DNA of 64,000 bases, from contig JADHYV010000088.1 of NCBI GenBank assembly GCA_027604705.1, positions 1 through 64,000 on the forward strand. Direction: 5' to 3'. Each line of letters begins with the position of its first letter. The stretch's first letter is position 1. Below the pieces are notes generated by a model. It was not told the origin of the DNA. It saw only the letters and a program-made list of their open reading frames with translations, and did no database searches. This DNA comes from Allomyces arbusculus. Taxonomy: Eukaryota; Blastocladiomycota; Blastocladiomycetes; Blastocladiales; Blastocladiaceae. Positions 1-64,000 of the stretch are shown here, one piece after another. The translations under genes and the position numbers were made by a program.

Positions 1-735
1 TCGCAGGACGGCGTCCACATTGACGGCGTCAACATTTCCGGCATTGACTTGCACGAGCTGCGCGGCCGTCTCGCCATTGTACCTTCATTTCTCTTTACAT
101 TTCACTTTCTATGCCTCATTGCTAACCTTTTCCACCCACTCGATGGCCAGATTCCGCAATCGCTGTACCTGTTCCAGGGCTCGGTTCGATTCAATCTCGA
201 CCCGTTCGGGCAACACTCAGACGGAGCCTTGTGGCAGGCGCTTGAGGCCGTCGAACTCAAGGAAGTCGTCGAGCGGTACCCGGCCAAGCTTGACGACCGA
301 CCAGCGTTGAGCGCGGGCGAGGGTCAGTTGTTCCAGCTCGCACGCGTGCTGCTGCGCAAGAGCAAAGTGCTCATTCTCGACGAATGTGCGTTTCATTCTG
401 CCTTCTCGCGCTCATTCCTCACATAGTTTCTGACGTTCCTGTTCAATGCCCTCATTGTAGGCTCCTCGAATATCGACGTGGCCAAGGACCGCATCTTGCA
501 GCAGACAATCCGGCGCGAGTTTGCCGACTGCACGATCCTGACGATTGCGCACCGCATCGACACGATTCTCGACAATGACCGGGTTCTCGTCCTCGACCAA
601 GGTCAGGTAGCCGAGTTTGATACGCCGCACAGTTTGTTACGCGACCGAAACAGCATTTTCTACGGGCTCGCGGCCAAATCGCTTGGCGAGGAGAAACTCG
701 AATCGCTAGTGCGCGAGATGAGGATCAGTGAGTAG
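1..735 (+). CDS. ABC transporter, ABCC/MRP-like, C-terminal nucleotide-binding domain (5' partial)
   Basis: This is the 3' end of an ABC exporter gene that enters from the left edge. Exons 1-78, 151-385 and 461-735 join in frame across two GT-AG introns of 72 and 75 bp. The protein shows, in order, the stretch before the Q-loop ([11 protein letters not shown]), the Q-loop with [13 protein letters not shown], the signature [16 protein letters not shown], Walker B VLILDECSSNID and the H-loop TIAHRIDTI, then a short tail and a stop. [12 protein letters not shown] is characteristic of the second NBD of ABCC (MRP/YCF1-type) transporters, which export glutathione conjugates and other anions at vacuolar or plasma membranes. 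Walker A and all membrane spans lie outside the window. The usual Ala after DE in Walker B is Cys here. Family call firm, substrate unknown. Confidence 0.9.
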
Positions 736-1619
736 CCACATGCATTTGGCGCGTCTGAGATAAGAAACGATCTTGAAATAAGTAGGGCGATTGATTTAGG
801 GGCCGGCTACGACAAGATGGCAACAACAAAAACTTGGCCTGGTCCATTCGTCCTTGGTCTTCGGTCATTGTTACATGATTCTTGACTCCTGGTCGTTTTA
901 TTCTGGAGACGATCATGAGCAAGCAAGCGACCAGGGCCACTGGGTTCAGAGACCGAAACTCTCGAACATATCACCCCGACGTTCCAGCATATCTTCTACG
1001 GTGCTTTTGACACGGACTAGCCTTTGGCAGTGGTGCGTTGCGTCTTGATTGAGCATTCATTGTGCACTAAAGTCAGGGTTCCACAGCGTGCCACCATTTC
1101 GCGTCTTCTTCCACAGTCATCTGAATTTGGCGCCTTGTTCAATCGATCATCATGATCAGCGCCCCGGTTGGTGATGGAAAATTGGAGCAGAGTATATCAG
1201 ACTCTGCCCGCCCAACCTCACCACCTTGTGGCGTGCATTTGGTACGAATGCTAGCCACCATGTCCCTTGCTGTGTCTCCCAGCTCGCGCAGGTGCATCCT
1301 TGTCATTCAGTGATTTGTGGTCGATAAGGAGCTTGTCAATTTCGGGATGCGTTTTATTGGCGTCCATCATAGCCTCTGAGCGTCGCCGTGCGCTTGGGTG
1401 CTTTCAGGGGCCGTAATTACTATGTGGTATGGAGCGCTTGTACAGATCTGCGGCGGGAGGCTCGTCGCGTCTCCCGCCGTCGTTCAAGGCATGCCACAAC
1501 CTCGGCCCAAGTCTCATGGCACCGCAAGCCTGCGAACAACAAAAACACGACAGATCCGAGCATCACCGCACTCGACACGCTCAACGAAAACTGCTTCCAT
1601 TCCATGATGATACACGACG
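736..1619. other. intergenic, no gene seen
   Basis: This stretch lies tail to tail between the ABC transporter (+) and the SAC3-like gene (-). It is more AT-rich than the flanking coding DNA. Only short frames without recognisable protein character are present. It should hold both 3' ends; I saw no clear polyadenylation hexamer that I would assign. Confidence 0.5.
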
Positions 1620-4600
1620 CTACTCCCCCACCACTGGGTCTTCCCGCACTTTTCCCCGCACCACCTCCATACTCGAATACAACCACCCCAAGAACGCGGT
1701 CGCGCGCTCCTCCACTCCCTCCCCCACCTCAACCAACACTTTTCCGGGCACCAACACCTCCCTGACCTCGCGCGCCGCCGCGACCACCGGATGGGCTGTG
1801 ACAGTCACCTCCCACATCGCGCGCAACCACGGTAACAACGCATCGCCAAACGGCACGGTCAAGTTATACCCCGGCAGCGCCGCGACCGCCCTCGCCAACC
1901 CCTTACGCCCGGGCACGTCGCTTCCCTCAATCGCGCCGCGCGCCGCGGATTTCAGGTGCTGAATGCACAGCACGCGCGCGGCGGCGGGGGGCAAATTGTC
2001 CGCGTCAGTCGGGACCAAGTCCGGCACTCGCGCCGTGGTCCACTCCCGCGGCAGCCCCGAATGTTTCGCCGACTCGACCGGTTCGATGTGCGTGCCGAGC
2101 GCGGTCCATGCGGTCGCCACGAGCCCGACCAGATCGCGAAACGCCTGCACGACGTGGTTCGCGGCTGCCAACACGACCCAGGGCGAATACACTTCGCGTT
2201 GCACGGCCTGCAGACGCATCGTTGCGCGCGCAAGTTCCGTCCATGCCGGGTCGGTCACGGCCTTGACCATCGCCGCGACCAAGTCGGATGCACCGACACG
2301 GTAAATTGCGCCACGCTCGACCGCATTGCGCGCGTCCGAGTCGGAAAAGATGGTGGTGAGGTCCTTGGCCGAAAGGCGTGGCGCGCGGTCGAGTCGGGCG
2401 GTGCGCGCGGCGCGGGCCCAGTGCCGCAGCACCAGGCGCTGTATCCTGCGGCGGGTCCATGCGGCGACGGCCGGGTTCTCAGCGGTCGACGGCGCGGTAG
2501 CGGTGTGCCCATCAGAATTGGACCGTTTCGCGCGCTTACTCCAGTGACTGCGGTCCGGGATCGAGGTGCCGCGTTTGCGCGGCGTCAGTGGCGCGTCGCC
2601 CGGCACGGTCGTCGGCGGCGGGTGCGCGGCAGCGGCCGCGGCGGATTCGGCGAGAGCGCGTTCGCGCATAGCTGCGCGCGACATGGTCGGGAACACCTCG
2701 GGTGCCTCTTCCTCGTCGTCGGATGACAAGAGTTCCGAGTCGGAAATGTCGTCGAGCGTCGGCGCGGCGATCCGGATCGGCGGGAGGTCGGTTTGCGTCG
2801 ACGAGTCGGCGAGTTTTGCGGCGGCGGGTTCGGCCGCGGCTGCCAGCGGAGCGGGCGCAGGTGCAGGCGCAGGCGCGGTGGATGGCGGCGCAGTGGCGCC
2901 GAGCAGCGGGCCGCCGAAATCATTGGGCGCCGACGCGGGCTGCGGCGCGGCTGGCGCGGATGGAGTAACGGTCGGGAGCGCAAACGACAACGCCGATGGC
3001 AGCACTGGTGCGGGTGCCGGGAAGCCGCATGGGGTGAACCCGTTGGTCGCTGGGGATGCCGGGACGGCGAACGGCGACGCGGAGGTCCCCGGCGTCAGCA
3101 CAGTAGTCGCGGAACCTTGTGCGCTCGTCGTGGGCGCGGGCATCTGGAACCCGCTCGTGGCCGGCGGCGGAGCACTTGCGGTCGAATTCGCAAACAGGCT
3201 CCGCGGCGGCGACGTCGCGACAGGTGGTGGCGGCGGGATCGCGAACGCGAACCCGGCGGCCTGCGGCGCGGGCGCTGTTATCGGCAAGGCGAAAGGCGAC
3301 GCGGTCGGGGCCACCGTTGTTGCGGTCGGTGCCGGCGGAAGCGAGAACCCCGAGAATGCAGGTGCGGCGGGCGGCGGGACCGTGGAGGTGCTCGGCGGCG
3401 GCGCCGGCTGGCCAAACGGCGCGGGCACGGCGAACGGCGACACGGCTGCAGCGCCGGGCGCGGTTGGCGCAGGTGGTGCGGGTTGCTCAAAAAGGTTTGG
3501 AACGGCAAGCGGCGACGTTGTGGTCGGTGCGAAGGGTGCTGGCTCCGACGCTGCAGCAGATGCGCTCGGCGGCAGAACGAACGCAAATCCGGGGGCCGTC
3601 GCAGACGGGCCGGCCAGTGCACCTCCGGCGGGTGGAGCTGCCGCGGCAGATGCCGCAGCAGATGCCGCAGCGGCAGTCCCGATCCCGTGCCCCTGCGGCG
3701 GCGCAACCAAGACCTGCCGCGTGCGTTCCTCACCGGTGCGAATAAACTGCACGACATCGAACCCCTTGCCCAAATCGACGCGCGCATCCAAGAACGCCGG
3801 GTGTTTCTTGGTCGCGACCGGCTCCTTGATGTCAATCGCGATATCGAGCAGTGGCGCATACGCGCGCGACAATTCGATCGCCGCGTCACTTGCATCCTCG
3901 CACTCTTGGACCGGGATCGCAAACACGGCCAAGAACTCGCGGCACTCGTTCACGTCCTTGAACTGCAAGATGCGTGTGAGTGTGACCAAATCGATCCGCG
4001 TCTGCACGGCGCGCCCGCTCGGATGGAACCCGGAGAGCATCATGTCCTTGAGAGCGTCGCGCCGCAGGCGATCAAGGTGTAGGGTTACGACAAGGGCAAC
4101 ACCGAGCGGGACCAGGTCGTTCTTGAGCATCTTGATCATGCGCGCATAGTCGTAAGTCGAAATGGGCGTGCCGGGCCCGCGCTCAATCGGTGCGGCCATG
4201 TGGAGGCACAGCTGCTTTGTCGCACGCACGTACGGGTCGGTCGATTCGGCGTATTTGAGCAGTAACGCGTCGCGTTTCGCTCGGTCGGTGAAGTAGAGCA
4301 GCACCTGGTAGCACTGGAACTCGGCCTCATGCTCGGACGCGACGCCGAGCGAGTACATGTAGATCAGGTCCGATAGAACTGGTATGGATCAAGGGGGTTA
4401 CGGTCAGTGACTGGTAACATGCACGCGAGTCGAAGAAGTTCAGAGAAAGCACACGTACCACCACTGAGATCCTTGAGTTCCAAGGCGCGCACGAGACCCT
4501 CGGGTTCAAGAAACACAGCCAGCAGGTAGAACCGGATGATTTGCTCGTAAATGGTCGCGAGTTCGGGCAGGTGCAGGTGCTGTGTGGTGCGATCACGGCA

Positions 4601-5312
4601 AATGGCGCGGAACCGGTCGTAGACAAACTTGTAGGTCGCGTGGAACGAGTGCGTTTCAATGAGACTCAGCAGGTACTCGTGCGACAGCTAATCGACGGGC
4701 AAATTCATGGCGTCAGTCATGCCAATCGATGACGGGCCAGGGCAGTGATTGAACTCACCTTGAGTGCTTCGGGCGGTCGCAGATCGTCAGGGTGCTGCAC
4801 AGTCCCTGCCGACGACCGCGTAAACGACTTGACAAATAGGTTGTAATCGGGTTTCTTGTCGGGGCCCAGCTCCCATGGATCGCACGTGTTTTGAAGCACG
4901 CGCTCGAGGTACTCGAACCGCGAGCACTTGGCCATGCACCGGCCCTGCATATAGGCGTCGTTGAGCGATCGCTTGACCTCCGCCTCCTCGGCCTCGTATC
5001 GCGTCCGTGCAGCTTTGAGCTGAACGAACCACCAGGAAGCGTCAGCATGCCGTTGTGGATGGACTGAGAAAAGAATCATAGACGTACCGCCTCGTACTCG
5101 CGGTCCTCGCCGGGAATATGGAACCTCTGCATTGCGTTCATGGCCTGGCCGCGCGAGCTGGGCGGCGCAGCTGGCTGAGCCGGAGGCGGCGGTGGGCCGC
5201 GGGGCGGTACCGGAGCTGGAAATGATCGGTGTCGGAACAGCAGCGGGCAAGGCGGTCGAGAGCGGCGGTGACGTGCAACGTCACAGTCGAGCCGGGTGGA
5301 GAGCATGTCCAA
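1620..5312 (-). CDS. SAC3: SAC3/GANP-family mRNA export factor with FG-like repeats
   Basis: Four exons (5088-5312, 4759-5019, 4459-4687, 1620-4378) with introns of 68, 71 and 80 bp give 1157 aa. The Sac3/GANP domain starts near residue 100. It carries the family hallmark as GRCMAKCSRFEYLER, then CDPWELGPDKKPDYNLFVK, SFTRSSAG and DLRPPEALK, followed by the helical domain up to about residue 420. In yeast and animals this domain scaffolds TREX-2, which ties transcribed genes to the nuclear pore. After it, roughly residues 478-737 are Ala/Pro-rich with many F-A/G-x-P units (SPFAVPAPFGQPAPP type), resembling nucleoporin FG repeats. An acidic DDEEEAPE patch and a basic helical region follow. The start at 5312 is the first Met of the open frame; a Met near 5150 is possible. 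The middle is low complexity, so its exact sequence is the least certain part. Confidence 0.85.
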
Positions 5313-5611
5313 AGATCAATCATATGTTGTTGACGGCACGACACGACGGGTCGGGGGCAAGTCGGCGCAGAGCGAAGCGGAGGAGAAGGGACCGCGCGGT
5401 GGAAGCGTGCACAGAATATAGGGTCACACGGCCGACCACACGAGATTCGAGCCGCGATGGATCAGCTGTGTCCGTCGCTAGCAAAAAGAAAATGGACCAC
5501 GCGAGCCGCGAGCAACAATTCACGACGCCAAGAGCACCGATCGACCATGGCCGTCGCGAACCATGCCAGTAGCGACGCAACAACCCACCACGCCCGTAGC
5601 GAGAGCAGCCA

Positions 5612-6538
5612 TCAATCGACCATGCCTTTCACGAGCCACGAGCCACAAGCGACAGCAACCATCGTCGTCCTCGACACGGCACTTGACATTCCACTACACA
5701 CACCGCGCGGGCACACACACCCGACGTGCTTGCTGCAACCAGAAACCGGAGAGAAGAAGGGAATGACGTGATTCGCACCTTTACTTGCTGTTGCCATTCC
5801 CGCCGTCGCACGCAGCGTCCCTTGCCTCGACGGTGGCACTGCTGCTCCCGGCCTCGCCGAGACCGCCCTCGCAAACAACGGTCCCGCCGCTGCCGGCAGA
5901 GCATTGCGCGCGTTCGTCGTCCTCCCCGCCACCGCCGCCGTCGTCGGAGCCGCAGGTCCGTTCGTGTGCGATGTAGGTGGAGGTGGTGGCGCAGGCGCGG
6001 CCCGCACGAGCCGCGGTGCCTGCTGATCGGGCACTTTGGGCAACTCGCGGCGGGTTCGTTGGCGACGGCCGCCGCCGTGCTGGACGCCGGTTAGCGGGTT
6101 CGCGGCTGCGGCTGCGGCGGGGGGTAATGGAGCTGGAGCGGCCGCAGGTGCGTGTGCGTGCACGCGTGGATGACGTCCGCGACCACCGCCGGCGGCGCCA
6201 TTGGTGCGCGGTAAGGCATTCGTGCCGCGGCCGGCGCCTGTAGCGGCGGCTGTGGAAGTCGACTTGAGCGCGGCCGAGGTGAAGTCCATGGTTGGCACAG
6301 TCGGCGGGTCGGGTTGGGTCGATGGGACGGCCGGCGGGCCTCGCAAGCGGGTCCAACGGGTCGAGCTCGGCTTGGCGCAGCGAGTGCGGGTAGTCGCGTT
6401 GCAGTCGGATAGGGGGTGAGGGCGCGGTGCCGGTTCGCCATGCACGCAGCCGTGATGGCAATCAGCAGGATGCCCCTGGCCGCGACGCGCCAAACGACGT
6501 GGTGGAGGACGCGCACGTGCGGTGGAAAACCTGATCAA
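5612..6538 (-). CDS. possible Ala/Pro-rich hypothetical protein (doubtful)
   Basis: An open frame of 308 codons lies between SAC3 and the kinase gene, on their strand. An internal Met at about 6290 (MDFTSAALKS) is a more natural start than the first Met. The product would be rich in Ala, Pro, Arg and Thr with no recognisable domain, signal peptide or membrane segment. In such GC-rich DNA long frames arise by chance, and overlapping frames are also open here. I cannot tell a fast-evolving disordered protein from a promoter region of SAC3's neighbour. Transcript data would decide. Confidence 0.2.
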   Translation of the reverse strand: MIRFSTARARPPPRRLARRGQGHPADCHHGCVHGEPAPRPHPLSDCNATTRTRCAKPSSTRWTRLRGPPAVPSTQPDPPTVPTMDFTSAALKSTSTAAATGAGRGTNALPRTNGAAGGGRGRHPRVHAHAPAAAPAPLPPAAAAAANPLTGVQHGGGRRQRTRRELPKVPDQQAPRLVRAAPAPPPPPTSHTNGPAAPTTAAVAGRTTNARNALPAAAGPLFARAVSARPGAAVPPSRQGTLRATAGMATASKGANHVIPFFSPVSGCSKHVGCVCPRGVCSGMSSAVSRTTMVAVACGSWLVKGMVD

Positions 6539-6690
6539 ACCCTGGCCTCCTCAAATTACGCCTTGCTGCAAGACTTCAAGATCACTCACGTATCTGCCAG
6601 CTCAGTCATCCTCAACTATCCTGATGGCATCGGGAGCCAAAGTACGGCTGGAAACGGTTTAGATTCACGCACGCCCATCTTATCCACCCC

Positions 6691-7925
6691 TTAGAACTCT
6701 CGCTCCCACCCGCGGTCGGCTGCCGTGCGCAGCAGCGCGCTGAACCGATCGGCAAAGTCGCCGACGCCCTGATAGCTCGGAAAGTAGTTGACGTCAATCA
6801 CGTAGCGAGTGCCCGAGTGCTGGTCGACGATCACGTCGAAGCCAAAGAGAGTGAGTGACTACAGGGAGACGATAGGGGCACATGAGCGGGACGACGTGCT
6901 TCAGCTTGGGTCGCTTGAAGAGAACTGGGCGTACCAGCTGCTCTCCGATCTGGCGCGAGAGCACGCTGAGGTCGCACCGGATCGACTCGAGTTGTGCCGC
7001 GGCACGTCCACGCGCCGACTCACCGCTGTGGAGAAACGCGGCGTGGACTGGGTTCCTCTTGTCGACGGATACGGAAAACGACTTGGGGATCGTTTGCGAG
7101 TCGAACACGAGAAAATCTAGGTCCTCGTTGATCGGTCAGCCAGAAGTCTCACCATGTTGGCCAAAAATCAGCAATCGTGCCGTCGTGTACGCCCTCCATG
7201 TCGAGCGATGGCCGCAGCACGACGTGGCAGTGGTCGCCGAGCACGTAGCACTTGAAGAGCACACCATCGTGCGGTACGACCTGCTGCAGGACCACGACTT
7301 CGTTTTGTGCAAACGGGCCCGACTCCATTAAGCTTCTCCACCCGGCCGCGTTCTTGACGACGGCCATGACGTGCGCGGCCGCGGTCGACATGGCCTCGTC
7401 GCGCTTGACGAGCACGGGCCATATCGTTTCTGGGAGAGCTTGGCAGAGGGTCATGACGCGCGTGTCGGGCACCGGGCACACCAGTTGCAGCCCCGCGGTC
7501 AGAGCGCGGCGCGACAAGATGGGACCAAGCGCGGCCGGTAAAGGATCCATCCAGACCAGGTCCGGGTGCTCCGCGACCAGCGCCTCGACCTGTGCCCACG
7601 GCCGCGGGTTGCTGCGCGCCTCGAGATACGTTGATGTAAGTTTGTGCACGAGCACGTCGACGAGCGGCGTGGCCGGGCCGAGCGCATCGCCAATCTGGTC
7701 GGCGAGAGATGTCGGAGCGTCGAGGTCGAGTACGGCGAGGTCCATGACGTTGCTGACGCGCGTGGAGGTAACAAACGCGTCGATTTCAGCCTTGCCGCGC
7801 TTGTTGGGCGGGAACACGAGGGCGACGCGGAGGCGGCGCCCTGGGGCGGGTGCAGTAGGCGTTGGCGCACCCTTGTCGAGCGTGCTCGCGCCCGGGACCG
7901 GATCGCTTGGGGTTGGAGAGGCCAT
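6691..7925 (-). CDS. ITPK1: inositol-tetrakisphosphate 1-kinase (ITPK1 family)
   Basis: Three exons (7191-7925, 6935-7123, 6691-6858) joined by introns of 67 and 76 bp give a 363-aa protein, close to the usual family length. It has the ITPK N-terminal fold (LRVALVFPPNKRGKAEIDAF). The ATP-grasp core follows: an LVKRDEA segment, then VVVLQQVVPHDGVLFKCYV and LRPSLDMEG, FDSQTIPKS, and the C-terminal signature LTLFGFDVIVDQ and RYVIDVNYFPSYQGV with the metal-binding D-x-N. These enzymes phosphorylate inositol tris/tetrakisphosphates with ATP in the cytosol, on the way to IP6. The first intron uses donor GTACAC at 7190 and the acceptor at 7124. A better-looking GTGAGA at 7152 breaks the frame, so I rejected it. 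Family call is firm; isomer specificity is not visible. Confidence 0.9.
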
Positions 7926-9240
7926 AGTGTGTCGTGCAGGCGATCAAGCCGGCGTGGTCGCATCGGTTGACGGGCCAAATCGTGTGGACGTGCCGGTGCG
8001 GCAGGCTGCACACGGCGTGGTGCGTGCCTGAGTAGTGGTGGAATGAATCTGGTTTGGCCGCCGACAAGATCCCCCGCGAGGGCACGCGGTCACGTTATCG
8101 GGCGACGCTGGCTCCCCGCTCCACCCGCGTCGCACTGGCGGGCCGACCGGCGACAGGGCCGGCCTGGCCACCGCTGCCGTCACCGTGACGCGCGCTGACG
8201 ACACTCCCTTGGACCCAGGCGCCCGGATCGCGCGCGAGCGGTCTGCCGGGTCTGCGGGCGCGCTCGCGTCTCGATCTGGTGGCCGCGGCGGGCCACGTCT
8301 GCCATGATCGGGGAGCTGCTGCCCACTTTCCTTCTCACCGTCGTCGTTGTTGTGCCTGTCGTCGACAACCTCGAACTGCCGCACGCTACTGCACCACAAA
8401 CCAGGCCGCGCGACTGCCCGCATTCGACCATGGCTCGCCCACCGTCGCCGAGGCCGCCAGGGACGATCGCGGTCGCAAGTCGCGGAAGGAATCTGCCCTG
8501 CCAACCCAGGAATCTGCCGTCAACCCGAACGCCATCCATGAAGCCGCCGCCGCCACCACGCCAATCGTCGTCGCAGCGTCCAACGCACCACCAACCACCC
8601 CCGCGCGCGTTGCACTCGTCGCGCGCACGCCCCAGATCCATTGCAGCGAAGCTGGCAGGGCCGACAATGTGGGTGTGGCGTGGCGATCTTCCGCGCCGTG
8701 TCCGTTGCCTGGCTTGCTCGCCACCACCCACCACGACCACGACCACACCGCGCAATCCATTTACGGGCGGCCGGCCCAGCACGCTTCGCTGCGGACGGAC
8801 CGTGGAACGCGCGGACGCGCCCGTTTGCGATGGACGTGTGCGCCAGCGCGTGCGCCCGATGCAACGCTCACTCCCACCTGCCGTGCCCGCCGTGCCTGCC
8901 CTGCTTCCATCAGACCACCACCGAACCAAACTCTATGCCGGCCACGCCCGCGCGCTCGGCTCGACGTTGTCGGCACGGATGGCCAAACGCGCGCGCAGCG
9001 GCAGCAACATAAATGAGGAGTAGTGCCCTAGACTTGGCGCGCGTTGAGGGGGCTGACGCGGCCGCCGGCCAACCAAGTCGTGCAGCAACGACGATCTTCT
9101 CCAGCCCGGCATGCCAAGCGCCTCTCCCGCGCTTCGAGTCTCCCCTCTCTCTCGTGCTTCGTGTCGTCGCGCTCCGTCTGCAATCCCAACGCCATCGACC
9201 ACCAACCAGTACGACCCCGCGCACGATCCTTGTACCCGCC
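7926..9240. other. divergent intergenic/promoter region
   Basis: This is the shared upstream DNA of the ITPK1-like gene (-) and the Pro/Ser-rich gene (+). Several mutually overlapping frames up to 249 codons are open on both strands. They read as Arg/Pro/Ala-rich noise typical of GC-rich DNA without stops, and none shows a domain. No tRNA or repeat was seen. Confidence 0.5.
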
Positions 9241-12200
9241 ATGAGCCGGCCCTCCCCGCCGCCGCCGTCGCCGCCGCCGCCGCAGCGCACTCCGCCGCGC
9301 GGGCAGCTCGCCCCACCGACCGGATCGACCACCAATATCTCTTCCTCGAGCCCCGACCTGCCGCCCGTGCGCAACGCGTCGTGGCGCCGCGCGCGCGACG
9401 CCATCATGATGCCGTGGTCCACAGACCGCCGCGATGCGGGCACAGCAGCAACGCGCACTCCGCCCGCGCAGGAGTCCTCGGTCAACGCAAGCTTTTGGGC
9501 TCCGCGCAGTCCTGCCGCGATCACGGCCGCGCCACCTTCCAGCTCCTCGCCGTGGCCCCAGCTCGGCGCTTGGCACGGTCCGACCATGCGTGGCACGCAT
9601 GATGCTGTGCCAGCGCAAGGGGCTCCACGAGCAAGGGGGGTCCAGGAGCCGCCGACGCGGCCGATCGGTGCGAGTGCTGGCACGTCGGCGCCACCAACCT
9701 CCTCGTCTGCAAGTGTGCGCCCGCCGCCGTCCCCGCGCGCAATGCCTGCTGGGCCGACTCCACTGTCGCCGCGTCCCGCCCCGACGTACGCCTGCGCACC
9801 GCCACCATCGCCTCGCGCGGCTGTCTTCGGTGCTCCACCGCCATTGCCGCGTGCTCCCGCATTCGGCACGGCACCCCCACCATCACCGCGCGCGCTCACG
9901 TTCGGCCCTGCACCCCCACCATCGCCGCGATTCCCCCCGCCCCCGCCGCAGACAGAGCCCGTGTACGCTGCTTCACCCCTCTCCCCACGACCGCCACCCT
10001 CCCCCGGTGCCGACGCCCCGCCGCCACCACGCACCACGTCGACGCGCGCCGAATGGCGGCCCTACCGCCCACCGCGCGTCGCGGCCGACCGCGGCGTCCT
10101 GCCCCCTGCCACGCCGCAACTCGCAGTCGTCCACGCGCCCGCGAGTCCCGCACAGGTCGTCGAGTACGCATCGGTTGATTTGGACCGGCATGTGTCGCAC
10201 GCGGCGCTGCTTGCGAGGGCGGTGGAGCATGTGGTCTTGGATCCGCGTGTGGAGGAGGCGAAGCACGAGGCTGTGCGCACGGAGACGGTCGTCATGCACG
10301 AGGACCACCCCCACCACGAGGACCACGACGTGAACGAGGTGGAGTACACGACGGTCGACTCGCACCGCGACGTATTGCACGAAGCGAATGAGGTGGAGTT
10401 TGCGACACTTGACCATGCCACGGCCGCGCATCGGCTTGCCGAGTCGGTGGTCTTGGATCCTACGTCGGAGCGGTCGTCAGTGTGGTCGGTGTCCGAGGAA
10501 TCGGAGACGATGTCGTCGCATCGCGCGGCGAGCGCGTCAGTGCTTTCGTCGACGCGCGGGTCCGACGCCCTGGGGTCGATTGGAGCGCCTCCGCCGGTGC
10601 CATCGACACCGCCAATTCTGCACGTGGGGGCGCACGCAGCGGGCAGTGTGCACGGGTCGAACGTGCGCGCGGCGAGCTCGCACGTCCCGAGCTCTCACGG
10701 TTCGAGTTCGCACGCGGCACCGAGCTCGCACGGCTCGGTCGGGCGGCATCGCGATTTCGATGCCCCGAGTTCGCATGCCTCCAGCTCCCACGCTCCAAGC
10801 TCACACGCCGGGTCGGTTGGGCGGCACCACGACGTGGATGCGCCAGGCTCGCACGCGCCGAGCTCGCACGCGCCGAGCTCGCACGCGCCGAGCTCGCACG
10901 GGTCGGCCCATCGTGACGTGGAGCCCTACCGCGAGTCGGACCTGCGGCACGAAATTGACCACCAGCACCACCGTGACTCGAACCGCGAATCTGGCACAAC
11001 CACCGCCACGGCCCCTCGCTCATCCGGTGCGTCGCTCGCGTCCAAGAATGTGCGGTGGCGTCTCTCCGTCCACGAGGGCAACATGAACGACCCCGTTCCA
11101 CTATCGGGTACGGGCACGACAAGGTCTACATCGTCGACGGGCTCGAATCCGCACGGCCGCCGGCCGTCGGTCATGCACCCGTGGAAATTGCCCAATGACG
11201 TTCTTCTCGCGCCCACGCCGAACACAGACGCGCCGTGGTCGCCGTCGCCAATGCACTCACCCCGCCCACCGTCGTCTGACACCGCGCGCCCGATGGCGTT
11301 CCGGTCGGAAGCCGGGTCCCTGCCGCGCACTTTGTCGACCGCGACCACGCCCATGGCGCCACCCTTTTCCCCGGCCCCCACATCCACGACGCACCGGTCC
11401 GGCATTTCTTCCTCCACCTCGTCGCCCGGAACCGGTATCTCCACCGGCGCGCCGTGCCTCGTTTACATTCCCGCGGCGCACCCGGCGTCGTCAACGGCGC
11501 GCACGTGCGAGACGCTCGCAACGGCCACCTCGTCCACGGCTGTGGCCGCGGCCGCGCAGTCGTTACGCTGGAAGAGGCGCTACGCAGTCGCCGTTGCCGT
11601 CCCGCACGGCGGATCCGTGTTGTACCTTTCCAAGGACCCGAGCGGCGCTGCACTCGACGTGATTCTCGCGGGGAGGGGGGTCCCGGACGCATGTGTGCGT
11701 GTCCTTGGGCACGCAGCGGTGCGGATTGTCCCCGTCCCCGCTCCACCAGGCGAAGCCTCCACCACCACGACACGTCTCCGCGGCGGCACCGGCGGCGCGG
11801 GCGGCGCCGGCGAGACGGGCTCTGCGCTCGCACTGGTCCTCTCGACTCCCGCGGGCGTCGTTGTCGAAAAAGCGCAAACTGCGCCTGGTGGCAAACTCGC
11901 GCGGCTGTTCCGAGCCGCGCTCCCACGCACCCCGTCCCCCATTTCCACCGCGTCCGACTCCGACATGGACGACTGGGGCCCGACGCAAGTCACGATTCTC
12001 CGCGACACGAACACTCCTGTCGTCACGTCCCTCGCGGCCATGTCGGCGCGCTCCCCCGCGCTCGCATGGACGTCGGCGGTCCACGCGTGGCCGTTTGTCG
12101 TGCGGTTCGCGAACGCGCGCGACGCGCACGTGTTTGCCGGCGTGCTCAGCGGCGACGCGGCGCGGTCGGTCGGGGAATCGGTCGAGTTTGATTGGGACCG

Positions 12201-12633
12201 GCGGCCGTCCGCGGCCGTGTCGCAGGGAACGACTGCGGCGCTGTCGCAGACGACGGCGGAAATGCCGACGCCGCCGGTGACGCCGGTCGTGCACCGGTCC
12301 CCCGCCGCCGGCGCACCGCCGCCGCCGCCGAGACTCGTATCGAAACCGATTCCGCAGTACGTGCCTCCGCCAACGACTTCTGGGAATACGGTGCCGCCAG
12401 CGGTGCTTCCGCCCCCGGCGCACGCACTGCCGCCGACACCGACGCCCGTGACGGCAGAGACGGCGAGTCCGGGCGAGGAGTTGCGGTTGTTGCATGAGGT
12501 GTGGCGGCAGATTCAGGCAAATCAGTACCGTAACGGTGCCAGTGGCAATCGCAGGAGTCATGATCGGCCGGTGTCAGCAGTGGGCGAGGGGAACGTGTAT
12601 GATGATGTTGCGGATATTTTGGCCGCGTATTGA
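9241..12633 (+). CDS. large Pro/Ser/His-rich protein with possible PH-like C-terminal domain
   Basis: A single open frame encodes 1130 aa from the Met at 9241 (MSRPSPPPPSPPPP). The frame is open back to 9013, but that part reads like a leader. Residues 1-300 are proline-rich with PPPSPR repeats (as in PPPSPRALTFGP), which suit SH3, WW or profilin binding. A middle section repeats EY-x-S/T-V-D and H-rich units, then SSHAP/SSHGS repeats. Near residues 770-1000 there is a folded-looking part: SLRWKRRYAVAVAV, SVLYLSKDPSG, and later AWPFVVRFANARDAHVFAGVL. The WKRRYxV start plus a late hydrophobic helix resembles a divided PH domain, but I cannot confirm this. A short conserved-looking end (LLHEVWRQIQANQY) follows. 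Not recognised as a named family; a cytoskeletal or polarity scaffold is a guess. Confidence 0.6.
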   Translation: MSRPSPPPPSPPPPQRTPPRGQLAPPTGSTTNISSSSPDLPPVRNASWRRARDAIMMPWSTDRRDAGTAATRTPPAQESSVNASFWAPRSPAAITAAPPSSSSPWPQLGAWHGPTMRGTHDAVPAQGAPRARGVQEPPTRPIGASAGTSAPPTSSSASVRPPPSPRAMPAGPTPLSPRPAPTYACAPPPSPRAAVFGAPPPLPRAPAFGTAPPPSPRALTFGPAPPPSPRFPPPPPQTEPVYAASPLSPRPPPSPGADAPPPPRTTSTRAEWRPYRPPRVAADRGVLPPATPQLAVVHAPASPAQVVEYASVDLDRHVSHAALLARAVEHVVLDPRVEEAKHEAVRTETVVMHEDHPHHEDHDVNEVEYTTVDSHRDVLHEANEVEFATLDHATAAHRLAESVVLDPTSERSSVWSVSEESETMSSHRAASASVLSSTRGSDALGSIGAPPPVPSTPPILHVGAHAAGSVHGSNVRAASSHVPSSHGSSSHAAPSSHGSVGRHRDFDAPSSHASSSHAPSSHAGSVGRHHDVDAPGSHAPSSHAPSSHAPSSHGSAHRDVEPYRESDLRHEIDHQHHRDSNRESGTTTATAPRSSGASLASKNVRWRLSVHEGNMNDPVPLSGTGTTRSTSSTGSNPHGRRPSVMHPWKLPNDVLLAPTPNTDAPWSPSPMHSPRPPSSDTARPMAFRSEAGSLPRTLSTATTPMAPPFSPAPTSTTHRSGISSSTSSPGTGISTGAPCLVYIPAAHPASSTARTCETLATATSSTAVAAAAQSLRWKRRYAVAVAVPHGGSVLYLSKDPSGAALDVILAGRGVPDACVRVLGHAAVRIVPVPAPPGEASTTTTRLRGGTGGAGGAGETGSALALVLSTPAGVVVEKAQTAPGGKLARLFRAALPRTPSPISTASDSDMDDWGPTQVTILRDTNTPVVTSLAAMSARSPALAWTSAVHAWPFVVRFANARDAHVFAGVLSGDAARSVGESVEFDWDRRPSAAVSQGTTAALSQTTAEMPTPPVTPVVHRSPAAGAPPPPPRLVSKPIPQYVPPPTTSGNTVPPAVLPPPAHALPPTPTPVTAETASPGEELRLLHEVWRQIQANQYRNGASGNRRSHDRPVSAVGEGNVYDDVADILAAY
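10660..10915 (+). repeat. coding tandem repeats (Ser-Ser-His units)
   Basis: Within the Pro/Ser-rich gene, units such as GAGCTCGCACGCGCC (15 bp) recur; three nearly perfect copies lie around 10859-10903. They encode S-S-H-A-P and S-S-H-G-S units interleaved with GRHRDFDAPSS-like longer units, so a higher-order repeat is also present. The repeat keeps the frame. Such tracts often vary in length between strains. Confidence 0.75.
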
Positions 12634-15059
12634 GGAAGGAGGAGAAGGGAGAGCAGAGGGAAGGGCCGCGGATGTACATTGATATGATATACCCATTGAT
12701 TCATCTTTTTGAATGTTTTGGACCTACACTGGCCAATTCATTCTGGTGGAGAGCCAATAGTGCACAGGATCGGCAGAGGGGAGAGAGCAAAAACGTGAGA
12801 TGGAAACTGGTCTGTGTTGCAATTGGGTGTGAGCCTGATCGCATTCATCTTTCCCGCGCTCATGGCTGATCAATGCTACATGCAGCGAACAGGCCAGATG
12901 ATGCTCGCCCCAAGTACAGGGTGATTTGGATCTGCCGTGCATGCACCACCATCAATAAGGTGCGGGAGCCTGGCATGCATCGCTATGCACGGGCGTGAAC
13001 GGGTAGCGCAGGTATGCCAGCATGCGGGCGCGGAGAATAAGGACATGTGCACCTGACGTCGTGAGATTATTACTTCTGTTATAGGAAATCACTGCGTCTG
13101 AGTATCCATGACATAAAGAAGGCCACCTTGAGCTCATGAGGCAGATGCTATCATTGTATGTAAAGATTGTTGAGCTGGGTCGCATCAGCGCGGAGCGTTA
13201 GCGGTTATGACGATAATCTTTGTCGCTGCGCGGTCAGCGGGACCAGAACCGGCAGCACGCACGCAACTAGTCCAAGTTCACCATTGTCCACCGGGCCCTC
13301 AACCGCCGCGTCGGTCTTGTTGACCACAGCCATGTCAGAACCAAGAACCAAATCAAAAAAGTCCATCTTCCCCCGCGCGTCGTCGTGAGTGCTCGCCCCG
13401 GCATCTCCTCGATGACCAACCGCTTGTTAATCACTTTGAACGCGTATTTGATCGACGAGAAAATGTTGCCGCTTGGTCGAGGGCAGCTCATTTCCAGTTC
13501 CCCCTGATCAGACGTGAGTTGCGGTGGAGTTTGGCGGCGGAAGGTAATATAGCGCCCCTTCGACCAGGCGGGGCGGAAAAAGCGCCTGTGGTAGATCCAA
13601 GCTTTTTGAACAAGCGCGTAGCGCGGATTTGTGTGAAGGCGTGAGCAAGATAGTCGTGGGTCAAAGTGATTTGGTCCAAGTCTCTCTCTGATTCTGCTCC
13701 GCGTCATTGAAATATGTGACTTGCTTCACCCACCAGGAACAGCACCTGGGCGCAGCGTTGATCCTCGCTGTTGCGCACAGTTGCGCGCTGATGCGCGCTG
13801 ATGCGCGCTGATGTGCTTTTAGCAGGTTTCGGCGGCAGCTGGTCACAGCACGTTCAACGTCCGAGAACCACGAATTGGTCAGCCAGAAATTTGACGCCCG
13901 GATGATACTTTCGTGCGCCGCTTCTTACAGGGTCATGCTGCAACTGCAAACTCAGGGCAAGGGTGAGAGAGGCTTGGTGCTGAGACGTATCCGGCAACAC
14001 TCGTGCTCCCCTCTCTCGGCTTTGGGGGAGACTTGATTCTACAGAGGCGTGACTAGTTGTGGTCATTGAGACATCAAGGCTTTGTGAGCGGAGAACCAAG
14101 TGGAGAGCCTTGCCAAAGTACGTAAGCGCTGAAACTGACCAAAACTCTTGCATTGGCGTGTGCAGGCTCACCAACCACGGGTAGCGATGGTGTGACTGGT
14201 GGTCGATAAGCATCCGTCGAATTTGCATGTCCTGACGGAGTGTGGCCATTGGCCTCTCTCTTTCGCGTTGACTGCGCCGCAAGGTAGAATGCTGCACTGG
14301 CGCATGCATCATGGCGCAATGCATGGTGGGGCGGCACGGACGTCACGTCGCGCTTGCGCCAGGGAACTTTTCTCGAAAACCAAACATGATGGGCGCGCTT
14401 TGACATGATAATCGCAACCAAAATCGCTTCTGGCATGCTCGCGCGCGGAGTCGCTTCCAATCGACGAGGACGCACAAGCGTGTTTGATCGTCATGGGATC
14501 GGCGCGTTGCACCGTCGCGCACGTTCTGGGCCAGAGGAAAGAGTGACAGTTGTGTTGTTCCTTTTCGGCATATTCACGGCCCGGCCAAGCGTGTTTCGGC
14601 TCCATCATGTTTGCAGTACAGTTTGCTCGAACAACCAAAATAAATACGGCACATGAGTTATGGCCGGACGGCAGTTTCACATTTCGCTGTGGAATCATCT
14701 TTCATGACTTTTCGCCGAGGCGCACACGTCTTTGGCGCGCGTGACAAGGGTGGCAAGGCAACGGCTTGTTTCAGGATCACGAATTGCGTGACCTGGAGGT
14801 CCCTTTTCTCACTTTTCGACCTAAAACTTGTAAATCCGGCACGCTGTCGAATTTGTCCAAGGCGCACATGCAACCAGCACCACCATCCGCGCGCCCATCG
14901 TCGTTGGCGTTGGTACAAAAGGCGCCGGCGTCCCGACTTTGTGCAACGGCAATCTGCACTCTCCACCCCACCACGACTCCCTTCACGCCCAAGTTGCTGC
15001 TGGCCAGCAACGACCGCGCATAGACGACCAACCGAATCCTAGACCGATCCACCTGCACC
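12634..15059. other. long intergenic region with a possible relic reading frame
   Basis: About 2.4 kb separate two + strand genes. GC is lower than in the coding DNA. On the minus strand, 13215-13710 holds two protein-like stretches in different frames: one with IKYAFKVINKRLVIEEMPG, the next with FDLVLGSDMAVVNKTD. They do not join through a GT-AG intron that I could find, and I do not recognise the family. The remaining open frames look like chance. The part nearest 15060 should hold the protease promoter. Confidence 0.4.
13781..13815. repeat. short 10-bp tandem repeat
   Basis: The unit ATGCGCGCTG occurs about three and a half times in a row, the first copy starting TTGCGCGCTG. It lies in the intergenic region and has no visible function. 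Confidence 0.8.
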
Positions 15060-16451
15060 ATGGCCACCCGCAACGGCAACGACAACAACAAGAACAAGAA
15101 GCGCGCTGCCGGCTTTGCCTTGGTCGCTGCTCTCGCTGCGCTCGCTGTGGTCGCGCCCGTCGTCGAGGCCGCCCCCGCCAAGGCCGTGACCAGCGCACCC
15201 AAGCCGTTTGAGCTGCCCAAGAACCCCGTCTCCAAGGTGAACGTGTCGTTTGGCAGCAAGGACATTTCTGTCGCGGGTGTCACGGTGAAGAAGCCCGTGT
15301 GGTCGCAGACTATTAACCTCAAGCAGGTCGACCCGACGCGCAAGAACGTGTTCTGGACGCGGCTCACGTTTGACGCCACGCAGACCAAGCTGCGCAAGCC
15401 CAAGAAAGCGCCGACCACGGCCGCGTGGGGCGCTGACCAGCCGGGCGACGTGATCCGCATCACGTCGGTGCTCGACAAGGCCGTGCAGTACCTGAACGCC
15501 GACTCGCTTGCGCAGTGGTCGTTCCAGTCGGCCTTCTTCAACGGCCCTGCCGTGACTGTTGAGCTGCTCGCCGACCCGGCCGCTGACGCCACGGTCAAGC
15601 CCGCCGTCATTGTCACGTCGGTCACGACCAACGACGAGGACGGGTTCTCGGCCGACCCGATCAACCTACCGCCGCCCACGACGCTCTGCAATGCCGCTGA
15701 CCTGCGCAAGCCCGCGACCGACCTGCGCTCGGGCCGCATTTTCCCCGTTGGGTGCACGGGCTGGACCATCAACGACAAGAACGGGTGCCACACGTCGGCG
15801 GGCCACTGCTTTGACGGTGTCGACGCGACGCAGCAGGTCTTGCAGCTCAGCGTGCCGCAGTCGGCCGTGATCGTCAAGGACGGCGTCAAGGTCGGTATCC
15901 CGCGCCACCCGGACCCCAAGTACCAGTTTGCCGTCGACGCGTCGTCGGTTCAGTACAAGCTGCTCTCGGAGCTCGACGTTGACAATGCCGTCGACGCCGA
16001 GGACTGGTCCTACTTTGGCACGTTCCGCAACCCAAACACGGGGCTCACGCAGCGCGAGGCCGCCAACAACCAGTCCTACACGCTCGCCAAGGTCACAAAT
16101 GGCGTGATCGCGCCGGGCCAGGCCGCGGTCGGCGACGTGGTCACGATCACCGGTTTCGGCAACGTGCGCGACCAGGCACGCAAGAACCTGCGGCTCACGC
16201 AACAGGTGGCAACGGGCTCGCTCGCGTCCTTCCCGGACAAGTACCATATTAACCATCGCGTCGACACGGAGGGCGGCAATTCGGGCTCGGCCATGGTCGT
16301 GAAGAAAAACGGCAAGGAGGTTGCCGTCGGCATCCACACCAACGGCGGGTGCGACACGACCGCGTCCACGTCGGCCAACTACGGGTCATCGGTCAACCAG
16401 CGCGGGTACCAGGCGGCGCTCGCGGCCCCCAAGGGTGTCTGCAAGGCGTAG
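15060..16451 (+). CDS. secreted trypsin-like (S1 fold) serine protease, intronless
   Basis: A single exon encodes 463 aa. A basic start is followed by a hydrophobic signal segment (GFALVAALAALAVVAPVVEA), then a propeptide-like region of about 180 residues. The protease part begins near the Cys-rich GCTGWTINDKNGCHTSAGHC. The catalytic triad can be read as His249 in TSAGHCF, Asp315 in EDWSYFGTF and Ser408 in GGNSGSAMV. The Ser motif is GNSGS rather than the classic GDSGG, as in several bacterial and fungal extracellular proteases. Four Cys around the His and near the C-terminus could pair (IHTNGGCDTT, KGVCKA). It is probably secreted or surface-exposed, degrading external protein. The lack of introns contrasts with most neighbours and could mean transfer or retroposition. 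Substrate preference is not visible. Confidence 0.85.
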   Translation: MATRNGNDNNKNKKRAAGFALVAALAALAVVAPVVEAAPAKAVTSAPKPFELPKNPVSKVNVSFGSKDISVAGVTVKKPVWSQTINLKQVDPTRKNVFWTRLTFDATQTKLRKPKKAPTTAAWGADQPGDVIRITSVLDKAVQYLNADSLAQWSFQSAFFNGPAVTVELLADPAADATVKPAVIVTSVTTNDEDGFSADPINLPPPTTLCNAADLRKPATDLRSGRIFPVGCTGWTINDKNGCHTSAGHCFDGVDATQQVLQLSVPQSAVIVKDGVKVGIPRHPDPKYQFAVDASSVQYKLLSELDVDNAVDAEDWSYFGTFRNPNTGLTQREAANNQSYTLAKVTNGVIAPGQAAVGDVVTITGFGNVRDQARKNLRLTQQVATGSLASFPDKYHINHRVDTEGGNSGSAMVVKKNGKEVAVGIHTNGGCDTTASTSANYGSSVNQRGYQAALAAPKGVCKA

Positions 16452-17149
16452 ATTGGTCGATTTTGCTTGTGCCGCAGATCTAGAGCGCTCGCGAGGGTGC
16501 GGGCTGCAACCCGTGCGCTGCCCTCGCAGCTGGAGATGTCTTTTTGCCTTGGTCGCGCGAGATCGAGCAGCTCTGCATGATTGTGAAATACATATTTACT
16601 CAGTCTCTTGTCGTGGTTCCGGCTGTGTCGCCCAAAGTGACCTTGCTTGTCGTTCGCATGTCTCCCGCCGTTGCAGAGGTTTGCGACTTTGCATCAAGTG
16701 CGAGCACGGACGTCACTCACGCTTTTCTGTTCTCGATAAGCGCTTCTGATCACCACTCACAACTTGCTGCAATCCCGAGGCCGTTTTTGTCGCGGTGACG
16801 TCTGTTGCGTTTGAGTGCAAATGGCCATTTGTCCCGTCGTGTCCCTCGGCGGCAATGTTCCGGTGTCGCAAGTGTCGCCCGTCCATGCCCGTAATCCAAG
16901 CTGTGCTGCAACAAGTCAACGTTAGGTTCCCTGGTCTGGGGCCGTGAGGTGCCAAACGCGGTGACCAGCGCTCTGATCCCTGGCACCTGCCCTTGAAAAG
17001 CCAGCACCGTGCGACGGTCATCCTTGAAGTCCCCCTTCTCTCTCGGACAACAAAGTGCAACGGTTGCGTCTTCGACAGCTGTGCTGGCCCTCGAGTTTCT
17101 GTCCCCGCCATTCCCCATCGCACGCTTCGTGGATCGGCGATCAGCAACC
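16452..17149. other. intergenic/promoter of receptor 1
   Basis: No gene is seen. The stretch contains the protease 3' end and the upstream region of the first receptor. The receptor frame is open upstream to 17009, but that part lacks receptor character, so I place the start at 17150. Confidence 0.5.
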
Positions 17150-20100
17150 ATGGGCCCAGGAGCGGCAACTCGGAGCCGTCTCGGCAGCAACAATCGTGGC
17201 CAATTCATTCGAGCAACACCGTTCACAATGGTCGCGGTGGTCGCAGTCGCGCTTCTTTTGGTAGTCACGTTGCTCGCCGGTCCAGCGATTCACGTTGCTG
17301 CGGTCCCGACCAATTTGACTGTTCTCGTCATCTTGCCGCTCTCCGATGCCAGTACGTGGCGTGTGTTTCATCATGCTTCAGAAATCGAACTGACCCTGGA
17401 GACGCGACTGTTCGTAGCCCTCGGATCGGGCTTCCGCAGTATCGCCGATGTGCTGGCGCTCGCGCCGCCGACCATGGCCGCGATTGATCCGAACCACAAC
17501 TACCAGTTGCTCATTCGCAATTCCGCGTCGGTGCGGTTAACCGCCGTCAACGCCCTTGACGCGGCCGTGACCCAACAGCCAGTCCACGCTCTCGTCGGCG
17601 ACTACAGCTCGCGCGTCACGCTCGGCCTCGCGCTCGCGGCGTACCCGAAGGGGCTATGGCATTGCGGTGTGAGTTCTGCGACGGATTTTGACAATGCCGT
17701 CGATTTCCCGCGCTTCTTCCGGACCATGAGCGTACGAAATTCCGGCCTGTCCGTCTCTGTCGCCGAGGATGCGATTCTGACCGTTCACCGGGTCTATTTG
17801 TCCACGGCTGTGCAGAACGACAATCAACAAGGTCGTGCTTTAGCACAAGCGGCCAGCGCCATGGGATGGAAGGCGGTCAACATTCTCGCGGTCGCAGATA
17901 GTTTTGGCCAGTCGCGTGCGTTGCCTTGATTTTCCCCGCTGCACGCTCGAGCATCAAGCTCACGACACCTTTCTCAACCTCTACCACAGTCTCACAAACT
18001 TTTGCTTCGTCGGCGTCATCGCTCGGCATTTCACTCTACTCAACGCAGCAGTACCAGCCGGGCACGACCGACTTTGGCGCGTATCTCGATACGATTGCCG
18101 CAAGCGGGTCCAAGGTCATTGCGTTTCTTGGTTTCCCTGCCGACGCCAAGCTCGTGTTCCGGCAGGCCAAGCTCCGTGGGATGATTGGCCCGGACTGGGC
18201 GTGGGTACGCGATTGCAAGGACTTAATTACTTGATAGCCCGTTCTGACCTTGTGCGTGGTGTAGATGGGCCCCTCGACGTTCATCATGTACCTTGATTCC
18301 ATGAGCGACCCGGTCGACAAGCAAAATGCCGACGGGTTCTTGTTCACGAGCGTCAGCGAGGACCGTTTGTCCTCACAGTACTTGTCGCTCAATTCGCAGT
18401 ACCTGACGCAGTATCCGACGCGAGACAGCTCGGCGTTGCATGGCTACGCACTCCTCTATTACGATTGCCTGCTCGCACTGGCGTATGGTACGTGAGCGGT
18501 GGGTGAGGAGAAAAATGTTGCCGCGGTCTCATTGTTGAGCCACGTTGTTAGGATTCAACGCATTGATCACGACGTACGGCGACGCGGCGATCCAGTCCAA
18601 AAACTACTCGGCGCCATTGAGTTCGTTTTTGGTTCCCTTCAACGGCACGACCGGGGCCGTGTCGTATATCGCGCCGGGAACGCGGGCCATGTCTGTACAA
18701 TTTCGCGCAAAGCCCTTCTGGTTTGGCAAACCACTCATGCCCCAATAACGCGCGGCTGACAACAGGGACTGGGAAATCTTCAACATCTACGGCGGCACTG
18801 CGCGCTCGACCTACAAGCTGTGGCAGAACGGCACGCTCACGAAATCGGCGAGCCCGATTTTCTACGGCGGGTCCATGACCGTCCCCATTGACCGCCCGCC
18901 GCTCACCATCGCCTTCCCGCAGTGGTCCAACCCGGGCGTTATGGCGCTCGCGGCGATCCGCGCCATCATGATGGTAATGATGCTCACGGGCATGGGCTTT
19001 CTCGTCGTGCATCGCCACGAAAAGCAGATTCGGCAACTATCGATGCCGTTTTTGCTCATCATTTCGCTCGGGTGCATCCTGATCCTCGCGGCCGAGTATC
19101 TGCTTATCGACGTGCCGAGTGCGCCAACGTGCCATGCATCGGCGATCGTGTTCACGTTGGCGTTTGAACTCGTGTTTGCGTCGGCCGTGGCCAAGACGTA
19201 CCGGGTACTTGCGCTCCCTCCTTCGCGTTTTGGGCGCGACCAGGGGCCTTGTTACTGACTGCTCCTGGCCATGGCAGATTTTCCGTATTTTCGCAAAGTA
19301 CACAGATTCACTCAGTCTCGAAGCTTCTCTGCTTCGTGTTCCCGGCTGACTGTACTTGTCTTTTTCAAACCCAGCACCCGGATCAACAAGGGCGGGCTCA
19401 AATCGGCGATCTTGCTGCGTCAAGTCGGTATGGTGCTCGTGGTCCAAGCAATCCTGTTTGCGATTTGGATTGCCGCGTTCCCTGTGTGGCCAACGCTCGT
19501 CACAACCAAGGCGTCCATCTACTATTTGTGCTCGCCATCCAACATCACGGGCCACTGGGCGGTCGTGGGCCTGACGTTCGCGTACAATGCGACCTTGTTG
19601 CTCGCCGTGTGCTACCTTGCGGTCAAGACACGCAACGTCGACTCGTCGTACCGCGAAACGTCGTGGATTCTGCATGCAGCACAGGTGCGGTTCTTGTCCA
19701 CCTGTTTGACATCCTCACGCGACCGTTTTGTGATCGATCACTGACTCGCAGCGTTACAAACTAGAACGTGGCGTTGTGCAGCGTCGTGATCATCCCACTC
19801 AGTTTTATCACCATCGAGTCGTTTGCGCTCACGGCCTACTACGTGCGGTCGATCGCGATGCTCTACGCGGTCGGGTTCACCTACATGGCCCTCGTCGGCC
19901 GTCTCCTACTCGCCGTCTGGGCTGAGTCTCGCACCGTCGGCATCCCGCATATCGACGGGCTGAACACGTCGCTCAAGACCACGGTCGATACGCAGTTTCC
20001 ATCCAAGTCCGCGGCCCCCTTGGGCGTCATGCCGCAGGAGCGGCGCACGAGCAATACCAGTCCGACCACGCCCACGACCGCGGTCACACCGAGCGCCGAA

Positions 20101-20685
20101 CTTGCGGGCCAGTTCCCGGTCCTGCGCCGCGGCGGTGGGTTGGGGCTCTGGGAGCGGTTCACGCAGACGTGGTACACGCAGCTCGTCTACCTGAACCTGG
20201 CGCGCGGATTTGCCGTGATTGCGCCGCCGCCGACGCCGACCGGAAGTGCGGGCGGCACAAGCACGGCCAAGCGGCCACAGCAACTGCAGCACCGCACGGC
20301 GGCGCGCAAGGGGGGCGATGAAGGTACGGGGATCGCGATCCCGCTGGCCAATCTCGGATTTGACGCGTCGCCCGCAAGCACGCCGCCCGCGTGCCTCGAG
20401 CTCGTGCATTTCGGGTCGGGAGCGGCATGGGTTGTGCAAATGAGCGGTGCCGAGGAAGTGGCTGCGTGGGCACAGGTGCTCAAGTCGGTGGTGAGCGTGA
20501 TCACGTCGACCGGGTCGCGCTCGGGACAGGCATCGTCGAGCGGCGCCGGCGGCACTGTGACCGCCGCAAGCAGCACCATCACGGGGAGCACAACGTTGGG
20601 CGCGGGCCGGAGCGCGACCACGTCGTCGCCGCCGGCGCAGCCGCTGCGGTCGGGCTATTCCGAGGCGATCCGCAGCGAGTCCTAG
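17150..20685 (+). CDS. class C (GABA-B-like) GPCR, receptor 1 of the array
   Basis: Ten exons (17150-17351, 17418-17731, 17816-17915, 17990-18204, 18265-18487, 18552-18690, 18766-19204, 19278-19297, 19375-19684, 19765-20685) total 2883 nt, 960 aa. A signal peptide precedes AVPTNLTVLVILPLSD. The ectodomain has a type I periplasmic-binding fold (AIDPNHNYQLL, ALVGDYSSRVTLGLALAA, DNQQGRALAQAASAMGWKAV) and no Cys-rich domain, as in GABA-B receptors. The 7tm_3 region starts near residue 453 (EKQIRQLSMPFLLIISLGC, SAPTCHAS, KTYRIFRIF, KTRNVDSSYRETSW), followed by TM6-TM7 from residue 655. The tail holds two conserved blocks (about 765-815 and 841-899, ending EEVAAWAQVLKSV) that resemble a split PH domain. 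Exon 8 is only 20 nt. Intron 1 (66 nt) has no stop and keeps the frame, so retention would insert 22 aa. Unlike its paralogs it lacks the intron after RETSW. Ligand unknown. Confidence 0.9.
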
Positions 20686-21487
20686 GCGCGGATTCGGGCA
20701 AGCGCTGCCGCACGGGTGTGGGGAGACTTTGTTGCTGAACGGTTGAATAAGGACTTGCGGTCTTTTGCCCCAGGACTCGTACCGGTCGTCGCGGACTGGG
20801 CTGTTACCTGACAGTGACCCGCGGTCACGTTGGTGATCACCGTTCGTCGACACCAGAAGTTGCAACGTCCCCCAACTTCAAGGTGCACGCTTCGACTGTG
20901 AGCGAGCGCGACCAATCCAGTCCGTCTCCCCCGAAATATACTGCTTAACTGTTCGCAACTGCGTGCCACCGCCATCATGAGCCGTGCTTACCGTCCCCAC
21001 GCAACCTGCAGCTCTGTTCAAGCTGATCAATAACGCGAGCGGCTTGGCGGCCTGATCACTGCCGCCACGCCGGCAGTCTCCCGCCTGCCATGAATCGCAC
21101 GTCGCGTAGTGTGTGCTCGCTTTTCGACAACGTGAGAACTAATGGGTGACTCTCGGATGCAAAGCGTGCGACGCGTGCGCAGACCTTCGATTCTTGGCAA
21201 CCAACGCGCCATCAGCTCGGCTTTGCTCTATCGACATGGCCTCACCGGCATCATCATCAGAGATACATCATGACGCTCAGCGACGCGTCTTGTCCCATGA
21301 ATTCTGGATCTCGAGCGCTGCATGCCGACTCCCAGCCGCGGCGACCTGAAGCAACAACCAAGGCTCGACTTGCACGCGGTCCCTGGTCGGTCAACGCACC
21401 TCGCTCGCGACCCGTCTCTCCGCGACGGATCGGAGTCTGTTGCTGCTCGTCGCCTCGTCGACGTGCCAGATCCGTTGTGTACCCAAC
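20686..21487. other. intergenic between receptors 1 and 2
   Basis: About 800 bp with no gene seen. It should contain the receptor 1 3' end and receptor 2 promoter. Frames continuing upstream of 21488 do not look like receptor sequence. Confidence 0.5.
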
Positions 21488-24400
21488 ATGCCGTCGATGG
21501 CCAAATCACGGCGGCCACCCCGACCCATGTCCCCGATTCTGCGCCTGGGAGCGACCATGCTCCTTGCCCTCACTCTCGCATTAATGACGCTGCAGTCATG
21601 GTCGTTTGTCGCTGCAGTTCCGACCAACCTGACCGTCCTCGTACTACTGCCTCTGTCGGACCCGAGTACGCTCTGTGTCCATGCACCAGCACGCTGCTCC
21701 AGTCGGTCCCTGACTCGAAACCATCCATTTCTAGCCGCAGCCGCCGTCTTTCGGAGTTTTGCCGACGTCATGAGTGTTGCGCCGCCGGCCATGAACGCAA
21801 TCGACCCGGACCACAACTACCAGCTTGTCGTTCAGGACACGGGCGGTGTGCGGAGCAACGCCGTCACTTTGCTGCTGAACGTGACGGCCCAGCAGCCGGT
21901 GCACGCACTTGTCGGCGAGTATTCTTCGCGCGTCACTCTCGGTGTCGCGCTCGCCGCCAACTCGCGCCGGCTTTGGCACTGCGGTGTTGCCTCTGCGATT
22001 GATTTCGACAACAAGCAGGACTTCGGATCCTTTTTCCGGATCGCTCCTGTGCGTCTTTTTCTGACAACGGTGAAAGAATGTAGGTTCAACGCTGACACAT
22101 CCATCATGAATACGTATGTCGACCAGAACGACAACCAGCAGGGACCGGTTCTGGCCCAGTTTGTCGCGTCCATGTCGTGGCGCGCCGTTAACATCCTCGC
22201 CGTCGCGGATCCGTACGGCCAGTCGCGTATGTGCTCATCGTGGTCCCGTGTGTCTCTTTACCTTGACTCAATGGCCATGCTCGTCGGAATCTAGTCTCGT
22301 CGACTTTCTCCGCGTCGGCCGACCGGCTCGGTATTTCGCTCTACACACTGCAGCAATACGCGCCCGGAACGACAGATTTTGGCGTCCATCTTGACACCAT
22401 TCGCGCCGGCGGGTCCAAGATCGTGATGTTTTATGGGTATGTTTCTTTCCATTTTTCACCATGCGACCTCGCACTTGGACTAACCCACGTACGTTTATGT
22501 TTCGCAGCTTCCCCGGCGACTGCAAAGTGATTCTGCGGCAGGCCAAGGCCAAGGGGATGGTGGGGCCCGACTGGGTCTGGGTACTTGTTCACAAATCGAG
22601 TTCATTCGATTCTCGGCGTGCTTTTCTTTGCTCTCATTGCTCTTCACGCCAGGTCGGGACCCACACGATGTACAATTACCTCGACACGCTCACCATGGAC
22701 AGCGACCGACGCCTAGCCGACGGCATGCTGTTTTCCGCGCTGCGCGAGGACCACTCGACGCCGGAATACCAGGCCTTGCGCTCCTCGTTCCTCGCTCAAT
22801 TCCCGTCGCGGTCCGAGTCGGTGCTCGGCGGCTTTGCGCTCATGTACTTTGACTGCTTTTTGGCTCTCGCCAAGGGTGCGTACATTGTCGCGTCGACCTG
22901 CACTTGAACGTGCTGACCGTACTGACAAAACTGCGTGGCATTCGTACGCCCAGGGTTCAAGAAGATGACGACGCTCTATGGCGAAGCAGCCGTCCAGTCG
23001 CACTCGTATTCCGCGACGTTGCCGGAATTTCTGTCGCCGTTCAATGGCACGACGGACTCGGTTGCCTTCACAGAGCAAGGAAGTCGAATCGTGTAAGCCT
23101 TTCTTTTGTATTGCTGTGCACGGTTACCGCTTTCCTTGACCAAGCGCGGCACTATTCACACTTCTATTCGTGTAGGCACGAGTGGCAGATCATGAACATC
23201 TACAACAATTCGAACCGTGCTTCATACGCCGTGTTTGAGAGCGGCCAGGTGGAAAGAGTCGCTGATCCGATTTTCTACGGCGGGTCGATGACCATTCCGG
23301 CCGACCGCCCACCGCTCGCGATTGCTTACCCGCAGTGGAACGACATGGGCGTCCAAGTGCTGGCCGTGATCCGCGGGCTCATGATCCTGGCCATACTCGG
23401 CGGCATGACGTTCTTGGCCATGAATCGCGCCGAAAAGCAGATTCGGCAACTGTCGCTGCCATTTTTGCTTTTCATCTCGCTCGGCTGCGTCCTGATCCTG
23501 GCCTCTGAATTTATACTGATCGGTGTGCCGAGCGCGCCAGCGTGCCACGCATCGACGGTCGTGTTCACGTTTGCCTACGAAATGGTGTTTGCGTCGGCCA
23601 TCGTCAAGACTTATCGGGTCCGTTTTGTGTTCTCTTCGCCTGCTTGGGCGGGTACATTTACCTGTTGCTCGTTGACTGACCCTTTATCGTCCAGATTTTC
23701 CGCATCTTTGACAAGTGCGTGTTCGCGCAAGATCGAGCCTTCTCCGTATCCGGCTGACTCCTCTTCCGGCACCAGCACGCGCATCAGCAAAGGCGGGCTC
23801 AAGTCGCACGTGCTGTTCCGCAACGTGGCCATGGTCATGGCAGTGCAAGCGGTCTTGTTTATCATTTGGGTCGCTGCGTTCCCCGTGTGGCCGGCGCTCG
23901 TCACGACCAAGACGTCGCTCTACTACGAGTGTCGCCCGACTAACGTTGCTGGTCATTGGGCCATTGTCGGTGCCTCGTTTGCCTTCAACGGCGTTATGCT
24001 GCTCCTGCTGTCGTACCTGGCGTACAAGACGCGCAATGTGGATTCGTCGTACCGCGAGACGTCGTGGTACGTCCTGATTCAGATCCCTTCATGGGCGCTC
24101 GTCGGACTTGGGCTAACTGACACGGTTCGGTTATTGTCAAGGATTCTTCATGCAGCTCAAGTGAGAATCTTCCCCGTTCATGCTTTGCGAGCTCTCAAAC
24201 ACTAACTTACTTTAAACGCCAACAGAACGTGTTCTTGTGCAGCGTCGTCATCGTGCCGCTGAGTCTCATGACCATCGAGTCGTTTGCGCTCACGGCCTAC
24301 TTTATTCGCTCTGTGTTCATGCTGTACGCCGTGGCCTTCACGTTTATGGCCCTCGTTGGTCGGCTCATTGTGGCCGTCTGGATCGAGCACCAGATCAAGG

Positions 24401-25161
24401 CGGTGACCCCTACCACGCTCATATCGACGACGCTCGCGTCCGCGGCTGACGGCCAGTTCCACCTGAGACCGAAGGGGTCCTCTGCCGACGGCGAGTCGCC
24501 CATGATACCGCGTCGCAGTACGACCGCCGGTTCGCCCGCGCAACCCACCAGCACCAATGGTGTGCCCGGATCCGAAATGGGCGGCGTCTTCCCGGTCCTG
24601 CGCCGCGGCGGCGGGCTCGGGTTCTTTGAGCGGTTCACGCAGACGTGGCGCACGACGCAAGTCTATCTTAACGTATCGCGCGGTCTTGTTGCGATTGCAC
24701 CACCGCCGCCCGGACTTGGGGTCGCGCGGAATGCGGGTGGAAGCACGACGTTGCGCAAGTCGGTGCGGAAACGAAGTGTTGCTGCACCCGCGGGCGCGAA
24801 CCACGACGAGCCCATGGGAGCCGCGATCCCGCTCACGAGCCTCGGGTTCGATGCGTCCCCCGCGGGCGCGCCGCCCGGGTGCCTCGAGTTGGTACATCTC
24901 GGATCGGGCGCCGCGTGGGTCGTGCAAATGAACGGGCCGGAGGAAGTGGCCGCGTGGACACATTACTTGAAGGCGGTCGCAAGCGTGATCACGTCGACGG
25001 GGTCGCGCACGGGCCAGACGTCGTCGTCGTCGGGTGGCACGAATAGCGCGACGAGCAACGTGATCGCGAGCGGGCGCACTCTGGCGTCGCAGTCGCCGTC
25101 GCCATCACCGGTGCCTGTACGCGCCAACTCGGACCGGATCATTCGCATGGCCGGGGGTTAG
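21488..25161 (+). CDS. class C (GABA-B-like) GPCR, receptor 2
   Basis: Twelve exons (21488-21665, 21735-22048, 22127-22226, 22295-22436, 22508-22580, 22653-22875, 22954-23092, 23176-23617, 23695-23714, 23776-24066, 24142-24160, 24226-25161) total 2877 nt, 958 aa. This gene has the fullest intron set of the array, including micro-exons of 20 nt (IFRIFDN) and 19 nt (ILHAAQ). Signal peptide, binding-fold ectodomain (AIDPDHNYQLVV, VGEYSSRVTLGVALAA, NDNQQGPVLAQFVASMSWRA) and seven membrane spans follow the family plan. The TM3 Cys (SAPACHAS) and the loop Cys (YYECRPTN) could form the class C disulfide. The tail carries FPVLRRGGGLGFFERFTQTW and LGFDASPAGAPPGCLELVHL ... EEVAAWTHYLKAVAS, the PH-like halves near residues 768 and 844-902. 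Its middle is closest to receptor 4. Ligand and G-protein partner unknown. Confidence 0.9.
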
Positions 25162-25660
25162 GCGCAGATCCTCCAACGGAGACGGGCGGACGTACGCGTG
25201 CATCGTGAGTGCAGAGGGACTGGCCGAGGACTGTGATTGTGCTTGATTCCACCAGTTTCTGACAGTTAGTATCATTTGAATAAAGTCCTCGTCGGGCACG
25301 TCTAGGACCGGACGGGGCTGGATGCACGGCGAGTCGGTCGGTTGCCGGAATAACGCCAGGCAATCGGAGCGTCTTGGGTCGTGGGCACTTGGGCGCAGTA
25401 TGGGCGGCAGGTCTTCCGCCTTCCGCCGGATGACCGCCAATGCCATCCAATGCCATCTGTTCCCACGCATCTGGCGTCGGTCGCACGCTGTCCCTCTCAC
25501 TACCACTCTCTCGCGCTATCACTCTCACCCTCTCACCCTCTCACTCTCACCCTCTCACTCTCACTCTCTCACTGTCACTCTCTCGCCCGCGCACTCTATC
25601 GCCGCACCGATCAGCGCAAGCAAGCCCACTTCCAACGCGGCCCCGCCAATACAACTAGCA
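25162..25660. other. intergenic / P450 leader
   Basis: No gene is seen. The downstream half is the presumed promoter and 5' UTR of the P450 gene and carries a strong pyrimidine-rich tract. Confidence 0.5.
25491..25595 (+). repeat. CT-rich (CTCTCAC)n-like microsatellite in the P450 leader
   Basis: About 100 bp consist almost wholly of C, T and A in units such as CTCTCAC and CTCACTCT, ending 66 bp before the P450 start codon. Pyrimidine-rich tracts just upstream of fungal start sites are common in strongly expressed genes, so it could be a promoter or 5' UTR element. Its repetitive nature also makes length variation likely. Confidence 0.8.
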
Positions 25661-27636
25661 ATGGGCGGCAACCAGCTCTCCCGCGCCATTGTCGACACGC
25701 TGCGCGGCGCGGCCGATCAGTACGGCCACCTCGCAGCGCGCCCGAGCCTGCGCACGATTTCGGCCGCACTCGTCGCGCTCATCTTCGCCGCCATTGCCAA
25801 GGAAGCAACACGCAATGCGCTCTTGGCGCGACACCTCCTGATCCAGGGCGTCCCCGAGCAGAAACTGACACGGACCAAGTGGTGGCTGCTCGGCCTGCAC
25901 CGGTACCTGCTGGGGCACATTCTCGAGCCGAAACCGCGCTCGCGCGGCGTCCATCGCGGCCCGGAGATGGCGCCGCTCTTGCATGGAAAGGGCGGAATCG
26001 ATGGGTGGGACGGTTGTGCCGGCAAGGAGCCGCTGATCGTGCTTTGCCGCTACGCGATGGTGCGTTTTCCTTGGCAGACAGAGGGAAGGACAGCGATCAC
26101 AGTAAAGCGACACAGTAAAGTGCCCACCTCACGCAAGTATACGCATGATTCGATGTATCTAGGGTGCTCCGAAGCTCGTCGTGACCGACCCCAAGGCGCT
26201 GCAGTTCATCCTGTCGTCGAACTCGTACCGTTTCCGCAAAAACGAAATGACGTGCCGCTTCATCGGCATGGTGACGGGCGATGCCGGTCTTCTCGTGGCG
26301 CAGGTACGCTTGCTGCACACGCGAGCCCTGTTTCTGCATGTTCGGCCTGATCGACCCCATTGATCACTTTCCCCACCGATTTGTCGTCACAGGGAGACAT
26401 GCACAAAATCCACCGTCGCATCATCAACCCGCTCTTTAACATGAAGACGCTCAAGCCGATCGTACCAGCGATGCTTGCGTCGCTCGACGAGCTCTACGCG
26501 ATCATTGACCATTCATCGCCGTCGCAGGCCTTGCCCTTCCACGAATTGAGCGGCCATTTGACGCTGAACGTGATCGGTCGCACGGCCATGAACTACGAGT
26601 TTGATGCCTTGTCCCCCGAGGGGTCGGCCGTTTCGCGAGCCTACGACGAGGGCGCCAAGGTGCTCAATGAGTCTCTTCTGCTCATGCTGGGTCTACAGTT
26701 CCCCAACACCATTGGCCGCATCCCGACGCGCGCCAAGCGGTTCATCAAGCGCAACGTGGTGGGCAAGGCGATCAAGGAAATGCTGCGCATTGCCGAGCAG
26801 GACCTGAATGGCGTGACTCTGATCCACGAGCTCCTGCGGCAGAACAAGGACCAGGCCCTGACCGAGCACGAGCTTGTGTGTGAGCTGCGCACGTTTCTGG
26901 CGGCGGGCCACGAGACCACGGCCTCGGCCCTCAAGTCTTGCATTCTGATGCTCGCACAGCACCCGGACGTGCAGCAGGATTTGTTCGAGGAACTGGACGC
27001 CGTGGCGGACCGCCTCGACGACTATGATGTGCTGCTCAAGCTGCCGCGGCTCAACAACGTGATCAATGAGACGCTGCGCATGTACTCGCCGTCCTTGAAC
27101 TCGACGCGCAATGCCGGCCCGGGTGGGGTGACGCTCCCTACCAGCACGTTGGGCCCGCTCTATCTTCCGGAAGGATTCCGAATTGAGATCCCCACGGTAC
27201 CATGCTTGCAGTCTCGCTCTGTCTCTCACCATCGAATGTTCCATCAAACTGATCGTTCCCGTCCGTGCATCCATTCTTCCTGTAGCGCGGCATGCTTCTC
27301 GACCCCTTTGTGTGGGGCGACGACGCCATGGAGTGGAAACCGCAGCGCTGGGACTCGATCGACCTGGTCGTTGGGCTCGCAGACGTGCCGGTGGAGCGGA
27401 TCGTGAATGGGCGGCGGCAGATCGGGACCTACGAGTACATGCCGTTCCTGGCCGGCCCGCGCGCGTGCATTGGCCGCCAGTTTGCGCTCATGACTCTGCG
27501 CTTGTTCGTGGCCGGGATTGTGCACAGGTACCAGCTTGCAACCGACGTGCCCATTGGTGGGGAAACGCTGGCGTGTGCCATCTCGGTGCGGATCACGGAC
27601 GTGCCCATCACGTTTGTGCGGCGCCATGTCGAGTGA
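25661..27636 (+). CDS. cytochrome P450 monooxygenase
   Basis: Four exons (25661-26059, 26163-26303, 26393-27196, 27286-27636) give 1695 nt and 564 aa. An N-terminal hydrophobic segment (ISAALVALIFAAIAK) would anchor it in the ER. P450 hallmarks follow in order: VVTDPKALQFILSS, the HKIHRRIINPLF helix C region, the I-helix oxygen-binding AGHETT (residues 351-356), the K-helix ETLR, WKPQRW in place of PERF, and the haem loop FLAGPRACIGR with the axial Cys at about residue 509. The haem motif has P where G or H is common. It is a whole microsomal class II enzyme by layout and needs a separate reductase, not seen here. It sits between receptors 2 and 3 on the same strand. Substrate and CYP family cannot be read from the sequence. 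Confidence 0.92.
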
Positions 27637-28537
27637 GCAGCCAGCCACGCTCCACGACGTATTTATTGTTTCTCTGTCTCGAGCAGTTTTGTCGCACGGT
27701 ATTTGTAGGCCATGGATCGACATGCTCCATATATGACTTGTGTGCAGGCCTCTTGTTTCGATGCTTGCCAACCTCGTCACAGCCAGCCGCTGCGCACCCC
27801 GTCGTCAAGACCCACCACGCCAAATTTCGAAATCATCGCGGCTCGGCTCGACTCGATCTCGCGTGTGCGTTTTCTTTGCCTCGACGGCGGATCAGCCCGT
27901 TGGAGAGTGTTAGACGCGGTCACGTTTGTTATTCGGACGTGCTTGAATCAGTCGCCTCTCAAACACCCCATGTTGGCAGCACGTTGCAACTTGCGAAGAT
28001 CAGAGCCAGTAGACGCAGACCACCAGCAACTTGCCGCAATCAATACGCGGTCGCCTTTGAGTGCATGTCCAACACGTCCGCACGCTGCGTTCGTCCCACC
28101 ACCGTGTTGACGCGCCATTCACGGCCGCATCCTCGCCCTCTAACGCGCGCGCGTGACTCGGTCACATGGACCTGCGAACCGTTGTGAACGCTGGCCCAGT
28201 TTTATGAAGTGCCGGTTCTCGTCGGTGCTCGTGCCATGAAGCGCACGCAATGGGGTCGATGTAGACCTCGTCCCGCGCGCTCGCAATCGAATCGAACAGT
28301 TGCTGGTCGACACAGGATGGTGGAGGGTTGGCGCCCTCGGTGAAGCGCACACTGTCGTGGACAGACAAGCCGCTTGCAGCACCTTTTCTCCCTGTGCGGC
28401 CCGAGAGGCTTTTTCGCTTTGCTTTCCCCCGGATCAAGTTCCGCTCGCGAGCCGCTGCCATCCTGCTCGACCAAGGACCTCCGACAGCAGCGATTGCACA
28501 CCTTTGCCGACTCGACTCGTCAACCTCGTGCTTGAAT
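27637..28537. other. intergenic between P450 and receptor 3
   Basis: About 900 bp with no gene seen. Open frames on both strands, including a long minus-strand one that runs through receptor 3, look like shadows or chance. Confidence 0.5.
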
Positions 28538-31500
28538 ATGCGTGCGAGGTCCAGGCCGCGGCCGCCATCACAGCAAGCGGCACCGCCGCCACTACTCCGG
28601 CGCCTTGGACCCGTCTGGCTCGCGTGGACTCTGATCGCGGCGCTGGCGCTACAGCCATGGCAGTTCGCCGCAGCCGTGCCGACCAACTTGACGATCCTGA
28701 TCCTCTTGCCGCTTTCCGACCCTGGTACGCCGCGAAAATGATCGAACTTGTGCAATTTTGGCTGCTCAGATGTCATTCTTTTGCAGGCGGGAACCCGAGC
28801 ATCTACCGCAGTTTCCAGGAGGTCATGAGCATCGCGCCGCCGGCCATGAACGCGATCGACCCAAACCACAACTACCAGCTCTTGTTCCAAGATACGGGCG
28901 GTGTGCGAGTCAACGCCATGAACGTGTTCCTCAATGTCACAAGCCAGCAGACCGTGCACGCGCTTGTGGGCGAGTACGCATCGCGTGTGACGCTGGGCGT
29001 TGCCCTCGCAGCCAACAATCGTCGGCTCTGGCACTGCGGTCTCGCCTCGTCCATGGATTTCGATAACAAGATTGATTTCCCATTCTACTTTCGGCCGACT
29101 CCGGTGCCGTTTCCATTCATTCGCCCGCGCGCAATGAGGGTCGTTTGCTAACGCTGTTGCGTTTCCAGAACGACAACCAGCAAGGCGCAATCTTGGCGCA
29201 TTTTGTCTCGTCCATGTCGTGGCGCGCCGTGAATATTCTCGCCGTTGCGGACCCGTTCGGCCAGTCGCGTGCGTATCATTCATACCAAATCACCGCAGAT
29301 GATTTGCCGTACTCACGGAGCCTCGTTCGGTTCGTAGTGTCGGCAACGTTTTCGACCGCGGCCGACCAGCTCAGCGTGTCCCTCTACTCGCTTCAGCAGT
29401 ACCTGCCCGGCACGACCGACTTCACCGTGTACCTTGACACGATTCTCGCGAGCGGGTCCAAGATTGTCATGTTTTTCGGGTTTCCAAACGACGCAAAGTT
29501 GATTCTGCGGCAAGCAAAAGCCAAGGGCATGGTCGGGCCGGACTGGGTCTGGGTACGCGTTTGCGGTCGCGTTTACTCAGCTCTTGACATGCCTTTCTGT
29601 TCTCTCACCACTCAGCGTCCCTTCTCGTCCAGGTTGGGACGCACACGATGTACAACTACCTCGACAATTTGGCCACGGAAACCGACCGCCGCCTCGCCGA
29701 CGGCATGCTGTTTACGACTCTGCGCGAGGATCACTCAACACCGCAGTACCAGACTGTGCGGTCACAGTACCTGGCCCAGTACCCGTCGCGGCCCGAGTCG
29801 CTGGTGTCGGGATTCGCGCTCACGTACTACGACTGCCTCCTTGCGCTCGCCTACGGTATTGGCCCTTCCTCCCGCGCACCGCCATTTCATGTTACTGGTT
29901 GCGCCGACTGACCGTTCACTTCCGCCGTCCAGGATTCAACAAGATGACGACGCTCTACGGAGACGCGGCGGTGCAGACGCACTCGTATTCGGCCAGCGTC
30001 GCCGATTTCTTGGTTCCATTCAGTGGAACGACGGGCTCGTTGACGTTCTTGCCAACTGGAAGCCGCGATGTGTGCGTGGTTTGTGCCTGCTTCTCGCACC
30101 GCTCTCGACTGATGCTAATCCCTGTGGCTCCCCAGCCGCGAGTGCCAGATCATGAATATCTACAATGGTTCCGCTCGCGTTGCCTACGTCATGACGCCAA
30201 GTGGGTCGGTGGACAAGCTCGTCGACCCAATATTCTACGGTGGTTCGACTGCGATCCCCGTCGACCGCCCGCCGCTCGCGATCGTGTACCCGCAATGGAC
30301 CGATGCGGGCGTCCAAGCCCTCTCCGTGCTTCGCGGGCTCATGATCCTGACCATGCTCGGCGGCACGGTTTTCCTCATTGTTCACCGCGCCGAAAAGCAG
30401 ATTCGACAGCTGTCGCTCCCGTTTCTGCTCGTCATTTCGCTCGGTTGCATCCTGACCCTGATCTCCGAGTACATTCTGATCGGCGTGCCGAGCGCGCTGG
30501 CGTGTCACACGTCGACGATCGTGTTCACGTTTGGGTACGAAATGGTGTTTGCGTCGGCGATTGCCAAGACATACCGGGTTCGTCTTCTGTTTGCACATCA
30601 TGCAGCCAGCGACTTTCAGTGCGCGTTGGCTCGACTGACACTCGCTTGCCTGCGACACAGATTTATTGCATTTTCGATAATTCGCGAATCAGCAAGGGCG
30701 GGCTCAAGTCGCAGGACCTTTTCCGCAATGTCGCCATGATCATGGCGTTCCAGGTGATTTTGTTCATCATTTGGATTTTTGCCTTCCCCGTGTGGCCGAC
30801 GCTCGTCGCGTCCAAGACGGCCGCATGGTACGAGTGCCGCCCGACCAACGTGGCCGGCCACTGGACGATCGTTGGACTCTCGTTTGCCTTCAACAGCATC
30901 ATGTTGCTGTTCGTGTGCTACTTGGCCTATAAGACGCGCAACGTGGATTCGTCCTATCGTGAGACGCATTGGTACGCCCTTCTGGTTTGTTCTTATGCTA
31001 TTTGTACCGATCCCTGACTCGGTTCCTCTCTCTACCGACAAGGATCTTGTACACCGGACAGGTACTTTGAAACACACGCCTTTCTCCGCTCGTGCTGCCC
31101 TTCAAGCTGACACCAGCGCTCGCTCCGTCGTAGAACGTGTTCGTGTGCTCGGTCGTAATCATCCCGCTGAGCCTCGTCATGGTCGAGTCGTTTGCGCTCA
31201 CCGCCTACTATATTCGCGCCGTGGCCATGCTCTTTGCCGTCGGATTCGCCTACCTCGCCCTCGTCGGTCGACTGGTCGTGGGCGTGTGGATGGACCACCG
31301 CCTGGCCGCGGGCATTGTGCCCGCCACCAAGCTGAGTGGCACGATCGCGTCGGTCATTGACGCACCCGCTCAGTTCAAGCTCAAGGGCGCGTCGACCAAC
31401 GAACTCATGAACCGGTCGAATACGGTCCTCGGGCAAGCTGCCGGCGCGGCGATTGGCGTACCCGGATTCGAAGTCGGCGGCGTCTACCCGGTCTTGCGGC

Positions 31501-32090
31501 GCGGCGGCGGGCTTGGGTTCTTTGAAAAGTTTACGCAGACGTGGCATGCGACACAGGTCTACATGAACATGCCGCGCGGGATTGTCGCGATTTCGCCGCC
31601 GCCGTCGACCTCGACTGCGGCCACGGGTAAGAAGAATACGGGCGGTGGGAGTACGACCGTGCGCAGTTCCCTGCGCAGCAAGCGCGGGGCGGCCGCGGCG
31701 GGCGAGGAGACGGGGACCGTGATTCCTCTTGCCGGGCTCGGGTTTGATGCGTCGCCCGCGGGCGCGCCGCCCGCGTGCCTCGAGCTCGTGCATTTGGGTT
31801 CGGGCGCGGCGTGGGTGGTGCAAATGACGCCCGAGGAAGTGGTCGTGTGGTCGCAGTACTTGAAGGCGGTCGCGAGCGTGATCACGACGGGGACTGGGTC
31901 ATCAACGGGCGGGTCTCGGTCGGGGAATGGACATCTGTCCAGTGGTGGCGGCGGTGGCGGTGGTGCTGGCACCACAAGCATTCCGGCGATCAGTGTTGGC
32001 CGCCCGCCCATGTCGCCCGATGCGGCGCGTGGTACGGGGCGGGTGCAGTCGCAGCGGCCGCAGTTGGGCGCGGGCGGGGACTTGGAGTGA
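28538..32090 (+). CDS. class C (GABA-B-like) GPCR, receptor 3
   Basis: Ten exons (28538-28724, 28787-29103, 29169-29268, 29338-29552, 29633-29855, 29933-30071, 30136-30577, 30661-30971, 31043-31061, 31134-32090) total 2910 nt, 969 aa. After a signal peptide (LIALALQPWQFAAA region) comes the binding-fold ectodomain with AIDPNHNYQLLFQDTGG and VGEYASRVTLGVALAA, then the 7tm_3 domain. The KTYR motif is followed by IYCIFDN, unlike IFRIF in most paralogs. The 20-nt micro-exon seen in receptors 1 and 2 is fused to the next exon; the 19-nt exon (ILYTGQ) is kept. The intron within MFFG/FPND is absent. The tail PH-like blocks lie near residues 768 and 846-903. From about 31748 to 31890 the DNA is practically identical to receptor 4. 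The receptor should sit in the plasma membrane with its ectodomain outside. Confidence 0.9.
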
Positions 32091-32860
32091 AGACTTTAGC
32101 AAGGAGAGGGTGGAGAGCGTAACTGGATCAGCACAAGCATCTTTCCTTGCCAGGTCAAAGGGGATCAATGCGTATCTGGAAGTGTGGCTGGGCCATGACG
32201 CGGTCACGTTGTCCACTGTCTCCTGCCATGATCACACATCAGCGAACTGCAGCTTCCAGACTCCAGTCCACCAGCGCGCCGACGCTGTGATCCGCACTCG
32301 CCACCCGTTCGCGCGAACCAGATCGCCCTCGCTCGCGGCTTACTGCATTCATGAGACCGCGGTTCAGCCTGCCGGCCGCGTGCATTCCCGGTGAGCTGCG
32401 ATCAACTCCCGCCGCTGCATGGCCCATGCCGCGACAACGCCGTGCCCCGCAAAAGTCATCATGACAATGCCTCCAACTGCAAAAGCACGGTGTGCGAATG
32501 GGGGACGCTATCGGTGCTCTGCAGCCAACGCAGGCCGCAGCTTCGCTGATGCGCCAGCGCGCGTTGTCCATGTCGAGCGTGACGCGCGATCAATTGTTGG
32601 GCTGTGCTGCTCGCATTCTCGAACACCGCTGTCTCACGAGGTGACGGTTGCGAGGGCAAAAGCACGGGTGTGACCACTTCGACACGAACGCAGATCGGCT
32701 TGGAAGCTTGACATTGGTCTCTCAACACTGGCGTTTGCCCCGGGGGTTTGGGTTGAACGCGCTGGGCAGCTGCCCGACGTTGGACGCGCGTCCCTCCCAG
32801 TATTCGCTTCTCGTAGCGAGCAATTCTCCGCAACCCGTGGCGCCCTCAACCGTGATCAAG
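32091..32860. other. intergenic between receptors 3 and 4
   Basis: About 770 bp with no gene seen. It holds the receptor 3 3' end and the receptor 4 promoter. Confidence 0.5.
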
Positions 32861-35800
32861 ATGCCCGCGACGATCATGAATTCAGGACGGCGCAGGGCCT
32901 TCGGGTCAGCCTGGTTTACCTGTTTCTTGATTTTTGCACTCACACTCCGCCTATGTCTGCTCACGGTTGCTATTCCGACCAATTTGACGATCCTGGTCCT
33001 CTTGCCTCTGAGTGATCCGAGTACGCCGCGTGCACGCGCGGCCTGGTTGGCATTCCGATGCTGAATACTGATCTGCGCGAACCATGCCCGATAGCCGCAA
33101 GCGCTGTGTTCCGGAGCTTCGCCGACGTGATGAGCGTCGCGCCCGCGGCCATGAACGTAATCGACCCGAATCACAACTACCAACTCATCGTCCAGGACAC
33201 GGGCGGCGTCCGTTTCAATGCCGTCAGCCTCCTGCTCAATACGTCGCTCCAGCAGCCCATCCACGCCATTGTCGGTGAGTATTCCTCGCGGGTCACGCTC
33301 GGCGTCGCGCTCCTCGCCGGCGCGCGCAAGATTTGGCACTGCGGCGTTGCTTCTTCCGCAGATTTCGACAATCCGCAAGATTTTGGACTCTTTTTCCGCG
33401 TCGCGCCAAATGACAACCAACAAGGCCCGATCCTGGCCCAGTTCGTTGCGTCAATGTCGTGGCGCACCGTGAACATACTCGCCGTCGCCGACCCGTACGG
33501 CCAGTCGTGTACGGGCGCTTCTGTCCCGATCGGATAGAAATCTGTTTTCATACTCACAATCCATTCGTTGACCAGTGTCGGCAACGTTCACTACCGCGGC
33601 CGACCACCTCGGCATTTCGATATACGCGCTGCAGCAGTACCTGCCCGGGACGACCGATTTTGCACCGCATCTCGATGCGATTCTCGCGAGTGGGTCCAAG
33701 ATCGTGTTGTTCTTCGGGTACATACGCTTTCTTTCCCCTCGACACAATACCGGGCTTGAAGAGACACACTCACGTCTTTCTCGTAGTTTCCCTGGCGACT
33801 GCAAAATCATTCTGCGGCAGGCAAAAGCCAAGGGTATGGTCGGGCCCAACTGGGTCTGGGTACGTGTATTTTTCGGTTCAGGACATGCATTTCCGTCCTC
33901 TAACCGCACTGCTCCGCTTACTTCTTGCCGCAGGTCGGGACCCACACGCTGTACAACTATCTCGACACGCTCACCATGGACAGCGACCGACGCCTGGCCG
34001 ACGGCATGATGTTTTCTGCGTTGAGAGAGGACCACACTACGTCCCAGTACCAAGCCTTGCGCTCCTCGTTCCTAGCGCAGTTCCCGTCGCAGTCCGAGTC
34101 GGTTCTTGGAGGCTTTGCGCTCATGTACTTTGACTGCTTCTTGGCTCTCGCCAATGGTGCGTGCTTTGTAGTTCCGATTTGCGTTTGAACGTACTGATCG
34201 TACTGACGAAATTTCTGCGGTATTCGGATGCTCAGGGTTCAAGACGATGACGACTCTTCATGGCGAAGCAGCTGTGCAGGCGCGCTCGTACTCGGCGACG
34301 TTGCCGGAGTTCTTGTCGCCGTTCAATGGGACGACAGGTTCCGTTGTGTTCTCAGAGAGTGGAAGTCGGATTGTGTACGTTCTGCGCCCTGTTTTTTGGT
34401 CATGACCTGTGTGCGTTCGTCGACTTGTTTGACCAACACGAAGCGATCTGGTGCCTGTTCCCTTGGAGGCACGAGTGGCAGATCATGAACATCTTCAACT
34501 CCTCGAACCGTGCCGCGTACGTCCTGTCGGACAACGGCCGGGTGGACAAGGTTACCGACCCGATTTTCTCCAGCGGGTCGGTGATTATTCCCACTGACCG
34601 GCCACCGCTCGAGATTACTTACCCGCAATGGTCTGACCCAGGCGTCCAGGCTCTGGCCGTGATTCGCGCGCTCATGATCCTGGCCATGCTTGGCGGCATG
34701 ATTTTTCTTGGGGCCAACCGCACCGAAAAGCAGATTCGGCAACTGTCGCTGCCGTTTCTGCTCGTCATTTCCCTCGGCTGTGTCTTGATCCTCGTGTCCG
34801 AGTACATTCTGATCGGCGTGCCGAGTGCACCGGCGTGTCACGCGTCGACGGTCGTGTTCACGTTTGCATATGAGCTGGTAATTGCGTCGGCAATTGCCAA
34901 GACGTATCGGGTTCGTTATCGGTCACGCATTGCGTTCGGATACTTTGGCGTGCCCTCTTGACTGACCGTGTTTTCGCTCAGATTTTCCGTATCTTTGATA
35001 ATTCTCGGATCAGCAAGGGCGGGCTCAAGTCACCGGACCTCTTCCGCAACGTGGCCATGATCATGGCCGTCCAAGCGGTCTTGTTCATCATTTGGGTCGC
35101 TGCGTTCCCCGTCTGGCCAACACTCGTCACAACCAAGACGTCGCTCTACTACGAGTGCCGCCCAACTAACTTTGCCGGTCATTGGGGCATTGTCGGTGCC
35201 TCGTTTGCCTTCAACGGCGTCATGCTGCTGCTCGTGTGCTACTTGGCCTACAAGACGCGCAACGTGGATTCGTCGTATCGCGAGACGCATTGGTATGTTC
35301 GCGCTCTTGCTTTGCGGGACCGTCTCGTGGATTGCACTCAATCCATTTTTCATGTTCACCCACCAGGATTCTATACACGGCGCAGGCACGTTTCTTGCAA
35401 ACGGCGACTTGGCGCAGGATGTGAACTGACCATGGCCCCGTTTCCTATGGGCCCATTTCCCATTTTCCAGAACATATTCTTGTGCTCTGTGCTTATTATC
35501 CCGCTCAGCCTGGTCACAATCGAGTCGTTTGCGCTCACCGCCTACTTTATTCGTGCCGTGGCCATGCTCTTTGCGGTCGGGTTCGCCTATACCGCTCTTG
35601 TCGGACGGCTGATCGTGGCCGTGTGGACGGACCGCCGACTTTCGGCCGGTGTGACGGCCGCCGGCGTTTTGAGCACGCCCGTGGCCACCGCCGCGACCGA
35701 TCCGAATGGTCCGTTCAAGCTCAAAGGGTCCGTCGAGAACCAAATTGGCGCGTCGAAACCATCGTCGGGCTCGGTTGCTGGCGTGCCTGGTGCCGAATTG

Positions 35801-36409
35801 GGCGGCGTTTACCCGGCCCTGCGCCGCGGCGGCGGGCTCGGGTACATTGAGCGGTTCACGCAGACGTGGCGCGCGACACAGGTCTACATGAACATGCCGC
35901 GCGGCATCGTCGCGATTTCGCCGCCGACGCAGAGTGCCGCGCAGAGTACTGCGCGGAGTGGGCCGGGTGGGAGCACGACGGCGCGGGCGACGGTGCGGAA
36001 GCGCGTGGCTGGGCGGAATGGCGGGAGTGGCGAGGGAATGGGCACGGTGATCCCACTCGCGGATCTCGGATTTGACGCGTCGCCCGCGGGCGCGCCGCCC
36101 GCGTGCCTCGAGCTCGTGCATTTGGGTTCGGGCGCGGCGTGGGTGGTGCAAATGACGCCCGAGGAAGTGGTCGTGTGGTCGCAGTACTTGAAGGCGGTCG
36201 CGAGCGTGATCACGACGGGAACCGGGTCGTCGTCGGGGTCGGGGACGCGGTCGGGCACGGGACAGTCTCATTCGTCGGGAGGCACCGCGAGCGTCGCCGC
36301 TGCTGCGGGCCACGCTGTTGCGCGTGCCATTAGCACGTCCGAGGCGGGGCGCGTGCGGATGCCGTCGCAACGGCCGCAATTGGCGTCGGACCGGTCGGTG
36401 CGCGACTGA
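32861..36409 (+). CDS. class C (GABA-B-like) GPCR, receptor 4
   Basis: Ten exons (32861-33020, 33095-33508, 33576-33717, 33787-33859, 33934-34156, 34236-34374, 34469-34910, 34982-35292, 35367-35385, 35471-36409) total 2862 nt, 953 aa. Domain order matches its paralogs: signal peptide, type I binding fold (VIDPNHNYQLIV, VGEYSSRVTLGVALLAG), 7tm_3 and PH-like tail (near 754 and 831-889). Two introns differ. The one before NDNQQG is missing, and the intron after the 19-nt micro-exon starts with GC (GCACGT at 35386), a rare but legitimate donor. It resembles receptor 2 through the ectodomain and membrane part but receptor 3 in the tail, which suggests a mosaic by gene conversion. The frame is also open through the last two introns, so read-through forms would not be truncated. 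Confidence 0.9.
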
Positions 36410-36926
36410 CGGTGCTGGCGCGACGGGAAGGTATTCGGAGGTGTTGAGCGGACGGGTTGGGTCGGTGGAGACTGGTAAACTGTTGCTGGTGATGAAGTTG
36501 TCGGTGCGTTCTTTCGGCGGGCGAGCTGGCAACGCGGTCACGTTTGTCCAACCCACCGTCTGCGCAGATCACATCCGTTTGCACCGGTCCTCAACGGTCC
36601 GCACTCCGCCGTCGCCCGCTCATGGGCGCAGGTCGCCGACACTTGGTGCAAATCAAGGCTGTGGCGAAACGCACGCCCTGTTTGCTTGATGCAAGACACG
36701 TCAAGGCAATCCCCCGTCGGCTGCTGTGCCCGGTTCCGTCAAGAGCGTCAGGCGGACTCGAGAAAGCATTTGCCGGCCACCGCCCGCACTTGGGCTGCGC
36801 TGCGCTTGCTTCTCCCGTGTCGGTGAGATCTCGCGCGGCTGCAGCGCCACTCTTGTCCGGCGGCGTCTCTGCAATCAAGCCAGCACGCTCTTCCCTTCGA
36901 CTTCGTTGATCAGCACAGAACCAACA
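36410..36926. other. intergenic between receptors 4 and 5
   Basis: About 520 bp with no gene seen; presumably the promoter of receptor 5. Confidence 0.5.
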
Positions 36927-39900
36927 ATGACTTGTCGCATCCGCATGGGACGAACGCGCCCTCGACGCCGTGTTCTTTCGATCGTTCCCGCTGTCATCGT
37001 GTCGGTGGTCGTTCTTGCGCTGGCGGTCGCGCCCGTGCTCTGGGCAACTGCTGCTCCAACGACGCTGTCGATCATGATGATGCTGCCGCTGTCGGATCCA
37101 TGTCTGTTACGACCCGATTTTGGTGCTCACGGTTGGACGACCAGTGCTGATCATTTCGGCCCCCGACTTTGCAGCTTTGGGCTCGGTCTTTCGAAACATC
37201 TCCGACGTCTTGAGCGTCGCGCCGGCCGTCATGTCGACCATCGACCCCAACCACAACTACCAGCTCGTCTTCCAGGACTCAGCGAGCGTGCGCAGCACGG
37301 CCGTCAACGCCTACACGAACGTGACCAATTCGCAGACCATTCACGCCCTCGTCGGCGAGTACTCGTCGCGCGTCACGCTCGGCCTCGCGCTCGCAGCGAA
37401 CCCGCGCAAATTATGGCACTGTGGAGTTGCGTCAGCCGTAGATTTCGACAGCAAGGTGACCTCACTCTCCTTTCTAGATGTGTCGTCGCTGCCGGCGCTC
37501 ATGTTTGGCCACTGTAGGTCGATTTTCCGAATTTCTTTCGAGTAGCTGCAAACGACAATCAGCAAGGCCCGGTCGTCGCTCAGTTCGTCTACTCGATGGG
37601 ATGGCGCGCCGTCAACGTTTTTGCTGTCGCAGACCCGTACGGCCAGGTACGCGAACGAGTGAGCTCATCTCGCGTCAGTATCAGCGCCGAGCGTGCGCTA
37701 ATTCCCTCGCCCGCCGGGGGCGGGGGGCCGCCGCCGCGCGCGCGGGGGGGGCCCCGCGCGCCCGGGGGCCGCCCNNNNNNNNNNGGGCTGTCAATGTTTT
37801 TGCTGTCGAAGACCCGTACGGCCAGTGACGCGAACGTTTGTGCTCATTTCGCGTCAGTTTCAGCGCCGTGGGTGGGGTAATTCCCTCGCCCCCCCCTACC
37901 CCCCCCCCCCCCCCGCTTCCAGTCGCTCTCAACCACGTTTGCGATTGCCGCTGTGAACCTCGGCATCAATCTCTACACGCAGCAGCAGTACCAGCCCGGC
38001 ATGACGCAGTTTGGCGTCTACCTCGATGCGATCCAGGCGAGCGGGTCGAAGATTGTTTTGTTCATGGGGTACATTTTCTTCGAAGCACACTTTCGAAGCT
38101 ATTTCCTTGGACCTCATTTACGTTCGTTGCAGTTTCCCCGGCGACTTCAAGCTCATTCTTCAGCAAGCCAAGCTGCGCGGCATGTTGGGGCCCGACTGGG
38201 TGTGGGTGCGTGCGAATGCATTGCGCGCACTTTTGTAGCTCGCCGCTCACCATGCGCTCCTGACTGCCGTATAGTTTGGAACATCGACTATGGCCATGTA
38301 CCTCGACACACTCACGGCCGACGGCGATAAGTCGAACGCGCAGGGCATGCTCTTCTCGTTTATTCGCGAGGACCGGACCGGTTCCCAGTTCCAGACTTTG
38401 CAGTCGCTCTACCAGGCGCAATTCCCGACGAGGTCGACGTCGATCCTCGCGGGATTCAGCCTGCTATATTACGACTGCTTATTGGCATTGGCCTACGGTA
38501 CGTGCGCCAGTCGCGCTTCGATTCGCCTTTTTGGTCCGCGATCCTGATGAGGAGTGTGCAGGCTTCAACAAAATGACGGCATTGTACGGCGACGCGGCCG
38601 TTCAGAGCCATTCGTACTCGGCGACCCTTTCCGACTTTCTCGTCCCGTTCAATGCGACGACGGGATCGGTTGCGTACACGGCAGCAGGAAGTCGTATCGC
38701 GTACGTTCTGCGACTGCTTTTTTTCTTGTTCCTGGGCCCACTCTGACCCGATAATTCCACTGCTAGAGATTGGCAAATCCAAAGCATTCAAGGAACAAGC
38801 AACCGTCTCGTCTACCAACTTTGGCGCAACGGGACTCTCGACAAGGTTGCGAACCCCGTCTTCTATGGCGGGTCCTTGACGGTTCCCGCCGACCGTCCGC
38901 CTTTGGCCATTGTGTACCCGCAGTGGTCCGACCCGGGCGTCATGGCCCTCGTCATCGTTCGCGTCGTCATGATGGCGGCCATGCTCGCCGGGATGGCGTA
39001 CCTGGTCGTGCACCGCGCCGAAAAGCAGATACGGCAGCGGTCGGTGCCGTTCTTGCTCGTCATTTCGTTTGGGTGTGTTCTGATCTTGGGCGCCGAACTG
39101 ATTTTGATTGGACCGCCCGCGAGCCCGTCCTGCCACGCGTCGTCGATCATGCTCACGTTTGGGTTTGAGCTTGTCATTGGGTCGGCAGTCGCGAAAACGT
39201 ACCGGGTACGTACGGTCTCCACTCGCCGCGATTGCGGTTGCTGATTGACGCAAACGTGCGGACAACAGCTGTTTAAAATCTTCGACAACGCGAGGATCTC
39301 CAAGGGCGGACTTCAAACGCGCACCTTGTTCCACCAAATTGGAGCGGTTCTTGGTGTGCAAGGGATCTTGTTTATCATTTGGGTCACGGCGTTCCCCGTT
39401 TGGCCCGAGCTCGTGGCGACGCGCGCGTCCGTCTACTACCGCTGCACGCCGACCAACGTCACGGGTCACTGGGCCATCATTGGGCTCTCATTTGCGTTCA
39501 ACGGGCTGTTGCTGCTCGCCGTCTGCTTCCTCGCGTACAAGACGCGGAACGTGGATTCATCGTACCGCGAGACGCATTGGTACGCCCGCCCCTTCAGCGT
39601 GGCGCATGTTTCGCGTGTTGCTCGCAGATTGACTGACACGGCTCCCTTCTCCACCTTCAGGATTCTGTACACTGCGCAAGTTCGGATTTCTTTGCCTAAT
39701 TGATGCTCACGCTGCTTCCCCAAACTAACGCCGACCTCATCGGCTGCCGCCATAGAACGTGTTCGTGTGCTCGGTCGTGATCATCCCGCTCAGCTTCATC
39801 GACATGGAATCATTTGCCACAACGGCCTACGCGATTCGCGCGGTCACCGTCATCTTCGCCGTCGCGTTCGCCTACATGGCACTGGTCGGCCGCTTGATCG

Positions 39901-40640
39901 TTGGCCTTTGGGTGGACAAACGCGCCGTGGGTGTGGGGAAGCTGGAGGTGAGCTCTCCGATCGGCGCGTTCCACAACAAGCAGAGCACCGCGGCCCTGCA
40001 ACCATTGACGAGCGGTGCCACGACAACGGCTGTCGGCGGGTCGATCACCGTCATGTCGACCCCCACCGCGACCAGTTTCGAGCTCGCGGGTCAGTTCCCC
40101 GTCCTGCGCCGTGGGTCCGGGCTCGGGCTCGTGAACCGGTTCCTGCAGACGTGGACGGCCACGGTCGTCTACGCGAATCTCGCGCGCGGGATTATTTCGT
40201 TGACGCCGCCCGCGGTCAAGCCCGTGTCCAAGATGGGCACTAAGATCATGAGCACGGTCGCGGGCTCGTCGCCCTCACTCGGTCATCCGGCCGAAACGGC
40301 GGGGAAGGCCCTGGGCGCGGCGATGCCGCTCGCACAGCTCGCATTTGATCCGTCGCCTGCGGGCACGCCCGCCGCGTGCTTGGAACTCGTGCATCTCGGG
40401 ACGGGGGCGTCGTGGGTCGTCCAAATGAATAATGCCGACGAGGTGGCGCTGTGGGCACAGCACTTAAAGGCTGTGGCGAGCTCGATCACGACGGGTGCCA
40501 CGTCGTCGGGCGCTACGTCCTCGCAGGGGGCCGGGACGACGAGCCAGGCGGCGCCGTCCGCGTCCGCGGCGGGACCATCTCGCCCGACCGCCGGCTCGGC
40601 CGTACTTGCGGGTAGCCTGCGGCCGCCGGCCAAGGCGTGA
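36927..40640 (+). CDS. class C (GABA-B-like) GPCR, receptor 5 (contains assembly gap in an intron)
   Basis: Eleven exons (36927-37101, 37175-37455, 37518-37646, 37923-38068, 38133-38205, 38275-38497, 38562-38700, 38767-39205, 39269-39579, 39661-39679, 39756-40640) total 2820 nt, 939 aa. This is the most divergent paralog: ectodomain TIDPNHNYQLVFQDSAS, VDFPNFFRVAANDNQQG, then SLSTTFAIAAVNLG. The 7tm_3 part has LFKIFDNARIS. The tail is weaker but still has FPVLRRGSGLGLVNRF and DEVALWAQHLKAVAS. It has a private intron after FDSK (37456-37517) and lacks the one before NDNQQG. The 10-N gap falls in the third intron. The sequence on both sides of it is a near duplicate, so the gap looks like an assembly artefact and not a break in the gene. 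Confidence 0.87.
37608..37922 (+). other. scaffold gap with duplicated flanks and homopolymer runs
   Basis: N bases fill 37775-37784. The stretch 37608-37723 is repeated with scattered differences at 37787-37897, including the coding part GTCAA-GTTTTTGCTGTCG and the intron start. Both copies run into G/C homopolymer tracts (37724-37774 and about 37891-37914). This is what two unjoined, low-quality contig ends covering the same place look like. Confidence 0.85.
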
Positions 40641-40978
40641 TGGGATGGGAGCAAAGGTGCCAGGACTCAAGACGATGAAGAAATAGGGACTAAATGGAGC
40701 CGGTGAGTGTACTCATTCCTCCTCATGCTCAAATACATCCGTCCTGTGGAGGCTAGGCCGGTGGGTTCGGTGATGTGAGCGCGCGTGAGTGCAGCATCAA
40801 AGCCGGCGCAAGTGTCGGCTGTCGCCTCTGTGATGAGGACTTGCTCATCTCTGTTGAGCGCAAAACAAAAAGCGCAACATGCAGTGGAGAAGTTGAATGG
40901 TGCACAGGACGCAAAAAGTATCAAATTTAATATACAGCAAAGACACAAAACAAACGCAAGAATGGCTCCCAGGCGCTT
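40641..40978. other. tail-to-tail spacer between receptor 5 and midasin
   Basis: About 340 bp, AT-richer near 40880-40970. Both genes end here on opposite strands. No gene is seen. Confidence 0.6.
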
Positions 40979-40983
40979 TTATT
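40978..40983 (-). terminator. AATAAA polyadenylation-type hexamer overlapping the midasin stop codon
   Basis: Read on the minus strand the sequence is CACAATAAAAG. The TAA stop of midasin (40979-40981) lies inside an AATAAA hexamer. If used as a poly(A) signal the 3' UTR would be only some 10-30 nt. The match may be chance. Confidence 0.3.
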
Positions 40984-43900
40984 GTGCAACAAACGCAAAG
41001 AACTGGCGCAGCGCGTCCGACAAGACGTTGGGCAGCCGGCTCACGTCGCGGACGACAATGTAGAAGTCGAACGGGAACGAGTCCATGTACCGGCGCATCA
41101 CGACTTTGCCGCCCTCGAATGAAACCGACGACATGCGCAGAATCGAGTCCTGCTCCGCCTTGTACTGGTCGACGACAATGAAAGCAACGAGCACTCGTGC
41201 TTCGGCAGCGCGGCGCACCAAATTACGCAACCGGTCGTGGTCGTCGCAGAGCCCGTCCGACACGATCAGCATCAACCGCCATGTGTCGGCGGCCGCGCCC
41301 GAGTTGGCAGCCCCGGCCTGGTCAAATGCGGCGAGCGCCGACTCGAGCAGCCGTGTCACGTCGGTGCGCTGCTGCGCAAACGTGAACTGGTCCAGGACAC
41401 GCGCACCAGCTTCATCCGAGAACGGCATGTCAAACGGATGAACAAGGGTCATGTCGTGCCCAAATGCCGCGACGGCCAGATTACCGACTTCGAGCTGCTG
41501 CAGCGCGCGCGCAATCAGGCAAACCGACTCGAACGCGAGCTGAACCGACTTGGTCTCGCTCATCGACTGGCTGTCGTCAACGGCGATCAAAATCTGGTAC
41601 TGGCGCTTGGACGGCTTGGTGCGGCGGAGCCAAATCTTGTCCTTTTTGAAGTCACTGGCAATATACGGGATAATTTTCTTCATGTTGAGCCGCTTGCCCG
41701 TCTTGTAGTCACCCGTCAGCTTGGCGGCCTGCGTGGGCTCGAGGATCAAACGCAGCTGCTCGGTGAGTTGGAGCGCGTAGTTGTGCGTGAGCGTCTTGTA
41801 CTGGAACCAGAGCTCGTGGCTCGACGCGGCGTCGTGATCCTTTTTCCAGTCGACGACGCGCGAAGCAATGTCCTGGCGCAGCTCCTCCTCTTGCTCGTCG
41901 GTCATGCGCTGCATCGGGTCGTCTTCGCGGTCGTCGTCGGTGGTCGTCGGCTCAGTGCGCATGTGGAACTGGGTCTCGTCCTCAATCGACGAATCGCGCT
42001 CCTGCTGCTCGCCGTCACGGGTATCGGCACCGGTCGCGGGCTGTGTCGTCGGTGGTGCTTGCGCCAACTTGGGCTGCTCGCTCTCCTCGGCCATTTCTTC
42101 GTCTTCGTGATCGTCCTCGTCGGGAAGTGCCGGCATTTGCGCCTGTTGCTGGTCGGGTTCCGCAGCCCCGAGCGTTTGATCGGTCTCCTTTTGATCGTCG
42201 TCCTGCAAAAACTCGTACTCTTGGTCGGCGTCGGCGGGCGATTGCTGATCAGCGTCGTCTTTTTGCTCTTGGTGCTGGCGCTCAATCATGTTTAGCCGCT
42301 TCTTCCAGTCCTTGATCGTGTCTCCGAGTGACTTTTGCTGCTGCTGGTTCTGCGTCTGGTCGGCCAGCGAGTCGGTGGCCTTCGAGTCCTGCTGGACCTG
42401 CTCGGCCTGCCCCTTGCGCTCGGCCATGTCCTGCGTCGACTCCTTAGCATCGTCTTGGCCGTCGTCCTTGTTGGAAAGGCCGACATTGGTCTGATCCTGC
42501 TGTTCCTGGTCGTCGGGCCGCTCCTGCTCCTCGTCATTTTGGGCGCCTTCGGTAGAGTCGTCTTGCACGCCGAGCGCCGGCGCGGTATCCTCCTCGACCT
42601 GGTTCACGTCCGGCTCCTCCATTTCAGCGTCTTCCGGGATTGGCTCGTCCTCCGAATCGGACCCTTGGTGATCGTACTGGTCGTCAAGGTCCATAGGCAT
42701 GGGCTCGTCGGGGTCAGGGCGGTCTTCTCGCGCATCGCTTTGGCCTTGGTCCAGATTCGCGTCGCGCTGCTCCTCGTCCTGCATGCCCTCGTCCTCCTCT
42801 TGCCGATCGTCAGTCGGCGTATCCTTGTCCATAGCGTCTGCGTCCTCGGCAGCGTCGCGATCCTCCATTTCCTCGCCGTCGGCGTCTCGAGAATCGTCTT
42901 GGGGCGCGTCCTTGTCGGTCTCATCCATGACTTCGTCCTCCTTCCTTTCATCGTCCTGCTCCTGCGCCTTATCGTCACCCTCGGGTTTCGCCTCGTCCTT
43001 GTCGTTGGCCTCGTCCTTGTCGTTGGATTCGTCCTGGTCCTGCTGCGGCTCGTTGTCCTCTATGTGGCCATCAAAGTTCTCTTGCTCTCCCTGCTGCTGT
43101 TGCTCCTTGTCCTCCTGTTGGTCGTCTTCGAGCTCCTGAATCTCGTGCGTGTCGCGCTTGACCTTTTCGTTGTCGAGATCGGCCTCGCGCAAATCCTGCT
43201 CCTCGTCGTCTTGCCACAGCGACTCGTCGACCTTGTTTTCTTCTGGTTGGTCGACCTCGTCCATAGCCTCGTCGGGATCGTCCTGCTCTTCCTCATCGCC
43301 GGATTCGCCCTCGTTCTGGCCCTTTTCATCCTCGTCCAAGTTCAGGTCCTCGAGCGCACCGTCAAAGTCGTTCTCCATCTCCATGCCCTCGTCTTCCTTT
43401 TTCTTGTCCTGCTTTTCGTCCTGGTCGGGACTCTCCTGCTCCTCGTCCTTCGTCCCAAGCACCTGCTCTTCGTCTTCGATCTCGTCGCTCACGTCCTTTT
43501 CGCCTGACCCTTGGCCGATACCCGTGCCGTTCACCTCCTGGAACTCGCCGCCCTGCGCCGCCGAATCGTCCGATTCCTCCTCCTCGGAGCTCGGCACACA
43601 GAAGCCGGCCTTGATGATCTTGGTCAGATTGATGCACATGACATAGGCGCACTTGGCGAGAACGCGGTGGTGGGTCAGCACCTGGAACAGCGTCGCGTGT
43701 AGGAACTGCGCGTAGTTTGCGAGCAGCGGCGTGAGCCGCTTGACCATGTGATACAGGACTTGGTGGTGGTCGCCAACGGTACGGAGCGCGTGCATTTGCG
43801 CCACGGCGTGCGCGACAGACGTGCTGCCAATCCTGCCCATGAACTCGACTAGCGACGTGTGCAGAGCCTTGGCGCCGTCAGGCCGCTCCTCGGCACTGAA

Positions 43901-46900
43901 TTGGTGCAGGTGCTGCGTCTGGATCATGATCGCCTCGGTCACACTGTTGATCCCAGCGACAAGGTCCTCAAGCACGTGCGAGTGCGGCATCGTGGACGGC
44001 AGGGGCGGCGTCAAGTACTCTATGATGCCATCGAGCACGAGCTTGTCGCGCGGTGACTGCGCAATCGTCTCGGTGAGCGTGTCACGGAACGAGTCCTTGC
44101 GTTGCAGCCACTCGTTCAGCAGCGTCTCGGCATTGAACAAAACCACGCCGGTTCGCGTCGGGTACGTCGCGCGCAGCTGCTGAAGGTACTCGCTCATGGC
44201 CAGACTCATGGACTGGACGGTGCTCGCCGCGGCTGGAGTCAGCAAATTCAGGTAGAGAACGCGGTCGCACATGAGCTTGGTCGTGCTCATGGTCAGCGCT
44301 TCACGAGTGACAATACTGCGCTCCACCCACTCGCCCGTGGGGTATTCGGATCCCGTGAGCTGCTGCATGTCTTGCACGAGCTGCTGCACGGCCACGAACT
44401 CACGCCACGCGGGCGCCATGGCCACGCGCTCGGCCTCGACCATTTTGAAGAGATCCGTAATGTACCCGACCGACCGTTCAGCCTGCTGGCCTTGAATGTC
44501 GGGCGAGCGCTGGCCAATGACTTCGGGCAAGTTCTGCATGAGTGCAACGAGTCGGTTGTGATAGACGAGCGCCGACTGGAGTAGCTGACCCGACGGGGCC
44601 GCGGCAATGGCTGCGTCGACAGGAAGCGCGGGCTGCTGCATCAACTCGGCCGTCGTCGGCACCGATGCGTGGCGCCACGACAGACCAAGGTCGCGCAGTT
44701 GCTTCAGGAGGTCCGCGTACGCCTTTTTCCGAATCTGGAGCATGGTCGTGGCCTCCGACTTGGTCGGCTTCTTGGAAATCGCGTCGGTCTCGGCCTTGAG
44801 CTCGGCGATGGTCTCGATTAGGTCCTGGGTAAACTCGGCGAGCGGCAAAGGCAGTGGCGACACGGTGGCGAGGCTTGCCGACTTGATGAGAATCGTCGGC
44901 AGCCGCGCGTCGCGCGACTCCTTCCACGCGGCCGTGGCCTTGAGCGTCTTGGCGACCGCTTCCGGATAAAAGTGAACGGTCGTCGAGAGTTCCATGGCCG
45001 GCGCGTCAACAGATGCGGTCCGTTGGTCGTCAAATAGCGCGTCGCTCTTTTGCGAAATGAGGGGCAGGAGCGGTTGCTGGAGGAGCATACTGTACTTTTT
45101 CAGGCACTTGTTGAGCTGCTTGTGCGTCTTGGCCGCCGACAACTTGAGCGCGTAGACGTTAATGTCACGCCAGCTGGCAATCTTGACGTGGTCCCTGAGC
45201 TCCTTTTCAATGACCGTGCGCTGCTGGCTGATCTCCTTGTGCACGGCCGGCAGGAACTGCGCATAGTAGTCGTGCGTGTTGAGGAGGACGTCCAGCTTGA
45301 AGTGCGCGTACAGGGCCTTGACAATCTGGAGCCGCAGCGACAGCTGGCCAATCGACGAGGTCATGATGAACTCGTCGAGACTGGACAAGAGGTCGGCCGC
45401 CGAAAGATCTTCGTGGTGCTCGAGCAGCGCGTACAGACTGAGCCAGAGCGAAGCACCGTCGCGCTTCTGCTCCTCGTCGTAGTACTCGAGGAGGTTGGCC
45501 CAGTTGTGGAGCTCCAACCGACGCCAGTCGACAACGAGTCCCGTCATGGCATTCATGTTCTCGCAGAGCGACACGTGACTCGCCGCAAACTTTTCCCACT
45601 CGTCGCACTTTTCGAGCAAAAATTCGAGACTCTGCACGTATTTGATCAGCGGCATGCCGGCGGGGAAGCTGGCGATGCGGTGCGCGATGACGACCAGCTG
45701 CTGCAAGACGGCGTGCTCGGGCCACTGGTCGAGCAGCGCCTTGAGACGCGTGTCAAGGCTCAAGAGCACGCTGCGCAGCCGCGCCGATTCCTTGAAATTG
45801 GAATGCCGGTAAAAATCGTACGCTGACTGGTTCACGTCCTGCGTCAAGTGAACGGCATTGGTCATGAGCGAGACGAGATGGGTGAGCGGATGAGCAGTGG
45901 GAGGGCACTGTTCTTTCGGATCCATGCGCGACACACGGTGCGCCGACGACCAGCCACCAAACAGCTCGAGGTACACGTTGAACGCGCGGTGCAAGAGCAA
46001 CTGGAAGCCCTCGGATGCGCGCCGTGCGGCCTGCTTTTGGTTGGCCTCGTCGTCGGCATCCACGACCTTGATATCGCCGTCATCGTTGAGCCCAGGCTCG
46101 TCACGCAGCGCCAGCGTGTGCGGGTCGTCCTCGACCTTGAACCAATCAAACTCTTCGTCCTCGAGAACCACCGACTTGGTCGCGTACTTGAACGTCTGCG
46201 CCTCTTCCCGACGCTTTTGCGCCTCCTCTTCCTTCTTGCCGCGGAACCGCTTGACCACAACTTGGAACAGTGGCATGGCGTAGTCGACCAGCGTCGCGTC
46301 CTCCTGCCCAATCAGATGCCGATGCGTCGCAATGGCATCGAGCAACGCAACGGCGTGGGCCAAAGACTTGTCATCCTGCGACAAGGCCACCGACTCGATC
46401 AGCGTCGGCAGCTGCGCCGGCTGAACAGCGGGGAGCGCCGACAGCCACACCGTCTCATCAGACATACGACTGGCAGCATGCAGAAGCAGCGACAGGCCGT
46501 GCAAAATGTCATAAATGCCCGAATAGATGGGTTCGAGCAGGTCGACAAACAGCGGGAAGGTCGCGGCCGTGCGGTTCATGAACATGGTCAAGGATGTACG
46601 CACGACATCGATACTATCTCGCATGCGCGGTCCAGGGTTCCCCGCGAGAAGCTGGTTCACATACGATTGCTCGTTCGTGACACTGGCGAGCAGCGAGTGG
46701 AACTCAGCAAAGAGCTGGTGCATTTGCGCGTCGCTGTTGGTCGGGCGCAAGTACAATCGCCGCGCCGAATCTTGCACGCGCTTGGTCAGGGCGTCGAGCT
46801 GGGCCTCGAGCCATTCAATCGACGGGTTCGTAGTCATCCCATTGTCGCGCCGTTGCAGAATCCGGCGCACGTGCAGCTCGAGGTGCAGCCGCTCTTGCAA

Positions 46901-49900
46901 CCGAATCAGGTACTGGTGAATCAGCGAGAAGCGCGACGCCGGGTCCAACGGCGACGTCGGAATCGCAATGAGCATGAATGCCATGCCCGCATGAATCCAC
47001 GCCCGACCAAGGTCTTGCGGTGACTTGACAGCGCTCGAGCAGATCGACTGTGCCGCGCCAAGGTGGCGCTGGTACTCGTCAAACGGCGGCAGGCCCGTGA
47101 GCAAGTTGATGCGGTCTTGGAGCAGCTCGGTTTCCATGGCCAGCAGGTCAAACTCGAGGAGAACCTGGTGGTTCAAGATCAGCCCAGACGTTGCTTGTAG
47201 CTGGTGTGTCAAGGCGCCAATCCCAACGAGCGACGTATCGCGAGTCGACTCGATCAGGTCGGCCGACAGCAGCAGCGGGTACGGACGCCAGAGCGACTGG
47301 GCCGTGGCGACGCGCTGGTAATCAATGTAGAGCGAATTCCAACTGCGGCCCACCGACTTGGCGTTGTCGAGCGCCCACTGCAAGAGCTGTGTGTGCACCG
47401 TCACGGCCAGAGACGGCGCCGTCTTGGGCCACTGCACTTGTTGAGCCGACAACGACGGCGACATGGCTTGCACGAGCGCGCGCAGCGTCGACGACGCCCA
47501 GACCCATTCCGCGCTGCTCTTGTCGCGAGCAGCTTTAAGCTGCTTGCTCTCGTACTCGAGCAAACGGACCGACTCGTCGGTTGGCCGCTCTTCGACCGGT
47601 ACGGCCCCGTGCGGCGCAACCAGCGCCAAAAGTCGCGGTAAATCATCCTTGAGCTGTTCCTGCTGCGTGGCGTCGCCCAAAAAGACGCTCGTGAGGGCAT
47701 CGACGGTGAGCTGCAACAGATCCTTGGGCAACTTGGTGACGTCAACCGCCACCAGCGCCTGGACGTGCTCGTGTAAGTCGCTCGTGCGAACTGTCCACGG
47801 GTGGAGACGAAGCCACGCGGCCTGCGCGGCCTCCATGTTGCCGCCGTAAATCTGCTGAAGTCGAGCCAGCGCGCTGCGGAATGGTGCAAATGCGGTCACA
47901 TTTTCGGTCGCATCGAGAAGTTGCGAGACATGAGCATCGAGCAAGTTGAGGTTGAGCTCGTGCTGCACAAAGCACTGCATCCACAGTGACCAAACCCACT
48001 GCAACACCGTCAGCGCGGCCTCGTCGGGTTGGACGAGTGACTGCTGGAGACACGCTTCGAAAATCTGCAGAGTCGGGAAGAACATTTGCACGACTTCCGG
48101 TAGGTCGAGACTGTTCATGCGATGCGCGCTTTGGTGGAACGCGTGTGATCGCTGGATCAGGTTCATCTTGGAGAACTTGAGAGACACGGCTTGCGAAAAC
48201 AAGTTGTGCTGAGCGACTTTGAACTTGAGGAACTGCACAATCGTCTTGGCGAGCACATGGTGCGAGTTTTGCACATTGAGTTCGGCCAGCTTGTCGATGA
48301 GCATCAAGAGCAGCGGCCGATCAATGCGGGACGATGCATGCCGCGCTGCATGCCACTGCAACCAGGCTCGCAGCCATCCTTGCCAAACGAGAACATCGTC
48401 CGACTCGAGCAGCACGTCCATGGCCGGTTCCAGGTGGTCGTCATGAACCTGCGCCGCCGCCAAGTACGAAGTCTTAGCCTGAATGAGCGACGAGGTCGAG
48501 TCGTGGAGCAGGAGCGGCGGGTGCGGTGCGACGCACGCATCAATGATTGGGTGGTCGGCCGTCTCGGCCTCCATGTGCTGGTCCATGCTGCCATGCGCAT
48601 TGTGCGCTGCGAAATACATGGCCCGCTCGGCCGAAAAACCGCGCTGCAGCAGATCCACGACGTAGTCGATGCCCATGACGAGTTCGTGTGCGTCGCGGCC
48701 GCGGAACGTGCCCATAATATACTTCTGAACGCTCGTGTCGCGCACACCTTGCGCGGCAATCATTTGCGTCAGCGTCACGTCGTCTCGCGACCATTGCCCA
48801 TCGACGAGCGACACTTCGATACCGCGATTGCGCATTGCACGACTGATTTGACCAAACCTGGGGTCGAGCGTCATGAACATGCGGAAGTTCGGGTGTGGCT
48901 GGACGACGACAAACGATCCACCGTCGGTCATACCGCGCTCGTTGATGAGCAGGTGCCGGTTCTTGGACGCTTCAAAGAGCGGGTTGAGCCGGTCAAGCAC
49001 CGACGGCGAGCACAAGTTGGCATTGTCGAGTAAAATCCACTTGCCGTGCTGGACAGCGTCGAGCAGAACACCGTCGACCCACTCAAACTTGCCCGCGACG
49101 CTTTGCAGCTCCTCGTACTTGGCGAGCAGGCGGTGGAACGTGCTGCTGTCGTCAGGCAACCCGAGAGCGGACCGGAACTGCGCGAGCAAGCCGATCCACT
49201 GCGCGATTTGGTTGTGCGTGACGTGCTCTTGCTGAGCGAGCGCCGTGAGTTGGTTGAGCGGCTCTGGATCGTGCAGTTGCCCGACGAGAGCGGCGCCCAA
49301 CACCTCCGTGGTCGACTTGCGGAGCGTGCGCGTCAATTGCTCGAGGCACCGCGTGCGGTCGACTTGTTCAAACCCGCCGAGCAACTCGAGCGCGTCGACC
49401 GAGCTGCTCATGGCAAACTCGACCAACTCGTGACCCGTCAGCTTCGCCGCGAGCCGAATCAGACTGGTCTTGCCGCTGCCACTTGGTCCATTGACCATCG
49501 TCATCCATCCGGCGTCGAGACTCTTGAGCAGCGCCTGCAACGGCCGGAGCATCGTGTGCGGCACATGCGCCACGGCCGACGACACGTGGTCGGACCGAGC
49601 GACGCCGACGCTGCCGAGTTGCACACGATCCGGCGTCACTTCGAGCCGCGGGTTGGTGATCGCGGTCGGGAACTGCGAGAGCTTGTTCCACAGGTCGAGC
49701 GTCCTGGCCCGATCATCGTCCGTCTGCATACGCTGCAAGTAGAGCATATCGAGGTACTCGGCCGGGTTCGTCGTCCCGTCCTTGGCCATGAGTTCGAGCC
49801 ACCGGAGCACGTCGCGCAAGTTGAATTCCCACGGCGACCCGGCCGACCCAAACTCGCGCGTGATCATGGTCTTGCGGTGCAACTCCGAGTTGAAGTGCAG

Positions 49901-52900
49901 CATGTGCCGCACCACGTCGTCGTTCACAACTTTCGGGTAGAGATCGTGCACAATGGTCATGAGATCGTAGTCCGACAGTGCTTGGACGTGCACCTGAGTG
50001 AAGCGGTTGAGGAACGACTTGGGCAAACCACGACGGCCACCACCTTCTTCGAGTGGGTTTTGCGCGCCAAAAATGCGGAACTCGGCGTGCTTGTCAAACG
50101 TCTTGTCGAGCTCGGGCAAGTAGACGGACCCGCGGTGGTCGAGGCAGGCATTGAGCCCTTCCAGCACGCTCTGCGACGCCAAGTTCAACTCGTCGAGCAG
50201 CACCCAGTCGCCAGCCTTCATGGCCGCGAGGAACGGGCCATCGCGCCAGGCAAACTCGCCGGCTTGGCCACCTTCAACGGGCAAATCGCTGCCAAACAGG
50301 TCGATTAGGTCCGTCTGCTCGCTGAGATTGATGCGGACTAGGTTGCGGCCCGACAGCTGCGCGAGTGCCGACACGAGACTGGTTTTGCCGACGCCTGGAC
50401 TGCCTTCGAGCAGCACCGCTTTGGACGGGATTTGCAGCGCGCGCAAGACGCGCAAAATGTTGCTGCGCGACGTGGGTGCATTGAGCGTGTGTTGCGCCTG
50501 CCGAACTGGGTGCGGCCCGAGCGGAATTGTGAAGTCGCCGACGCCGAAGTGTGTTGACGTGGCCAGGACTTGATCCATGCTCGCGAGTGTCACGCCAGAG
50601 CGGTGCTGCAATTCGGCGAGGCACTGGTCGGCAAACGACCGCGACTTGAGCCCATCGAGCAGCACCATGCACCCGCCGTGCAGGAAGGCGCCGCGCTCTC
50701 CGAGCTTATTGCGCGTCGCATTAACAAACTCGGACCACGCAATCAGGTCGCGCATCGAGATGACGATCCCGATGTGGCATTGGTGGCACTGGTCCTTGAA
50801 CCACGTCACGTAGGCGAGCATGAGCGTCGCGAGGTCGTGGTCGTGCACCTTGTTGGCGACAATCTGGTGCAGGTCGTCGTAGTTTTCGATCTGGCCAGTC
50901 CATATCTCGGTGAACCGGTTGCGCAGCGCGGGCGACAGCTCCTTTTTGCCATAGTCGCCGCCGGGGTTCATTGTGGCGAGGAACCGGAACCCATCGACCG
51001 CCGTGACGTGCTCGGCGTCGCCGCCCTTTTCGGCAATCAAGATCGTGCGCGACGGTTCGAGCACCGAGTTGAGCCGCTCGAGCACCGAGTCTTCGGCGAG
51101 CGAGATTTCGTCGAGCAAGAAGAAATGGCCCTCCTTCATGGCCTGGATAAGCGGGCCATCTTGCCACTCGAACAGCTTGTCACTCTCGTCGCGCGTCGGC
51201 CGCTGCGACCCAATAAAGTCGCTCGTCTCCGTGTGCTGATGGCAATTGACTATCGTCAATTCCTGCTGCTCGAGCGCCGCCAGCACTTGGCACACGGTCG
51301 TCTTGCCGCACCCCGTCTCGCCCACGAGCAGCACGGGCTCCTGGTGCACGAGACAGGACACGGTCAGCGCAAACAGCCGCTTCATGGAGTTATTCCAGAC
51401 AACCGTCGTGGGCAACCGATCAGCAAACTCGGCGTAGACGCGCGCGTAAATCTCGCGCGGATCGACCTTGATCTTCAGCACCTGGTGCAGCACATCGATC
51501 ACCATGTCGCGCTCGGTCTGCGAGCGCACGCGCTCACCCAAGATCATCCACCCGTCCTCGGCGAGCCGCTGGTAACCCGTCGCTGCGCGGTTGGCCCACC
51601 GGAACAGGTCACGCAACGTCACAAACGACGATTTCCCGTCAAACAGCCGCGACTCTTGCCGGCGCTTGCGCAGCTCCTGGTAAACGGAAATCATCTTGAG
51701 CGCATAGGTCGGCGGGATCGCACACCGCTGCGACAAGATTTGATGCAGCTCGTCGTCAGGCAAATCGTCAAAGTGCAGCTCGAGGAACCGGTTGCGGAAC
51801 GCGCGCGACAAAACTTTGCGCCCACCGTACGACGGCGGGTTTTGCGTCGCAAAGAGCATGAAGTGCGGGTGCGGCCGAACGACCTGCTGCGTTTCCGGGA
51901 TAAAGAGCTCGCGGTTGTCGTCCAAGAGCCGGTTGAGCGCCTCGAGCACGTCCGTCGGCGCCAAGTTGAGTTCGTCGAGCACAATCCAGTGGCCCTCGCG
52001 CAGCGCGGTCACGAGCGCGCCCTCTTTGAACACGAGCTTGCCCGTCTCGTCCGACACATAGCACCCGAGGTACTCTTGCAAGTCGGTGTGCTCGTGGTTA
52101 TTGATGCGCACAAACTTGTGGTATGTCAAGTGCGCCAAGTACTCGATCATACTCGTCTTGCCCGACGACGTCGGCCCTTGAATCAAGACCGGGTACTTGC
52201 CCGTCATGACCGACCGGGTGAGATTGCACATGTTGCGGTGCACCGACGGCGTTAAAATGTAGGGCTTACTCGGCCCGGACGGCGGGTGTGGGCCACGGCG
52301 CAGCCAAAACGACTCGAATTGCACAAACTCGTCGGCGTTGGGCGGGGCCGGAACCGGCTGCTTGAGCAGCTGGCCCTGCTTGCGCAGCAGCTTGGTCTCA
52401 ATCAGCGCCAGCATCCGCTTCTGCGACGCGCTGTCGAGCAGCGTCAAGAACGTCATCGAGAACCCTTCAAACAGCGCGCGACGCACGCCGTACATGGGCG
52501 CGACCGACGCGACAAAGGTCAGGGCGCGCGACAGGGTACGGAGCGAAAAATGCGGTCGGGCACCAGCACCATCGTAGAGCGACGTTTCGGCGAGCTGCTT
52601 GGTCTCGAGGTAAAACGTCACTACATCGCCGACAACGGTCGGGTCAGCGTGCGCACACGACGCCAAGTACGACCCGGCAATCATGGTCAAGTCGTCGAGG
52701 TAATTATCAGGCGACTCGACGTAAATCTCCGTGAACCGGTTGCGCAGCCCAAGCGGCAAGTCGCGCTTGCCCACGTCCGTCGCTGGGTTCATGCACGCAA
52801 ATATGCGGAACTCGGGGTGCCGTGTAATTCGCTCCTCGTCGCCGCGCTCCGTGAGCAGCAGAGACCCATTGGCCTCGAGCAGACCCGACATGGACTCGAG

Positions 52901-55788
52901 CGTCTCGGCCGTGGCCAAGTTGACTTCATCGAGCAAGATCCACTCGCCCTTGCGAATCGCCGAGACGAGTGTGCCCTCGATAAAAGAGAAGAAGAGCTTG
53001 GCCGCGGCCGTGAGCATCTTGTGCAGCTCTGCCACGTCGGCCTCAAACGCCTTCCAGTCCTGGCGCAGTTGCGGGCTGATGGGCTTGGCCTCCGTGTTCT
53101 CCATTCGCTCGCGTGCCATCTTCACGGCCTTGTTGAACAGAATCACGAGCGAGTCGTACTTTTCACGCTTGGCCGCCTTCTTCACGAGGTCGAGGAACGC
53201 CTGGTTCTTCTTGACCGAGAACGTGACCGCAAACAGCCGTTGAAACTCGTTGACGAGCGGCGCGACCTGCGACGTGACCGAAACGGGCTTGAACCCGCCC
53301 ATCAAGTCAGATGACTCTGTCTGCTGCGACAGGTTGATGACATGCAGCCGCTTGTGCAGCGTCTGCGCGAGGTACTGCACGACCGTCGTCTTTCCCGTGC
53401 CTGTCTCACCGACGAGCAAAACGGGCTCGCTGAGTGCGACCGAGACGGCAATGCGCTCGAGCAATCGCCGCGCGTGGCCCGTGGTCGCAAATGGATGCCG
53501 GTGCCCGATCGAAATCTTACCCGGTGGAATCGGCAGAGCAATCCGGCCGACCGTCATGGTCGCCTCGGCGACCTCGAGGTTGGGCGCATACTGCGTCGCA
53601 TAGTACTCGAGTTTGGCCGCGGGCAAATCGAACGCTTCGCCGAGCACATCGATAATCCGGCGGCGCAGCGACATACTCGGCACCATGCACACGAGCACAT
53701 CCATGGCTTCCTTGAGCACCTGGTCGATCACGTTTTCGTCGCGCGTGACGGCCGCGTACGCGAGTGACTGGTGCAGCGCCACGAGCGTCTGCACGCGGCG
53801 GCACCACTTCATCAAGTCGCGCGTCGACATGTACCGCCCACCCGACTGGTACGCGGACCGGTTAGCCGGGGAGTGGTAAATCTCGACGACTTTCGCAAAC
53901 GCATCGACCAAGGATGGCGCAAGGTGCGTGAGCCGCGGGAACTTGTGTGTGACGACGTGCAACAGCTCGTCGCGCGGGAGCGGCTGGATGCGCACATGTG
54001 TCCACAACGTGCTGCCCAACCCCTGCGACGCCGACAGCCGCGCGGTTTGCGTGAACGGGTCGAGCGAGGTCGTGGCAAACAGCTGGAAATTTGGGTGCGC
54101 GCGCAGCTCTTGGCCGCGCTGGGCAATGAAGAGCGTGCGCCTTTCGAGCAAGGGCACGAGCAACGAGACAACGTCGCGCGAGGCCATGTCAATATCTTCG
54201 AGCACGACCCAATGGCCCTCTTGCACAGCACGAGTCAGCACGCCGCGCGCCCAAGTAAACTGACCGGGCGTCGACGTGGCAATGTAAGTGCCGAGCAACG
54301 TCTTGCCATCTGACTGGTCGCCCAAGTGGATCTTGACGAGGTTCGAAGCACATCCGAGTCGCGTGGCGAGTTCCTCGATGAGACACGTTTTTCCGGACCC
54401 GGTGACGCCCTCGAGCAGGACAGGCGACCCGAGCGACGTGGCCATGGCAATCGCCACCAGGTTTTTTCTCGTCGTCGGCGTTTCAATCAGCCCGGGTTCT
54501 GCGGCCGCCGTTGACGACGGCAGTTGCGGTGCGCGGTACGGCGCGTCGGTCGGGAGCAGCAGGCCGCACACGTCCACGACATACGGGCACAGGTGGTCGG
54601 CCGTGATCCAAATCGCGGTGGCGTCGTCGGCGCGCGGGATGGGCTGCAAATATTGCCGTTGGACCGACTCGGCAAACTCGGCCTCTTCGAGCATGAAGAA
54701 GCGGTAAGTGTGCGATTCCGGTGGCGGGTCGAGCTGGCCATAGAGTGCAACGGCCTGGTCGACAAGCGACGCGCGATAACTGTCGGCAAGACTGTAGGCC
54801 GTGGCGAGGGCGTGTGCGGCGAGGCATCGTGCCCGGACGGTGGCGATGGCCGAGTGCGTCAAGGGGACGAGGAACGCGAGGTTCCAGCGCTGCTGCAGTG
54901 CGGGGACGTTCGTCATGAATCGATAGGTGGCCAACAGGAGGTCCTCGACGACCGTGTCGGACAGTCTGGGAATCCACGAGCCAAACAAATGGTCAATCAA
55001 AAATCGCCACGGCGCGAATGACGCAGCAATGGACCGTACGGTAACGACGGCGTCCCCGTCGCGGAAGCAAGGCGGTCGACAGGCGACGGCCGCGTGTCGA
55101 AATAGTGGATGATGAACGGCTGAACTTGCGGCGCGGCCGCGACAATTTTGGCCAGTGCAACACAGACGAGTTCGTGGTTCGAGAACGCGGCCGACGCGGA
55201 GCTCGACGGCACATCAACGTCCATGGCGTCGTCGGCTAGATTTAAATTCGACAGTCAGAACCGTGATCAACCATGATGGGTCGCCACCAGCAAATTCGAG
55301 TACACACAGGTCTTGTGAGACCCCGACAGCGCGCGTTTACCACTACTGGACGGATTTGGGCTGTGGGTTGGCGTCGCGTCCCATGGCATCGTATGGACAA
55401 TGCGAGCGACCAAGTCCAGCAGCAATGGCCGGAGAATCATGACCAAGTCGAGCGTGAGGGTCGGATCGACGAGCAAGTGGGCGAGGGCGTCGATGGCAGC
55501 GAGCTTGAGTTGACGCGTCGGTTCCGGGGCCGCGAGAATGGCGTGAAGTGATGGGATCCATGGCGAAGTCGTGGTGGGCAGGTTGTTCGCGGCGGCATCG
55601 AGGTGGGCGAGCAGGACCTCGCACGGCGCGCGCAGGTCAAAGCGAAAGTCGTCCATGGTCGGCGGCGCCACGGTTGCGACGAGTCCACCGTGATGAGTTG
55701 AGTTGAGGGTCGTGGGATTGGTGGTGCCAGTCGCGAGCACCCATGGAGGGCAGGGATCAGAGCCCACAGATGCGTCAAGGTCAGGCAT
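40979..55788 (-). CDS. MDN1: midasin, giant AAA+ ATPase of 60S ribosome assembly
   Basis: Three exons (55341-55788, 55040-55235, 40979-54965) give 4876 aa, close to yeast Rea1 (about 4900). The last exon alone is 14 kb. Six AAA modules have intact P-loops near residues 403 (GVTGSGKT), 740 (GETGTGKT), 1146 (GPTSSGKT), 1433 (GETGCGKT), 1741 (GSPGVGKT) and 2043 (GPSGSGKT). Walker B motifs are LLDE-type in AAA2-5, LEDID in AAA1 and the altered LLDNANLC in AAA6, as in the family. A helical linker follows, then an Asp/Glu/Gln-rich stretch (about 4000-4560) and a C-terminal MIDAS domain with DDSQSMS near residue 4674. In yeast this MIDAS binds Ytm1 and Rsa4 and the motor strips them from pre-60S particles in the nucleolus and nucleoplasm. 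The intron at 54966-55039 (donor GTACGG) fixes the frame; the apparent earlier frame around 55000 is intronic. Confidence 0.97.
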
Positions 55789-55966
55789 TGTCAGCTGACA
55801 TGTTGCCGGGTCGTCCGCGTCATTCCCGCCTCATTCTCCTGCACTGTTGATTTCGCTGACGATCAAAACGAACTTGAACAGGACGCCAAGCCCGGCACGT
55901 CGAGCCTTACGCAACACACGGACCAAAGAGACGAAATCCTTGCCACTGGCCGCAAATCAACCAACC
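55789..55966. promoter_or_regulatory. short bidirectional promoter region
   Basis: Only 178 bp separate the midasin start codon (-) from the start codon of the small membrane protein gene (+). The region must hold both 5' UTRs and core promoters. No TATA box stands out. Confidence 0.55.
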
Positions 55967-56299
55967 ATGTCCGGTTTTGTAAATCGTTTCCCCGCTTTCC
56001 TTGTCGCGGCCGTCGGTGTGATGTCCGGCGTCTACATTTTCCAGCCAGCCCTCGAGGAGATTTCGCGCCAGTGCGTTCCTTTCGTGGCCAGGCACGCGCT
56101 CAACGATGCTTTGTGCTCAGATCAACCATGTCCACCCTGTAGCTCGCGCGAAATGGAGGAAAAACACCTCAAGGAACAACGCGAGGCCGCGGCGGTGGCA
56201 GCAACAGCTGCGCCGGCCCAGGACGCTGCCGAGCCTTCCACGACACCGCCGGCGCCCGCCGCGTCGACGTCGGATCCGTTAACGCCGCAGTCGCAATGA
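55967..56299 (+). CDS. small single-pass membrane protein, possibly mitochondrial
   Basis: The Met at 55967 starts MSGFVNRFPAFLVAAVGVMS, one hydrophobic span with a basic start, followed by GVYIFQPALEE. A 72-bp intron (56071-56142, donor GTGCGT, acceptor TGTAG) is likely. Splicing gives about 86 aa: the span, a charged helix (SREMEEKHLKEQREAA) and an Ala/Pro/Thr-rich end. The intron is a multiple of three without stops, so an unspliced form of 110 aa with extra Cys (PCPPC) is also possible. The layout resembles small inner-membrane proteins of mitochondria, but I do not recognise the family. Confidence 0.6.
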   Translation: MSGFVNRFPAFLVAAVGVMSGVYIFQPALEEISRQCVPFVARHALNDALCSDQPCPPCSSREMEEKHLKEQREAAAVAATAAPAQDAAEPSTTPPAPAASTSDPLTPQSQ

Positions 56300-56427
56300 C
56301 GCGCCCAATGTCCACCCAAAAACCAAAATATACATTGACACCGTGCAAAAACTGGCCATGATATGCAAAAACGAATACATAGCGGCCGCCACGGGCCACG
56401 GTCGCGTCTGGTAAAAAAAACCCACGT

Positions 56428-57825
56428 CTACACGCCAAGCAAGTGCTTCGTGCTGTTGATCTGCGTGCCAACAAACAGGTACCCGTTGACACCGTCGACG
56501 ACGCGTCCGACCGTCTCCAACTTCCACACAGACGCAATTTGCCCGTGCTCGACCGAGTAGGCGCGTGTGGCGCTATGCTTCTTGACGACAGTCTGGTCGA
56601 GCAGTTGGAACGGCTGGCAGTGCACGCCGTTCAGCGACTGGCTTGCGTGCAGAACGCGCGCCATGTGCGTGAATGCCGTGTGGTCAATCTCGCCCGCGAG
56701 CGGCGGCGCCTGATGGGTCGCGTCGAGCGGGACGATATCAAAGATGTTGATGTTGCAGTTGGTGTGCGTGGCGGCGTTCATGAAAAAGAGCGACTGGTGC
56801 AAGAGCTGTGCGAGCACGATGCGGAGCAGGCGGCCGTGGACTACACGCATGACGAAGAGATGAGTACCGAGCAAGGAGAGCACGAAATGTTGCGATTCAC
56901 GTCCAAGTCAATACGTACTCACGATGGCCACGGTCACGGTGCGCTGCTCCTTGGCGGCGCGGTCGAGAGCCGTCGCGGCAATCTCCATAAGCTGAGCAAT
57001 CGCCCGCTTGCTCACGACATTGGGCGACTCGCCATTCGGGAGGGCATCTGATGGTGATGGGAAAACGAAAAGGAACACCAATTAATTGGTTTGCGACCTA
57101 TGACCACCAGGAGTAGGTGCACGCACAGTCAAAGTCGCCGCTGTTCCACGCCGCGTGCATTTCCTTGAGATCTGGGACCTTGGTGCCCTCAAGGTCGCCC
57201 CAGCTGATTTCGCGCAGGTCGGGGTACGACTAGAATACCGAGCAGCAGCGTTTGATCAGTTCCGCAACGCTTTGTTGTTCCTCGAGAGACGAGAAAGGTA
57301 CCGAGCGCAGAGCCTCCGGGTGGTACTTGGCAATGGCGTCGGCAGTTTGTCGTGCGCGCTATTCGATTAATTTGTTCGACACAGTCAAACCACTGGCTGG
57401 CTTGCGAGCGAGAACAACAACCGAGCGGATTCGCACCAGCAAGTGGCTCGACACGACCCAGTCGACGGGTTCCGACGCGAGCCGTTCACCCAGAGCGTCG
57501 GCCTGCTTCAGACCACGGTCGTTGAGCGGAGCGTCAACGCCCGAGCCCTGTAGAACGTGTGAGGCGTTGAGCGCCGTTTCTAATGTTTGTGCGCAACCGC
57601 GGTCAGCGCAGGGCGACGAGGTGCGCCAACAATGCGTTCAGAGGTCTGGTGGCACATACCGCCGTGGCGGCACAGGATCAGGCGCACGGCGGCGCCGGGC
57701 ACGGGCGAGATGAGCGTGTCGCCAGACTTGGTCATGGCGGACGGGTCGACGAACGTTGCAGCGTTGGTGTTGCAGGCGCGCGCGAGAGAGAGTTTGAGAG
57801 CGTGCACAGCGAGCAGGTTGATCAC
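56428..57825 (-). CDS. histidine phosphatase (phosphoglycerate mutase-like family)
   Basis: Six exons (57660-57825, 57437-57579, 57302-57358, 57127-57229, 56919-57047, 56428-56840) give 1011 nt and 336 aa. The reassembled protein shows the family hallmarks: the catalytic LILCRHGETALNASHVLQG (phospho-accepting His and the RHGE motif), PLNDRGLKQADALGERLA, SSHLLRARQTADAIA, the REISWGDLEG segment with the acid-base Glu region, NGESPNVVSKRA, and the second His in AIVIHGRLLRIVL. This is the pattern of small-molecule or protein phosphatases of histidine phosphatase branch 1, such as fructose-2,6-bisphosphatase-like or TIGAR-like enzymes. No kinase domain is attached. The C-terminal 90 residues (from HTNCNINIFDIVPL) are ordinary for the family. 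The exact substrate cannot be told. It ends 128 bp from the small membrane protein gene, tail to tail. Confidence 0.87.
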
Positions 57826-58792
57826 GGCCGAGAGCGTTGCTGGGAAGCGAGCGGGTGGCAGCTTGCAAACTTGCTGGCAGCAGCGCTGAGATGGTTGGGT
57901 TTAAGCTGGTGAGACTTGGTGGTCCCAGTGCAGAGACGTGGCGTGGCCAGGTGCAAGCGACTGCAGAGAACGTTGCGTTGTGCAGGCAGTCGCGCAGGCG
58001 GTCGGGGAGAGTGCGCACGATGGAAGGTCAGAATGTCGCTGCCATCGTTGACGTTGTGGACGCCGGTCGCTTTTGACCCACGCACTACGGCCCACGTTGG
58101 AATGGACTTCGCGAAAGCCGAACATGGACGATCGATGAGAGGCAAATGGTTGAAATGGTTGAAATGGTCGAAATGAGGTGAAGAATGACGGTATGGGCCA
58201 CGGGTACCCTCGTATGGTGATGTGGTAACGCGGTATCTCCGCCGTGCGCCTGGACGCACGACGGGCGCACGAAGCGCGACTCGTGCGCGGCTGCAGCAGC
58301 ACGTCCTCGGGCTCACGACTGCGGCCGCGGTGAGTGTCCGCGATACCAGTGCGACGCACGTCCGGTCGGGCAGTATTGGTTTGGTTATGATTGTCGCTGC
58401 TGTTCAATAAAGAGCGCCCGTGCCTGTCGTGGTCGGCAGCTATGACGCTCAAACCCGTTCGATCATATGGCGTGATCGGTCTGTCAATGGGGAAAGTAAA
58501 AATACAAAATGACTCAAATTGTTTCCCCATTCAGAGACAGCTTGTCATCCCCATTGGAACAACGTGACTGCCCCCACGGCACACACTTCTGCCTCCCAGA
58601 AACAGCGTCTGCCTGGCGCTGACAGATCCGCCGCGGCCGCAAGCCACGCCTTACGTATTGTACGTGTTGCACGACCAACCCTAGACCAAAATCAGCCAAA
58701 CCCTGGAATGATCAAGCCAGTCAGTATCCACAAGTCGACCAAGTCGCGACTCGAGCGCGACGCGTCTCGTTTCGCCTCGAGCTTGTGCTACG
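57826..58792. other. divergent intergenic region
   Basis: This is shared upstream DNA of the histidine phosphatase (-) and the methyltransferase (+). Overlapping open frames on both strands look like chance. A 9-bp tandem repeat lies inside. Confidence 0.5.
58144..58176. repeat. 9-bp tandem repeat (AAATGGTTG)
   Basis: About three and a half copies of AAATGGTTG, the third as AAATGGTCG, lie in the divergent promoter. No function is visible. Confidence 0.75.
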
Positions 58793-59861
58793 ATGGCTCT
58801 TCGACGTGCCGCCGCCGTTGCTCTCGGCACCACGGTTTGGCCGCACGCCACCACGCGCTGTGCCCGTCGACTATCTGATGCTGCAAGGGTCTTGCTCGCG
58901 CCCGCCGCCGCCCTCAAGTACCCAGCTTCCCCGCCGTTGACGCGCTCGCACCGGCCGGCCCTTCCAACCTCTGCTCGCGATCGTTTATTGTCCACCATGT
59001 CCGCCCCGACACCGCACTACATTGCCTTTGACAACAGCAAGGAAGGGATCACGTACGTTCACCTCTCTCCTGTGCTCCTCGAGCGCAGTCTGCGCGGACG
59101 AATCGAAGCTCACCCGTCGCGTTCCCGTGATCTGCAGGACAGAGCACGTAGCCTACATCCGCGCGCACGCCCCACGCGGCGACGCCGCCGCCGTTCTCCA
59201 CGCCATGGACGATTTCGCGCGCCGATCCGGCGGCCTCATGCACGTCGGCGACGAAAAGGGCCCGCTCGTCGTTTCTAAGATTCTCGGCAACTGGTCGCCC
59301 GTTCGCACGCCCGTCTCGGCGACCAACCCGGTCGTCATGCTCGAACTCGGCGCGTTTTTGGGCTACTCGGCCGTTCTGTTTGCGTCGGCGCTCGTTGCCA
59401 AGTTTGGCCACGAGAACGTGCGGTACCTGTCGGTCGAGGTGGATCCGTTGCGGATCGAGGCGGCGCGGGCCGCCGCGGACCATGCCGGGCTGGGTGATGT
59501 CGTGACGGTTCTGGACGGACCGCTGGAGAACCACCTGCACAAGATTTTGCCGGGCGGCGAGCTGGACAAGTCGCTGCGTTTGGGCGGGCACGGCGTGGAT
59601 CTCGTGTTTTTGGACCATTGGAAGGATCTCTACCAGGCCGACGCGGAACGCATTCTCGCCAATGGCTTGTTGAGCGGGCCCGGCGCGTTGCTGATTGCAG
59701 ACAATGTAATCACGCCGGGCGCGCCAGAGTACCTGGCCTACATTCGCGCGCGCAAGGACCTCGACTCGGTGCATTACCCGACCGTGCTCGAATACTCCGA
59801 CGGGAAAGTGCCCGACGGGATTGAGGTGAGCACGCTGCGCACGACGCCGCGCACCGAGTAG
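58793..59861 (+). CDS. COMT: catechol O-methyltransferase family protein, possible mitochondrial presequence
   Basis: Two exons (58793-59052, 59138-59861; intron 85 bp) give 327 aa. The catalytic part closely follows COMT: HVGDEKGPLV, the SAM-binding LELGAFLGYSAVLFA, the acidic strand end VEVDPLRIEAARA, VFLDHWKDLY with the metal-binding Asp, LLIADNVITPGAPEYLAYI with Asp-Asn, and a TxxxP/LEY end. It transfers methyl from SAM to a catechol hydroxyl with Mg2+. The first 68 residues (MALRRAAAVALGTTVW, then many Arg, Ala and no acids) look like a mitochondrial targeting sequence. A second in-frame Met at about 58997 (MSAPTPHYIAFDN) would give a cytosolic form. Physiological substrate unknown. Confidence 0.88.
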
Positions 59862-59989
59862 GGGCGAGAGGGGCGATGAGCGGTGTGTTGTAGAGTGCGC
59901 GCAGGTGCGGAACGAGACCGAGATGGTTCCCGTGCCATACAGAGAAAATGTAAATACACCATGTTGAACCACATCCACTTCGACGGCGA

Positions 59990-61274
59990 TCACCCGCGCG
60001 CCGCGCCAGAGCCGCCGCCCATGAACCCGCGGAGCAATCCACCCGTTCCACGCGACAGGATGCCGCTGACCACGCTCTGTCCCACGCCGCTCGACAGCAC
60101 CGACTGCCCATACCCGGCCAGCCGCTTCTTGGCGTCCTCTGCATCGCAGAAACCAAAGTGGTGAGACAGGGAGCACACGGTTGCGAATGCGAGAAGCACC
60201 AAAAACGCACTGTCACACTTGGTGTACCCGATCACGTTGGCCATGTTCAAGGCCACAGCGACGACGGTCAGGCACAGCCACGCCGGATGCAGCAGCTGCA
60301 AAATCGCAAACACGGCCCACGCCGCGGGAAACGCGTAGAGCGTCGTCCAGAACACGTACGAATCGGCTGGGTTGGGCGAGTTGTTCTGTTCGCGGAAAAG
60401 CGTGAGCAAATTGCATGCTTGCGCGAGAATCCCACGACGGAATCGAAGAGCACCTCTCGGCTCTCAAACACCCACTGCGACGTGCCATCCTCTCGCACGT
60501 CGTTCCACCATCGCAGCCCGACCAGTAACCGGCCCGTCACGTTCTTAACGGTCCAAAAGTCAAAGGCCAGCAGCAGCACGCACACGACGAAGATCAGAAT
60601 GAAGTTTTCCGTCACGTAGTAGCCGATCAGGTAGGTCGTGAGCGCCGCGACGCGGAAGAGCAAGTGGAAAAGTAACGCAACGGGGTGGCTACATTCGTCC
60701 AGTCAGGTCGCCGTCAGCTACAGACCAGTCCTCAAGTATGCGCGAGAGCCGACAGCTGCGCGTTCAAGCAAATCAGGGGTTCGAAAACGACCGCAGACCT
60801 GCTCTTCTCAAACATGGTCTTGTTCCTTTCGGGCGCAATGGCGGCGCCCGACTGAGCGGCCATTGGCTGCATGGGCCCGGAGACGGCGGGGGCGGCAAAG
60901 TGCGCGGCCGGGTCGGTGGCGCCCGTCATGTTTATACGCGTTTCCATGGTGGGTGACGGGTCGGTCGAAGCGAGAACGGTGGTCGACTGGAGCGGGGAGG
61001 AGCGGGTCGATGGTTGCAGCGGGGTGGGCTGGTTGTACGCCGAAGATAGTGCGCGATCCAATGCGCTGGGCCGTGCAGTGTCGTGGTCTGCCCCGAATGC
61101 GTCAAGTTGGGATGGGACCGGCGTCGGCCTGGTGGAAATGGTGTTGGCAGCCTGGGTCACGGCGGCAGCAGATCGCTGCGACTTGGATGCACGACGCGAC
61201 GCGGTCCACCCTTTCTTCACGTGGTCACGGCTGTGTCGCAACATCTTCAAGTTAGCACGACTCGGCACCAGCAA
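59990..61274 (-). CDS. TVP23: TVP23-family Golgi membrane protein
   Basis: Four exons (60799-61274, 60454-60688, 60211-60385, 59990-60138) give 345 codons, 344 aa. The conserved core reads SHPVALLFHLLFRVAALTTY, VVCVLLLAFDFWTVKNVTGR, LLVGLRWWN, WVFESRE, NPADSYVFWTTLYAFP and NVIGYTKCDKDAKKRLAGYG. This is the TVP23/DUF846 signature with four membrane spans. In yeast Tvp23 is a late-Golgi vesicle protein linked to trafficking. The usual family length is about 200 aa; the extra length is an N-terminal low-complexity part. The start may instead be the Met at 60947 (METRINMTGATD), which would bring it closer to the family. The junction between the N-terminal part and the core uses donor GTCTGC and is the least certain. 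Confidence 0.87.
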
Positions 61275-61610
61275 CGCCAGTACTCAGGGCCGCCAACCAG
61301 TTAACGTCCCGCACGCGCCTGAAGAAACCAGAAAGAAGAAATGAAGAACAAACGAGTTTCGATTTTGTACAGACCAGCAATCCTGGCAAACGCTGACCTC
61401 CGCTCCCGGCGGCACTGCAGCTCAAACTCACACTCCATCCAACGCACTTAGACGGCCCTTCGCCCACAACTACCCTCGCCATCCCCTTCTCCCCACTTTA
61501 CACGGCGCTCGCCAACGGCGCCAGCTTTGCCCTGCGCAGCTCGACCCAGCTGGCACTTGGGCGTGCCGCGCACGTCACGGTGCGATCGTGCCGTCAGCAC
61601 CGTCTTCTTC
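61275..61610. other. intergenic between TVP23 and ubiquitin-AN1 genes
   Basis: About 340 bp, no gene seen. It holds the 3' end of the ubiquitin-AN1 gene and the TVP23 promoter. Confidence 0.5.
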
Positions 61611-62304
<694 letters not shown>

Positions 62305-63292
62305 CGTGAAGGTGGTGGTTTTCGGTGGTGGCGGTGGGGTGCGGATGCGCGGCGACGCGTAAGCGAGGACGCGGACGGTGCGGTGGTGAAGCGAGCGACG
62401 GCGCGTCGAGGGCGGGCGGCGGTGGAGTGATGGAGACGGCGGAGGCGAGTCGAGGTCTCGGTGGGTCCCTGCAGCAGGCTGGCGGCGCGTCGACGGCGGG
62501 TTTCGCGCGGCGAAGCGGGGCCCAAGAGGGGGAGAGAGACGAGTCGAAGGCCGGCGATGGGTCGAGGAGCGAGAGCGCGGCGGCGGGGGTCACGCCCGGT
62601 TTTATAGGGCGCGCTCAGGAGGAGCTGGCGCGTCAAGTGCCAAGGCGTGTGGAAGAGGAATAAGGAATGAATGGGCTGACGCACGCACGCCGCGCGCCCT
62701 CGTGCGTGGTGGGCCCAGAGCAGAGCAGAACGGCGATGGCGCGGCGTTGCGTCTTGCTCTTGCTGCGCTGCGCCGTGGCACGCTGACGAAGAGGCGAGGC
62801 CACCATGGAATGCTGCGGCTGCTGCAAGCACGTCGCGTGTCGCGGAAAATGATTCAGCGAACATGAGATGGAGCGGGCCGCGTGAGCGCGTCATCGCCGT
62901 GTCACGCGCGTCTGGCCGCATGTGACCGCGCCTCGAAAAGCAGCCACTTCCTTGTCAGAGAGCTCGGACGCTTCCTCCCACGCCCCGCTGGAATGTCCGA
63001 TCGATGTCAATCGAACAGCGGGCAGGGCCGCACAGGCGAGGCCCCGTTTTGGCTTGGCACCCCGGACGCCACTCTCGGCACACCGATCGGCCTTGTTTCA
63101 CAGCACGGTGAGGACAAAAGACGTGGACGCAGACTCGCGCTGCGTGGACTGATCAAGAGATTGCATCAAACAACCCGCTCTGGGAAACCCGCACGCACGT
63201 CGAAGGTCATCTCCTCTCCTTGGCGATCCCAACTCGGTGCACTGCCATCAATACGAGGAAAAGCATTAGCAACGGCCACAACGACGACGATC
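62305..63292. other. divergent intergenic region
   Basis: About 990 bp lie between the ubiquitin-AN1 gene (-) and the LOG-family gene (+). The part next to ubiquitin is very GC-rich with open frames on both strands that look like chance. No RNA gene seen. Confidence 0.5.
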
Positions 63293-64000
63293 ATGACAGA
63301 CCTCGCCGCGCTCAGAGTCCCTGCCTTGGAACAGGCCAATATTCGCTCTGTCTGCGTCTTTTGCGGATCGAGTTCAGGCCGCTTGCCCGAATACGCCGAT
63401 GCCGCCAAGCGTATGCAGTCGCTCGACTCTCGCGCACCCCCACCACGACCGCGGCAGCACGCTGATCGATAACGTCGACAAACCTAGTGCTGGGCGAGTA
63501 CCTTGCTGCCAATAGCATCCAGCTTGTCTACGGCGGTGGGTCAGCCGGGCTCATGGGCACAGTGGCCAAGGCCGTGCACAACGTTCCGTAGTTTTAGATC
63601 CGCGAATGTGTCGGAAAAAGTAATTGGATGCGGACAGCTGACCACGTCCACATCGTCGATTAACAGAACGGCGGCAAGGTCCTCGGCATCATCCCGCGCG
63701 CGCTGCTTGCCTACAGCGGCACCAAGATTGGCGAGACTATCGAGGTCGACGACATGCACACGCGCAAGCAGCTCATGAACGAACACGTACGTCCAACGTC
63801 GGACCTGATGCCGTCATCGGTTCGAAACACTGAGCCGACCGATGCGACCCTACAGAGCGACGCGTTCATCACCCTGCCCGGCGGCCTTGGCACACTCGAA
63901 GAGTTTTTCGAGACGGCGACCTGGTCGCAACTCAACATCCACGCCAAGCCCATCCTCGTTCTCGACACGGCCGGGTACTACGCGCCGATTTGCAACTGGT
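63293..64000 (+). CDS. LOG-family (lysine decarboxylase-like) nucleoside 5'-monophosphate phosphoribohydrolase, 3' partial
   Basis: Exons 63293-63410, 63488-63582, 63667-63786 and 63856-64000 join in frame; the gene runs off the right edge. The N-terminus reads IRSVCVFCGSSSGRLPEYAD, then LVYGGGSAGLMGTVAKAVHN, GGKVLGIIPRALL, and the family hallmark as LPGGLGTLEEFFETATWSQL. The PGGxGTxxE motif defines LOG proteins, which in plants and some fungi and bacteria release the free cytokinin base from the riboside monophosphate. In other organisms the same fold acts as a general nucleotide hydrolase. Older annotations call them lysine decarboxylases, wrongly. The introns are 77, 84 and 69 bp. Whether it makes cytokinin here cannot be told. 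Confidence 0.92.

Follow-up and report, generated by a model that had tools for sequence, protein, structure and literature searches.

We found that five class C receptors encoded in tandem on contig JADHYV010000088.1 of Allomyces arbusculus share a two-part conserved tail, and that each tail probably forms a PH-fold domain, a strand barrel with a C-terminal capping helix that carries the PH-typical Trp, broken by an insert (probability roughly 0.8). This reading is supported, not proven, by a profile comparison with three controls, by the strand order of a predicted structure and by Foldseek. Our best reading of its role is a membrane-proximal, non-catalytic docking module, which is a prediction. 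Coordinates refer to the window, the whole 64,000-nucleotide stretch analysed (positions 1 to 64,000 of the contig).

Five tandem receptor genes of one family

The window holds five tandem plus-strand genes that belong to one family. The first, g1 (17150–20685), was assembled manually by splicing at GT-AG sites, supported by its paralogs, and encodes 1010 aa in eight exons (17150–17915, 17990–18204, 18265–18487, 18552–18690, 18766–19204, 19278–19297, 19375–19684 and 19765–20685). For the other four, with approximate starts, exons 5–8 were spliced: g2 (21605–25161; exons 5–8 within 23180–25161), g3 (28613–32090; 30140–32090), g4 (32915–36409; 34473–36409) and g5 (37168–40640; 38768–40640), the last with its first exon partly found. 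All five spliced models matched 7tm_3 in Pfam (5e-33, 6.4e-31, 2.7e-33, 2.1e-32 and 8.3e-36 for g1 to g5), so the class C assignment proposed earlier is firm. The ectodomain of g1 is an ANF_receptor domain (Pfam, 9.3e-21); those of g2–g5 were recognized through exons similar to g1’s by tblastn only.

The genes differ in their small exons. A microexon of 20 bases stands alone in g1 (19278–19297) and g2 (23695–23714) and is merged into the next exon in g3–g5, and one of 19 bases stands alone in g2–g5 (24142–24160, 31043–31061, 35367–35385 and 39661–39679) and is merged into the preceding exon in g1. Since these exons are separate in some paralogs and merged in others, introns have been gained or lost among the five genes. 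The in-frame model of g4 requires a GC-AG intron, with its donor at 35386, after the 19-base exon.

Several other open reading frames (ORFs) surround the array. A cytochrome P450 ORF (26360–27406, plus strand; PF00067, 3e-32) lies between g2 and g3 and breaks the tandem arrangement. Ending close to g5 on the opposite strand is an uninterrupted ORF of 4673 aa (40979–55000, minus strand), in which ATPase motifs recur and the tail is acidic; on these grounds we take it to be midasin (Rea1/Mdn1)-like. Also on the minus strand are an ORF of the SAC3/GANP family (1620–4358; 5.4e-10) and, near the receptor cluster, an inositol 1,3,4-trisphosphate 5/6-kinase ORF (7149–7925; 2.3e-10). A low-complexity ORF of 1206 aa (9013–12633, plus strand), lacking a Pfam match, contains the string LRWKRRYAVAV, which resembles PH strand 2. 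It scored 18.96 against PH in hhalign over only 11 columns, and from its sequence this ORF may encode another protein with a PH domain next to the receptors.

Conserved blocks on either side of a diverged insert

The tail is encoded by the final exon in all five genes, shares its reading frame with the last two transmembrane (TM) segments and stays open to the stop codon. Its order after the last TM segment is the same throughout: a linker of 59–67 aa, an N block of 40 aa, an insert of 33–38 aa, a C block of 58–59 aa and a Ser/Thr-rich end of 50–68 aa, with the linker and insert likewise rich in Ser/Thr. In g1 the N block occupies 20107–20226 and would hold PH-like strands 1–3 (from the alignments, with strands 2 and 3 in the predicted model); the diverged insert, which would separate strands 3 and 4, occupies 20227–20325; and the C block, with predicted strands 4–7 and the C-terminal helix with its invariant Trp (from the alignments, the model and Foldseek), occupies 20326–20502. 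Alignment and profile scores place the PH-like region at 24574–25002 in g2, 31470–31898 in g3, 35795–36226 in g4 and 40080–40511 in g5.

The earlier note had described two such blocks in all five receptors, and both are present where it placed them. The variable insert that it put at 30–50 aa falls at the low end of that range as partitioned here. Its residue numbering, about 760–900, described a region that exists but sits later in g1, at residues 816–956 of 1010, and its wording QVYMNMPRGIVAI is exact in g3 and g4, with variants in the other three receptors.

Amino acid identity over the ten pairs of paralogs separates these parts clearly, at 57–88% in the N block and 67–97% in the C block vs 21–40% in the linker, 16–45% in the insert and 22–48% in the C-terminus. 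We estimated dN/dS on the alignment of the five paralogs with our own Nei-Gojobori script. The C block (0.09–0.41) is constrained to about the same degree as TM6–7 (0.10–0.34), and values elsewhere in the tail are higher: 0.55–1.20 in the linker, 0.50–1.32 in the C-terminus and 0.32–1.06 in the insert, where one further pair had saturated dS. The tail is thus a two-part conserved unit flanking a freely changing insert, a block pattern that exceeds chance. In the N block, dN/dS was mixed and noisy (0.16–1.54) because synonymous divergence there is unusually low.

That low synonymous divergence is an observation in its own right. Between the N block of g1 (20107–20226) and its counterparts in g2–g5, dS is 0.22–0.75, compared with 0.49–1.51 in the upstream TM6–7, which hints at gene conversion or exchange between copies, or at constraint on the DNA itself in this part of the tail.

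A search for relatives of the tail gave 67 pattern matches in viral contigs and 47 in genome contigs, none of which was confirmed by tblastn. Pfam searches of the tails of g1–g5 returned no catalytic family above the cut-off, the single sub-threshold row being Chlorophyllase in g1 (E 0.26).

Profile comparison places the tails near the edge of the PH range

Direct searches gave no PH assignment. Pfam PH models, including PF00169, matched neither the five unedited last-exon tails nor three of the five insert-free cores at E≤10, nor the spliced receptors (g1 at E≤10, g2–g5 at E≤1); these negatives are to be read with the HMMER filters in mind, which discard most matches above E of about 0.1. Searches of PDB sequences with tail profiles gave no hit, and single tails as queries found nothing apart from two iron-binding proteins (E 1.3) in one search. 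Assigning the tails to a family directly from Pfam or PDB sequences was therefore dropped, and since neither source gave a match we built our own PH profile from nine PH domains, all nine of which are matched by PF00169. PH was the sole domain family profiled.

With this profile, hmmsearch gave weak scores, 3.0–7.0 bits for the unedited tails and 3.7–7.8 for the insert-free ones (E 0.2–7). Between 85 and 117 of 200 shuffles per gene received a reported score, at most 1.7 bits, and when 793 chunks were ranked, the tails of all five genes were within the first 14. Every unedited tail was outscored by one chunk, at 7.7 bits, from an ORF lying antisense to the midasin-like gene, and for this reason the search is not decisive alone.

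Profile-profile comparison separated the tails from background more sharply. The insert-free alignment of the five tails, of which hhalign retained four rows, scored 24.9 against the PH profile over 86 columns (probability 27%), and the alignment including the insert scored 25.3 over 41 columns (22%). Column shuffling provided one control: 200 shuffles had a mean of 10.0 (sd 1.9, maximum 15.7), and the reversed alignment scored 9.9. Single unedited tails scored 19.6–24.3 vs a mean of 10.3 and a maximum of 15.4 for 116 windows of the midasin-like ORF. When receptor 1 was scanned in 87 windows, the seven over the tail scored 19.1–24.7 and the next best 10.8, which is also the maximum among the 61 windows that stop short of residue 750. 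Similarity of the tails to PH, in the PH order of strands, is above all these backgrounds.

We calibrated these scores on true PH domains. Each of the nine, scored against the other eight, gave between 26.6 (PLC-delta1) and 86.5; against the same eight-member profiles the tails scored 18.0–30.0 as cores and 17.7–26.7 with the insert, with probabilities swinging from 2 to 62%. The tails thus lie on, or slightly outside, the lower margin of the scores of true PH domains. The features aligned with PH over the 86 columns include the Trp of the last helix, which is invariant in the five tails, a QTW that precedes strand 2 and, within strand 4, (I/M)PL.

One predicted model shows PH strand order

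We ran AlphaFold2 twice on the same five sequences, with g3 first and then, once that result was known, with g1 first and no templates. The g1 tail was chosen because it has the shortest insert and the highest single-sequence hhalign score. The g3-first run was unusable (pLDDT 39), with a helix in place of strands 1–2, and the best 50 Foldseek rows for it had unrelated proteins on top, and proteins with a PH domain came at ranks 16, 29 and 44 only. The g1-first run gave one model with a mean pLDDT of 51.6 and four at 36–41. In the best model, strands 2–7 and the capping helix follow one another in PH order (E30–33, E38–41, E79–82, E86–90, E99–104, E110–114 and H118–138), with the insert between strands 3 and 4. 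Block means of pLDDT are 64–81 over residues 81–140 and below 50 over residues 1–29 and 43–77. Strand 1 is missing, and the Gly/Arg-rich first strand proposed in the earlier note falls where pLDDT is below 50. Structure prediction thus shows strands 2–7 and the helix of the PH plan in one model of five from the g1-first run, but g3-first yielded no usable fold.

Foldseek against the PDB with the g1-first model gave 745 matches at E≤10, and the figures here come from the best 50. Of these, 28 have titles naming PH or pleckstrin and one is a ribosome; we take the remaining 21 to bear PH folds as well (Tiam1, Dbs, Exo84, GRK2, Trio, AKAP13, ISP1 and MS0666). PH-type proteins thus make up 49 of the best 50 rows (28 by title, 21 by what is known of the protein) for a query model of low confidence, although the rows repeat a few proteins and do not give the domain aligned in multidomain chains. 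The best E was 0.018 (probability 1.00), none was below 0.001, and TM-scores by query length were 0.22–0.47.

Charge distribution and a proposed mode of action

Net charge divides the tail in the same way in all five receptors: +3 to +4 in the N block, +3 to +5 in the insert (+3 in g1) and –3 to –4 in the C block. A comparable split is known in PH domains. The inositol-phosphate motif of PH strands 1–2 is a basic K/R-Xn-K/R-X-R, and searching the 51 residues around the N block for [KR]X3-13[KR]X[KR] found it in none of the five tails. The two positions after the QTW Trp, presumably basic in AKT1, are Y, R, H, R, T and Q, T, T, T, T in g1 to g5. Lipid binding, one of the two functions offered in the earlier note, is thus unsupported in its canonical form, and we rank a canonical phosphoinositide pocket lower because the motif is absent.

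The missing motif and the charge split together lead us to favour charge-based membrane contact plus a protein partner. The PH-fold domain, joined to TM7 by about 60 aa and broken by a basic, probably flexible insert of 33–38 aa, would rest its basic half (N block and insert) against the acidic inner face of the membrane by charge, not through a classical inositol-phosphate pocket. Its acidic C half would be open to binding by a protein partner, for which G-protein beta-gamma and a Rho/Ral-type GTPase are the likeliest candidates, and the tail would act as a non-catalytic docking module that holds this partner beside the receptor. We put forward this combination of membrane and partner tentatively, at somewhat less than even odds. 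The choice of these two candidate partners comes from the nearest structures and the position of the tail, not from data. A little more doubtful is the fuller proposal that a non-canonical split PH domain in class C receptors docks G beta-gamma or a Rho/Ral GTPase and senses membrane charge via its basic insert.

Alternative readings of the tail

A different view of function, which leaves the fold unchanged, is that the receptor is oriented through a specific inositol lipid, bound by the tail acting as a classical phosphoinositide-binding PH domain. The N block and insert are net basic in all five receptors, regions that correspond to the loops lining the lipid site in PH domains, and lipid- or inositol-phosphate-bound PH domains of Slm1 and ASAP1 are among the Foldseek rows. 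The absence of the motif from every tail and the mismatch with the AKT1 residues after QTW nevertheless make this rather unlikely.

Two further readings concern the fold. The tail could be a small beta domain with a helix cap, PH-like or of another kind, that is not homologous to PH and has a private protein-binding role. The silence of the Pfam PH models, the lack of the standard lipid motif and of strand 1 in the model are consistent with this, as is the presence among the Foldseek rows of ISP1, which has a PH fold but does not belong to the classical family. We consider it distinctly improbable, however, given that the Trp, QTW and (I/M)PL align with PH over 86 columns and that ordinary PH domains fill the top Foldseek rows. 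Least probable of all, and to our minds very unlikely, is a largely disordered tail in which the blocks are short linear docking motifs, such as kinase, arrestin or scaffold sites. Tails of animal class C receptors are often motif-rich and disordered, which we counted in its favour along with the Ser/Thr-rich linker, insert and C-terminus and the pLDDT of 39 in the g3-first run. Yet blocks of 40 and 58–59 aa conserved throughout, a C block constrained like TM segments, and a g1-first model with a strand pattern and a fairly confident C block all argue for a folded domain, and we retain the PH domain with an insert as the preferred reading.

Relation to known receptors and PH domains

The tails resemble the PH domain (PF00169), and in particular the split PH domain of PLC-gamma1 (2fjl, rank 16 of the best 50 of 745 Foldseek matches), in the predicted order of strands 2–7, the capping helix with its Trp and the insert between strands 3 and 4, which is also where the PLC-gamma insert lies. 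They differ in having no Pfam match, in being attached to a seven-helix receptor and in their insert, a short basic loop; that of PLC-gamma1 consists of two SH2 domains and one SH3 domain, according to the available text of PMC10296670. A second likeness is to the PH domain of GRK2, which works beside receptors and with G beta-gamma and accounts for eight of the best 50 Foldseek rows. GRK2, however, is a separate kinase, whereas the tails are part of the receptor chain and their binding of G beta-gamma is a conjecture.

Fungal class C (Glutamate) receptors carry 7tm_3, many with ANF_receptor, and are enriched in Blastocladiomycota and Chytridiomycota, with 78 in Allomyces macrogynus (available parts of PMC3251606 and of PMC12842992, where they are ‘Class 16’). 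In 7tm_3 and ANF_receptor they resemble g1–g5. Krishnan et al. 2012 (PMC3251606) describes the N-terminal domains of these receptors, and the available text of that paper and of PMC12842992 (J Fungi 2025) has no occurrence of ‘pleckstrin’, ‘C-terminal’ or ‘PH domain’. GPCR-bigrams likewise join a seven-helix receptor to a C-terminal cytoplasmic signalling domain, but their partners are catalytic (PIPK, INPP, AC, PDE and TKL, some with DEP), unlike the tails described here, which have no catalytic family; neither ‘PH domain’ nor ‘class C’ occurs in the available text of the two papers (PMC6033456, PMC5784254). The earlier note knew of no class C receptor fused to a PH module, and we found none described in the open-licence text examined; other sources, such as genome databases, may record one.

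Zoosporic fungi have many class C receptors, whose cytoplasmic side goes unmentioned in the available text of the literature examined. A PH module in the tail, if the reading is true, would amount to a new architecture for receptors and would give a compact and testable handle on the coupling of these proteins to membranes or G proteins. If the docking proposal also holds, the receptor would bring its own effector-docking PH module, so that one chain would do the job of separate animal kinases such as GRK2.
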